NCBI GenBank assembly: GCA_033032865.1
Contig: JAWHQI010000019.1
Span: forward strand, 12,690,001-12,754,000
Reading direction: 5' to 3'
Origin: Dactylorhiza incarnata
Lineage: Eukaryota > Streptophyta > Magnoliopsida > Asparagales > Orchidaceae
DNA length: 64,000 nt
The position numbers and the translations under genes are program-made. The notes beneath the pieces were generated by a model. That model had not been told where the DNA came from. It made no database searches and saw only the letters and a list, made by a program, of their open reading frames with translations. This document shows positions 1 to 64,000 of this stretch, piece by piece (the stretch's first letter is position 1; each line of letters opens with the position of its first letter).

Positions 1-1961
1 GTTGGCTACTGCTCTCATAGCAAGGCCTATAGAGTGTACAACATCAATAACCAAGCTGTAGAAGAATCTGTTCATGTGGTATTTGATGAGACTAGCCTTA
101 TACATAAGGGCTTGTCTAATTCTCTAGTGAATGCAGGTACAGTGGAGAGAATAAAGAAGCTATCCATTAAAGACAATGTTGATACTTCACTCAGAAATGA
201 GAATCAGTCAGTGACAGTTGAAATCGAGGAAGAACCTATAGAAAGCTCAGAAACGGCTGAAGAAGTGCAACCTGAAGAAGTTGCTGATGCAGAAGTACCC
301 AGAATACTCCCAACTGCCTTGAGATAGGTGAGAGATCATCCCCAAGAGCAGATAATAGGAAATGTCAACCAAGGTGTGTTGACAAGGAGCAGAGCTGCAA
401 ATGAAGCATTGTACCTGAGTTTTCTCTCTCAAATTGAACCCAAGAAATTTGAGGAAGCAAATCAGGATCCATTTTGGATTGCAGCAATGCAGGACGAGCT
501 AAACCAGTTTAAAAGATGCAAGGTTTGGAAACTGGTCCCAAGACCCCAAGGACAGAACATCATAGGAACTAAATGGTCTATAGAGACAAGTTGGATGAAA
601 ATGGAATCATCGCCAAGAATAAAGCAAGGCTAGTGGCAAAAGGCTACAGACAAGAGGAAGGGATAGATTTTGATCAGACATATGCTCCAGTAGCCAGACT
701 GGAAGCAATAAGACTATTTCTAGCCTATGCAGCATACCAAGGATTCAAGGTCTATCAGATGGATGTGAAGTCAACCTTTCTAAATGGTGACCTCAAATAG
801 GAAGTATATGTAGAGCAGCCGTCAGGTTTTATAGATTCTACTCATCCTGATTATGTTTATTTTCTTAGAAAAACCCTTTATGGCTTAAAGCAGGCTCCTC
901 GAGACTGGTATGAGACCCTATCAAGCTTTCTAACTGAGAATAAGTTCTCAAGGGGAAAGATTGATAAGACATTATTCCTAAGGGAAGTGAAGGGAAAGAT
1001 CTTGCTAGTGCAGATCTATGTGGACGACATCATTTTTGGCTCTACATATAACAATCTCTGAAAAAAGTTTGCCAACTTGATGCAGGGAAAGTTTGAGATG
1101 AGCAGTATGGGTGAGCTCAAATACTTCTTAGGTCTCCAAGTGAAACAATCTGAAGATGGTATATTCATCTCTCACACCAAGTTCACTAGGGATCTAGTCA
1201 AGAAATTTGGATTGGAGAGTGCTTCCTCAATGAAGACTCCAATGGGAACCAATGTGTCTCTGGACAAGGACGAGAAGGGCATACCCTTTGATGAAAATAA
1301 GTACAGATGCATGATTGGATCCTTGCTCTACCTAATTGCAAGTAGGTCTGACATAATGTTTGCTACATATGTCTGTGCTAGATATCAGGTGAACCCTAAG
1401 GAATCTCATCATGTCTATGTCAAGAGAATCTTAAGATACCTAAAGGGTACATCAAATCTTGGCCTATGGTACCCTAGGAACAATGGCTGTGAACTAACCG
1501 ACTATTCAGATGCAGATTATGCAGGGTGCAAAAAAGACAGGAAAAGTACATCAGGGACATGCCAATTCCTTGGTGGAAGACTGATCTCTTGGAGCAGTAA
1601 GAAGCAGACAAGTGTGGCAATCTCAATAGCAGAATCAGAATATATCTCGGCTGGAAGCTGCTGTGCCCAACTGCTATGGATCAAACATCAACTTGAAGAT
1701 TACAACCTAAAGATGACCAAAACACCCCTGTTTTGTGACTCTTCAAGCGCAATCTCAATTGCTAAGAATCCTGTCTCTCACAGCATGACTAAGCATATTG
1801 AGATCAGGTATCACTTCATCAGGGAGCATGTGGAAAATGAAGATATCACCCTTGAGTTTGTCCCAACAGACAAACAAGTGGCTGATATATTTACAAAGCC
1901 CCTAAATGAAGCTAAGTTCAACTTCTTCAAATTCCAACTGGGAATGTTAAACTTAGAGTAA
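1..1961 (+). pseudogene. Copia pol remnant: integrase tail, reverse transcriptase, RNase H
   Basis: Reads in order: integrase C-terminal extension (about 1-330, with YRVYN and HVVFDETSLI), a linker, RT (about 440-1250) with [17 protein letters not shown], a YQMDVK block and the catalytic YVDD intact at 1017-1028, then RNase H (about 1490-1850, with GTCQFLGGRLISW and KHIEIRYHFIREH) and the usual copia ending near ADIFTKPL. Breaks: in-frame TAG at 325-327, a 1-nt deletion near 573 that changes frame, TAG at 798-800 and TGA at 1059-1061. From 1077 to the stop at 1959-1961 it is open for 294 codons. The same product is present in B at 13400-15080. Confident as a decayed pol; it cannot encode a full polyprotein. 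Confidence 0.92.
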
Positions 1962-2372
1962 TCCTCTACTTAGTTCTCACTAATCCCTTTTTAGATGATT
2001 GGTTAGACAACCTTTCAGGTTTTGGATGAACTATAACCGAGAAAGGGGGAGCCTTGAACTATTGTCTCCTAAGAGAAGAGCTCCAGAAAAGAAGTCAGAA
2101 AGGGGGAGAAAGGACATCAAATGTTCAAGACAAGATGCTCAAGAAGACGACCTAAAAGATAGGGGAGCAAAGAAATAGGGGGAGCAAAGAAGTAGGGGGA
2201 GCCATAAAGAAGAGACATCAAATCAAGGGGGAGCCATAGGCTTGATGCACTCAGAAAGTTCAGCAAAAGATATGTACAAATCTTACATGCTCACAAGTTG
2301 AGATTAGACGATTTACTGCCAAGTGAAAGTTGTCTTGGGTTGAGATTCTGACTTCTTCAAATAGGGGGAGAT
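1962..2372 (+). other. Multiple polypurine tracts before 3' LTR of A
   Basis: No gene. About seven purine runs of the type AGGGGGAG occur, near 2042, 2100, 2162, 2175, 2192, 2226 and finally 2361-2370, directly before the LTR. The last is the expected plus-strand primer (PPT). Extra PPT-like tracts in this place are a described Sirevirus signature; their use as additional primers here is inference. Confidence 0.75.
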
Positions 2373-2486
2373 TGTTGGGAATCTTGCCCACATGGTTCCT
2401 GATTTGAAGAAGTCACCAAGTCAAGAAAACTTCACTTTGTATTTGATTATCTCTCTACCTTATGATCTCAGGAAGTTAAAGAAATG

Positions 2487-2905
2487 TCGTCGAAAAGAAT
2501 AGGAAATATCGTCGACAAAGTTTGCACATCATCATAATGATGAACAGAAGCAAGATTCGTCGAACGCAGAAATGGGGCAGAAGAATGTAGCTCGTCGATC
2601 GCAGATTGTCGTTCGTCGAACGCAGAATGGAGTTCGTCGAACTCAGAAGGAAGATCGACGACTGCTGAGATTTGGCGCATTCGTCGAACGCAGAAGCAAG
2701 ATCGTCGAACTCAGAAGGAAGATCGTCGACCGCTGAGACTGGGCAAGATCGTTGAACGCAGAGAAGACGCAGTATCGCCGACTTCACCAAAGTGGCCTTG
2801 TCGTCGAGAAAGAACAAACATCGTCGTAAAGAAGGCATGTCGTCTGAACAAAGACAAGCTGAAGACTAACAGCTGCTGAAGCGTCAACATAACATCACTC
2901 ATGTC
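2487..2905 (+). repeat. CpG-rich TCGTCGA repeats in U3 of A
   Basis: More than a dozen copies of TCGTCGA or close variants, often followed by ACGCAGAA or ACTCAGAA and sometimes as GTTCGTCGAAC, fill U3 upstream of the TATA box. Open frames here are by-products of the repeat and are not called as genes. Confidence 0.75.
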
Positions 2906-3250
2906 GTCGAGAGAACAAGATGATTACGATGACACAGTCAGAGATAGCATATCGTTGTATATGTAGAAGCGGCAGAATGTCTCGAATCGACGAGATATCT
3001 GCTTCAGAGGCAGAAGCAAGAAGAACTGAAGGTCTACCCAAGTTCAAGGCATCGACAAAGTCCTGTCGTCGAGATATTGTCCATGACGTCGTAACAATGG
3101 AAATATTGTCGAGACAAATTCAAAAGTTGCAGACGCGCTGTCAGCATTTAATGTCGCCGCCTGATTGTCTAATCAGCACGTGCTCTTAAAGAAAGGAGCG
3201 TCTGACACTTAAGGCACTTTTTCAGAAGACCGTTGGGGACCTCGCAGTCT

Positions 3251-3258
3251 TATAAAAG
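3251..3258 (+). promoter_or_regulatory. TATA box of A LTR
   Basis: TATAAAAG in an otherwise GC-rich context, 880 bp into the LTR and downstream of the TCGTCGA repeats. This is the expected place for the core promoter; transcription would start about 25-35 bp downstream. Confidence 0.65.
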
Positions 3259-3610
3259 AGATAAAAGGTTGCCCTAACACAGAATCAATCGATCGATCAA
3301 CAAGAGAATGGAGAAGAAAAAGAAAGAATCCTGCCGCTACACTTCAATAGAACAGTATTCTCGGCGGAGAAGAAGAAGATCAAGTAGTGAGCAAGCATCA
3401 AGTGCTCTCTGAAGAATCAGTCATCATCATCGACAGAAAAGTAGCCGATCAACACCAGGCAAAAAGAAGTGAAGGCTGAAGAAGATCCAGTGCTGAATCT
3501 CCAGATCAAAAAGCATCTTCTTCAACCTTAAGAAGTCAATCCTCATCAGGCTAAAGTTGCCAATCTTCATCCGGCAGAAGTAACAGTCTTATTACTGTAA
3601 TCTCTTGTAA

Positions 3611-3950
3611 AGGCTTGCGGGCCTATTTGTCTAGCTTGAGGACTCGAGAGTTGTGAGGCTTGAGGGCCAGGGCAGTGGACTTGCGGGTCCGACACCGTCT
3701 AGCTTGCGGGCTGAAGAGCTGTGAGGCTTGAGGGCCAGGGCAGTGCAGTGCACTTGCGGGTGCGATTTGTCGAGCTTGTGGGCTTGGGGGTAGTAGGGGC
3801 TTGCGGGTCTAGGCTGCTGGGACTTGCAGGTCCGTATTGTAGGGCTTGAGGGCCTGAGTGTCGAGCTTGCGGGCTCGGGGGCAGTATGGGCTTGCGGGCC
3901 TAGGTTGTTGGGACTTGCGGGTCCGTGTTGTAAGGCTTGAGGGCCTGAAG
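3611..3950 (+). repeat. Tandem mini-hairpin array in transcribed part of A LTR
   Basis: About 14 tandem units carry a constant loop TTG(C/A/T)GG flanked by short complementary stems that vary: AGGC/GCCT (3611-3624), GGAC/GTCC, GCAC/GTGC, CGAGC/GCTCG, AGC/GCT. Two sites have one-sided changes or G-T pairs. It lies 350-700 bp downstream of the TATA box, so it would be in the 5' leader of the element RNA. The long minus-strand open frame here is a by-product of the repeat. Confidence 0.8.
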
Positions 3951-4195
3951 CTTTTTGGCGGAGTTTTGCCGAGCCTAGCACACTGCTAGGTAGGCGTAGA
4001 GGGAAAGAGGACTACTCAAGACACCATGTCTTGAGGAACCTCTATAGATTTTGTGTCGTCTGCTGTGTTTTTGTGTATGATATTTTACTGTTGTGCTTAA
4101 ATACTCATAACTCACACTAATATATCAAAAAGTAACCAAGATCACCTAACACCCCCCCCCCCCCCCCACTCTAGGTGAACGTTCCATAACTATCA

Positions 4196-4595
4196 ACGGG
4201 GATTTTTGGTCCATTAGGTTCCTAGTACCCATACAAGTGTAGGGGCAGGGTCAATTTGGCATGGTGAGGGCCAATTGACCTTAATTGAGTTAGTTTGACC
4301 AATTTAGGGTTAAGGTTGACTTTAGTCAAATTGGCCTCTTAGGTTGACCCCAATGGGTCACTGGTGCTTCAAGGAGACCCCTAATGGGTTAGGGATGCTA
4401 TGGTGGGGTCAAGGTTCAAGGTGGGGCCCTAAAGTCCAACCCTAGGCTTGGTATCTGAAGATTGCTATTTGTAAACCACTTGGGTTTTCTCCTTCTCACC
4501 TAAATTCACATGGTCTTGGGCTCTTCCAATGGTTTTGTCCTGACCTAGTCATGACAAAACCAACTTAGGAGTCTAGTTGTTTGGGGGATGTTACA
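4196..4595 (-). repeat. Probable partial LTR (K), minus orientation
   Basis: On the minus strand the sequence starts TGTAACATCCCCCAAAC at 4595, a start typical of chromovirus LTRs, exactly where the D reading frame breaks off. It runs left to the end of the A LTR at 4195. It contains loosely repeated GGTTGAC/GTCAAATTGG words and no open frame. Interpretation as an LTR cut by insertion of A is inference; the other end is not in the window. Confidence 0.4.
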
Positions 4596-5530
4596 CCTTC
4601 TTCTTCTAAAAGAGCACCGGTGTGCCGAATGGTTCCTTCGACGGTCTGATCATCCCAGCCTCAAGCAGCTCCTGTAAATGCTTCCTCAACTCTTCGAGCT
4701 CGGGTGGAGCCATCTGATATGGTACCTTCGTCGGTGGCTTGGATCCAACCTCCAACTCAATCTTGTAGTCTACCTCCCAACGGGGAGGCAACTTCTTTGG
4801 TAGCTCCAAAATTACGTCCTTGTTCTCCTCAAGGACTTCAACAACAAGTGGAGGCACCTCCTCCACCGTTTCTCCAACTTCCTGCTTCAAAGCTGCTAAG
4901 AAAGTCAGCTCTCCTTTCTTCACACCCTTGGCTAGTTGCATCGCCGATAGGTGTTTTGCTCCGTTTCTTGGTGTCCCCTCCACCGTGGGGACCAAGCAAG
5001 TTGTGCCCTGCTGCATAATACAAAATGAACGACGTGTTGGCATGACAATAGCACTCACCGTATCAAAGAAGTCCATGCCCAACACCAACTTCTGGTCATC
5101 CATCGGTGCGACCGAGAAATTCACTTGTCCATTCCATGTTCCTAATCGAATCTTAATGTCATGAGTCACTCCTAGTATCGGTCTAGCCTTCCGTTCACCG
5201 TCTTGATCCAACCCTCGCTCTTGGTTATTTGCAATCCAATCCTCCTAACTTCCTCTTCAGTCACGAAATTGGGGGTTGCGCCCGTGTCTACCAAGGCTTT
5301 GGTAGCCTTACTGTTGATCACCGCCTCCACATACATAAGCCCTTTGCTTGCCACTTTCTTTGCAGGCTTTATCTTCAAAGCATTAAGAAGTTATAAAGAA
5401 CACATTTAATTGGTTCCTTATTTACATTCAGATTCAATGGCATCCTTCTCTTGTAGGGTCGCAACCGAACCAAGCTTTGGGCATTTGTTCATCATATGTG
5501 GCCCCTTGCATATGTAGCATCCTCCTTTTG
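4596..5530 (-). pseudogene. Zinc knuckle, aspartic protease and RT start of D
   Basis: Minus-strand order: CCHC knuckle CYICKGPHMMNKC (about 5520-5480), protease with active site ALVDTGAT in the frame 5378-5172, a frame change, then 5211-4606 with the flap/linker region (VLGMDFFDTV) and the RT entry ending PFGTPVLF. A TAG follows, then three lysine codons, and similarity ends at 4595 where other DNA is joined. Protease and RT lie in different frames, so at least one indel is present near 5190. RT palm and everything downstream are missing. Confidence 0.85.
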
Positions 5531-5958
5531 GGGTGAAGCATCTGTTTCCTCCATCTATCTCCTTCCCATGAGTAGGAATTTGATCTCCTCTATTTGGTCA
5601 TCGTGTCCCAAGCCTTTCTCCCCCACCTTTGGTGTTGTCATTCATGTATCCCTTCCTGGCTGTCGCATCTGATGGTCTTTAGAACTCCATCATTGCTTCG
5701 ACTGTTGCAATTGCTTCATCTAATGTCTTGGCATCCCGCCGATGCACTTCTTGCTTTACCCAAATTTTGCATACCATCCTTAAATTTGAACACTTGATCA
5801 TCTTCGGACATACCTGGCACCATCAGCATCAAGTTCTGAAACTCCTTTACATACTCTGTGATTGACTCCTTTTGCTCAAGTTACTTCAGCTTATTCCTTG
5901 CCTCATTGGCAACATTCTCCAGGTAGAAGTGCTTCTTGAGTTCAGTCTTGAATGCCTC

Positions 5959-6585
5959 CTAAGTGTCTAGGGTGCATGTTGCCTTCTTGATGTATGCCAT
6001 CTTTCTTTGCCACCATAACGATGCAATATCAGAAAGGTAATAACTTGTAGTCTTTACCTTCAGCGCCTCCTCCATGAGATTGATCCCTTCAAAGTACGTC
6101 TCCAGTTGATAAAGGAAGTGCTCAACCTCCTTGGCATCTCTATTTCCGGTGAAGGGTTGAAGCTTCGGGACATCAATGTTTCGGTTGGTCACAACCCCAC
6201 CATTGCCACCGTTTGCAATAGCCTTTCTGCATACGGCTAGTTCCTCCTCCAAGAATGCAATCTGCTCCTCATAACCATATTCCATCTTATTGTACCTTTG
6301 TTTTAGCTCCGCATGAGCATCCAGGCATGCTTGAACTTTGGTCATCAAAAGTTCCAGCTCTCCGTGAGCCGGTAAAACTTGTTTGACAGCTTCTAGTTCT
6401 CCGCGAACATGTGAGTGGTTTTCCTCCACCGCCATCATGCGCTCCTCCCATTCGGCTAACATGCGGTCCACGTGCGCTTCATACTGAGATTTGCTATGGC
6501 TCCGCTTCTTCTTCTCGGATTGGGGCAACATCTCCCTGTCGCGCTCATTCACCATGCTTGAGTTGTTGTTCCCTTCACTAGCCAT
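5959..6585 (-). pseudogene. Chromovirus gag (N-terminal and capsid part) of D
   Basis: The 208-codon frame begins just inside the PBS. It has a charged coiled-coil N-terminus (about residues 25-120, rich in E, K, Q) and then the retrotransposon gag core with PFTGNRDAKEVEHFLYQLETYF and YYLSDIASLWW. The frame stops near ATCTLDT at 5959; the rest of gag continues in other frames down to the zinc knuckle near 5520. Function in the family: forms the virus-like particle. Broken, so a pseudogene. Confidence 0.85.
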
Positions 6586-6625
6586 CTAGTCTTCTCAGAC
6601 ACCAACCACAAACTTGAACAACCTA

Positions 6626-6637
6626 GCTCTGATACCA
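6626..6637 (-). other. Primer binding site of D (tRNA-iMet)
   Basis: Minus strand reads TGGTATCAGAGC, complementary to the 3' end of plant initiator methionine tRNA, two bases from the LTR end. Confidence 0.9.
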
Positions 6638-6639
6638 AC

Positions 6640-7062
6640 TGTCACGGACTTGTCTTCTTAAAAGCTCTCGTGCATCCTTATCTCCTCCTTGCCACTCCGC
6701 ATAGCCAAGTTAAGTCAGCCTCTCTTGCAAGAACTAGGTGATGACGAAGAAAAGATGCAAAGCAGAACTCAAGAGAACTCACAATTGTAAAGGAAACTCA
6801 AAGAACTCTATTGCTTCTCCAAAGCTTGGATGATTACAAATGAGGGGGCCTTCCCCTTTTATAGGCCCTAAAGAGGTTTCCCTCCAAAACACAGAAGATT
6901 ATAGACTACTACCAATCTAGATTATTCTATACAAATCTAGTATATACATGATCATGAAGTATCTAGAACTTTCTAGTATCTTCCCATTTACAAGCTTCTG
7001 GATTTCTCATGAATCTTTTCGGGCATTAACCCCCACATGCACCCAGATACAGATCTGTGACA
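6640..7062 (-). repeat. 5' LTR of element D (423 bp)
   Basis: Bounded by the inverted ends TGTCACGG (6640) and TGTGACA (ending 7062), with the PBS two bases inside. A TTTTATAGG word near 6858 reads as a TATA box (CCTATAAAA) on the minus strand. It interrupts the gag gene of element C exactly at 7063. The matching second LTR is not in the window. Confidence 0.8.
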
Positions 7063-7770
7063 CACAACTCTCTCCCTTGCATGAGGTATGGTGGATGTGT
7101 CCTCCTCCTTCCTTGCAGACAGCTACATTTCATAAGAGAACAGCTTTCCAAATAGTGTATGAGGAGGAGTCTCACCCAGCTTTGCCACTTCTCTGATGTC
7201 ACAGATCTTTGTATCCCAATCTCTTGTTAGAGATCTTAAAAATTTATCATTCAGCTCATAATGACTGAAGATCCTTCCATAGGTCCTCAGCTCATTTACC
7301 ACTCTAAAGAATCTCTCATAGCAATCAGTTATGCATTCCAGACTGTGTTGCCTAAAGGATTCATACTCCTGATTAAGGAGGGATTTCTTATCATCCATCA
7401 CTTCTTCAGTACCTTCCATGTACACTATGAGTGTATCCCACATATCCTTGGCAGTCTCACAATGCACCATGTTTTGGATGGTGGAATCTTCAATTGCATT
7501 TACTATTGTATTTTGTGCTCTCTTGTCCATAGTAGCAAGTGCAATTTCATCTTTAATCATTTCAGCATATGACTTGGCCACTTGCCTTGTAGGATCTATA
7601 GTGGAGGACTTTGTAAAGACAAAGGGACACTCCTTGACAGTAATATATATCCTAGGGTCTGAGGCTTCCATGAACAGCCTTACCCTTTGCTTCCATACGC
7701 CAAAAATCTCCTTTTTGTATATGGGCAACTTCATAGACCCCATCTCCTTCTGACCTCCAGTGGCAACCAT
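7063..7770 (-). pseudogene. Sirevirus-type gag start of element C
   Basis: Minus-strand gag, homologous along its length to the gag of B at 9375-10073 (shared MGSMKLPI, RVRLFMEASDPRIYI, MDKRAQN, SLTRDWDTKIC and GETPPHTLFGKL). The open frame starts at 7770 and stops at 7123; homology continues to 7063, where the D LTR begins. C and B gag are therefore related but in inverted orientation. Zinc knuckles and all of pol are missing from the window. Confidence 0.9.
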
Positions 7771-7839
7771 TGGATTCAGATTTGACTACACCTTTGTAGG
7801 ATCTAATCAGACTGTTAAGTCCTTATTTACCAACCTCCC

Positions 7840-7849
7840 TTTGATACCA
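7840..7849 (-). other. Primer binding site of C
   Basis: Minus strand TGGTATCAAA, two bases from the LTR end; matches the iMet-type PBS of B with a change at the tail. Confidence 0.75.
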
Positions 7850-7851
7850 CT

Positions 7852-8031
7852 TGATAGTTTATAAGGTAGTAGTCAAATTCACGTAGAGGGGGGTTGAATA
7901 GGTCTCTTTGATTTTTCTTAATTGCAGTTAGCAGTTGTTAGATAATCAACAAAACAAAAGCACACCACAGAAAGTACACAGCCTTTTATAATGGTTCCCC
8001 AAGACAGTGTGTCTATGGGTAGTCCACTTTC
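7852..8031 (-). repeat. Element C 5' LTR, inner segment
   Basis: Starts TGATAGTTT next to the PBS. It matches the reverse complement of the 3' end of the B LTR (CTAGAGGGGGG tract, GAATAGG, CAAGACA box). It is cut at 8031 by B, whose target duplication CTTTC occupies 8027-8031. The rest of this LTR resumes at 27530. Confidence 0.88.
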
Positions 8032-8500
8032 TATTGGGTATATGACCCTCAATGTTCCCTTGATTTGAAGGTGCTTCACACTCAATGTTAAGTACAAGTT
8101 GTATTTGATAAACCCTATTTCATCCCATGACCATGCAGGGTTAGGTTATTCCAAGGTAAGAAGTAAGTTTAGTAGGTTTGCTGCCAAAACCACTGAGACA
8201 AGCTCTCTGTCTCAGCTGAACCACTGAGACAAGGTCAGGAGCCGCTGAGAAGGTGTCTGGGCCAGCTGAGCTGCAGATAGAAGAAAAGCGCTGAGATACT
8301 GTCTATCTCAGCAGGTCCGCTGGGACGGGACAGTAATAGCCATTGAGACTGCAGGCCATCTCAGACCAACTGCTGAGACAGATTCAAATGATCTGGCGGG
8401 TTTGCTTTTGGCGCAACACGCTGTAAAGCAAGATAGGAGGTTCCAATCACCTCCATACTGTGTCAGGAGGACATCTGATAGTCGTTGAAAACTGGAGGAG

Positions 8501-8508
8501 TATAAAAG
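8501..8508 (+). promoter_or_regulatory. TATA box of B 5' LTR
   Basis: TATAAAAG about 110 bp downstream of the last CTGAGACA motif. In the 3' LTR the same place reads TTTAAAAA, so that copy has lost the box. Confidence 0.7.
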
Positions 8509-8853
8509 AATCAATTAGGGCTTTGTAAAAGCTCTCTCTTTCTCTCACTGAATAAGAAAAACTACTGTTCCATTGACGGCAGCCAAGAAAGCTTTCATTT
8601 TCTGCTACCTAAAACTGCAAGGAGAGAAAAGATTATTTCTCTTGATCAACTCAAGATAGAACAAGTTGATCCCCATTCATTCTCTGAAGAATAGGATCAG
8701 AAGAATAAGAGTTGAGGCGATTGGACTCATCCCAGATTCAAGACTGCTATAGCAATTGTTCAGCAATAGAAGACCAAGGCTTGATCTATTCTACCTTATA
8801 TTGTAATCATCTATTATTACTTATGTAGGAACGTAACAGATCTGAGATTGTAG

Positions 8854-9059
8854 GGCATCTTTGCCTGAGGGTGTAGGGCTATAGCCTGAGTAGTAGAGCT
8901 GAGAGTTCAGCTTGAGTGTAGGATCTTTGTGAGATCTGAGGTAGGGTTGTTGAGTCTGAGGTAGGGCTGTTGAGCCTGAGGTAGGGTTGTTGAGCCTGAG
9001 GTAGGGTTTAGGAAAACCTGAGAGATCCTTAGGGATCTATGTTGTAAGCTCTTGGAGCT
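8854..9059 (+). repeat. Mini-hairpin array in B LTR
   Basis: Spacer TGAGGTAG or similar alternates with stems GGCA/TGCC (8854), GGCT/AGCC (8877), AGCTGA/TCAGCT (8897), GATCT/AGATC (8922), GGCT/AGCC (8965), GGTTT/AAACC (9005), AGATCC/GGATCT (9023) and AGCTC/GAGCT (9047). Units near 8945 and 8985 pair with G-T wobbles. Same plan as in C and A, with other stem sequences. Confidence 0.85.
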
Positions 9060-9295
9060 AAGTTTGGAGGTGTTGGCCTTATCTAACTCATTGTTAGAAA
9101 GGTGAAGAAGGAAAGAGGACTACTCAAGACACCCTGTCTTGAGGAAACTATATAAACCATTGTGTGTTTTCTATGTGCTTGATTTATTACTAACCTAAAC
9201 TCAGAAAACAGCCAGGTTAAAGCCCAAATAAGAAACCTATTCACCCCCCCCCCCCCCTCTAGGTGACTTAGACTACATCCTAACAAACTATCAAG

Positions 9296-9306
9296 TGGTA
9301 TCAGAG
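9296..9306 (+). other. Primer binding site of B (tRNA-iMet)
   Basis: TGGTATCAGAG two bases after the 5' LTR end; complementary to initiator Met tRNA. Confidence 0.9.
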
Positions 9307-9374
9307 GTAGGTTGGTCAAGAAGGACATAACTGTCTGACCAGATCTTATAAAGGAGTAGTCAAATCTGAATCCA

Positions 9375-11926
9375 ATGGCCTCCACCATATTGCAGAAGGA
9401 GATGGGATCTATGAAGTTGCCCATATGCAATAAAGAAAACTTTGGCATATGGAAGCAAAGGGTTAGGTTGTTTATGGAAGCATCAGACCCAAGGATCTAC
9501 ATCATTGTAAAGCAAGGGCCTTTCACTTTTCAAACTGCCTCCACCATAGATCCAACTAGGAGAGTGGCCAAGGCTTTCAATGACTTGTCCAAGGATGAAC
9601 TTGCATTGTTCACTATGGATAAAAGAGCCCAAAACATCATTGTCAATGCAATTGATGACTCCACTTTTCAGAACTTGGTGCACTGCACAACAGCCAAGGA
9701 AATGTGGGATACATTAGTGGTGTATATGGAAGGGACAACTGAGGTGAGGGATGATAAAAAATCACTCCTCAACCAAGAATATGAAGCTTTCAGGCAGCTG
9801 AGCCAGGAAAGCATTTCTATTTGCTATGAAAGGTTCTTTAGGATAGTCAATGAACTAAGAACCTATGATAGAGTGTTCAGTGACAATGAGCTTAATAACA
9901 AGTTCCTAAGATCTCTAACTAGAGACTGGGACACAAAAATATGTGCCATCAGGGAAGTGGCCAAGCTTGGTGAAACTCCTACACATACACTGTTTGGGAA
10001 GCTGCTCTTTTATGAGATGCAGTTATCTGCAAGGAAGGAAGAGGACACTTCAACAAGGGCTCATGCAAGGTAGAGATCTCTGGCTCTCAAGGCTGACAGC
10101 TCCAAGAAGAGTAAAGGCAGGATGGTGTCTCCTCCAAGGAGGACTGCTGGATCTAAGAAATCTGAGAACAGCACCTCAGACAACTCTTCATCTGATGAGG
10201 AGTTTGCCGCCTTCTCAAGGCAGTTCAAGAAAATGAGGAGGAGGAGGTAGTGGAAGAACAAGCCCTCCTCCTCCTAAGATTCCAAGAAGGATCACAGAAG
10301 ATCTGAAAGACAGCACACCAAGGGTGGCAGGTTTGAATCTAAACCTGGTAAACATGTTTCAAATAATATCATTTGTTATTGCTGCAGCAAGCTTGGACAT
10401 GTCATTGCTGACTGTCCAGTCAAGAGGAAGGAGAAGGGTGATAAGAAACATCATCGCCAAAAGGAAAGAAAGGGGGGGGGGAAATCCTTCCTAGCAAAGA
10501 AAGGAAAGAGCTGGAGTGAATCTGAATCCTCAACTTTAGATTCAGATGATGAAGAGGAAGCCTACATTGGGCTGTTTGCAGCAAAAAGGGATGATGATTT
10601 TCCTGCTTCCAAGGTTGGAATTAGGGCCCCTCTATCACATTCAGATAGTGATACTGAGGAGGATGAAGAGGACAAAGTTCAGCTAGGCCTCATTACCATC
10701 ACTGATGAGGAAGCCAGTCAGAACAATTCTGACAGTGAACAGGTAATAATTCATTGCATCTCTTCTTCTGATTATGAGACAAGCCCAGAATCTGAATCAC
10801 CTTCATCAATTGGTGGAAGTGATTTAGATTCTGAGGAAGATGTTAATCAATTGATTGACAAGTATGGTGCTCTCTTGGAAGCTCTGAAAAAGAGCAAGAA
10901 GCTGGCTAAGAGGCAAGCTCAAGAAATTGCTTCCCTTAAGATGGATAAGAAAGAGTGCACTGAGTCACCCACCATGGTGGCTCAAATATATAGAGAAATA
11001 AGCCATCTAAAGGGGATAACAATTGCTCAATTGAGCACCATCTCCCTAAAGAACAAGGTCATCAAGGACCTTGAGGTGAAACTTCTGAAAGAAAAGAGCC
11101 GAGTGGCTCAATTCTCCAAGCCCAAATCTGTGCTTCCCATTATTGACACCTTTTCTTCTCAAACCAATAGAAGAGGACTAGGGTTCAATAAAATGGAAGT
11201 AGGAGAAGGGAGTGGAGAAAAGAGCAAGGATAAGGCTAGGCCTCATACCACCTTTCAAAAGGTACTACTTCCCTCTAGAAGGTATGAACATGACAACGTG
11301 TATGGTCACTGGAAGAATGGAAGCACCTATATGAAGGAAAACACTCCTTCCCATAGTGGAAGAAAGGGTATCGGAATGAGTGCCATGAAGGCTCCCCATG
11401 AAGAAATTCAAATGGCCCAACCAGGACCATTTGTATTTGGTACTTCAATTCCTTCAGTCAAGAGTAAGGAAGCTAGCCCTTTCAAGCTCTGTCTAGCAAA
11501 GAAATTGGCCGTTGTCAAATCTGTAGACAAGTCCTATTGCTCAGTGTCTGATGCCATCCAATCTTGCCTAGCTCTCAAGCCAAAGCATGCTGATACCATC
11601 AAGACAAAGGGTGCCAAGACTGTTTACAGTTAACATTCAGCCAAATCATTGCTGAAAGAAACCTGAAAAATGTTGATGTATCCCCTCCTTAACATAAGCA
11701 CATTAATGCTCTCTCCTCAAGAAATGTTCAGATGAGGAGATACAAAATTCATGAATGTTGGTATTGTGGTAAGGTGGGACACTTTGCCATAGATTGTTGG
11801 CATAATCCCAATGTGCCAAGTGCAAAGAAGAGCCTTCCTGCAAAGTGTGCAGCAGGTGTAAGATCAGCTTATCATGCTAACAAGGACCTAGGACCCAAAA
11901 TAATTGTGGCTCCTAAGGGTAACTAA
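9375..11926 (+). pseudogene. Sirevirus-type gag with two zinc knuckles (B)
   Basis: Begins ATG at 9375 with MGSMKLPICNKENFGIWKQ. The gag core is open to a TAG at 10071-10073; the same frame continues through a basic/acidic linker to the first knuckle CYCCSKLGHVIADC (about 10375-10415). An acidic Ser/Asp/Glu stretch (about 10500-10850) and a coiled coil follow (open 10851-11633, EALKKSKKLAKRQAQEIASL). A second knuckle CWYCGKVGHFAIDC lies at about 11757-11800 in another frame (11732-11926). A long coiled-coil gag tail between two CCHC boxes is typical of Sireviruses. Internal stops near 10071, 10248 and 10278 and a frame change after 11633 inactivate it. Confidence 0.88.
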
Positions 11927-11940
11927 ACTCCTTCTTGTAG

Positions 11941-14900
11941 GTGATTTCAAGTACCAATCTTAAACAAATATGTTACTTGGACAGTGGGTGCTCAAGGCAC
12001 ATGACAGGTACCAGGAGTCTTCTACAGGACTACACAGCTGTGAAGAATGGACCTAAGGTCATCTTTGGTGGATCTGAAAGAGGAATCACCAAAGGTGATG
12101 GTATGATTTCCAATCGTATAGTTTCAATCACAAGGGTAGCTTATGTTGAGGGTTTGCAACACAACCTTGTAAGCATAAGTCAACTATGTGATTTAGGCTA
12201 TGTCATTGAATTCCACAATGACAAGTGCTTGATCAAAAAGTCTAATGACTTGGAGACCATTCTCTCAAGCACTAGGAGTGGGAATGTTTATTATCTAGAT
12301 TTCATAGGCAATAATTCACTATCATCTATTTGTCTTGTGGCTAATGAAAGTGAGTCACTTTGTGTTCAATGACACAAGAGACTTTCCCACATTAACTACA
12401 AGACAATGTATAGACTATTTTCTAAAAACCTTGTTAGGAATAGTCCAAACTTAAAATGTATTAAAAGTGGTCCATGTCAAGCTTGCCAAATGGGCAAGCA
12501 AAAAAGGGCCACCTTTAAAAGTATTGGCTCCAAAGACACTGAAAGATGTCTATATCTATTGCACATGGACTTGTTTGGTCCTTTGCCAATTCAGAGCCTA
12601 GGTGGGAAGTTGTATACTTTGGTGATTGGTGATGATCACTCCAAATATACATGGGTATTCTTCCTTAGGAAGAAGTCAGATACTTTAAATATCTTTATAA
12701 ACTATGTCAAGGCAATTCAGAATGACTTGCAATGTTCTGTAGTCAGGACTAGGACTGACCATGGCACAGAATTTCAATCTAAAGTTAAGACAAAGTTTTG
12801 TCAAGAGTTTGGTATCACCCAAGAGTTCTCCTCCCCAAGGACTCCACAACAAAATGGTGTGGCTGAGAGGAGGAATAAAACCTTGATAGAAGCTGGAAGA
12901 ACACTTCTTAGTGACTCCTCACTCCCAGAATTCTTCTGGGCTGAGGCAGTCAATACTGCATGTTATGTTCTTAATAGAGCTTCCATCAATAAGGTTCGTG
13001 GAATTACCCCCTATGAGATTCTGAAAGGCAAACAACCAACAATTTCATACTTTAGAATCTTTGGTTCAAAATGCTACATTTTAAACAATGGAAAATCTCA
13101 ATTAATAAAGTTTGCAGAAAAATGCAATGTGGGGGTTCTTGTTGATTATAGCTCACACAGTAGAGCTTATAGAGTTTATAACAAGAAAACTCATGTTATA
13201 GAAGAGTCTATGCATGTGGTATTTGATGAGACCAGCCTAATCTATAAGGGCTGGTCTAGTTCTTCTGTTTTGACAGGAAATGAAAAGGACATGGAAAAGA
13301 TGTCTGTACAAGACATACCCAGCAGTAGCAAAGCATATACAGATGCAGCAATTCCTGAAGAGGAAGAGGTCCAAGGTGTTGAAGCCACTGCTGAACTCGT
13401 ATAAGTATTACAGCAAGCTGAGGACATATTGCCTGCAGCTATAAGACACCTTAGGGATCATCCAAGAGAACAAATCATTAGAGATCAGAACCAAGGTGTA
13501 CTAACCAGAAGCATGTCTCATAATGAGGCCCTATTCTTGAGCTTCCTATCACAAATGGAGCCCAAGAAGTTTGAATAAGCCAAACAAGACACTTTTTGGA
13601 TTCAAGCAATGCAAGAAGAACTTCTTCAATTCAAAAGATGTAAGGTGTGGAAGTTGGTGCCAAAACCTCAAGGACACAATATTATTGGCACCAAATGGAT
13701 TTTCAGGAACAAACTGGATGAAAATGGAGTAATCATCAAAAATAAGGCTAGATTGGTAGCCAAGGGTTATAGACAAGAAGAGGGAATAGATTTTGATCAA
13801 ACCTTTGCCCATGTTGCACGGTTAGAAGCAATTAGGTTATTCCTTGCTTATGTTGCCCACAAGGGGTTCAAAGTATATCAAATGGATGTCAAATCAGACT
13901 TCCTCAATGGTGACTTGAAGGAAGAGGTATATGTTGAACAACCGTTAGGTTTTGTGCATCCAATCCTCTCTAATCATATATATACTTAGGAAAGCTCTTT
14001 ATGGTCTATTGCAAGCCCCTAGGGCTTGGTAAGAGACATTATGTAGCTTTCTCATCAAGAACAAGTTCTTGAGGGGAAGGGTAGATAGTACATTGTTTCT
14101 TAGGGAAACAAGGGGCAAGTGTCTCCTAGTCCAAATATATGTTGATACATAATATTCGGGTCTACTGATAACAACCTCTGCAAAAGGTTTGTTAATCTAA
14201 TGTAGGGGGAGTTTGAGATGAGCAGTATGGGAGAGATTAAGTACTTCTTAGGCCTCCAAATAAAACAGTCTGATGATGGGATATTCATCTCTCAGACCAA
14301 GCACGGTAGGGAGCTTATAAAGAAATTTGAAATGAAATCTGCTTCCACCATGAAAACTCCCGTGGGGTCCAACATTTCCCTGGACAAGGATGTGAAGGGC
14401 AAGGCCTTTGATGAATCCATGTATAGGTGTATTATTGGATCCCTATTGTACCTAACTACTAGTAGGCCAGACATTATATATGATATATGTGTTTGTGCTA
14501 GGTACCAGGCATGCCTAAGGAATCTCACTATTTAGTTGCAAAGAGGATCTTGAGATACCTTAAAGGCTGCCTACATCTTGGCTTTTGGTACCCTAAGAAT
14601 AATGACTTTGAACTAACTGGATTTTCAGATGCAGATTTTGCAGGATGCAAAGAAGACAGAAAAAGCATAAGTGGTACTTGTCAATTCCTAGGAAGGAGAT
14701 TGATATCATGGAGCAGCAAAAAGCAGACAAGTGTGGAGATATCCACTGCTGAGTCTGAATACATTGCTGCAGGGAGTTGTTGTGCACAACTATTATGGAT
14801 CCAACATCAATTAGAGGACTACAACCTCAAGGTAAGTGAGTCTCCTCTTTGTTATGACTCATCCAGTGCTATTTCTATTGCTAAGAATCCTGTCTCTCAT

Positions 14901-15080
14901 AGCAGGACTAAGCACATAGAGATTAGATATCATTTTATAAGATAACATGTAGAATGTAAAGATATCTGCCTTGAATTTATCCCCACTGACAATCAAGTTG
15001 CTGATATTTTTACAAAGCCATTGGATGAGGCCAAGTTTAATACTTTCAAGATTGAACTAGGAATGTTAAATGTTGAATAG
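11941..15080 (+). pseudogene. Copia pol of B: protease, integrase, RT, RNase H
   Basis: Protease with active site YLDSGCSRHMTG (about 11970). Integrase has the HHCC finger (HKRLSH, CQACQMGK) and the catalytic triad in HMDLFGP, RTDHGTEF and QQNGVAERRN, open 12406-13404. RT (13609-13989, then other frames) has [18 protein letters not shown] and [14 protein letters not shown]. RNase H runs 14511-15000, ending in ADIFTKPL; the stop is at 15078-15080. Breaks: TGA at 12370-12372, TAA at 13402-13404, a stop near 13576, a shift near 13970, a 1-nt loss near 14146 that destroys the second Asp of YVDD, a TAG before the 14218 frame, a shift near 14510 and a TAA at 14941-14943. Confidence 0.92.
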
Positions 15081-15601
15081 TGTCAAATATTCCACTCTTT
15101 CAATCAAATATGATATTATGCATGTTACGTTGTGATTCAAAAAGTCGTCCTATCACATCAACTCCTACTGACATGATTAGGTCTTAACACATTCAGACCT
15201 CAAAAGGATTAATGATAAGGTAATAAGGTCAGCTAAAACAGACAAGATTATTTCAGCTGAGTTGCTGAGACGGCTGGGAAAAATCTCAACTGAGACCCTA
15301 AGACTGCTAAACAGTCCCAGCGGTTGATAGTGCTCTGTCCCAACGGTTTAGGTCATCGTCTCAACGGTTCCACTGAGACGGGCTGGTTCCATATCAGTTT
15401 GGCTAAATGCAACCCCAATTGACACAATTCTACTGGCAACTATAAGTTCACTCAAATCTACTTATTAGGGTTAATCATAACACAGATTTAAGCCATATAA
15501 ATAGACAATCATTAATTAGTGAAAGATACACAACCCTTCCTTCCTAGCCACCGAGACGAATCACATTCTCTTTCATCCCAGCGCATCCCTCTACAGCACC
15601 A
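15081..15601 (+). promoter_or_regulatory. Internal promoter region of the B accessory gene
   Basis: This 520-bp spacer has no open frame. Its first half (about 15229-15398) is packed with GCTGAGACGG, CAACTGAGAC, GTCTCAACGG and ACTGAGACGG, the same word family that fills U3 of the B and C LTRs. TATAAATAG follows at 15496-15504, and an ATG at 15602 is 98 bp further on, a normal 5'UTR distance in plants. I infer a separate promoter for the accessory gene, related to the LTR promoter. No transcription data are available. Confidence 0.65.
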
Positions 15602-16289
15602 ATGGCACCCAAGAGTTCAAAGGACCTTCTGGAGGGGTATGAGATAGTCAGAAATGGCTTTACCCATGCTCCAGAAGACATAAAATGAGTGATTCAACTC
15701 CTAGAAGCACAAGGGCTAGAATATACCCTTTCTGAACCTACTGTCATTCTCAGAACTGAAGTTCTGGAATGGTTTAGTAATGCCAAGTTATCCTCTTCCC
15801 AGTCCACCTTAAAGTCCAAAATAGGAGGAGAAAGAGTGAAAATCTCCTCAGCAAGAATTGAACAAGCTCTCCACATACCCTCATGCCACAAGGATAAGGA
15901 GGAAGAGATTTATGACAAGGATAAGCAGCTAGCTTTGAAATGGACTGAGTATAGTGATGCCAAGATTGGCTCATTAAAAAGGAAATTCTTCAATCAAAGA
16001 GGAAAATTACTATCAGATATTGTGGGCAAAGCACTCCTTTGAAAGCCAGGGTCTCATGATACCATTTCACAATCCATGTTTGATATCATGGCAAGGATCA
16101 TTCTGACAAAGAAAACTTCCTGGGGAGAAGTCATATTTCAGAGACTGAAGGAATGTCTGCAATCACCAAATATGGGTAGAATTCTATCCCTATATCTGAT
16201 CCAGACCTATTCTGAAAGGTTTAAGGGATTAAAAGGTTCAAATATTCATTACCTGAAAAGAATGGATATAAATGTTGGGTTTTTCTACA

Positions 16290-16965
16290 ACCATACATCG
16301 TATGTAGGCGCAGCGGAAATAAAGAGAAACAACCCAAAAAGATTCGGATCGGCCATGAACATTGAATCAAGAAGTAATGAAAACTACTAGGCAAAAATTA
16401 CCTTAGTGGAGTTGGATCGAATCCAATCTAGGTGCTCCAAGAAGAAGAATCCTGTCAGTGGCTATGCAAGAGTCCTCACGTAGAATGATGTCTACGTCTC
16501 TACAGTGATCCACACGAGCCGGGAGAAGAACGACTGCACCTTGCACTTCCACGAACTGCTAGGTTCGCTCCAGGAAGAACAATCACGACGACGATCGCCG
16601 GAGAGGAGGTCGGCGGAGGCGAACGGGGTGGCGAAACTCTTTCCGTCTAGGGTTCGGGCGAGAGGCGGAACTCCTTCCGTCGGCTGAACTTTTCGTAAGT
16701 AATAAGAACCCTAAAAGAAGATCTATTTATACCCAAAGCATAAACAGGCTTCTAGAAGAATCACTATCCGTAGACCACACAGCAGAATTGGGGTTTCTGT
16801 AACAATTCGTCGGGATTCCACGGAACAGCATTCGTCGAGTTTTCACGGTACAATTCGACGAATTCCGACGAATCATATCCGACGAATTCCAACGAATCAT
16901 ATCCGTGAAAACCCGATGAATTCTATCCGTGAAAACCCGACGAATTCTGACAGCAACATTTGCTG
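16290..16965. mobile_element. Insertion in the B accessory gene, probably a solo LTR
   Basis: The accessory reading frame ends in foreign DNA at about 16290 and recognisable B sequence resumes about 16965. The insert has LTR-like ends (TGTTGGGTTTTTC near 16273 or TGTAGGCGCAGCGG near 16305; CA near 16965), a TTTATAC word near 16727, and a 150-bp cluster of GACGAATTCC/ATTCGTCGG repeats with GTGAAAACCCG words (about 16805-16955). I could not find a clean target duplication, so exact ends and orientation are open. Confidence 0.5.
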
Positions 16966-17406
16966 GACCTCCTCCATTCTATATGGTGATTGGTAACCTT
17001 TACCAACACAGTCAATCTTCCAACTTCTCCACATGCTCTTATGTGCGACCCTGCAGGCTCATATCGCGCTGGCAGTGAGATTACATGTTTGACCACTTCT
17101 AGATCATAATGGTAACTCCAACAATAAAGACATTAGATAGGTTCACCAGGGTGCTCCCCATAAGCCAGCCCACTGAGTCAAAAGAAAAAGGCAAAAGGAA
17201 ATCCAAAGCAGTGAAGAAGCCAAAAATGGTCTTATCAAGTTCTGAGTCTAACCACTCAGATAAAAATGAAGATGCTGGTGCTGATATTGGATCACACGGC
17301 ATTCCTGACAAGGATGCTCCACTGCATGACATGCCTACTGACATTGTCCATTCACAGGACTTGGACATAGATAGCACTCCTAGTAATTAATTCTTAAACT
17401 CAACAT

Positions 17407-18563
17407 TGTGAAATTTTTCGTAGATCTAGGAGTGAGCAGGAATAGTATAACTAAAAGTTCAAGCCAAATAACCAGAAGCATATGAAGCAAACACAATCTT
17501 TATTGATCAAGCAAAATTTTTCATTACAGGGCGAGGTATACATGGCGAGACATGATTTCGCCAGTACACAAAACAGAAGAGAAAAATAGCTGAAAGGAAA
17601 ACCAACAGTCTGCCTGACTGAGACCGCCTGACCGCCCGACCTGACAGTTCGCTCGACTAGAAGACGAGACCGCCCGAACTGCCTGCTAGAGGATTGAACA
17701 ACACCATCTGAGAAGTACGCGAACTCCCGGACTTCACTGATCCTCCCGAACTCCAGCAACCCCCACTGCAAGCCGCGAGACCGCCCGAACACCTTCAGAA
17801 GAGGAGATGACCACAGCTACCCGCACAATCCGCAGAAGCTGCACAAAAGAAGTTCGATCAGCAAGACCAACCGGTCACAAGAAATGAGACCGCGAGAACT
17901 AGCCGCGAGTTCTGCTTACACTTGGTGCGGTGTTTTTTGCTGCTACAGTGGCTCCTATTTATAGGCGTGAGACCTGATCCAGTCACTACCCTATGAGATA
18001 GAGTCACCGCCCCTTGATCGCATGACCAGACTGGTCAACCCGCGCGATCAGCAAAAGATCCTCCTGCTTAGTGAGCTCGCCGACTTCACGAAGAAGCCGT
18101 GCGATAATGACGACTCGCCCGGTCATGACGCTCACCACATGTGTTCGCCACCCGACCTCCTCCAGAGACCGCGAACACACTAGGCCGACTAGAACACTAG
18201 CCCGCCAAGTCGACCAAACACCTGTGACCACATATACCAGCAGATCGCCGAAGGACCAGCCATGCGAACACAAACCGGAGACCGCGCGACTAAGAAGACC
18301 TTAGTCCACGCGCACCACAAAGAAACCGGACAGCCACCAGACCGGGCTGCCCCCTCCATGCAGTCACAAGCACCAGACAGCGCGTCCTCACCTCGGCACC
18401 GTTGGACAGAAGAACGGCGGTCACGCCGAGAAGCCCGCGGCTAGACCAGTGAGGTCAGACCGCAAGACCGTGCGGTCAGACCAGAATGCGCGGTCTCCCC
18501 CCCCCCCCCCCCCCCCCCCCCCAGACCGCCAACTCCACAGCTTCCACTTCAACCTTTTCAACA
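17407..18563 (-). repeat. 3' LTR of E (left copy, 1157 bp)
   Basis: TGTGAAATTTTTCG to TTTTCAACA, matching 22670-23821. GC-rich with many GACCGC/GCGGTC words. It contains a 26-C run (18497-18522), against 11 in the other LTR. Open frames inside are by-products. TTTATAGGC near 17958 is a TATA-like box (CTATAAATAG) for minus-strand transcription. Confidence 0.95.
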
Positions 18564-18580
18564 CTCCCCCTTGAAGTGGG
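18564..18580 (-). other. Polypurine tract of E
   Basis: Minus strand ACTTCAAGGGGGAG directly before the 3' LTR start TGTTGAAAAGG. Confidence 0.85.
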
Positions 18581-18607
18581 AAGTTGAAAACAGCCCAAGT
18601 AAACTCC

Positions 18608-21600
18608 TTAGCCGAGTGAACGGCCCCTTCGCCAGCGCCTTTGTGAAGATGTCAGCAATGTTGTCCTGACCCCAACATGCTCGGCCGAAAGAGACCCCTC
18701 CAACACCTTCTCACGAATGAAATTATGCTCGATCTCGATATGCTTGGTCCTCGCATGACAAACTGGTTTAGTAACCAGTTTGAGAGCACTCTCATTGTCG
18801 CCGCGGAGCAGATTCGGACCCTGAACCTCCTTATGGATGTCTCCAACCAACCTCCTAAGCCAGATGGCTTCTTGAGCTGGCAAGGCCGAATCCTTGTATT
18901 CCGCTTCCGTGGTTGAGACAGACACGGAATCCTGCTTCTTGCTGCACCATGATATAGTCGTAGGGCCCGCCATGAAGACGTATCCAGACGTCGACTTCTG
19001 ATCATCTGAATCTCCCCCGTAATCAGCATCCATGTACCCATGCACCTCGAAGCCCGCATCCCTCCTATAAAGAGACCCATATCTGAAGTCGCCTTGACAT
19101 ACTTCAATATACTCTTGGCTGCTAGAAGATGAGGCATCTGTGGTTCTGCCATATACCGACTCACCCTGCCAACTGCATACATAATATCCGGCCTGGTAAT
19201 CGTTAGATAGATCAAGCTCCCAACTAGAGCCCGGAACACCAACGGATCTTCCAGAATCCTCCCCTCATCCTTGCGAAGTTTTATGGCCTTCTCCAGAGGT
19301 GTGGAAATGCACTTCCCTTCCTTCATGCCGAACCGCTCCACGATTCGCTCCACATATTCAGCCTGGGTTACCATCACTCCACTTTCCGTCCTCTACACTT
19401 CGAATCCAAGGAAGTGGTGCAACTCACCTAAATCCTTCATCTCGAACCTGATAGATAGCTCGGCCCGAAGCCTTGCTACCTCCTCCTTTGAATTTCCCGT
19501 CACGATCATATTGTCGACATAAAGCAGCACGATGACTTGAAGCTCCCCGCTCTTCTTGACGAACAAGCTTGAGTCTGAGTCTGAAGCACCAAACCCACAG
19601 AATAGGAGATATTCTGCTATCTTTCCATACCACGCCCTCGGCGCTTGCTTCAACCCATACAGGGCCTTCTTCAGCTTGCAGACATGCTCCGGAAAATCTT
19701 CAAATATGAAGCCTGACGGCTGGACCATGAAGATGTCCTTGTCAATCTCGTCGTACAAGAACGCATCCTTTACGTCGAGCTGCCAAATCTCCCACCCCCA
19801 ACACGCCGCCAAGGCAATCACAACCCGAACTGAAGTTATTTTTGCCACCGGACTGAATGTCTCTTCATAGTCTTCACCGTGTTGCTGCGAGAATCCCCGA
19901 GCCACAAGGCGAGCCTTATATCGCTCGATACTGCCGTCAGCCTTCTTCATGAGCTTATAGACCCACTTGCATGTCACAGGGGTGATACCCTTGGGCTTGG
20001 GCACCAGAGACCAAGTCTCATTCTTCTCAAGAGCACTCATCTCTTCCTGCATAGCTGAATCCCACTGTTCCACGCCTTTGGCCTTTTCAAAGCTCGACGG
20101 CTCCCTCTCATCCAAGTGACCAGCAAAGAAACACGAGACAAAGCTCACTATGTTTCCTCCTGTATAGCGATCAGGGGCAATGATGGTTCGCTTCGATCTC
20201 CGCAATGCCTTCCCCTGACTCGCAGTATCTTTAGATGCTTCTTCCCTAGCTCCCCTTCCATACGTACTAGGAGCATCGTTCCCCCTGGTTCTTGATCCAG
20301 AAGCCTCCGTCCCAGAACTAGAAGTAGATGGACCACCTGGTGACACAGGTAGCCCCACCTGAAGATTTTCCACAGCTATCTCCGGCTCCTCCACCCTGTT
20401 TTTTGGTAGCTCAACACCAGAACTTCCCTTGTACGACGTCACCTCGTCGAACACGACATCGCGGGATACAACAAATCTCCGCGTCTCTGGGTCTATACAC
20501 TTCCAGCCCTTCTTCCGATCATCATAACCCACGAAAACTAGCTTCCTTGCTTTCGCATCTAGCTTCGTTCGAAGCGCATCTGGAACGTGCACATAGCAGG
20601 TGGAACCAAACACCCGAAGGTGTGCCACGCTAGGCTTTACCTTGAACATCAATTCATGTGGGGTCTTCATATTGATGGGACTAAGAGGCATCATGTTGAT
20701 GACGTAGGCATGCAGCCAACACTTGCAGGTCTCCGTCAGATGACGGATCTTCTGCTCTGCAACTATATTTTGTTGTGGAGTATGTGCACAAGTAAGCTCC
20801 CTCCGGATGCCCGCCTTCCTGCAAAAACTAGAGAACTCACCAAAGGTGAACTCCCCTCCGTTGTCAGTTCTCAGCTTCTTAACCCGCATACCTAGACGAC
20901 CCTCCACGAGCTCCTTGAACTCCACAAACTTGGCAAATGCATCCTCCTTCTCCTTCAAGAAGTAAACCCAGACATATCTGGTGTAATCATCGATCAACAC
21001 CAGCATATATTTGTTGCCTCCGAGGCTTGGGGTAGCAGTCGGTCTCATCAAGTCACCGTGGATGCACTCCAACGACACACTACTCCTTGTCTGCAACTTT
21101 TCAAACGGTAGTCGATGAGACTTGCCAAACTGACATCCTGCGTACACATGACTGTCTCCATAGGAAGATAGACTAGGCAGGCCCTTGACCAGACCTCTCA
21201 CCACCATAGCCTTCAGCTTATCCATTCCTACATGCCCCAACCTCTCGTGCCATATTACGGCACTATCATTCATCCTCATCTTGTCGACATAAGAACTTGT
21301 CGATAAAACGAACAAGTCTTTTGCCCTTCTCCCCACATGAACGACCTCAGCCTTCAACGCCTCCACATTCTGAAGAAACCTCACTTCTGTTGGGCCAAAC
21401 AGAACGTGATACCCAGCGTCTACAGTGTTGGTCACGGAGAAGAGGTTTTTCCTCATTCCGGGCACATGATAGACACACTTCAAAGTTAGAGGCCCTTTAT
21501 CACTGCCCAAGGAAACAACCCCCACCTTCTCGACAGCATGCACGGTATTATTAGCAGTAATAATGGCATCATTACCTGAGTACGGCTGCGCTGAAGTAAG

Positions 21601-22582
21601 CTTCGACTCATCCCCGGTGAGGTGATGACCACACCCCGAGTCCACGATCCAGTCCTCCTGATAGTTGATAGGAGCCGCAGCTCCAACAGAAGCTGAGAAG
21701 GCTCCTCCCCATCCTCCATCAATCTGTCTGGCCTCAGCTTCCTCCTTTCCTGCAGCAGCATGCTCCGGCTGAAGATTCACCCGGCACTCCTTCCTGATGT
21801 GACCAAGCTTCCCGCACCTGAAGCACTTGGGACCTTCTCCCTTCTTCTTCCCTTCAGCCTTAGGAGCATAGCCCTTCTCCTGTTGTCCAGAAGTTGAAGG
21901 CCCATTGCCTCCTCCAGCGGTCTTCTTCTTATCCCACTTCTTCTTCTTCCCCATGAAGAGAACCTCGCCATCTCCCCCAGACATTGACACCCTCGCCATC
22001 TGCCTTGCCAGACTCTCCTGCGAAGCAAGCAGATTTTCCAGCTCCAGCAGAGACGGCTTATTTTCCCAACCCTGCACCGACGTCACAAAGGCAACATACT
22101 CCTTCTGCAAGCCACGGATGATGTGCCTCTTCAGCTTCGCCTCAGAAATTGGCTCATCAGGATCCAGTGTTGAAATCTCAGCGCACAGGTTCTTCATCTT
22201 CAAGAAGAACATAGAGATAGAAACATCACCTTGAGCCGATCTGGCCAGCTCATTCTCCAGGAATTGAAGTCTTGCCACATTCTTTTTGTTAAACAGCCCA
22301 TCCAGGGCTCTCCAGATCTCAGCAGCTGATCCACACCCCAAGATGTGATCAAACAAGTCAGGTGATATTGCCCTCTTCAGGGCGAACTCCGCTTTGGCAT
22401 TAATCCGCCTCCAGTACCTCACCTCATGACCGTTATCCCCAATCAGAATAACTTCCTCAGTGCTCTCTCCTCCAACCACCTCCCAGAGGTCCTCACCCAG
22501 AAGATAACTTTGCATACATGACTTTCACTTCTTAAAGATAGTCGATGTAAGCATCTCAATTCCAAGACCCCTTGCTTTCATG
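18608..22582 (-). pseudogene. Gag-pol polyprotein of E
   Basis: One frame (22515-19393) encodes 1040 residues: gag (UBN2-type, MQSYLLGEDLWEVVGG), CCHC knuckle CFRCGKLGHIRKEC, protease IVDSGCGHHLTG, integrase with HERLGHVGMDKL and triad residues in IHGDLMRP, LRTDNGGEF and QQNIVAEQ, and RT with QLDVKDAFLYDE. Continuation lies in 19377-18652 and, after a frame change near 19045, 19045-18608 (RNase H with DADYGGDSDDQKSTSGY). Defects: a TGA upstream in gag at about 22527, a stop at 19393, the frameshift, the RT active site YVDN instead of YVDD (AAT at 19510-19512), and the integrase finger C-x2-C with Tyr for the first Cys (21142-21144). These point to an inactive copy with few changes. Confidence 0.93.
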
Positions 22583-22657
22583 GCTCTACCACTAGTTCCT
22601 TCTTCACAAAGGCGATGGCAACTTTTAGTTAATCACTGCTCTATCCACTCCAACCTA

Positions 22658-22669
22658 GCTCTGATACCA
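22658..22669 (-). other. Primer binding site of E (tRNA-iMet)
   Basis: Minus strand TGGTATCAGAGC abuts the LTR end directly. Confidence 0.92.
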
Positions 22670-23821
22670 TGTGAAATTTTCCGTAGATCTAGGAGTGAGC
22701 AGGAATAGTATAACTAAAAGTTCAAGCCAAACAACCAGAAGCACATGAAGCAAACACAATCTTTATTCATCAAGCAAAATTCTTCATTACAGGGCGAGGT
22801 ATACATGGCGAGACATGATTTCGCCAGTACACAAACAGAAGAGAAAAACAGCTGAAAGGAAAACCAGCGGTCTGCCTGACTGAGACCGCCTGACCGCCCG
22901 ACCTGACAGTTCGCTCGACTAGAAGATGAGATCGCCCGAACTGCCTGCTAGCGACTTGAACAACACCAACTGAGAACCACGCGAACTCCCGGACTTCACT
23001 GATCCTCCTGAACTCCAGCAACCCGCACTACAAGCCGAGAGACCGCCTGAACACCTTCAGAAGAGGAGATGACCGCAGCTACCCGCACAATCCGCAGAAG
23101 CTGCACAAAGGAAGTTCGATCAGCAAGACCGACCAGTCACAAGAAATGAGACCGCAAGAACTAGCCACGAGTTCTGCTTACACTTGGTGCGATGTTTTTT
23201 GCTGCTACAGTGGCTCCTATTTATAGGCCTCAGACCTGATCCAGTCACCACCCTATGAGATAGAGTCACCGCCCCTTGATCGTGCGACCAGACCGGTTAA
23301 CTCGCGCGATCAGCAAAAGATCCTCCTGCTTAGTGAGCTCGTCGACTTCACGAAAAAGTCGTGCGATCTTGATGACTCGCCCGGTCATGACGCTCACCAC
23401 CTGTGTTCGCCACCCAACCTCCTCTAGAGACCGCGAACACACCAGGCCGACTAGAACACCAGCTCGCCAAGTCGACCAAACACATGTGACCGCATATACT
23501 AGCAGATCGCCGAAGGACCAGCCATGCGAACACAAACCGGAGACCGCGCGACTAAGAAGACCTTAGTCCACGCGCACCACAAAGAAACCAGACAGCCACC
23601 AGACTGGGCTGCCCCCACCACGCGGTCACAAGCACCAGACCGCGCGACCTCACCTCGGCACCCTTGGACAGAAGAACGGCGGTCACGCCGAGAAGCCCGC
23701 GGCTAGACCAGTGAGGTCAGACTGCCAGAAAAGACCGCAAGACCGTGCAGTCAAACCAGACCGCGCGGTCCCCCCCCCCCATACCGCTAACTCCACAACT
23801 TCCACTTCAACATTTTCAACA
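22670..23821 (-). repeat. 5' LTR of E (right copy, 1152 bp)
   Basis: Direct repeat of 17407-18563 with scattered substitutions and a small insertion near 23720-23733 relative to the left copy. Minus-strand CTATAAATAG near 23220 is the probable TATA box, with about 600 bp of GACCGC-rich U3 upstream of it. The C-run is only 23770-23780. Confidence 0.95.
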
Positions 23822-24201
23822 AACATTACTCATAATATTATTTAATCATAGCCAATCAACTAGTTTGTCACTAATGACACTTAACTAATATGGACCATAG
23901 CTCCTATAGGCCAAGTAAGTTCTCCATTTGAGGGGGAGCATCAACAAGAGTCATCCTCCATGGATGGTATCAATGATCAAAATGAGAGTGAAGGAGTCAA
24001 GACTGATAAGGACAAAGTTCCTTCTCCTAAGGACTTACAAAGTAAGCTTGATACAATCATACTAGATCTTGAAAGAAGAATTTCAAATAACATTGATGAC
24101 TCCCCAGCTCTCTGGGATTTTCCACAACATGGGCAATCCGGTGCCCCATCTGAGGGCGGAGAAGCTAAAAGAGCCACCAGCTGGTACTGATGATGTTCTT
24201 G

Positions 24202-24267
24202 GTAAGACTAACTAACCATCTTTAGTATACCTAAGGCATTAAATCTAACTCCAAATCATTATCCCAG
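24202..24267 (+). other. Intron 2 of B accessory gene (66 bp)
   Basis: Donor CTTG|GTAAGACT and acceptor TTATCCCAG|ATTTT. The junction forms GTT CTT GAT TTT TTG GAC, which joins the two conceptual frames without a stop, and the intron itself contains stops. The short AT-rich intron has canonical ends. Confidence 0.7.
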
Positions 24268-25868
24268 ATTTTTTGGACTCATCAGATCAAGATAGTCTAT
24301 CTGAGGGGGAGAAACCAGAAAATGATGATATTGATGCTGAGACTAATGATGGAATCCACCCTGATCACATTGATGATATTGCATCCTTTGCTGAAAAGGT
24401 GGATGATCCTGACCAAAGGGACAACATACATCCAGATCAGGTGATGCTTGCAGCTGAAGAGCACATCATACCTCAAGTGGTCCCTCCTCCAAGTCCAAAA
24501 AGGCTCTCAGTCCCAATTATTACTAATCAGCAAGCCTCAGCCTCCACTTCCTTAAAGTCCAATGAAAGCATTCTAAATGCTATTCACCTTATGTTAGAGA
24601 CTCATCTAACATCTATGAAGGAGTATGTAGACCAGTCAGCTTCCACAGTAAAAGCTTACATTGATCAGTCCATTCTAAGTGTAAAGTATGAAGTTATGGC
24701 TAAGGTTAAGGAAATTAAGGAAGACACTGCCATCCTGAACAAACAGATGACCAAGTGGTTTAATCTAGCAGAGAAATTTGTGGTCTCTCAAAATACAATT
24801 CTCAGATCAATGGACAAACACCTCCAACTCTCTGAACAGGATATGTCCTATGTGAATAATTATGTCAGCAAGATAAATGAGGTGATTGAAAAATCCTTAA
24901 ATCATATCCAAGAATATGTCTACTCCACTGCTTTGCAATTGAATGAGGATGCTGACAGGAACAATGAAGAGCTGAAAGCAGACATTGCTAATGTTTTCCA
25001 ATCCATTGTTGTCACAACAACTACTACACAACTGAATACTGAAGTAATAAGACTGAAATATGAGCTTCAAGCTGATTTTGAGAATGTGTTCCAAACCTTA
25101 TCTAGCACAATCACAACAGCTAAACAAGATCTACATCAACAAGTGTTTGAAGAAGCCAGAAAGGGGGAGGATACAAATTTAATCACAAATTCTGACCTAA
25201 CTCTCAAGGTTTTGCAAGGTACAAGGCTTGCCCTAAAGCTTCCTCTCCTGGATGTCAATAGAGCAGAAGATTGGGACTTCCCAAATCAAGAAGCTATTCC
25301 CCAAAATGAGAGACTGAAAAAGAGAAGATAAAGGGAAAAGGTAATGCTGGTTGAAGAATACATGGCCAAGCAAAGGGATGTGCAAGATAGATATCCTGAC
25401 TATAAGTATTGGAGTGATGACTCCAAGGAAATAATAGTGAATGCCTTGCTAAGCCATGGTCAAATTGGTAAAGATATTGATAAGCTCTATCCATCTGAAG
25501 AGTGGATAAAGCACTTAGAAAGAAACACAAAAAGAGATAAAGTATTCAAAGTCAACCTGGTAAGAAAGGAAAACCCAAGAAGAATGCCTTCAAGATATAT
25601 CCCAAAGCCATATATATTCTTCATAAGGCAAGAGAACAAAAGAAAAATAGCAGAAATTGAGGTTGTCAATGCTGAAAAAGACACTGCCACAAATCTTCCT
25701 AAAAACATGGATATGGGTGCTGAAGATAAGGAGATCCTAGCTCAAGAAGATGAAGTGGCTGCTGAAAGTGTGGTTGTTGCAGCAGACCAAGAGACCTCAG
25801 CTAAAGGAAAAGAAGTGGTTGCTGACTTTGCTGAATGCTCTACTTCTTCTAAGAAGAGGAAAATTTAA

Positions 25869-26241
25869 ATGAATGTATTTGAGTGTTATGGTCTTCTAAG
25901 TGTATATTGAACAATGTCTCATTTTCTAATAAGAATTGCAAATGAATGAATTGTTGATTTGATTATTTTTTTTTGTCATAAGCTAATCTGAGCCATAGCT
26001 TAATTTCACCATGTGTTATTGCTTAAATTAATCTGTGATGCATTGACATGATTATCTAATCATATTGTAGGGTTGATTAACTCTGTGGTAATATGACTAT
26101 CATAAACATTATCTGTTATAATATTTTTGATGGCATGTGTATGATATGATGAACTCCTTGTAGTGATGCAACATGTCAAGAATTTATGTGTTATGTACCT
26201 TAGCATTGAGGGTGTTCTGCCTTCTTCAAATAGGGCGAGAT
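25869..26241 (+). other. B 3' untranslated region and degenerate PPT
   Basis: AT-rich sequence after the accessory stop with no open frame. The PPT position (26228-26241) reads AAATAGGGCGAGAT, one change from the GGGGGAG type. Confidence 0.7.
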
Positions 26242-26742
26242 TATTGGGAATATGACCCTCAATGTTCCCTTGATTTGAAGAAGCTCCACACTCAATGCTA
26301 AGTACAAGTTGTATTTGATAAACCCTATTTCATCCCATGACCATGCAGGGTTAGGCTATTACAAGGTAAGAAGTAAGTTCAGTAGGTTTGCTGCCAAAAC
26401 CGCTGAGACAAGCTCTCTGTCTCAGCTGAACTATTGAGATAAGGCCAGGAGCCACTGAGAAGGTGTCTGGGCCAGCTGAGCTGCAGATAGAAGAAAACCG
26501 CTGAGAAAACTATTTGTCTCAGCGGATCCGCTGGGATGGGACAGTAATAGTCGTTGAGACTGCAGGCTGTCTCAGCCCAACCACTAAGATAGATTCAAAT
26601 GATCTGGCGGGTTGGCTTTTGGTGCAACACGCTGTAAAGCAAGATAGGAGGTTCCAATCACCTCCATACTGTATTAGGAGGACATCTAATAGCCATTGAA
26701 GACTGGATGAGTTTAAAAAAATCAATTAGGGCTTTGTAAAAG

Positions 26743-26779
<37 letters not shown>

Positions 26780-27529
26780 TGAAAAAGAAAAACTATTGTT
26801 CCATTGATGGCAGCCAAGAAAGCTTTCATTTCCTGCTTCCTGAAGCTGCAAGGAGAGAAAAGATTGTTCCTCTTGATCAACTCAAGATAGAACAAGTTAA
26901 TCCCCATTCATTCTCTGAAGAATAGGATCAGAAGAATCAGAGTTGAGGCTATTGGACTCATCCCAAATTCAAGACTGCTACACTAGTTGTTCAGCAACAG
27001 AAGACCAAGGCTTGATCAATTCTACCTTCTGTTGTAATCATCTATTATTACTTCTGTGGGAACTTAACAGTTCTGAGATTATAGGACATCTTTGCCTGAG
27101 GGTGTAGGGTTGTCTGGCCTGAGTTGTAGAGCTGAGAGGTCAGCTTGAGTGTAGGATCTTTGTGAGATATGAGGTAGGGTTGTTGAGTCTGAGGTAGGGC
27201 TGTTGAGCCTAAGGTAGGGCTTGGGAAAACCTAAGAGATCCTGAGGGATCTGTGTTGTAAGCTCTTGGAGCTAAGTTTAGAGGTGTTGGCATTATCTAAC
27301 TCATTGTTAGAAAGGTGAAGGGGGAAAGAGGACTACTCAAGATACCCTATCTTGAGGAACCTCTATAAGCCATCGTGAGTTTTCTGTGTGCTTGATTTAT
27401 TACTAACCTAAACTCAGAAAACAGCTAGGTTAAAGCCCAAATTAAAAAGAGACCTATTCACCCCCCCCCCCCCCCCTCCCCACCCCACCCCCCTCTAGGT
27501 GATTTAGTCTACATCCTAACAAACTATCA
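26242..27529 (+). repeat. 3' LTR of element B (1288 bp)
   Basis: TATTGGGAATATGACC to CAAACTATCA, partner of 8032-9293. Differences include a CT/CA microsatellite (about 26742-26780) not present in the 5' copy, TATA box changed to TTTAAAA, loss of one hairpin unit near 27200, and a longer C tract (27461-27476). Confidence 0.93.
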
Positions 27530-28554
27530 CTTTCCCTTTACACCTTTCTAACAGTGTGTTAGATAATGCAACCTCCTCCAAACTCAGCTCCAAGAGCCTA
27601 CAACACAGATCCCTCAGGATCTCTCAGGTTTGCTCCAAACCCTACCTCAGGCTCAACAGCCTTACAACTCAGGTTCAACAACCCTACAACTCAGGCAAAA
27701 TGCCCTACAACTCAGAACACTAATGTTCTTACAAAGATTATAGTATATGCTTACAACGGAGGACAATAAATATGTATTCTTCCGCTTTTGTCTTTTGTTG
27801 TTGTTTCACTACTGGTGGTGTCTTGAAGCAGGGCTGAAGGATAATAGCTTCAGGCCTTGCTCCTATCTAATTTTTCTCTTCAGCAGATGAGGAAAGATCA
27901 ACTTGCTCTTCTTGAATGAATCAGGAAGAACTACTTTCTCTCCTTGTATCTACCTGTAGGTTCAGAAAGCAGGGAGAGATCACTTGAGGAAGTCATCAAT
28001 GGAACAGTGCTCTCTATCAAATTTGCTTTCCACTTTTCAGCACCCCTTCTACAATGCCCTAACATGTTCTTTTATACCTCTTCCATCTGCAACGGAACTA
28101 AGGAGGGCCCTGACACAATATGGAGGGGAATAGAAAACTTTATCTTGCTTTACAGCCACTTGCGCCAAAAGCAGATCCCGCCAATGCATTATTTAGATTT
28201 GAATCTGTCTCAGTGATTTGGCTGAGACAGGCTTACATCTCAGTGGCTGAATCTGCCTTTGTCTCGGAGGATTCACTGAGACAGATAGTCTTCTCAGTGG
28301 ATTATGTCTAAATGCAGCTAAGCTGAGGCAGACCCCTTCTCAGCGGCTTCTGGCCTCGTCTCAGCGGTTCAGCTGAGACAATGATGTCGTCTCAGCGGTT
28401 TTGACAATAAAGCCACAACTTATTCCAATCATTGGAATAAACAAACCTTCCTTAGACATGATGCAAATTAGTGTTTATCAAATACAATATGTACTTAGCA
28501 TTGAGTGTGATGCCTCTTCAAATCAAGGGAACATTGAGGGAAATATTCCCAACA
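27530..28554 (-). repeat. Element C 5' LTR, outer segment
   Basis: Resumes after B with the repeated CTTTC (27530-27534) and runs to the outer LTR end ...TTCCCAACA at 28554, i.e. TGTTGGGAATATTTCC on the minus strand. It contains a mini-hairpin array (27587-27728) and a U3 cluster of GTCTCAGCGG/CTGAGACA words (about 28200-28410). Joined with 7852-8031 the LTR is about 1.2 kb, as in B. Beyond 28554 other sequence begins. Confidence 0.88.
27587..27728 (-). repeat. Mini-hairpin array in C LTR (seven perfect hairpins)
   Basis: On the plus strand the spacer CTACAACTCA or a close form alternates with perfect stems: GCTC/GAGC (27587), AGATCC/GGATCT (27607), GGTTTG/CAAACC (27627), GGCT/AGCC (27650), GGTT/AACC (27672), GGCA/TGCC (27694), GAACA/TGTTC (27715). 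Spacers are conserved and stems differ while staying complementary. Confidence 0.88.
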
Positions 28555-29153
28555 GATTCTTTCTCTTCTTGTAAATCTGCGACCCCTTATATTTCAAATA
28601 TCTTCTATATATACCTTCTGAATAATCATCAGAATCTATTCTAGGAAGTTTCTAATTCTTTGACTGTATTCTACGTTGCGTCAAATAACTTCTGACTTCA
28701 TATTGACGCACCTTTGAATTCTACTAGAAGCGGCTTTGAAATCTTCCTCAACTCTGAATTGAACATTGCTATCAATGTTGCAGTGTTTCATTATCGACGT
28801 ATCCGTCAAGATAAAGAACGAAGACTTTAATTTCTGACATCTGTGTCGAATACCATTCGATGTTGCATTGACTTCCAATGAATCGTCGATAGCCAGTCTG
28901 AGTTATCTTTACTTCCATTCAAAGTTACTTCGACTTTCAATCAAAGTTGTGTCGACTTCTTTTCGGCGCAAATTTAACTCAACTATTTTTGATCAACTTT
29001 CGACTAGACTTTGACACTCTAAGGTGAATATGACATCTTGGGACATCTAAAGGCCATATTACCCTCATTAAACAACATGGGTAATAAATCCTAGAGAATG
29101 AAATCACTTTTACATAATTTATAAGGTAAATTTAGAGGATGTTTTCCCCAACA
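28555..29153 (-). repeat. Partial LTR (J), minus orientation
   Basis: On the minus strand it begins TGTTGGGGAAAACATCC at 29153. It carries repeated GTCGACAC/AAGTCGAAG words (about 28770-28990) and a TATATATAG box near 28612, then is cut at 28555 by the outer end of C. It looks like U3 plus the start of R of another copia-type LTR. No second LTR or PBS is visible, so the call rests on structure alone. Confidence 0.5.
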
Positions 29154-30048
29154 CTTTAGATCACAAAAACAAGGTGTACAACCCATATTCGTCAACGATG
29201 GACCCATTCAAGATACGTAGGCAGAAGTCAAGAGTTAATGATTAAGACAAATCAGTCAGCAGGAGCAGTAGAAGGCCTGGGCCAGTATGTGTGAGTATCC
29301 CTCCATACTCGCTAGGTGGGTGACCATGGGAGATGCTCACCGAAGCAGCGCGAGATCCTCCCAATGTCGCATAGTCGCTAAGTAGGGTCGGGCTATAAAT
29401 AAGACCTCCCCCTGGATTTGACTATAAATAGGACCCCTGGGATACTAGGAATCACACCTTTGGCTGAGCTTTCGAAACCTATTTTTGAAGACTTGGACCA
29501 TGAGATCTTGATCATCCCCCTTGGTCGCCGTTTTAGATACTTGCCAAATTGGTTCCTTCCTCATACTCTGCTTGACCATTTTGGTTATGGAGGGGAAGTT
29601 TCTTCCAAGCTTTTAGGTACGTGGTCGGACCTCCCTACCGTAGCACCTAGGGTCCTTTTCTTGTTCCCTTAGTCTCTTTGTCCTTGCCCCTTGAACAGTC
29701 AACTTGTACCGCCAGACCAGTAACCTTAGGCTGCATTGATCAAAATATTTGAAGCCATAATTTTCTAGGCTTGAACGCGTTGGTGTGGTGAGCGTGGATC
29801 ATATCCAGAGGAGGAAAATCTAGCTAGAAGGCGAGATGGTGGAAGTTGACGAGCATGAAAGGATAGTCAGCAACTCGGCAGGTGGAGACGAGATTGTGAC
29901 AAGGTCGTATTTCAATGATTTCGCATGAAAGATAGAGGGGACATTGCAAGCAGTGTTGCTTCCTCGTGCAGAGGTCATGATGACTTTACCTCGTCGCGTG
30001 ACTCTGTCATAGGACGGTGGTCCCTCTAGGCGACCAGGAAAGGAGCAT
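29154..30048 (+). other. F 5' region: probable LTR/leader
   Basis: No gene. Two TATA-like boxes in near-repeated context, TATAAATA at 29394-29401 and 29423-29430, suggest LTR promoter sequence, followed by a long leader to gag. I could not find a convincing PBS or fix the LTR ends. Confidence 0.45.
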
Positions 30049-31260
30049 ATGGCGGAAGAGCCGGAGCGACTAATGCTATCACAGAATTACCCTGCAAGCT
30101 CTCAGAGAATCAGATTCCGAGATGCGGAGAACCTTGGGAGATTCCAAGATACTCGCCCAACTGACGAGTATGGTGGCGCTCTCGCCAAGTTGAAGATCAT
30201 CACCAGCAAGGGGGAAGGAGCCCATTATACGATGAGGTCATTTCTGCCCCAGTTCCGGAGGGGTTCATGGAACCCATTTTGAGTTATTAATCTGGGAGGG
30301 ATGACCGCATCAGTCACTTCCAATTGTTTGAAGACTCGTTTCCATCTGTACCATGTCAAACACGTTCAAATGCAAGCTATTTACCATCACCTTCCGGGGG
30401 AAGGCAAGAGATTGGTTCCACTAGCTAGTAGGAGGTTCCATTTACTGCATCGAGAACCTACGTCGAGGAGTGATGATGTGATTCACCACAGTAAAAAAGA
30501 GGAAGAAGAAGGCAACGACCCTCTTCTATTTAGTGCAAGGAGTGCACAAGACATTCGGGAACTACATCTATCGCTTCCAAGAAGAGGTTCTGGACATCCA
30601 AGAGGTGGATGAATTCACCCTGCAGCTAGCCATGACGTTCAGCCTGGGAGAAGGCCTCTTCAAGTTGGAGATCAGCAGAGATCCCCGCATGTCCTATGAA
30701 GAGCTTATTGAGAGGGTCAATAAGTTCGTTCAGGTGGATTCGTCAAATTGTGGCTTCCACACAAAGCCCACAAAGCTGACCAGGGAAAAAGAAGATAAAT
30801 AGGAGAAGATTCTGATGTGTGGAAAGAAGGAGGATCCTCAGATGTAGGAAAGTAAAAAAGCAAGGAGAAGGAAGGCGAGAAGAGCTGAGAAGGAGGGAAG
30901 TGCCCAGGAGGGATGAGCCGAGAAGGCAGGAAGTGAGGAGGCCCTTTGTGGCTCCGGATCATCGAGAGGAGGAGAGGAGGTACCAAGTTCATGTCAATAG
31001 GTCACCGTGAAGGCCAGCAGGAAGATCCCAACACTAAGGTCGGGGAAGAAGGTTCTCCCAGGAGAGGAGAAATGTCAACCAGCAAGAGAGGCGTTAGGAA
31101 GGATGACGTGAGAAAGCGATAGCCATTGCCCAGCAAGGCAATATGCATCACCGAAGGAACAATCAAATAAGGCACCAGATAGAGGAGATCCCCCTCTACT
31201 GTGAGTTGCATCGAGTGGAAGGGCATGTGATAATGGCTTGCCCGGACTTCTGGGAGCCTA
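30049..31260 (+). pseudogene. Tat-type gag remnant (F)
   Basis: A 30049-30282 frame (Arg/Glu-rich N-terminus), a capsid-like fragment in 30533-30802 (YRFQEEVLDIQEVDEFTLQL, MSYEELIERVNKFV) and a very charged Arg/Glu tail to about 31020. A short piece, CELHRVEGHVIMACP near 31200, is the remains of a knuckle-like CxLHxxxGHxTxxC motif of Tat gag. Separate frames show several indels. Confidence 0.7.
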
Positions 31261-31499
31261 GGAGGAGACTAGTAGCAGATGAAGGAGGAGGAGAGTAGTA
31301 GAGGCAGGAAGCCCCAGTCGAGCCGGCGGTGTTTGAATCCCCGTTCAAAGGAGGAATGAAGATCGGATTGACCAAGGAGGTCGCAGAGAAGTTGTCCAAG
31401 GAAGGGGGAGGAGCAGTGAAGGTGATTCATGGGGAGCAGGGCTGGGAGCTTCTCGTAAGAGAAATCTCCATCAGATCTACTGCAAGAGCATCGCCTCGA

Positions 31500-31990
31500 C
31501 CTCTCAGGAACCACCCTCGTTGCCCCCGTTGGATGAGATCACTTTATCAGAGGAGGATATGTTGGGGAATGAGAACCCCTTTCATGATGCCCTCGCGATC
31601 CAAGCAGTAGTGGAAGACTTTACTGTCGATCTGATCCTCGTGAACAACAGGAGCTCGGTAAATGTCATCTTCAAAAAGATGTTTCACCGGTTGGGATTAG
31701 AGGCAGGAAGAATGGTAGCTTCAGATGGTCCCCTCTTTGGCTTCTCGGGAGAGAATAAAGAGGTGGAGGGAGGAGCAGACTTGCTAGTAACACTCGGTGG
31801 CACCTCCATCAAGTGTCGGTTCTTCATCATCGATACACTAAGTTGATACAATGCGATCTTCGGGAGGCCGCTCATCAACTTCTTCAAGGTCATCGCCTCA
31901 TTCAACCATCATTGCTTGAAGTACTGCCAAGAAGATGTGCATATGAGGATCAAGAGCGATCCCAAAGCTGCCCAGGAGTGCTATCTTAAT
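31500..31990 (+). pseudogene. Tat-type aspartic protease remnant (F)
   Basis: Frame 31520-31846 reads FTVDLILVNNRSSVNVIFKK where the family has VDxGSSxNIL. The catalytic Asp-Thr-Gly is replaced by Asn-Asn-Arg. GRPLINFFKVIAS near 31860-31900 is the second conserved loop, after a TGA near 31843. Inactive. Confidence 0.75.
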
Positions 31991-32299
31991 GTAGTAAGCA
32001 CCATCAGCTGGATGGAGGATATAGAGGAGATGGAAAAGGTGCTGGACGGGATGGCTAGGCTGGAGGCCATGGAAGAGTTGGAAGAATTGGAAGAATTGGA
32101 AGTGTTCTCGGAAGGCAGAGAGCTTGGGTTGCTGAAGATCGGAGGATCATTGAAGATCAACGAGAAGATAGAGATGGTGGCATGCTTGTAGGAAAACATC
32201 AACATCTTCTCTTGGAGCTCTGCGGAGATGCTAGGAATCAATCTGGAGGTTTTCTTTCACCGACTCAATCTGGACCCCGAGGTCAAGACCATCCGACAA

Positions 32300-33480
32300 A
32301 AGAAGAGGGCAAGTGCCACTGCATTAACTGGGCCCATTAGAGAGGAAGCGAGGAAGCTGCTTGAGAGAGGCTTTATGTCAAAGATCTAGTATCCAGGTTG
32401 GATCTCAAATATTGTAATGGTGAAGATAGCCTGAGGGTGATGAAGAATGTGTATTGACATTTCCTTACTAAATAAATCTTGCCTAAAGAATTACTCTCCC
32501 TTGCCTCGAATCAATGAGCTGGTTGATTCCGCCGTCAGTTGTTCTGTGATGAGCTTCTTTGATGCCTTTTCAAGATACCATCGGATCTGGATGCATCACA
32601 ATGATCATCGCGATATCTCCTTCATCACCAACGATGGCTGCTACAACTATAGGATGATGCTCTTCGGGCTGAAGAACATAGGAGCTACCTACTAGCGAAT
32701 GATGGATCAAGTCTTCAAGGAGAAAAAGGGGCAGAATTTGTAGTATACATAGATGATCACTGGGTTATGATCTGGAGTGTCCAGGAGCATGTCATCGATC
32801 TGGTGGAGACTCTTACAATGCTTCGAATGTTCAAGATAAGGCTCAATCCAACGAAGTGCGTGTTCGGGGTAGGGAGAGAAAAGTTCTTGGGACTTCTTCT
32901 CACCCAAAATAGAGTGGAGCCTAATCTTGACAAAGTTAAAGCTATCTTGGAAATTGCATCGTCGAAGAGCACCAAAGAAGTCCAAAGGCTAACAGGAAAG
33001 TTGGCGGGCCTTAGTCGCCTCTTATCAAAGGTCGGAGAGAAGTGCTCTCATTTCTTCAAGACTCTTCGAAGCAGCCAGCAATTTGAGTGGACCAAGAAGT
33101 GTGAGGAGGCCTTTGAAAAGCTCAAGCAACTGCTAACCCATGCACCTATACTCCAAGGACCAAAGGAAGGTGAAGACCTACTCCTCTATATATAAGTGGG
33201 AATGGAAGCGGTGAGTTTGGTGCTTGTCATAGAAGAAGGAAAGAGGCATCTACCCATCTACTACGTGAGCCGATCCTCAGGAAAGAAGAAATATGGTATC
33301 CCATCCTGGAGATGCTAGATTCACCTTGGTGGTGTCGACACAGAAGCTCACTCCATCCGAGTCATGACTGATCATCCTCTCTAAAGTAACTTAGATGGAC
33401 GGGAGCACTCGAGATGGCTAGTGAAATGGTCAGTAGAACTCAGTGAGTTCGACATTTCTTTCTTGCCCAGGGTGGCGATG
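32300..33480 (+). pseudogene. Tat-type reverse transcriptase and RNase H (F)
   Basis: RT fragments: MCIDISLLNKSCLKNYSPLP (32447 on), YNYRMMLFGLKNIGATY, then VYIDDHWV near 32740-32760 in place of YVDDM, and connection domain CVFGVGREKFLGLLLTQ with VQRLTGKLAGLSRLLSK (32767-33195). The first RNase H follows as weak pieces (LPIYYVSRSS, about 33250). At least three stops and two frame changes. Confidence 0.85.
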
Positions 33481-33860
33481 AAGGCGCAAGCAGTGACAGA
33501 CTTTCTAGCTGAGTCCTTAGTGGAGATGAATGAAGGCAAATTTTCGTCAAGCTTCATTTTTTGGAAGATGTTTATGGATGGAGCTTCGGTCAAAAACTCT
33601 ATGGGAGTACGCAACGTGCTTGTCAGCCTACAAGGAACAAGGGTCGAGCAAGCGGTCGAGATCATCTTCCCCATCAAGAACAATCAAGCAGATTACGAGG
33701 CCATAGTGGCAGGTTTGCATCTTACGAAGGAGGTGGTGATTTAAGACATCCGATCCTTCATAAATTCAATGGTGGTTGCATTGCAAATCCGAGAAGAGTT
33801 CGAAGTACGCGATGTCATCCTGTAAAGATACTTGGTAAAAGTAAAAGGGTTGATTAGAAG
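33430..33860 (+). pseudogene. Second RNase H (archaeal-type) of Tat element F
   Basis: WSVELSEFDISFLPRVAMKAQAV marks the tether end and FMDGASVKNSMGVRNVLVSL starts the second RNase H, with the Asp of MDGAS as a catalytic residue and the Glu of NQADYEAIVAGLH as the next. The frame ends in a stop at 33742-33744, and homology continues to about 33860 in another frame. This domain separates Tat/Ogre elements from other gypsy groups. Confidence 0.82.
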
Positions 33861-34129
33861 CTTTCAATCCTTCTTCGTCAAGCATGTGCAAAGGAAGGAG
33901 AACTCAGCGATGGATCGTTTGGCCAAATATGGCCCGAGGGCTGGAGGAACTATCACTGAGTTGTTTAGACCATCCATCGAATAAGGGTAGATGATGGAGA
34001 TCGGGCAACGGGCTTCTTGGATGGATCTATTCGTAGCATTCCTAGCTACCTGCCAACTCCCAACAGAGGGCGAAGATAAAAGAAAGTTTAAGTACAAAGC
34101 GTCTTACAACTTATTTCATGTGGGGAGCT

Positions 34130-35085
34130 ATATCGCTGGAACACCTCAGGCATCTTGTCCATATGTGTTTCGTAAGCTGAAATGCCTCAAATTCTGGAAG
34201 AGATTCACTCTAGAGAGTGTGGAAATCATTCTGGGATTCATACTCTGTAGCAAAGAATCCTGAGGCAAGGTTATTTCTGGCCAACCATCTGAAAGGATGT
34301 CAAAGCCTTCTCGAAGAAGTGTCAGAAGTGCCAGCTCTTCGCTCCTCTCCAGTTGCACCCACCCCAACAGCTTCGTTCGATCATAACCCCTTGGTCGTTC
34401 ACCATCTGGGGAATGGATTTCATAGGCCATTTCCCCCAAGCTAATGGTCAGAGAATGTTCATTCTCGTCATGATCAATTACTCCTCCAAATGGATCGAGG
34501 TTAAAGCTCTAGCCAAAACCACATCTCAAGTTGTGAAGAACATCATCTCGGGGAAAATTTCTTGCAAGTTTGGGATTTCTCTCGCCATCATCAACGACAA
34601 CGGTCTACAGTTTGCCATCTTGGAGCTAGATGACTTTTGCAGGTAGTTAGGGACAGATCTTTGATTTACCTCAGTACACCATCCTCAGAGCAATGGGCAA
34701 GTGGATGTCATCAACAAGCTAGTCATCAACCTCTTGAAGAGAAAAATTGAGAATCCAAAGGGGATTTGGGCGGAGCAACTCCCTTCGGTCCTATGGACTC
34801 TGAGGACCACTCCTAATTTGGCCATAGGGGAGACTCCTCTCAAGTTATCCTACAGGTCTGATGCTCTCATCCTAGGGGGGTTCGAGGTCAGAAGTCCAAG
34901 AGTGTTTTCAGTAAAGGAAGGAGATGAGGAGTGGCGCTTGGAAAATGAAGAAGCCCAAAGGCTTTCCCTCTACTACATCGAAGAGCTTCGATACCTAGCC
35001 TTAGCTCGGCAGGAAGAGATCAAAAGAAAGTGGATGGGGCAAGAAAATCGGCTGCCGTCAGGAAGTTAAACTCGAACTGGGAAGG
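34130..35085 (+). pseudogene. Tat-type integrase (F), part before G insertion
   Basis: PWSFTIWGMDFIGHFPQANG carries the first catalytic Asp. INDNGLQF follows with the second, SNGQVDVINKL where the Glu should be reads Asp (about 34690-34720), and YRSDALILGGFEV with LALARQEEIKRKW follows. The frame breaks near 34646 and again after 35069. The last part of the protein is at 56881-56996. Confidence 0.85.
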
Positions 35086-36838
35086 TGATAAGTGGTTTTT
35101 TTTATAACTTTTTAATAGAAAATTTTGTAAATATTTAATATGAATTTTCCTTTTATGTCAATTTTAGGTTATAAGTTAGCTCTTTTTGTAATTTTGATTC
35201 TAAAATAGCTTAATTTCAATTTTTGCAGAATTTTGGGACAAATCGGGAAAAATGGCATGTCACGCCCTCGGTCACGCCCGTGACCAAGGGCGTGTAACCT
35301 AAAGATCAGTCCAGAATGATGCCGCGCTGGCTGAGCTAGCCCACACCAAGTCACGCCCCAGGTCATGCCCGTGACCCAAAGTCACGCTCGTGACCAAGGG
35401 CGTGTAAACTTAGAATCTTCCACGTGGAGCCGCCGTCGAGACGTGGAGATGCTGTCGAGAAGTCAACCTAAGTCACGCCCGTGACCCACATGTCACGGCC
35501 GTGACTTTCCAGCGTGACCTCTGCTTCGCCACCGCACCGAATTCCAACCCACGCCGCATTTAATGCAGCCGTCCAAAGTCACGGCCGTGACCCGACATGT
35601 CACGCCCGTGACATGTCACTTTTCGCCGCGCCGAATTCGAGCCCACGCCGCTGTCGGATCTGATGTGAATAGTGCAGTCACGCCCTTGGTCACGCCCGTG
35701 ACCGAGGGCGTGTAATCTGAAATTTTTTCCTATAAATTCAGAGGTTCTCCTTGAGTCCAGGGTTCAGAATTTTGGAGTGGGGGAGGTGCTGCTGGAGCGA
35801 ATCCTGAGTATTTTTCACTTTCATGTTCATGTTCATGTTTCTTTCCTTTCATGTTCTCTTCTTTTTCTCATGCAATGTACTAGCTTTCTTTCAATGTAAT
35901 AGCCTAGTTTAAGTTTGTAACTTTGTTTTTCCTAGCTTGCAATCTCTTCTCTTAAGACTTGTAATAGTTTTCATTTAAATAAAAATTAGTTTGTTCTCTT
36001 GATTTTGTCTCCTCCTTACTTAGTTAAATTATCTTATTATGCATTTTTATTTTTCTTTCTCTTCCCCCTCCACCATGATTAACTAATCCTCATTAGTACT
36101 CGATCAAAATGATCCGAGGATGAGTTAAACAAGTTATGATTCTCTAAAGTTTTCTTTTTCCGTTTTTACAAACACTTGAATTACCCTTGATTTTTAATTA
36201 GTGAGGCCATATTTTCGATATATGGTTTTCGCTTATGTTTTCATACTTAGTTAGCCGAGAGGCTCAAAGTATGAATCGATCACTCAAGGGTAAAGAGAGT
36301 TGCACGCACTCCTCGAGATAGGATGACGTAAATCTCCTGGATTTGAGTCAAATCCAATAGCGGGGTTCACTTCGTAAAGCAAGTTTTAGGTAATCGATTA
36401 TAGGACGAGAGTCCGGTTGATTTTTCCTAAACTTAGTTGGGCATTAACCTCGAGAGAGACATGTTCGAGCTTCCGGAACCTCCACGGTCAAGTAGTTCAA
36501 TTTAAACGGAATTAGATTTAATTTCTTTTCACTTGTCTTTTCTCACGCCAAGGTGACTTTTGATTGAGTACTAGCCTCTTTTATCATCATCTAAACCCTT
36601 TATTTAGCTTGCAATTTCTCTTTTTCTAGCTAAGTAACCAAAACCCCAAAATATCATTAGATAAGATAATAGCGACTTTCCTCAAAGTAGAAGTAATCAA
36701 CGCGCCCCGTGGAATACGACCTTGGTATTTCTTAATATCCTATACTATAGACGATAAGGTACACTTGCCTTTATCGGATATAGTTTTGGAGAAGATCTCA
36801 AACCTTCACTAAATTTCAAAACCGCAAAATCAATATCA
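35086..36838 (+). repeat. 5' LTR of G (1753 bp)
   Basis: Direct partner of 55163-56875. U3 contains repeated GTCACGCCCGTGAC and GTCACGGCCGTGAC palindromes (35257-35710), TATAAATT at 35731-35738 just downstream, and the rest is AT-rich R/U5. It is longer than the 3' copy, mainly because two palindrome-containing segments are present here and missing there. Confidence 0.95.
35257..35710 (+). repeat. GTCACGCCCGTGAC palindrome cluster in G U3
   Basis: About ten copies of GTCACGSCCGTGAC or half-sites GGGCGTG/CACGCCC within 450 bp, ending about 20 bp before the TATA box. The same cluster is at 55336-55750 in the other LTR. Confidence 0.85.
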
Positions 36839-36844
36839 AGTTTT

Positions 36845-36862
36845 TGGCGCCGTTGCCGGGGA
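36845..36862 (+). other. Primer binding site of G (tRNA-Asp)
   Basis: TGGCGCCGTTGCCGGGGA, complementary to the 3' end of plant Asp tRNA, six bases after the LTR. Confidence 0.92.
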
Positions 36863-36960
36863 CTTTTGCGTAGATATTTTGAAACAAGGATAGCTATTAA
36901 GTTTATCATGTTGTTTTTATTTTAGTTTTTCTATTTTTGAAAATCTTAAGGGTGAAATTA

Positions 36961-37054
36961 AAATCTTGGAAAGGGACGTTTGGGGTGTCATCCCATCTCA
37001 CCTCCTAGTACCTTGCAAACCCTTCACCGGGTAGATCTTGGGAAGTCCAAGACT
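36961..37054 (+). repeat. 94-bp leader repeat of G, copy 1
   Basis: Begins AAATCTTGGAAAGGGACG and ends GGGAAGTCCAAGACT. It is about 90% identical by eye to 53929-54022 in the 3'UTR of the same element. It lies between PBS and gag. Confidence 0.9.
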
Positions 37055-37126
37055 AACTTAATCTGCCTAAAAGAACAAAAAAAAATATTCTCTCTTTTTC
37101 TTCTTCCTTCCTTCTCTTTTTAGTGT

Positions 37127-37923
37127 ATGACCCGTGGTAGCACTTCGATTCTTCCTTTTGATCCGGAAATCGAGCGAACCCTTTTGAGGCACCGCCGTTC
37201 TCGTGATCAAGGAAATCAAGTAGAATCTGAAGAGTCGATCGGGGACACTAACGCAGCGAACATGGATCATAATCTTAATCCTCCTAATCTTAACGAGCCA
37301 AATCCTAATGAGGACGCGCAACGGACCATGTCTTATTATGCGCGGCCGAATTTAGAAGGCACACAATCGAGTATTGTTCGCCCCACGGTGGCGAACAATA
37401 ATTTTGAGATCAAGTCCAGCATCATACAAATGGTGCAACAATCGGTGACCTTTGATGGTCAACCGGACGAGGATCCAAACTCACATATTTCTTACTTTCT
37501 TGAAATTTGCGACACATTTAAGATCAATGGCGTCACCGATGACGCCATTCGATTACGTCTTTTTCCTTTTTCTTTGCGGTCTAAGGCCAAGCAGTGGCTG
37601 GGCTCCCTACCAAGGGGATCCATCACTACATGGGCCGAAATGGCGGAAAAATTTCTCAATAAATATTTCCCGCCTTCAAAGACCGCTAAATTGCGCACGG
37701 ATATTGCGTCGTTCATGCAAATCGACTCGGAGACTCTCTATGACACATGGGAGCGCTTCAAGGAGCTTTTGCGCTGATGCCCTCACCATGCACTTGCCAC
37801 TTGGCAACAAGTGCAAATATTTTATAATGGCTGAAATCTCCAAACGAGGCAAATGATTGATGTGGCCGCCGGAGGGACATTAAATAATAAAACCAGATCG
37901 CCGCTCAAGAGCTTTTCGAAGAG
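37127..37923 (+). pseudogene. Athila-type gag of G
   Basis: ATG at 37127 (MTRGSTSILPFDPEIE). Core with FEIKSSIIQMVQQSVTFDG, DPNSHISYFLEICDTFKING, FPFSLRSKAKQWLGSLP and SETLYDTWERFKELLR is typical Athila gag. A TGA at 37775-37777, a second TGA near 37832 and a frame change near 37900 separate it from the continuing frame at 37924. The first TGA fits a CGA-to-TGA transition. Without these, gag and pol would be one frame. Confidence 0.9.
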
Positions 37924-40843
37924 ATGGCCACAAATGCGTACCAATGGAACATGCCCCGAGCGCGGCCTAATAAGTCGGCCGGAATTTTTGAAATAGACGC
38001 TAACGCAAATTTGGCTTTACAAGTTGAGCGCTTAACAAAGCAAGTGGCGGAGATGTCTGCTTCCTCCGCCACTCCTCCTTGGGCTAATAATGTTTTAATT
38101 GAAGAGCAAGTTGATTACATGGGAAATCCACCTCGGCCTTCCTATAACCCGAACACCCCTCCGTATAATAACACCTACAATGCGGGTTATAGGAATCATC
38201 CGAATTTCTCATGGAGCAATCAAGGAAATGCTCAGCGTCCCTTAAATTCAAATCAGCCTCCAAATCAACTTCTTAATTTAACTCCCCCTCCAAATTTTAA
38301 TCCACCCGGTTTTCCACCGCAACAGCAAAAGCCCTCTCCGCTTGAAGAGGTTTTTGCAAAATATGTTGCTACAAATGAAGCGAACATCCGGAACCTCACC
38401 GGATCGATCAAAAATTTGGAGAACCAAGTGGGCCAGCTAGCAAAGATAATCTCCGAGCGCCAGCAAGGAGCCCTTCCGGGAAACACGGAGCCAAACCCAA
38501 GGGAGAGCGCAAATGCGATTACACTCCGAAGCGGGAAGGAGGTGGTTTCAAAACAGGACGAACCCATGGTAACTTCCTCTCCTCCTCCTCCTCCTCCTAT
38601 TTTATCTTCGAAATTACCTGCTACGTTAGCTCCGCGCGCTTCTACTTCAAATATTCCGTATCCATCTAAGTTTAAAAGCGAGAGCGCCGAAAAGAATTAT
38701 AAAAAGTTTTTAGATATTTTAAAGCAAATTCACATTAATGTACCCTTCTGCGAGGCTATCTCTCAAATGCCTAAATATGCAAAATATCTTAAGGAGTTGC
38801 TCTCCAATAAGAAAAAATTAGAAGATATTTCGCATATTTCTTTGAACGCAGAATGCTCCGCGGTTGTACTCAACAAATTGCCTAGAAAAGTGAATGACCC
38901 GGGACGGTTCTCCATTCCGTGTTTATTTGGCAATTCGTTAGTAAAACACGCTTTAGCGGATCTGGGAGCAAGTATCAATCTCATGCCTTTTTCACTATTT
39001 AAGAAACTAGGTCTAGGAAATCCAATCCCCACTCGAATGAGTATTCAATTAGCGGATCGCTCTTTAAAATATCCGGTAGGAATAGTGGAGGACGTGCTCG
39101 TCAAGGTCGACAAGTTCATCTTCCCGATGGACTTTGTCATTCTTGACATCGAAGAGGATGCCGAAGTACCCCTCATACTCGGCCGCCCCTTCCTTGCCAC
39201 CTCCCGCGCCATTATTGACGCAAGTAACGGAAAGCTCCTCCTTCGGGTTGGAGACGATGAAGTTTCTTTCAGCATAAATTCCTCGATGCGGAACACATTA
39301 GAAAACGATGATTCGTGTTTTTACCTGGAAGAGTGTGGGGAATTCGATTCACCTCCCGAGTTAGTCTCCACCTCGAGTCACGAGTCCGAGCTCGCCGAAC
39401 TCTTTTGTCTGGAAGAAGAAGAAGTCACTCGTTTCACACCACCCGAACCACTATTTTTAGAAAAATTGAAAATCAAAACTTCTTATGAAGAACCACCCGT
39501 TTTAGAACTAAAGCAACTTCCCCCTCACCTTAAGTATTTATTTTTAGAAAAAGAGTCGAAGCTACCCGTCATCGTTTCATCCGAACTTAGCAACTCGGAA
39601 ATTTCTGAGTTAGCTATTGTCTTAAGAAAGCACCGCCACGCAATTGTGTGGCAAATTTTGGATATTAAGGGTATAAACCCTTCCTTCTGCACTCATAAAA
39701 TCTTTCTCAAAGATAATTCCCGAAATTTGGTCCAACCTCAACGGCGGCTAAACCCTAACATGAAAGAAGTCGTTAAGGCCGAAGTGATCAAACTATTGGA
39801 CGCGGGAATTATCTACCCGATATCGGATAGTACTTGGGTTAGCCCAGTACAAGTCGTACCGAAGAAAGGTGGCGTTACGGTAGTAGCTAACGAGAATAAC
39901 GAGTTGATCCCAACCCGTACTGTTACGGGTTGGCGGATGTGCATCGATTACCGAAAACTAAATGATGCCACCCGTAAGGATCACTTCCCTCTACCGTTTA
40001 TTGATCAAATCTTAGAGCGCCTTTCAGGTCACTCCTACTACTGTTTTCTCGATTGTTTGTCGGGATATTTTCAAATCCCAATTTCGCCCGACGACCAAGA
40101 GAAAACCACTTTCACTTGTCCCTTTGGCACATTCGCTTATCGAAGGATGCCATTTGGTCTTTGTAACGCGCCAGCTACATTTCAAAGATGTATGCTGGCG
40201 ATATTTGACGAGTTAGTAGAGGAGGTGATGGAAGTGTTTATGGACGACTTTTCCGTATTCGGAAACTCATTTAAAAATTGTTTAAAAAATCTTGAGCGTG
40301 TGTTGCAGCGATGCGAGGAAACGAATTTAGCACTTAATTGGGAGAAATGTCATTTTATGGTCAAGGAAGGATTAGTCCTTGGTCATAAAATTTCGGGCAT
40401 GGGGATCGAGGTCGATAGGGCCAAGATTGAAGTGATTGAAAAGCTCCCCCCTCCAACAAATGTAAAAGCTATTCCTAGTTTCCTAGGGCACGCAGGGTTC
40501 TATCGGCGCTTTATACAAAATTTTCCAAAATCACAAAGCCGTTAACCCATCTTCTTGAAAAGGAATCCTCATTTATTTTTAGCGATGAATGCCATTTGGC
40601 CTTTAAACTTATTAAAGAAAAACTTATACACTCCCCGATTCTAGTCGCGCCGGATTGGTCGCTCCCTTTTGAAATCATGTGCGACGCGAGTGACATTGCG
40701 GTTGGTGCTGTTTTAGGCCAACGGGTGAGTAAGTATTTCCACCATATTTATTATGCGAGCAAAACACTCACGTCGGCACAAGCGAATTACACCACTACCG
40801 AAAAAGAGCTTCTAGCGATCGTTTTTGCATTCGATAAGTTTAG
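37924..40843 (+). pseudogene. Gag C-terminus, protease, RT and RNase H start of G
   Basis: The 873-codon frame reads: gag end with a Pro/Asn-rich linker, protease active site ALADLGASINLMP and flap PLILGRPFLATSRAIIDA (about residues 345-440), RT with WRMCIDYRKLNDAT, FLDCLSGYFQIPI, YRRMPFGLCNAPATFQRCM and active site FMDDFSVFG (about 700-780), and thumb LGHKISGMGIEVDRAKIEVI. A single-base change near 40525 shifts the frame; RNase H continues (40596 on) with MCDASDIAVGAVLGQR and TTEKELLAIVFAFDKF, and is cut at 40843 by H. The continuation is at 51929. Confidence 0.93.
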
Positions 40844-42123
40844 TGTTGGATCGTGTGACGCCCTTAGAGGGGGAGGGGTGAATAAGGGTGTGTTTAAAAA
40901 TTAAATTTTTACTTAGTAATTTTTTAAAGAGATTTTACTTTTCTAAAAAGTTACTTATGAATAATTTTTAAACCAATGTAATTTTTGTATTTAACCAAAC
41001 ACAAATTTCTAAGATAAAGATTTAAGCAGACAAATTTGCAATTAGTGAAAAGAGCATAATTATATTAATCATGAAATTTGCATACAATAAAAATGATCTT
41101 AACAATGCTTAAGATCAAGGCACAATTATGATAATAAAAAATACAATAATTTTGGTTTACCAATCCTTCACCCAAGGATCGGAAGGCTATCACTTGTCTC
41201 TCCCAAGACCAAGCCCAAGCCTATCCTCTAGATCTTCCCAAGATCTAGACGTAGCACACAAGGCCATGATTTCCCACCAAGCCACGCAAGGACTTGGACG
41301 CTCCGCACAAGGAAGCGATTTTCCCCTAAGCCGCGCAAGGACTTAGACGCCGCACGCAAGACGACGATTTCTCTACCAATACAAAATGAAAAATATGTGA
41401 ATGAAAATACAATATGAAAAGAACAACTCCCTAGAAAATCAGATCTCTGAACGGATTGTTGAAGCCTCGAGATGATTGATGATGTAGAAGCGCGCCCGAT
41501 CTCGTCTTCAATCTTCAATCCTTCTTTGCACAAATGGGAGTTGAGGAGGTTCTGGAGCTCTCTGGTTCGTATGCACTCAGGAATGGACTGGAATTCTCAA
41601 AAGCTTGGAATGCACGAACCAAAGGAACCAATTTATAGAAAATTCACTGTCGCCTGGGCGACAGTGACTGTCGGAATTTTCCGACAGCGCTAAACTGCCG
41701 CTGGAGTGCCGTCGTGGGTGGAGTCGTGGGCAGTTGCTGTAACCGTCGAGCTGTCGCCTGGGCGACATCGATGTCGGATTTCCGACAGTGCAAAACTGCC
41801 GGTCGTGGGTGGAGACGTGGGCAGTTGTTGTAACCGCCGAGCTGTCGCCTGGGCGACATCGATGTCGGATTTCCGACAGCGCAAAACTGCCTTTCGTCGA
41901 TCTGCCGTGGAGGGAAGTAGTTGTAACTTCTCTGCTGTCGCCTGGGCGACAGTGGCTGCCGGAATTTTCCGACAGTGAAATTTTCCCACATTCAATTTTA
42001 GCTCCAGTAGCAATGTGAACATCTCATACCTGTTATCTGCACACCATTAATGAAAATAGAATCAAATACAAAAGGGACTTTGTTATTATCAAACCGGAGG
42101 AGTGCGAAACGCATGCTCCAACA
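40844..42123 (-). repeat. 3' LTR of H (left copy, 1280 bp)
   Basis: TGTTGGATCGTG to GCTCCAACA. Carries four palindrome pairs (41645-41980) next to the minus-strand TATA box (41637-41632). The R/U5 part (41165-41360) has stems around CCCA, e.g. CCTT/AAGG, GTCT/AGAC and AGATCTT/AAGATCT. Open frames inside are by-products. Confidence 0.95.
41645..41980. promoter_or_regulatory. Four palindrome pairs upstream of TATA in H LTR
   Basis: P1: arms CACTGTCGCC and GGCGACAGTG around TG (41645-41666), then P2: arms TGTCGGAA and TTCCGACA around TT (41669-41686). Further pairs with small changes lie at about 41750-41787, 41842-41878 and 41935-41975. The right LTR has the same at 51439-51775. In the direction of LTR transcription the order is P2, P1, TATA. 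Confidence 0.85.
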
Positions 42124-42400
42124 ATCTCCCCCTTTTGATAATAACAAATCCGTATAAAAAGAAATCATGTCTATTTAGATTTGATTTTAACCTTTGGTGT
42201 GTGCACAAAACAATAACATGATATATTTTCCTTAAAAATAAATAATCTATCTTGAGATGAAAGCTCCCCCTAAATGAATGCTCCCCCTACATATATGCTC
42301 CCCCTAAATATATGATGTATTGTGTAGGTGGAATATTTAGGTGTGATAGATTTGTGACTTTTCTTTTTATACTTTAAATTCTCCCCCTTTTGGTATTAGC
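42124..42400 (-). other. PPT and extra polypurine tracts of H
   Basis: Minus-strand PPT ATCAAAAGGGGGAGAT abuts the 3' LTR (42124-42139). Further AGGGGGAGC tracts lie at about 42262-42305 and AAAAGGGGGAGAA near 42380. Confidence 0.8.
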
Positions 42401-43447
42401 AAAAATGAACATTAGATAAAGGAGTAGCTTTTAAGGTAAAGGTAATAGAAAATAGAAATGAAGAGTAAGCGGAAGCAAAATGTTGGTAATGATTGAAGTC
42501 CATGAAATAATAGGAATATGCCATAGTATGAATAAGCCCATGAAGTGACGGTATAGCCATATGAAGTAATGAAAGAAAATAACCTAAACATGAGTAAGGT
42601 CATTTGAAAGTATCATAGAAAGACACAATAGTGTATAGATATATGGAATATTTTCGGTCCAATTCTCATGAGATGAATGTTTATATAACATAATGATGTG
42701 TACATGTGATACTTAGATCAAACATATGAAGTTATTTAATTTACATGATCATTAAAATGTAGAACATAATAAAAGCATATAAAGGCAACTTTGACTTTGA
42801 AGATATAGCACAAGATGAATAGAAAACCATGTTTCTTTTGCACAAGACACTTTACAATTCTTTCCAAGGTGCTTAACCTCACAATGCTCATTAAGATTTA
42901 TCAGGAGGGTAAGTAGTGCTTGGTGGAGTATCCTTGTCTTTATTTTTATTTTTTTTATCACAGACGTTGTGATATCTTAATTGTGATATATTGATATATT
43001 TTTTTTTAATTGACCAAGGATCTCCGAATTCACTTGAATCGCAAAAGATGGTGTATATTTTGTTGTGCTAACAAATCAATGTTGAAAGTTGTATTTAAGA
43101 AGTGTTATTTTATTATGTGAAAGCAAATATGATCCATGTATATATTAAATAAAAAGACATACGTATTGATCAAAAGAAGTGAACGTGATAGTTCATTATG
43201 ATAGATAAACAATTTCTCATACTTAGAGGCATGCGAAAACAATTTCCAATGGTCTAAACAACTAAGTAGGAGTGTCAATACGATGATAGCTTGGAAATGA
43301 AATCATATAAACATGTAAGAGTCATTTTTTTTAAATAAAAAAACACATGGTTTGACATCAAATCATGAGGTGAAGCATTAATGACATATAACTATTGTAA
43401 ATCATTCAAGGGACCCAAAATTGATTTTTTTTTAGCACATTTGGAGC
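42401..43447. other. H spacer between extra PPTs and the accessory promoter
   Basis: AT-rich 1-kb stretch. I see no gene, no palindrome pair and no strong repeat in it; open frames are short and uncharacteristic. Confidence 0.6.
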
Positions 43448-43502
43448 TGTCGGAAAATTCCGACACCCACTGTCGCCTGGGCGACAGCCAAAAATATAAA
43501 AA
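43448..43502 (+). promoter_or_regulatory. Promoter of the H antisense gene: P2, P1 and TATA
   Basis: P2 TGTCGGAAAATTCCGACA (43448-43465), P1 with arms CACTGTCGCC and GGCGACAGCC (43468-43489), then TATAAAAA at 43495-43502, five bases after P1. The order and spacing copy the H LTR promoter, but here on the opposite strand. Confidence 0.75.
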
Positions 43503-43598
43503 GGGCATCAGACCGAGTCAAACCCTATTGTACATCATTTCCTGGAGTTAAAAACGTGAGGAAGGCTGTCGGAAGTCGGCGACATCTCTAGATCTAAG

Positions 43599-44128
43599 GT
43601 ATGGAATTTTGATTTTTATGTTTTTAACCCAAAATTGTTTAGGGATTTTTTATTTTTAAAGGAGAGAAGAAAGAAGATGAAGTTTTCATTTTGATTTTTG
43701 ATGAATGGTGTAGGTTTTGAAAAAAAATTTATTTTAAAAATGTAGATCTAGTTTAAAACAAGTGGATCTTGGTGGATCTTTGAAAAATTTTTTATCTTTG
43801 TTAAATTTCTTTTTGATTTTGAGATGAAGGTTTCCATTTGTTCATTTTCTAAAGGATTTTTGTAGATCTAGTTTAGAGAAGGTGGAAGATGATGAATAGT
43901 AAAGGATTTGTAGAATATGTTGATTTAAAAAAAATATTTTTTTTTAAAACTTGATGTTGAAATAACATTTATTTTGAGTAGATCTGGAAGTATATGTAAA
44001 AATTTTGAGAGAAAATCACTTGGAGGGCTGTCAGAAATTTCCGACAGTCACTGTCGCCTGGGCGACAGTGTTCCAGTGCACAATGTGATACCATGTTTAA
44101 TCAAAAAAATTTTTGTATGTTATTGCAG
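43599..44128 (+). other. Predicted 5'UTR intron of the H antisense gene
   Basis: Donor CTAAG|GTATGG and acceptor TATTGCAG|A, two bases before ATG 44130. It is T/A-rich and 530 bp long. It includes another P2-P1 pair at 44029-44070. Splicing would place the palindrome pair inside the transcript but remove it from the mRNA. Confidence 0.6.
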
Positions 44129-44129
44129 A

Positions 44130-45245
44130 ATGGCTTCCAGTTCCAAAGCTCGAAAGAGTACTTCGGAAGATGCACATACTTCATATCAAGTTTTTCCGGG
44201 GGTGGAGAAGGCTATTGTTGGAATAGCGAAGTATGTGGAATTTGAGTCGCCAAAGCACGATCATATCTATGATCGGCTTGCGAACGCAGGTATAATTTCA
44301 ATAATCACACCAGAGGGGTTTTCTTCCTTTTTCATTCATGAATTTTATAACCATTTGGAAGACCCAAATTTCACTGAATTGGATGGCGGAGTGAGATCAA
44401 AGATCCAAGGTCAACATGTGGAAATAACACATGTTGATCTTCGAGAGGAATTTGGACTAGTGATGAGTGAGAATATGCCTGATATAGTGGAGAATTATCG
44501 AAAGGATAGAGATTGGACCCTTGTAAACATGAGTTTACATGGGAATCAAAAGAAGACTCTTACCACCGAAGTTACGTCACTTACTCCGGATGCTTTCTTA
44601 GTCCAAGATATATTAAGGAATTCAGTGATGTTAAAGAGTGGAGATACAAGAAGCATTACGGCTCAGTTGACCCTCTTTACATACTATATTATGGAGGATG
44701 AGCTTTTTGATGTGGCGAACTTCATACTCGCCCAGATTAGGTATGCGTATAGATTAAAGCATCCAAGATGGTTGAAGGTTCATACGCTGCCAATGGGGGC
44801 GGTAATACAGCGTGTACTCTACAAGAAGTATGGATGGATAGTGCAAGGTGCTTATATGGATGATTGTTACCCGGAAATATATTATACGGGTTCAATGAAG
44901 GTGAAGAAGCCGCGGAGAAAAGCTCATCCGGGGATTGAGATTAGAGAGCCGACCATTTCTAGGGCAGGATCACTACGAGAGTCCATTGATGATTTGCGTG
45001 ATTCATTAGAGGATCACAAGAGGGAAGTGAAGAAGGACCGTAGTCGAATGCAGAAATTTATGAAGTTTCTCGTCAAAGGTCTGAAGTTGAAACCAACTCC
45101 GGAGGAAGAGGCCGAATGGCAAGTTTCGGACGAAGAACCGCCACGCCAATCGGTGAGGCGAACTCGCCGTGGCAAAGCCGTGAGACGAGGACCTCCAGAA
45201 GATTGTCCAGAGAGCAGCGGGGCTGGTTATGAAGATTCAGAGTAG
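44130..45245 (+). CDS. Antisense accessory protein of element H (371 aa, intact)
   Basis: Open on the strand opposite to gag-pol. I choose ATG 44130 (MASSSKARKSTSEDAHTSY) because a strong acceptor ends at 44128; codons upstream would lie in the intron. Residues about 25-260 form a globular domain (FFIHEFYNHLEDPNFTELDG, KIQGQHVEITHVDLREEFGL, GDTRSITAQLTLFTYYIM, LKVHTLPMGAVIQRVLYKKY) that resembles by eye the putative plant transposon protein domain (PF20167). About 275-325 is a predicted coiled coil (SLRESIDDLRDSLEDHKREV). Arg-rich RRTRRGKAVRRG lies near the C-terminus. No membrane segment or signal peptide is visible. It has no stop or shift although pol nearby is broken. Function unknown; nuclear regulator is inference. 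Confidence 0.75.
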   Translation: MASSSKARKSTSEDAHTSYQVFPGVEKAIVGIAKYVEFESPKHDHIYDRLANAGIISIITPEGFSSFFIHEFYNHLEDPNFTELDGGVRSKIQGQHVEITHVDLREEFGLVMSENMPDIVENYRKDRDWTLVNMSLHGNQKKTLTTEVTSLTPDAFLVQDILRNSVMLKSGDTRSITAQLTLFTYYIMEDELFDVANFILAQIRYAYRLKHPRWLKVHTLPMGAVIQRVLYKKYGWIVQGAYMDDCYPEIYYTGSMKVKKPRRKAHPGIEIREPTISRAGSLRESIDDLRDSLEDHKREVKKDRSRMQKFMKFLVKGLKLKPTPEEEAEWQVSDEEPPRQSVRRTRRGKAVRRGPPEDCPESSGAGYEDSE

Positions 45246-45538
45246 TTTTATGTTGCTGCTGCTGCTGGGCGATGTCGGAAAATTCCGACATCCACTGTCG
45301 CCTCGGCGACAGTGAACTTCTTTAGATTTCTGTTTTTGTTTAAAGAACTTGATCCTTAAGTTTGTTCTACTGTTTTTATGTGAACAATATTGATGTAATA
45401 TTAATGATGTTGAATTTTTGTTAAGTCCTTTGAAATTTTATGTTTTGATTTTTAGAATTTTGGCTTTTTGTTTTTACATTGTTTATGTTTTGTGATAATA
45501 ATTTTTTTTTATTTTATAGGCTTTAAATTGTGATATAT
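45246..45538 (+). other. Convergent spacer between H antisense gene and pol
   Basis: Contains a P2-P1 pair (45273-45290 and 45293-45314, P1 centre TC) just after the antisense stop, then AT-rich DNA. Pol transcripts arrive from the right and the antisense transcript from the left, so 3' ends meet or overlap here. Confidence 0.7.
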
Positions 45539-48500
45539 TCATTGTGAAATGTCTAGAATGCCCAATTCTAGCCTAAGCATAGAAAAACGGGAATCCGGTA
45601 ACGGCTTAGTGAATATATCCGCTAGTTGATTTTCCGTGCCTATAAAGTTGATTTTTATATTACCCTTCTTAATGTGATCCCTTATAAAATGATGTCGGAT
45701 GTCTATATGCTTAGATCTAGAATGTAATACGGGATTGTTTGTTAAGTCTATAGCACTTTTATTATCACACTTTAATTCTACACTACTTTGTGGTATGCCA
45801 AAATCTTCTAACGTTTGGGACATCCAAAGTGCTTGGGCACAACAACTACCTAATGCAATATATTCGGCCTCAGTAGTAGAGAGGGCAACAGAATTCTGTT
45901 TCCTACTCGACCATGAAATAAGTGAAGGGCCGATAAAGTGACAAGTGCCACTAGTGCTTTTCCTATCTAAAGAACATCCCGCATAATCAGAATCCGAAAA
46001 ACCATGCAAAATAAAAGAATCATTATGAGGATACCATAAACCTAATTTTGATGTTCCAATGAGATATCTAAAGATACGTTTCACCGCTTTTAAATGTGAC
46101 TCTTTAGGATTAGCTTGAAATCTAGCACATAAACAAACGGCAAACATAATATCAGGTCTAGATGCGGTTAAATACAATAAAGACCATATCATACTTCTAT
46201 AAAGGGTTTGTTCAATTGAAACACCACTTTCATCTTTTCCTAATTTTAGTGAAGTACTCATAGGAGTGTTTGCATGCTTAAGGTTTTCAAATCCAAATCT
46301 TTTTAACATATCATGAATATATTTGGTTTGACATATAAAAATTCCATCATGTTTTTGTGTTATTTGAAAACCTAGAAAATATGAAAGTTCTCCAACCATG
46401 CTCATTTCAAATTCATTTTTCATAATTTGAACTACTTCATTACACAACTCTTCATTAGTGGCTCCAAAAATAATATCATCAACATAAATTTGTAAAATAA
46501 CTAAATCATGATCAATTTGCTTAATGAAGAGTGTAGAATCAGCACTTCCAATTTTATAATCGTGCTTTAACAAATATTGAGTTAATCGATCATACCAAGC
46601 ACGAGGCGCTTGTTTTAATCCATAAAGCGCTTTATCTAATTTATAAACATAATTTGGATATTTCTCATTTATAAAGCCAGGGGGTTATTCTACATAAACT
46701 TCTTCTTTTATATACCCGTTTAAAAATGCGGTTTTGAGATCCATTTGATATAATTTAAATCTTTTAAAACAAGCAAATGCAAGAAATATTCTAACCGCTT
46801 CTAATCTTGCTACGGGTGCAAAAGTTTCATCAAAATCTACCCCTTCAATTTGTGCATAACCTTTTGCAACTAATCTGGCTTTATTTATAACAATTCTAGA
46901 TTCATTATCCATTTTATTTTTAAAAATCCACTTAACACCAACTACAGGACGATTTTTTGGTCATTCTACAAGATTCCAAACCTTATTACGTTCAAATTGA
47001 TTAAGTTCTTCATTCATAGCTAAAAACCAAAATTCATCATTTAAAGCGGTGGAAACATCTTTTGGTTCTATTTCAGAAACAAAACAAAGGTTTGAAAATA
47101 AAACATGTAGTGATGAACGAGTACTAACCCCTTTTTGCGGATCCCCAATGATAAGCTCCTTTGGAATATCCTTTGAGAATCTCAAATCACTTGGAGGCAC
47201 ATATCCTTCTCTTTCTTCTTCTTCTCTATCTTCTTCTCCTCTTTCTTCTTCTCTTTCTTCTTCTTTTTCTTCTTCATTTTCTCCAAGTTCTTCTTCATCA
47301 TTTTCCACCGTGGGAAGGAGTTCATCTTCTTTTCCTGTAATTTTCTTTTCTACACATGAAGTAAACTCATCAAACCTAACATGAATAGATTCTTCAACTA
47401 TTTTTGTTCTTTTATTAAAAATTCTATAAGCTTTACTAGTTGAAGAATAGCCAATAAAAATACCTTCATCACATTTTTCATCAAATATTCCTAAAGAATC
47501 TTTAGAATTCAAAATAAAACATTTACAACCAAAAACTTTGAAATAAGAGACATTTGGTTGTTTATTAAAAATTAATTCATAAGGGGTTAATTTTAAAATA
47601 GGGCGAAGCATTACTCTATTAATTACATAACATGTCGTGCTAACCGCTTCAGCCCAAAAAGATTTTGGTAATTTGAATTCAGATAACATTGTACGGGCTA
47701 ACTCTTGAAGAGTTCTATTTTTCCTCTCCACTACACCATTTTGCTGTGGTGTGCGTGGAGCGGAAAATTCATGTTTAATTCCTAACTCCGTACAAAAAGA
47801 AATAAACTTTTCATTTTCAAATTCTCCTCCATGATCCTATCGTATGCGTTTAATTTTCAACTCAAATTCATTTTGGATACGCAAACATAATTTTGAAAAT
47901 TCTGAAAATACATCGGATTTGGAGGTTAAAAATAAAGTCCAACAAAAACGAGAATAATCATCAATCAATACAAATGTGTATTTTCTAACTCCTAAGCTAG
48001 AAATTCCAATTGGCCCAAATAAATCCATATGTATTAATTGAAGTGGCCTAGTGGTAGAAATAATGTTTTTACTTTTGAAAGATGATTTTGAAAATTTTCC
48101 TTTTTGGCAGGGCACACAGAGTGAAGAAGATAAATTCCCATTTAACAAAGGTAAACCTTTAATTAATTTATCTTTTGAAAGTTTTGTAATTAACTTGGCA
48201 CTAGCATGTCCAAGTCGCCTATGCCATAAATCTAATTCATCATTTTTTGATAGAAAACATTTCAAAGTAGAATTTGAAAAATCAAGAAATTTAATCATAT
48301 ATACATTATGACATCTAGGTGCGGTAAAAACAATTTCATTTGTTTTGGAATTAATAATTTTGCACAAATTTGTAGAAGATTCAAATAAAACATTTAAACC
48401 CTTATCACATAATTGACTAATAGAAATCAAATTATGCTTTAATCCTTCTACAAATAAAACATTTGAAATTGAAAAATTTTCGTTACCCACAACACCGATG

Positions 48501-48655
48501 CCGATGATTTTTCCTTTTCCATTGTCACCGAATGTAACAACTCCTCCTTTCTTCATCTCCAGGCTAAGGAACTTCTCTTTATTGCCCGTCATGTGCTTTA
48601 AACAACCCGAGTCCAAGTACCACACGTCTTCTTTGTCCTTAGCCTGCCAACACAC
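45539..48655 (-). pseudogene. Copia pol of H: protease, integrase, RT, RNase H
   Basis: A single minus-strand frame holds VWYLDSGCLKHMTG (protease), LWHRRLGHAS and CVPCQKGK (integrase finger), IHMDLFGP with DHGGEFE and PQQNGVVERKNRT (triad), an acidic Glu/Arg-rich spacer (about 47190-47300), RT with [32 protein letters not shown] and an intact IYVDDIIFGA, and RNase H ending ADIFTKPLPDSRFSML. It is broken by TAG at 47837-47839, TGA at 46961-46963 and TAA at 46685-46687, with no frameshift seen. Stop codons fit C-to-T changes. The stop is at 45539. Confidence 0.94.
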
Positions 48656-48679
48656 CTAGAAAGAAGAGGTGAGTAAAGA

Positions 48680-50587
48680 TCTGGTTACCCAAGTGGTTCC
48701 ACCCATAGTATAGGTAGAAGCCTTAGGCACCCAGATTTGTTTGATTTTACTTTTTCCTTCTTTCCAGCAAGAGTCCGTAGTGTGACCAAATCTATTGCAT
48801 TTGGCACATGTAATGTATTTAGAAGAGTATAATTTTTTGGACTTTTACTGGATGAGGATGCAGTATTTGATATTTCATTAATTTTAGAATTTTTAAAAGT
48901 GAATTTTCTGGACTTTTCACTGTCGCCGGCGACAGTGGTTGTCGCCGGGCGACAGCTTCCAGATGTGTATCCGAGCCCAACCCTTCCAGATCCATGGCGT
49001 TGGTATCCTAAGATCATATCCAGTGATCTTCGGCCCATTCCAAATTTTTTCATGGCTAGTGTTAAGTCATGAATCTGGTGTCTCATTTTTGTATTCTCGG
49101 ATACTAGATTTACGCATCTCCGTTCAAAAGATTTCTTTCCCTCATGGACTATGGAAATTGAAGATTTCAGATCTCTCTCTAAAATCTCATTCTTTTTAGT
49201 AAGTACATTTATTGTAGAATGAGATTTGGAAAGAGATTCTTCAAGTTCCTTAATTCTTCCCAAAAAGTGATCACACTCTTGGCAAGAAATATCTCTTTTT
49301 CCAATAGTCTTAATTTCATTTAACAATTTTTTGTTTTCTTTAAGTAAAATTCCATTTTCAGATTTTAGAAGATCATTATCTTTTAAACTTTTTTTCAAAA
49401 AATTTGCAAGTCTTTAAAAATTCAGAAAACAATTCATCATAAGTTGGAGGAGTTACCTCAGTGTCGCTTTGGACACTGCATTCGTCATCAGATATGACGC
49501 TCTTTCCCATTAAGCATATGTTGGCCTCCTCCTCTTTACTTGAGTCGGAACTGCTTGCATCCTCAGAAGTAGTATCATCCCAGGTTTCCGCCTTCAACAC
49601 CTTCTTCGACCCTTTGTGCTTCTTTTCTTTAAGTTCTTTCAAGTACTTTGGACACTTGCTTCGAATGTGTCCTAACTTATTGCAGTGATAGCACTCCGGT
49701 GGCGGTCTCTCTTCCTCCTCATCGCCCTCCTTTCCTTTTTTCTTCCTAAAAGTCTCCTTCTTAAAATACTTCTTAAACGAATTCCTTCTCTCTGGATTTT
49801 TCATAAATTTTCTAAATTTTTTAACAAATAAACTTTCCTCATCTTCTTCATCCTCCTCAGAATCACTAGTTTCTTCCTTCTTTGATCTTAGAGCCAATCC
49901 CTTCTTCCTTGGCTCCTTATACTCTTGTTGTTGAATTTTTAATTCAACTTCATGAGTTTTCAAGTTCCCAATGAGGCTCTCCAATTGTAAGGTCTTAAGA
50001 TCATGTGACTCGGAAATTGCAGTCACTTTAGGATTGAACTTCGGGGGAAGTGATCTTAAGATTTTCCTTACCAAATCTCCATTTGAGAACACCTTTCCTA
50101 GCACCTTTGAGTCGTTCACGATTTTTGTAAACCGTGTGTACATTGTATCAATCTCTTCATCTACCTCCATTTTGAACCTTTCAAATTCAGATTCCAGTTG
50201 AAATAGCTTTGAGTCCTTTACCTGCGAAGTACCTTCATGAGTGATTTCTAATAAATTCCAAATTTCAAATGCAGAATTACAAGCACAAACTCTATTAAAT
50301 TCAGTGCGATCTAGTGCGCAAAATAAAGCATTCATGGCTTTTGCATTGTTCTTACATCTTAATTTATCATTATCATCCCACTTATCTTTGGGCTTATCCA
50401 TAGTTACATCTCCTACAACAATTGTTGGAGAAGTGTAACTAGATTCTACCATATTCTAGACTTCTATATCTAGCGCAATTAGAAAACAACGCATACGTGT
50501 TTTCCAATAATTATAGTCTGTTCCCGTAAAAAGTGGTGGCCTACTAATTCCTTGCCCCTCAACGAACGCGTGATCATTGTGCGCCAT
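48680..50587 (-). pseudogene. Sirevirus-type gag of H
   Basis: The probable start is ATG at 50587, in frame with the longer open part 50452-49376 but separated from it by a TAG at 50456-50458 (a Trp position in relatives). Gag core: LRCKNNAKAMNALFCALDR, FEIWNLLEITHEGTSQVKDS and RKILRSLPPKFNPKVTAI. First knuckle is CYHCNKLGHIRSKCP. After a frame change near 49385 a coiled-coil tail follows (49398-48685, LLKENKKLLNEIKTIG). The second knuckle CAKCNRFGHTTDSC appears only after another frame change near 48837. The coiled-coil tail between two knuckles is as in B. Confidence 0.9.
48918..48955. repeat. Palindromes inside H gag coding region
   Basis: A perfect 20-bp palindrome, CACTGTCGCCGGCGACAGTG (48918-48937), then TTGTCGCCGGGCGACAG (48939-48955). 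They lie in the gag linker between coiled coil and second knuckle, in reading frame and without stop. Confidence 0.85.
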
Positions 50588-50621
50588 TACTCCTGGTGGT
50601 AAAACCATTTTGGAGTAACCT

Positions 50622-50634
50622 GGCTCTGATACCA
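50622..50634 (-). other. Primer binding site of H (tRNA-iMet)
   Basis: Minus strand TGGTATCAGAGCC, two bases from the LTR. Confidence 0.92.
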
Positions 50635-50636
50635 CT

Positions 50637-51923
50637 TGTTGGATCGTGTGATGCCCTTAGAGGGGGGGGGGGTGAATAAGGGTGTGTTTAAAAATTAAAT
50701 TTTTACTTAGTAATTTTTTAAAGAGATTTTACTTTACTAAAAAGTTACTTATGAATAATTTTTAAACCAATGTAATTTTTGTATTTAACCAAACACAAAT
50801 TTCTAAGATAAAGATTTAAGCAGACAAATTTGCAATTAGTGAAAAGAGCATAATTATATTAATCATGAAATTTGCATACAATAAAAATGATCTTAACAAT
50901 GCTTAAGATCAAGGCACAATTATGATAATAATAAATACAATAATTTTGGTTTACCAATCCTTCACCCAAGGATCGGAAGGCTATCACTTGTCTCTCCCAA
51001 GACCAAGCCCAAGCCTATCCTCTAGATCTTCCCAAGATCTAGACGTAGCACACAAGGCCACCATTTCCCACCAAGCCACGCAAGGACTTGGACGCTCCGC
51101 ACAAGGAAGCAATTTTCCCCTAAGCCGCGCAAGGACTTAGACGCCGCACGCAAGACGATGATTTCTCTACCAATACAAAATGAAAAATATGTGAATGAAA
51201 ATACAATATAAAAAGAACAACTCCCTAGAAAATCAGATCTCTGAACGGATTGTTGAAGCCTCAAGATGATTGATGATGTAGAAGCGCGCCCGATCTCGTC
51301 TTCAATCTTCAATCCTTCTTTGCACAAATGGGAGTTGAGGAGGTTCTGGAGCTCTCTGGTTCGTATGCACTCAGGAAAGGACTGGAATTCTCAAAAGCTT
51401 GGAATGCACGAACCAAAGGAACCAATTTATAGAAAATTCACTGTCGCCTGGGCGACAGTGACTGTCGGAATTTTCCGACAGCGCTAAACTGCCGCTGGAG
51501 TGTCGTCGTGGGTGGAGTCGTGGGCAGTTGCTATAACCGTCGAGCTGTCGCCTGGGCGACATCGATGTCGGATTTCCGACAGTGCAAAACTGCCGGTCGT
51601 GGGTGGAGACGTGGGCAGTTGTTGTAACCGCCGAGCTGTCGCCTGGGCGACATCGATGTCGGATTTCCGACAGCGCAAAACTGCCTTTCGTCGATCTGCC
51701 GTGGAGGGAAGTAGTTGTAACTTCTCTGCTGTCGCCTGGGCGACAGTGGCTGTCGGAATTTTCCGACAGTGAAATTTTCCCACATTCAATTTTAGCTCCA
51801 GTAGCAATGTGAACATCTCATACCTGTTATCTGCACACCATTAATAAAAATGAAAATAGAATCAAATACAAAAGGGACTTTGTTATTATCAAACCGGAGG
51901 AGTGCAAAACGCATGCTCCAACA
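50637..51923 (-). repeat. 5' LTR of H (right copy, 1287 bp)
   Basis: Direct repeat of 40844-42123 with few differences. Minus-strand TATAAA at 51431-51426 is 7 nt from the nearest palindrome (51439-51460). Confidence 0.95.
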
Positions 51924-51928
51924 TTTAG

Positions 51929-53501
51929 GTCATACATCACCCTCTCGAAAGTTATCATCTTCACGGATCACTCCGCACTTAGGTATCTTTTAAGCAAATC
52001 GGATGCCAAGCCTCGTCTTTTGCGATGGATCCTCCTCTTGCAGGAGTTTGACTTAGAGATCCGGGACAAAAGAGGAGCCAAAAACTTGGCGGCCGATCAT
52101 CTTTCTCGTCTAGAAAACCCCGCCTCCGAAGTATTGATAGAATCTGACATCGATGATAAATTTCCCGAAGAGCGCCTCCTCGCTCTCGAAAATATTAATT
52201 CATCGTCTACCCCCTGGTTTGCAGATCTGGCTAACTATTTAGTAGCCCGGGTCCTGCCGAAAGAATTCTCGAGTCAGCAAAAGAAGAAATTCTTTTCTGA
52301 TTTAAAGAATTACTTTTGGGAGTGCCCCTTTTTATTCCGTGTATGCGCAGACCAAGTGGTGAGACTATGCGTCTCGAGTGAGGAGGGTCTTAAAATTTTA
52401 TGACATTGTCACGAGGGACCATCCGGTGGTCATTATCATTCAAACCGAACCGCGAGGAAGGCGCTGGAGGAGGGCTTTTATTGGCCCTCGCTCTTCAAAG
52501 ATGCTCACACCCTTGTGAGTACTTGCGACAGCTGCCAGCGGTCGGGGAACACCTCTCGCCGGGATGAGATGCCCCAAAATATTTTCTTAGAATGCGAAAT
52601 TTTCGATCTTTGGGGCATTGATTTCGTTGGTCCTCTCCCTCCTTCGCTTTCAAATAAGTATATTCTAGTAGCGGTCGACTACGTGTCGAGGTGGGCGGAA
52701 GCGCAAGCTCTCCCCACCAACGATGCGCGAGTCGTCGTTAACTTTTTAAAAAAATTATTCTCTCGATTTGGCACTCCGCGCGCTATTGTGAGTGATCGGG
52801 GCACCCATTTTTGCAATACACAATTCACAAAAATCTTAGCAAAATATGGTGTCACACACAAATTATCCACTGCATATCACCCACAAACGAGCGGCCAAGT
52901 CGAAGTTGTTAATCGAGAATTAAAACGGATTTTAGAAAAAACAGTTTCTATTAATCGGAAGGATTGGGCAATAAAGCTCGATGACGCGCTATGGGCCTAT
53001 CGAACGGCGTACAAGACCGCTATCGGTTGTACACCATATCGAATGGTCTATGGCAAGGCTTGCCACCTTCCGGTCGAATTAGAACACCGCGCATTTTGGG
53101 CACTTAAATTTTTAAATCTTGATTCTACTTTAGCAGGCGAACAAAGAAAATTTCAAATGAACGAATTGGATGAGTGGAGAGCGAATGCGTATGAGAGTAA
53201 CAAATTATATAAGGAGCGAACAAAGTTTTATCACGACAAACATATAAAATTTCCAAAAACTTTTTCGCCGGGCGATCTCGTCCTCCTTTATAATTCTCGT
53301 CTTCGCCTTTTTCCGGGAAAGCTGAAATCTCGATGGTCCGGGCCTTTTATTGTTAAAGAGGTTTGGTCCTATGGGACAATTCTAATTTCCCACCCGGAAA
53401 AAGGTTCCTTCAAAGTTAACGGGCACTGCCTTAAATTGTATCTTCCGGGAGACTTACCTAATGGCAAGAGTGATGCGATATTTCTTCATAATATAACATG
53501 A
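51929..53501 (+). pseudogene. RNase H end and integrase of G
   Basis: [20 protein letters not shown] closes RNase H. One frame (52020-53501) then contains [13 protein letters not shown] tether sequence ([18 protein letters not shown]), a TGA at 52401-52403, the HHCC finger ([18 protein letters not shown]), the integrase triad in [18 protein letters not shown] and [13 protein letters not shown], and the GPY/F module ([12 protein letters not shown]). The stop is at 53499-53501. The TGA just before the finger fits a CGA-to-TGA change. Otherwise integrase looks intact, with all catalytic residues present. Confidence 0.93.
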
Positions 53502-53928
53502 TCAGCAAGTGGGTCAAGCTACGCGACCTTAAACAAAGCGCTTTTGGGAGGCACCCCAAGGTTATCTTTTTATTATTTTCTCTTGTTTTTGTTCTTTCTT
53601 TAACATCTTTTGTAGGTAATCGCGGCTTCTCCACAAAAGCTTCAAAAAAAAATTATCAGGGAAGCTCTTTTTCCTTCTTTCTTTTTCCTTGCATTTCTTT
53701 TTACCTTTTCTTACTTCATACTTATTTTTAAACATTGGGGACAATGTTTAACTTTAAGTATGGGGGTGTAAATAGCCCTTTGTAAATATTTGTAAATAGT
53801 TTTAAAAAAGAAAATTTTCAAAAAAAAATGAACAAAAAGAAAATTTTAATTTTGTTTCTATGTTCTCCTTTATTTAAGCACTTGCAAAAACCAAAAACTC
53901 AAAAAAAAAATAGAAAATAGAAAAATTT

Positions 53929-54022
53929 AAATCTTGGAAAGGGACGTTTGGGATTTTATCCCATCACACCTCCTAGTACCTTGCGAACCCTTCACGGGGT
54001 AGCCCTTGGGAAGTCCAAGACT
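53929..54022 (+). repeat. 94-bp leader repeat of G, copy 2
   Basis: Partner of 36961-37054, same orientation, here in the 3'UTR 430 bp after the integrase stop. Confidence 0.9.
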
Positions 54023-54554
54023 TAACAAAAATTGTTAAGTTTTAAAGCTAGTTTCTTTTCTTTGTAAATAGTTTTTAATGACAAAAATTCAAAAAAAAAG
54101 ATAATATAAAAATTCAAAAAAATATATATGAAAAAACTTACAACACAAAAAAAACTTTTATCTTATACCTCTCCTATTTGTTGTTTTTGTGATTTCTTAG
54201 AAATCTAGTTGAGAATGTTTATAAGCATGTTTAAGTTTTTAATTGGCTAAAATTTTGCTTATCATAGTTTGTTAATTTTAAATTTGAGGTAATCTTGATT
54301 TAAGAATCATCTTATGATTTTAATTTGATTAGAGAATTTTGTTAGCATGACTTCTCTTTTTATTTTTAAATGGCTTCATTTTGTAGTAAATTTCCTAAAC
54401 CTCTTTAGATTTCAATTATATTTTCTTCTAACTTCTTAGATCTTAGGAATTTTAATTTTACTAGAATTTGCTCTCAATATGATTTAAAGCTAGCTAGATT
54501 TATTTTCCCCTACCCTACCCCCTTTGATGGCATAAAAAAAATGTATTAAAAGAT

Positions 54555-54686
54555 CATATGTCATGGGAATAAGAGGATAAAATTCATTATTCCCTAAAAC
54601 ATATGCACCCAAAATATTTAAAAAGATTATATGGCATGGAGTAAGAGGATAAAATTCATTACTCCTAAACCATATACATTTTGGGT
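54555..54686 (+). repeat. Twin hairpins with covarying stems in G 3'UTR
   Basis: Hairpin 1: outer stem CATATGT (54555-54561) with ACATATG (54599-54605), inner stem GGGAATAA (54565) with TTATTCCC (54587). Hairpin 2: outer TATATGG (54628-54634) with CCATATA (54670-54676), inner GGAGTAA (54638) with TTACTCC (54659), and a further stem ACCCAAAAT (54607) with ATTTTGGGT (54678). The loop GAGGATAAAATTCA is identical in both. Confidence 0.85.
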
Positions 54687-55162
54687 TTTTATTAGAAGAG
54701 AAAAAAAAAAGAAAGAAAGAAAAAAAGGAAATTTCATGATAAATTCCATTTCCTCCATTCAAAAATGTCTCTTCTTATGCCAAATTTTATGAAATCCCCC
54801 TTAGCCAATTATCATTGTTCTAGTTTTAGTTGAAAATTATGGAGAGAGCAATATGTAGTAATTTACTTTTCCTTAAGTTTCTTTTAAGGTAGAGTTCTTA
54901 TAATTTTAATTTAATTTAGTTTTATAATTTCTACAATTTTGTCAAACTACTTAATTTTCTTGAGAAGTTCTTGCCTAAACATTTTTCCCTCTTTTCAAAT
55001 CATCATCATAATTTAGGACTTAACTCCCCCTTGAATTTACTCTTAATTTAACTTTTGGTTAAATGAAATTTTAGTTTTAAATTAAAAATTTTTAAGGATG
55101 TCTTATAAATTATGTCTCACACTTTTGCTCTGGAATAGCAAAACCTCAAGTATGGGGGTATT

Positions 55163-56875
55163 TGATAAGTGGTTTTTTTTATAACTTTTTAATAGAAAAT
55201 TTTGTAAATATTTAATATGAATTTTCCTTTTATGTCAATTTTAGGTTATAAGTTAGTTCTTTTTGTAATTTTGATTCTAAAATAGCTTAATTTCAATTTT
55301 TGAAGAATTTTGGGACAAATCGGGAAAAATGGCATGTCACGCCCTCGGTCACGCCCGTGACCAAGGGAGTGTAACCTAAAGATCAGTCCAGAATGATGCC
55401 GCGCTGTCTGAGCTAGCCCACGCTAAGTCACGCCCCAGGTCACGCCCGTGACCAAGGGCGTGTAAACTTAGAATATTCCACGTGGAGCCGCCGTCGAGAC
55501 GTGGAGATGCTGTCGAGAAGTCAACCTAAGTCACGCTCGTGACCCACATGTCACGGCCGTGACTTTCCAGCGTGACCTCTGCTTCGCCACCGCGCCGAAT
55601 TCCAGCCCATGCCGCATTTAATGCAGCCATCCAAAGTCACGGCCGTGACCCGTCACTTTTCGCCGCGCCGAATTCGAGCCCACGCCGCTGTCGGATCTGA
55701 TGTGAATAGTGCAGTCACGCCCTTGGTCACGCCCGTGACCGAGGGCGTGTAATCTGAAATTTTTTCCTATAAATTCAGAGGTTCTCCTTGAGTCCAGGGT
55801 TCAGAATTTTGGAGTGGGGGAGGTGCTGCTGGAGCGAATCCTGAGTATTTTTCACTTTCATGTTCATGTTCATGTTTCTTTCCTTTCATGTTCTCTTCTT
55901 TTTCTCATGCAATGTACTAGCTTTCTTTCAATGCAATAGCCTAGTTTAAGTTTGTAACTTTGTTTTTCCTAGCTTGCAATCTCTTCTCTTAAGACTTGTA
56001 ATAGTTTTCATTTAAATAAAAATTAGTTTGTTCTCTTGATTTTGTCTCCTCCTTACTTAGTTAAATTTTCTTATTATGCATTTTTATTTTTCTTTCTCTT
56101 CCCCCTCCACCATGATTAACTAATCCTCATTAGTACTCGATCAAAATGATCCGAGGATGAGTTAGACAAGTTATGATTCTCTAAAGTTTTCTTTTTCCGT
56201 TTTTACAAACACTTGAATTACCCTTGATTTTTAATTAGTGAGGCCATATTTTCGATATATGGTTTTCGCTTATGTTTTCATACTTAGTTAGCCGAGAGGC
56301 TCAAAGTATGAATCGATCACTCAAGGGTAAAGAGAGTTGCACGCACTCCTCAAGAGAGGATGACGTAAATCTCCCGGATTGGAGTCAAATCCAATAGCGG
56401 GGTTCACTTCGTAAAGCAAGTTTTAGGTAATCGATTATAGGACGAGAGTCCGGTTGATTTTTCCTAAACTTAGTTGGGCATTAACCTCGAGAGAGGCATG
56501 TTCGAGCTTCGGGAACCTCCACGGTCAAGTAGTTCAATTTAAACGGAATTAGATTTAATTTCTTTTCACTTGTCTTTTCTCACTCCAAGGTGACTTTTGA
56601 TTGAGTACTAGCCTCTTTTATCATCATCTAAACCCTTAATTTAGCTTGCAATTTCTCTTTTTCTAGCTAAGTAACCAAAACCCCAAAATATCATTAGATA
56701 AGATAATAGCGACTTTCCTCAAAGTAGAAGTAATCAACGCGCCCCGTGGAATACGACCTTGGTATTTCTTAATATCCTATACTATAGACGATAAGGTACA
56801 CTTGCCTTTATCGGATATAGTTTTGGAGAAGATCTCAAACCTTCACTAAATTTCAAAACCGCAAAATCAATATCA
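55163..56875 (+). repeat. 3' LTR of G (1713 bp)
   Basis: Nearly identical to 35086-36838 apart from two deletions at palindromes near 55445 and 55650 and a few substitutions. TATAAATT lies near 55769. Confidence 0.95.
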
Positions 56876-56880
56876 GAAGG

Positions 56881-56996
56881 GTCGTTCATCATCCACGAGT
56901 CATTAGCGGTTGGAGTATATCGCCTGCAAAATCATGACGGAGAACTACATGGAAATACATGGAGAGGGGATGACCTGAAAAGGTTCTACCCCTAGC
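56881..56996 (+). pseudogene. Integrase C-terminus of F
   Basis: Reads VYRLQNHDGELHGNTW followed by DLKRFYP and a TAG, matching the family ending in which a Trp, a short spacer and an L-(K/R)-x-(Y/F)-Y close pol. Continues 34130-35085. Confidence 0.75.
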
Positions 56997-57248
56997 AGGA
57001 AAGGGTATACTCATTTTGTACATATTTATTCATATCAATGGTTTTCTTACCCCCTGAAACATGGGAATATGTGAGTCCTTTTCCAAAAACATATCCACGA
57101 TCAGGTTGGGAAACGATCCTCTGACTTGACTCTCGTAAAACCTAGAGTGGGTGATGGGATTGTGTGTCGGGTTTTAATGCATTCTCCTAAGACCAAGCCT
57201 CTGCATTGACGTTTGAGATTAGCTCCCCCCTTGCACGTTGGCTGAGTT

Positions 57249-57249
<1 letters not shown>

Positions 57250-57296
<47 letters not shown>
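57250..57296. repeat. Poly-C tract, 47 bases
   Basis: Uninterrupted C run flanked by GTTA and GATC. The minus-strand G run could form a quadruplex. Length may be affected by sequencing. Confidence 0.9.
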
Positions 57297-57297
<1 letters not shown>

Positions 57298-57568
57298 ATC
57301 GCACATCTCATCCGACTAGAGAGGATATCAAGAGAGAGTATGGATGCCAACCTCCCAACTCGATGAAGAGATAGTCGATTTAACTAACAAAGAGACCCTT
57401 TACAAAGGTGTCATCAGTCTCAAAGAGTGAAGAGCTCATTACAAAATCAAGTTATCTCTCACGCAAAGCTTATTTTCATTTCTTCCAATCATTAAAGTTG
57501 GTGTGGTTAATCCCCTCTGAGTATTGAGTGACAGGACAAAGACCTTTCAAGAAGAGAGGACTTGAAAT

Positions 57569-57815
57569 AGGATGGAGGCATCGAGAGTGTGTGTACAATG
57601 GGACCCTCCGACTATCATTCCCTATCTATAAGTCCTCTCAGCTTCTCACCATAAAATAGGATGGAGGTCTAGAGAGTGTGTCCTGCGGGACACCCCAAAT
57701 TCCATTCCCTATCAATGTGATCTCTCAGCTTCTCAACCAGGTAGAGTAAGAGTCTCGAGAGTGTACGTCCTATGGGACCCCCTGAGTGACCACTCCCCTG
57801 TCCAAGTATCTATAA
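57569..57815. repeat. Three-copy tandem repeat of 85-89 bp in F 3' region
   Basis: Each unit has AGGATGGAGGN, CGAGAGTGTGT, GGGACCC, TTCCCTATC and CTCTCAGCTTCTCA. The third copy is incomplete and diverged. The 57300-57568 stretch upstream shows nothing else I can name. Confidence 0.8.
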
Positions 57816-57954
57816 CCTCTGAAGAAGGCGAGTATGCATACATGCGAGTATGTATATATAAGAGCATGAATATGTGTGAGTATGCGAGTATGCGAGCATG
57901 GCGAGCTTGGTGATTATGGCGAGCATCTTTGAAAGTTACATCAATCATAACAGC

Positions 57955-58050
57955 AAGCACTCATCGCATTCAAGCTTATGAGCCTAACGGGCATTCATCG
58001 CATTCGAGCCTATGGGCCTAGCGGGTACTTATTGCATTCGATCCTAAGAG
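57955..58050. repeat. Short tandem repeats in F 3' region
   Basis: Three units of about 35-40 bp with GCATTCGAGCCTATGGGCCT and near variants. Just before (57838-57925), GAGTATGC/GAGCATGG words repeat irregularly. Confidence 0.7.
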
Positions 58051-58223
58051 CCTAAAGAATCTCATAAATGGGTGGCATGAAAGAAGCAGGCGGGCAAAAA
58101 ATATATTTTTCTTAAATAAGGCCAGTATTACATTCCAAAAAATATATATGCCTCGAGCAGGTTTGAAAAAAGGTTTCCTGTCGACTAGGTGTCATCATCA
58201 TTGGCATCGTCTCAAATGATGTA

Positions 58224-60138
58224 CTAATCATCATCATCGGTTTCTTCATCCTCATCCTCATTGCCTTTGATATCGACATCATGCTCATCCTCTCCTTCCT
58301 CATCCTCAGCATCCCCATCCTCAGCCATGTCTGACCCGAAAGATAAGATGCGATCAGAGGAATACGATTCCTTTCCTAGCTTGTCACCTCAGGTACGAGG
58401 TTGCCTTCGACCTTCAGCTTGTTTAGAATGACATTTCTGGTTAATCGTACAATGTCGTGTTGAATATGTGACATCTCATCAAGGTTTACCCGAATCTTTT
58501 TTCCTTCCCTGGATGGGCCCGTCGTTGATGGATGTTGCTTGGTCGAGTGAGTTTCTAACTCAACAACCCTTATTTGGGTGACCTCTAGAGCTACTCGGCA
58601 TTCTTCCAGCTCCAGCTCGACCCCTTCTTTATCGTATCCAGCTCGGCATCCTATGAGTAAGAAATGTAGTAGTCAGTAAGACAATTGACGAGTATCAAGA
58701 AGGCACGATGTGGAAATATTTTAATCAAGTTGTGGTTACCTCATACGCCTTGCACTTGGCTGATTTTGGCCTAAGAGCGAGGATGGTCTTATCCAGCACT
58801 TTGATCCTCGCCACAGCATTGAGTAAGCTCCTCGTCATCTGGTGGCTAAGCTCCAGAGACCCTAGGAGTGAGCATGAGGACTAGTGTGCAAGATATTCCA
58901 ACACGTTGCCCTGAAGCAATTATTCGTCTGTGTGACCATATAGGGCATAGGCAACATCATACGCCTCCCCTCTATCCTCCCAATCTTCTGACCCTCGGCC
59001 CAGTCCATCGGTGAGCGACCATAAGCATCCTCGTTGCCAACCCCTTCCCAGATGTTGGGATGTATGTGTGGTTTGCCAAGATCTAAGGGGTATGCGTCCT
59101 CGCTAAGGTCCATACTCGCGAGCTTCTTTCGCTTCCTCGCAGGATACTTGATCTCCTTGGCCTTTCCCTTTCCTTATTTTTCTTCTTCTATGAGAAGTCC
59201 CCCCTCTCTGGGCAACTAGTCCCCTCTGCGTAAGGCAATATGACCACCTCTATAGCGACGTCGTCCGGAATTGACGATAAATTTATTGGAGATCCCTGAG
59301 ATTCCTTATCATCCCGCGGATGACTCCTCGCGCCTTGTCGAGAAGGAGCGGCTAACATAGAAGAATGTGAGAAGCTGTAGAAAACGAGAAGACGAAGTTA
59401 GTCGCAAAGCCAAGGCGAGAAGAACACGGAAGAATGCGAGTATAATAGATGCTCTCTCAACAAATTACCTTCACCTGGTAAGATCCACCTTAATTCTTTG
59501 GCATGTTGTCGCCAAAAGATGACATTGTACTTGTGACCTTGAAAAGCATTGAAAAGCTGCTCCCTCGATCCTTCCAGCAAGGGTGGGAAAAAGACGGCCT
59601 CGGGCATCTGCTGAGACCAGCGAGTAAGATCTTTAAATTCGCCGCCAAGGATGATTATTTGCTCGCCCCAATGATGAACCTTATTCACCGTGCCGACCAA
59701 GGTTCATGTGTGGCTACACAAGAATACGACGCCCTCATTGGTTGCCCCAAAGGAGAAGATCTTCCTAAAGATGGAAATATCGAAGGCGATCTTCTCAGAT
59801 CGCAGGAAGTAGAGGAAGTTGATGATCATCACCACCCCGTTGGGATTGATCTGGGAAGGGACTATCCTATAGTACCGAAGTATTTGGCAATACTCCGGCC
59901 ACAAGGGAAGTCGCAGGCCGACCTCGAAGTGGCGAATGGGGAGAATGATCTCATCCTCCAGGAAGGTGTCTAGTCGCTCCACTTGGCGAGGAAGTTTGGT
60001 CGAGTAGCCCTCCGGAAAGAATCTCTCCTTGAAGTCATCCAAATCCTTCTGATCGGTGACTGACTTCTTGAAAGTTTTCACTACAAAGTTCTTCGTATGG
60101 ACTATCCATCAAGAAGCAGCATCGTTGCGATCAGCCAT
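58224..60138 (-). pseudogene. Antisense accessory gene of Tat element F
   Basis: Minus-strand ATG at 60138 (MADRNDAAS), then a TGA at 60109-60111, then the same frame in 60081-59704 and 59700-59398. SYLPLWPEYC-like LRLPLWPEYCQILRYYRIVP with NPNGVVMIINFLYFLRSE resembles by eye the putative gypsy-type transposon domain (PF04195). Later parts: 59113-58862 (MDLSEDAYPLDLGKP), a coiled coil (SLLNAVARIKVLDKTILALR, about 58830-58745), a likely intron 58741-58648 (GTAACC to CTCATAG) and an acidic tail ending DEDEETDDDD at 58224. Another possible intron is near 59468-59375. Antisense genes with this domain are known in Tat/Ogre-type elements. Inactive. Confidence 0.65.
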
Positions 60139-60250
60139 CTTTGTGAAGTGTGAGTAGGAAGTGCGAGTACCATTGGCGAGAAGAAAATCGACTGAAGGTA
60201 CTCGCAGGAAGAAGAAACAAGTCGTTGGTAGTGTAATAAATACATACCCC

Positions 60251-60259
60251 CTATTTATA
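60251..60259 (-). promoter_or_regulatory. TATA box of F antisense gene
   Basis: Minus strand TATAAATAG, 113 bp before the ATG at 60138. Confidence 0.6.
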
Positions 60260-60619
60260 GGTGGAGGCAAGGAGGTGTATCGACAAGCACGCAACGACAA
60301 GCGGAAGGCATCTAGCGATAAAAGAAGGAAGTCCTCATTGAATTATCGCGCCAAGAAAGTCGCTGACCTAATCTCGCAAGGACCTGTACGAAAGCATTTA
60401 AAAACTCATCGTGTCTACGAGCCGACCTAGCCTCTATACTCGCAAAGTTGAAAAAGAGAAACACAAGCATCATCGCAGAACGAAGAAAATAAAATCACAG
60501 ATGAGATCAATGCTCGCCAAATCAAATTACAAATTAAATGAAGTCTAATTTCTACATAATCGCTTATCATGAGTACATATGGAAGAAAAGAATAAAACTC
60601 CAGGCCTAGGGAGGTTTGC

Positions 60620-61022
60620 TCACTGGTCAGGAGGATGAGGATATCGCCCGACATACCCCATGTCATGTGCACGCCTAAAGTGTTTAGTGGCCATGACCAT
60701 TGCTCCATCGCCTTTGCGTAGTTGATGATCCATTCTCACCAACCTTCCCGCTGAGCCCATGCTCGCCCGCATATCGACCAACTCCTAATGATGGAGTCCC
60801 TGGCGGTGTTCTATCTTTGACACTCGCCATTCCAACTCATTGATCAAGTGGAACCGAGACTCTATGCCGACCAGCCGCTTCTCAAATTCTTCAATTTTGG
60901 TTACTCACACCTCCAGCGCGGAGATACGGCAATCAGGCTCGCAGATGGCCAGTTGGTAGAACTTGGCCTCCAGCTCAAGATAGGTGTGGTCATTCCACTC
61001 CTGATACTAGCAGAGAGGAAAC
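60620..61022 (-). pseudogene. Second antisense reading-frame fragment in F, coiled coil
   Basis: About 130 codons in one minus-strand frame, interrupted by only a TGA and a TAG. Contains YLELEAKFYQLAICEPDCRI, KIEEFEKRLVGIESRFHLIN and ELEWRVSKIEHRQ (heptad-like), then MVMATKHFRRAHDMGYVGR; stop at 60620-60622. I do not recognise it. It may be the C-terminal part of another antisense gene of F cut on its 5' side at about 61030. The 300 bp between it and the TATA box at 60259 show nothing further. Confidence 0.5.
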
Positions 61023-61030
61023 CCGATGAC

Positions 61031-61437
61031 ATCAATTTGAAGTAGGATTGTGCAATTCGAGAACCTTGGTAGCTGAAGAGTTTAGAGAAGCTCAAGATGG
61101 TTGCACTGGTACCAAATTCATCAAAGAAATGCAAGCAAATCACATTTTGAATTTGAAGTAGGATTGTCTTTCACTACAGCTGAAGAGTTTAGAGAAGCTG
61201 TTAGGACATATTCTAACATGAAAGGAAAGCCGATCAAATTTACCAAGAATTGTAGTAATAATATTCAAGTCATTTGTGAATGTGGTTGGAAAATGTAGCT
61301 TCCTTTATATCAAAAAGTGATAATACTTTTCAAGTGAAGACCATTAAGGTGAACACACATGCTATAGGACTGCAACCTCTAAACATTGTACTTCTGATTA
61401 CCTTGTAAGGAAATATCAACACCACCTCAGGAGTAAG
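61031..61437 (+). pseudogene. Mutator-like (MULE) transposase fragment
   Basis: FEVGLSFTTAEEFREAVRTY followed by GKPIKFTKNCSNNIQVICEC is the MuDR DNA-binding N-terminal domain (PF03108). Frame 61101-61298 ends in TAG; homology goes on (QVKTIKVNTHA, KYQHHLRS) to 61437, where a hAT element starts. About 61034-61090 repeats parts of 61155-61200 (TTTGAAGTAGGATTGT, GCTGAAGAGTTTAGAGAAGC), a local partial duplication. Confidence 0.75.
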
Positions 61438-61445
61438 TAGCTGTC

Positions 61446-61680
61446 ACGGTTCCAGTTTGGTTCCAGTTCTACTAAAACCGTGAACCGAACCATTAAGGTA
61501 ACAGTTCTTCAAATTAGAACCAAAAATTTATTTTGTTTGACCGGTTCAAATTTCGGTTCTAGTTCCAACATAATTTTGGAACCGTAGGGCCTACGGTTCC
61601 GGTTCACTAAGAACCAAAACCAAATTATTTACTGGCGGTTCGGTCCGGTTCTATGCGGTTCTAGTTCAGTTCCGGTTTGG
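61446..61680. repeat. GGTTCC subterminal repeats of the hAT element
   Basis: Many direct and inverted GGTTCC/GGAACC and GGTTCGGT words, as usual in hAT termini where transposase binds. An ATT microsatellite follows at about 61728-61756. The 61757-62580 stretch holds AT-rich DNA without a recognisable gene. Confidence 0.75.
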
Positions 61681-62587
61681 TCATGTTTTCTGTCTATTAA
61701 TGTTTCTTTTATTTTAGCCGTAAGTAGTTATTATTATTATTATTATTATTATTATTTGGTTTGTAACATGCGGCATGGGGCTAGCCAAAGTTAGGTTTAT
61801 TTACTAGTGACATAATTCCTAGTACACAAGTCTTGCTAGTGACACAATCCCTAGTTCAAAAGTCCGAGCCAAAACAACATTTATGCGAGAAAGAAGAATG
61901 TACTGTAAAATTCAAGAGCGAGTTTTATTTATAAAAACATAGACATAATGAGTTTATAATTTATGAATAACATCATAAGCTTTATATGAGGAGAATTGTT
62001 CTAGCAAAAGGTGAAAAAACAAAACTAATTGCTCAAAATGGCCCTGGTATCCCGAACAAAACAAGAATTCCTACAAATTATATTGTGAGGCCAAATCCTA
62101 AAAAAAGTATTTAGCCACTTAAATAAAGATTAAGAATGTGTTTTTCAATTACAAAAATCTAACCTTGACTGAATGATGACAATGGTGATGTGCCAGCATC
62201 TCCTAACAAAAATATTGGCTAGCCAAAGATGGGTTTATTTGTTGTTGAAGGGTCAAACTTCTTTGTATTTAAATTGTTTATACATATGAAAATTACCACT
62301 AACAGAAATTGAAGATAAAAAACAAGTACCTTTTCCCAAAAAGTTAAACGCCTTCCTTTTTATTTACTAATGAAAGATAAATATTAATCGTAACTTTTCA
62401 ATAGTAAAGAGATTATTATTTATTACTGCTCACAACTTTCCAATATTAATAAATTACCTCTAAAGTAGACTCATCAAGCTTGTCACAACCTTCATCAATA
62501 TTATAAGTATCAAAACGTATATCTTCACAATACAAAAAGCTAGAAAATAAGTAAATGCAAAATTTTAATATAACAATCTAAGTAAAC

Positions 62588-63560
62588 TTAAATCAAATTA
62601 TGTACTTTACCGTTTGACATTGATGGAACTAAAAATATCTCTGTTAGCCAATCTTGTAAGCAAATCAGTGCTTGGATGCTATAAGGCTTTAGACACGTAC
62701 GTTTCTTTTGAATTACTCTAGAGCTTATGCTAAATGCAGACTCTGGAGCCACAGTTGAAATAGGAATCGCCAAAATATCACTTGCCAGTGCAACTAATAT
62801 TAGATATTTGTTCTCATTAACTTCCCACTACTTCAGAATATCAAACGTTGCAACATTCGGAGAGAACAAAAAGAATGCAAATTTATTAAGTCACAAAGTA
62901 AAATAAAATTCTATAAAAATAAAAATAAAAAAAGAACTTAAATTAAATTTATACCGATTCTTGTAAATATATTTCCAGCTCAGTTTTTTATTCTTCTTCC
63001 TTTCTTGTTTCTGCTTTAAACTTTAAGAAATCATCCATTCATATTTCTTCATTAAAATCCACCAACGAAGATGACTCATCTCGAAAATCACTTGCAACAC
63101 TATGATGTCTAGCAGAATTCACCTTTTCTTTATACCAATCAAATACATTTGAAAGCTCTTCAAACACATCTTTGAAATAAGTTTTACTAGAATCATTATA
63201 TACTTTAGTATAGCAAAAAACAACAAAATCCTATTCTCTCCACGGATCGAGTAGAACAGCAATGGCTAACACCATAGAATAATTCTCCCAATTATGTGAA
63301 TTTTTTCAAACATAGCCACTTGCATTTTTGAGATAAGTAAAGAATTCCAATTCTTTCTTAAATACAGTTGAATCATGCAGACTTGAAAAAAAAAATTAGC
63401 TGTTGGAGTTTTGGTGGCCGAGAAAATATTGATTGAATCGTCAAAAACTTTAAGAAAGTTGCATAATTCCTGAACTATTAACCAATCATTTTCTGTAGGT
63501 AGATGCATGAAACTGTTAACCAAATTGAATCTATAAAAAACATCGTTATGTTCTTGAAAG
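62588..63560 (-). pseudogene. hAT transposase remnant, C-terminal half
   Basis: Minus-strand order: 63523-63266 (LPTENDWLIVQELCNFLKVF, FSATKTPTANFFFQVCMI), a middle part (SSKTYFKDVFEELSNVFDWY, about 63210-63115) with stops, an AT-rich gap near 62870-62960 (possible intron), then the hATC dimerisation domain (LAIPISTVAPESAFSISSRV with ALICLQDWL, 62790-62590). The BED finger and the first catalytic residues would lie beyond 63567 and are absent. Confidence 0.82.
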
Positions 63561-63567
63561 AAATCGT

Positions 63568-64000
63568 TGTCTACCTAAATCACCTAAAGGGGGGTGAATA
63601 GGTGATCTCTACTGCGATTGCGGAATAAAAATTAAGTATACACACAACAAGAAAAATCACAGCACAGACACAAGATTTATAGAGGTTCCCCAAGGTGGGT
63701 ACTCCTCTCTCCCACTTCGCCTATCTAGCACTTCCGGTTAGCGTCGGCAACTTCGCCAAAACTCGGATTTATCAACAAATCCTACACTCGGAGACAACGG
63801 CTCCTACAAACTCATAGAACAACCTCTTTTAGAAAAGCACTCGGAGATAAACTCCTACAACTCGGAGCAAAATACTCCTACAAAATAACTCGGAGAAAAA
63901 TCTCCTACTAGAATCAAATAGAGTTTGAAATAAAATACTTCTATTAAACCTCAACAGAGATTAGCTTCAGATCTTGGAAAATCTGAGTCTTCTTCTTCCT
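63568..64000 (-). repeat. Element I: inverted Sirevirus-type LTR, cut by window end
   Basis: Starts TGTCTACCTAAATCACC followed by TAAAGGGGGGTGAATAGG, the reverse complement of the CACCCCC...TCTAGGTGA end found in A, B and C. It also shares the GATTTATAGAGGTTCCCC region with them. From 63786 a repeat unit ACTC-GGAG-loop-CTCC-CTACA appears several times (63789, 63843, 63864, 63892), i.e. mini-hairpins. The rest is outside the window. Confidence 0.75.

Follow-up and report, generated by a model that had tools for sequence, protein, structure and literature searches.

A palindromic cassette common to the LTRs and to the candidate promoter of an antisense accessory gene in a Sirevirus-like retrotransposon

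In the DNA from Dactylorhiza incarnata analysed here (64,000 nucleotides, referred to below as the window), a retrotransposon that we call H carries an accessory gene in antisense orientation, and the same pair of palindromes, P2 and P1, precedes a TATA box both in its LTRs and ahead of that gene. This raises the question of whether the two promoters are served by the same DNA-binding factor, and whether such a factor would come from the host or from the element itself. The features of H that bear on this question are the following, with positions counted within the window.

40844..51923, minus strand: element H, a Sirevirus-like Ty1/copia retrotransposon (self-comparison, boundary sequence and Pfam)
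50637..51923, minus strand: 5' LTR of H, with four P2-P1 cassettes at 51441-51769 and TATAAA (minus) at 51426-51431
40844..42123, minus strand: 3' LTR of H, with four P2-P1 cassettes at 41647-41975 and TATAAA (minus) at 41632-41637
41644..41687, minus strand: TATA-proximal P2-P1 cassette of the 3' LTR (from the sequence)
42126..42388, minus strand: five AGGGGGAG polypurine tracts, starting at 42126, 42264, 42281, 42298 and 42381 (plus coordinates)
43447..43500, plus strand: candidate internal promoter, with P2 at 43448-43465, P1 at 43470-43487 and TATAAA at 43495-43500
43567..43584, plus strand: in the predicted 5' UTR, a hybrid site TGTCGGAA-GTC-GGCGACA that joins P2 (left half) to P1 (right half)
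43599..44128, plus strand: predicted 5'-UTR intron (GT..AG), splice sites placed by eye
44028..44070, plus strand: second internal P2-P1 cassette, with a single mismatch in P2, within the predicted intron, no TATAAA close by
44130..45245, plus strand: antisense accessory ORF of 371 aa, matching PF20167 (Transposase_32) weakly and below the curated cut-off
45271..45314, plus strand: third internal P2-P1 cassette, starting 25 nt past the accessory stop codon, no TATAAA close by
48918..48954, minus strand: P1-like doublet in the gag coding frame (from the sequence)

H is flanked by a TTTAG target-site duplication (40839-40843 and 51924-51928) and is inserted in a Ty3/gypsy element. Its Pfam matches (copia gag, pre-integrase, integrase-region and RT), together with its multiple polypurine tracts and its primer-binding site, indicate a Sirevirus-like Ty1/copia element. 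The primer-binding site AGTGGTATCAGAGC, which we take to be of the tRNA-Met type, adjoins the 5' LTR and corresponds to the site conserved in Sireviruses. The final AGGGGGAG octamer begins 10 bp before the 3' LTR, in agreement with the published Sirevirus signature of multiple polypurine tracts in the linker, the last octamer lying 10 bp upstream of the 3' LTR (PMC2829016). Positions 1-4160 of the window (right end approximate) hold a further Sirevirus-like element, of which the 3' end is present, with six AGGGGGAG tracts at 2044-2363; its linker of ~400 bp contains no ORF of at least 60 aa, and there is no repeated palindrome among those listed for its LTR. The two LTRs of H are 98.3% identical (15 substitutions in 1280 aligned sites, plus 7 gap columns), a K2P divergence of 0.012 that corresponds to ~0.45 million years at a substitution rate of 1.3e-8. 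The gag-pol frame is disrupted (no fewer than three in-frame stops and two changes of frame), and the antisense ORF is still open; given the short time since insertion, we do not take this as a sign of selection.

A preliminary description of this DNA had placed P2, P1 and TATAAA in this order in the LTR of H, and the order is indeed found there and is repeated in the 5' LTR. Read on the minus strand, the 3' LTR has P2 at 41687-41668, the P1 core at 41663-41648 within a 24-bp palindrome (41667-41644), and TATAAA at 41637-41632; the 5' LTR has the same layout, with P2 at 51481-51462, the P1 palindrome at 51461-51438 and TATAAA at 51431-51426. All four cassettes of each LTR are upstream of TATAAA, one of them adjacent to it; in the 3' LTR, the distal P2 deviates at a single position (CTGCCGG). 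The half-site CTGTCG is common to both palindromes. P2 (TGTCGG..CCGACA) contains a CGG-CCG core, which P1 (TGTCGCC..GGCGACA) lacks; P2 has 6 bases between its hexamers, reduced to 4 in the LTR copies c2 and c3, and P1 has 4.

On the other strand, the same arrangement had been described ahead of the antisense gene, and it is present at 43447-43500 of the plus strand; from the end of GGCGACA to TATAAA there are 8 nt at the accessory gene and 10 nt in both LTRs. The occurrence of one cassette at the element's promoter and at the inner gene goes beyond chance: with variant-tolerant patterns, the internal region of H contains 5 P1, 3 P2 and 3 complete cassettes, none of which appeared in 1000 dinucleotide shuffles. 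The further claim that the cassette stands before promoters holds for the TATA-adjacent LTR copies and for the one at 43447; two of the three internal cassettes have no close TATAAA and a P1 pair lies in gag, so that it fits only part of the distribution. By a rough estimate, the chance of finding TATAAA so close to at least one of the three internal cassettes is ~0.024. The first two internal cassettes (43447 and 44028) lie upstream of the accessory gene, as linker boxes of Sireviruses do, and the third lies downstream of it.

When two of the four LTR cassettes are compared with all three internal ones, 36-38 of 41 positions agree, and the internal cassettes agree among themselves at 35 to 38 of 41. 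At the centre of P1, read from P2 to P1, the four LTR cassettes have CA and the three internal ones TG, TG and TC, meaning that internal P1 is not an exact copy of LTR P1 in this orientation. The sequences before and after the 43447-43487 cassette align to the LTR no better than shuffled ones (equalled or surpassed by 232 and 218 of 300 shuffles), and the same holds for those after the third and second internal cassettes (120 and 206 of 300). We also considered that the internal cassettes were part of a copied LTR core promoter; this was dropped, as the flanks are without similarity. Conserved P1 arms around a variable centre are the pattern expected of a dyad protein site; short-tract copying could also have left such a pattern in the one element examined. 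In the gag doublet, the two P1 variants are missing one and two central bases. The doublet directly follows a GLGY motif, and nothing similar was seen by eye after the GLGF of the gag of E2, a second family described below.

The antisense gene itself has the features of a separate transcription unit. Transcription would start some tens of bases downstream of the TATA at 43495, and the predicted exon 1 (43520-43598) contains no ATG. The predicted intron, with GT at 43599 and AG at 44127-44128, contains 15 ATGs and leaves a single base (44129) before the ATG of the ORF, so that splicing would clear all of these ATGs from the leader of the ORF. An intron on the strand opposite to the genomic RNA can outlast retrotransposition, and since the genomic RNA of H is of the opposite strand, this one may have survived. 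For the 371-aa protein, a Pfam search found no DNA-binding domain and gave PF20167 at 28.9 bits (gathering cut-off 45, E 1.3e-6), a domain for which a partial match is also reported in a sunflower Athila accessory protein (PMC11728184). Its C-terminal part contains a basic stretch, RRTRRGK. Among 1178 candidates that have words in common with it, in a collection whose plant coverage is uncertain, none was a homologue at E 0.001; a PDB search returned no relative at E 1, and single-sequence AlphaFold2 gave a mean pLDDT of 37.5, a fold that is not usable. Pattern matches to H in eight bacterial or archaeal contig stretches and in one viral one gave no confirmed related locus, and the P1 pattern had no match in viral contigs; such sets say little about a plant element.

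Based on this, we suggest that the accessory gene of H is a separate antisense unit whose promoter and LTR are under the same dimeric-type DNA-binding factor or factors, a reading that we consider somewhat better than even. The gene would have its own Pol II promoter at 43447-43500; this promoter and the LTR U3 would have the ~41-bp two-palindrome cassette in common; and sequence-specific, probably dimeric factors would recognise the inverted CTGTCG half-sites at both places, so that both promoters, carrying the same cassette, would answer to the same factors. We infer four things from the sequence: that the TATA at 43495 drives transcription, that the intron exists, that a factor binds and that the two promoters are co-regulated. 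A rigid dimer would disfavour the variation of the arm gap in the gag P1 copies and in the LTR P2 copies c2 and c3, and this counts against a common factor. The P1 doublet in gag, the two internal cassettes that lack a nearby TATA, a few H-type hexamers in the gypsy element and the published ENV-containing Sireviruses that lack boxes count against it as well.

A second family in the window, E2, provides a comparison, together with its relative E3. Its features are as follows.

~8032-9257 and ~26242-27529, plus strand: LTRs of E2, 89% identical
8193..8506, plus strand: U3 of the E2 5' LTR, with CTGAGACA/TGTCTCAG half-sites, then TATAAA at 8501
15265..15501, plus strand: candidate internal promoter of E2, with four CTGAGAC/GTCTCAA half-sites at 15265-15379, then TATAAA at 15496
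15602..16387, plus strand: start of a broken sense accessory gene of E2, with ATG at 15602 and open pieces 15602-15685, 15689-16039 and 16043-16387
23931, 24304 and 25162: three exact polypurine-tract octamers of E2

Half-sites of the E2 LTR, then TATAAA, then ATG thus follow each other in a layout similar to that of H, which counts in favour of a common factor. Four LTR half-sites fall within 130 bp after pol, a density reached in none of 2000 shuffles, and the distance from the start of the last half-site to TATAAA is 123 nt at the E2 internal site, 128 in the E2 5' LTR and 137 in the E3 LTR; in the E2 3' LTR, TATAAA is missing at that place. The TATA placements alone have chances of ~0.024 and 0.030 for H and E2, the range for E2 having been set after the data were seen. 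Exact E2 half-sites number 5 and 5 in the LTRs, 5 in the linker after pol and 1 before the ENV-like ORFs; there are none in E2 gag-pol and two other E2 parts, none in six parts of H or four of the gypsy element, and 3 in a copia element nested in E2. The alignment of the E2 U3 with the linker is weak (shuffles as good in 7 of 300 for its own LTR and 0 of 300 for E3). The E3 LTR (28040-28420, minus strand) is related to E2 and has CTGAGAC/GTCTCAG half-sites ahead of its TATAAA. The copia nested in the E2 linker (17407-23821), which has a 1040-aa ORF from gag to RT and a single polypurine-tract octamer, separates the E2 accessory promoter from later E2 ORFs. Two of these, in sense orientation at 24444-25868 before the 3' LTR, are of no clear family and are possibly the rest of an ENV-like gene; one of them has an apolipoprotein match far below the cut-off.

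A check proposed in the preliminary description was that LTR and internal boxes should change together from family to family. They match within H and within E2, with different motifs in the two, which supports a coupling between LTR box and accessory gene; this agreement, and with it the support for a common factor, rests on one copy of each family. The E2 piece 15689-16039 has PF20167 as its best match (E 0.0023, below cut-off), and the piece 16043-16387 has no PF20167 match. In BLASTP, two open E2 accessory pieces had no significant match to the H protein (best E 3.8 and 2.9), so the kinship of the two proteins rests on their weak PF20167 matches only.

Palindromes of this kind also occur in the Ty3/gypsy element around H, which has its own in U3 (GGTCACG..CGTGACC and CACGCCC..GGGCGTG, at 35255-35731 and 55332-55768), the last ending 18 nt before TATAAA. 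The LTRs of this element hold 29 and 24 of its half-sites and its interior 1 and 1, and 5 more occur in the nested copia. Beside its integrase ORF, a scan of 51929-55162 found no ORF of at least 100 aa, and a scan of 36839-37200 found none that reached 60 aa. These gypsy palindromes stand against the view of Bousios 2010 that such boxes are Sirevirus-specific and absent from classic copia elements (PMC2829016).

One candidate for the common factor is the accessory protein: like Tas or VANC, it may bind the P2 and P1 boxes of the LTR and of the promoter of its own gene. The cassettes of H lie in the LTR, the promoter, the predicted intron and after the gene, which are the classes of site at which the VANC21 signal is found, namely introns, intergenic and terminal non-coding regions of its own transposon (PMC5735166), and foamy viruses offer a documented accessory transactivator, Tas, whose targets are both the LTR and an internal promoter (PMC3798896). 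H and E2 also differ in both motif and accessory protein, and the basic C-terminus of the H protein would suit such a role. On the other hand, 4 of 13 boxed Sireviruses have LTR palindromes and no ENV, and six ENV-containing Sireviruses lack boxes (PMC2829016); the outer gypsy element has LTR palindromes and no accessory ORF in the scanned stretches, and Pfam gives the H protein no DNA-binding domain beyond the weak PF20167 match. We therefore regard self-regulation as a possibility, albeit a doubtful one. Either a host transcription factor or the accessory protein fits; the former is more likely, since boxes occur in elements without an accessory gene.

The palindromic modules might instead have no common function and have spread passively within H, through template switching or through copying over short distances. 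The P1 doublet in gag coding sequence and the two internal cassettes without a close TATA would be expected from this, and the unrelated flanks are as seen with short copied tracts. Exact hexamers are, however, concentrated: the two LTRs hold 15 and 16 and the region of the accessory gene 13, whereas gag holds 5, pol 1 and the 1.3 kb preceding the 3' LTR none. Outside H, they are absent from all seven E2 parts, the copia nested there has 1, and the gypsy parts have 2, 2, 1 and 1. As E2, moreover, shows the same layout with another motif, we find passive spread improbable.

Host auxin-response factors (ARFs) can be named as a candidate because P2 is an inverted repeat of TGTCGG, their preferred and strongest half-site (PMC10690724); LTRs and gene would then answer to auxin. 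AtARF5 binds IR5, IR6 and IR9 at lower affinity, and promoters with these repeats are weakly inducible (PMC10690724); TGTCTC, another listed ARF element, lies within the E2 half-sites. The preferred spacing is nevertheless 7 or 8 (PMC10690724), and P2 is an IR6, or an IR4 in c2 and c3; P1 is TGTCGC with 4 bases between, and, in the published table as read by eye, a TGTC/GACA pair occurs in none of the 13 Sirevirus consensus boxes (PMC2829016). We thus give ARFs a slim chance of being the factor; they and the accessory protein are both special cases of a shared factor, and their odds overlap with it. That the palindromes act as hairpins, as RNA folds or small-RNA sources for silencing and not as protein sites, seems very improbable, for although complex palindromes in the regulatory region of maize Sirevirus LTRs are hotspots of small-RNA mapping (PMC5311732), the arms in H hold the same letters with no compensating pair changes, and the TATA-adjacent position at both promoters would be left without explanation.

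A shared factor at LTR and accessory gene has its nearest known parallel in the repeated motifs of Sireviruses, a closer one than the VANDAL/VANC system named in the preliminary description. Bousios 2010 described palindromic repeated motifs upstream of the LTR TATA in 13 Sireviruses, with further boxes in the linker of 9 of 9 ENV-bearing and 0 of 4 ENV-less elements, 77 of 79 of these lying upstream of ENV (PMC2829016). As in H, the palindromes are present in many copies upstream of the LTR TATA, recur in the linker near the ENV-like gene and are family-specific; the published count of at least 8 palindrome copies per element is reached in H when P1 and P2 are pooled, each box type having 4 copies in one LTR and 3 in the linker (7). 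The cassette of H differs in being an ordered composite of two palindromes, where the published table gives one consensus per element, and in that P1 lacks the CGG-CCG core present in 12 of 13 boxes (PMC2829016). Its accessory gene is antisense, with a TATA and a predicted intron; the word "antisense" is absent from the accessible text of that paper, which favoured an internal promoter for ENV without conclusive identification (PMC2829016).

Like H, foamy viruses have an accessory gene with an internal promoter that has its regulator in common with the LTR, for H on our reading. The action of Tas is established (PMC3798896), whereas a regulator acting on H is a proposal, and tas follows env in 5'-to-3' gene order, unlike the antisense gene of H. 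The non-coding DNA of VANDAL elements contains transposon-specific motif repeats that vary from one related family to another, as do the boxes here; these elements are, however, DNA transposons, their VANC21 motif (YAGTATTAY) is not given as a palindrome, and VANC binding is demonstrated (PMC5735166). The internal cassettes of H without a TATA, in the intron and after the gene, may suit a VANC-like or chromatin role better than that of a simple operator. The named plant examples of antisense accessory ORFs that are known to us belong to Ty3/gypsy elements, unlike H. One of them, Grande gene23, runs antisense and is driven by a promoter of its own, and it and other such ORFs lie, as in H, between pol and the 3' LTR with a promoter upstream; a palindrome common to LTR and internal promoter is not mentioned in the accessible part of that account (Vicient and Casacuberta 2020, PMC7264820). 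For the antisense proteins of Retand, DNA binding and regulation have been proposed (PMC11963269).

Palindromic boxes that precede the LTR TATA or lie close to an ENV-like gene, and the idea of an internal promoter, are thus already published (PMC2829016). New here are the two-box composite, the antisense orientation of a gene that has a TATA and a predicted intron, and E2, with different boxes in a similar layout. A literature search over titles and abstract openings, mostly of papers outside subscription journals, found no LTR palindrome shared with the TATA promoter of an antisense gene.

The TATA-linked LTR box at an antisense gene rules out readthrough of that gene from the 5' LTR, and it bears on the role of Sirevirus palindromes and on how ENV-like genes are expressed. 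As a single short cassette is involved, its deletion should affect two promoters together. We speculate, as a generalisation that we hold to be unlikely on present comparisons, that Sirevirus accessory genes, sense or antisense, might encode self-specific regulators of the palindromes of their own family (in LTR, promoter, intron and post-gene DNA), in a coevolving autoregulatory or anti-silencing circuit, which among plant LTR retrotransposons would correspond to foamy-virus Tas or to VANC; the orientation of the gene would then be free, because a copy of the promoter module comes with it. Should the element itself encode the regulator, the accessory genes of an abundant group of plant retrotransposons would be tied to anti-silencing or to control specific to the element.
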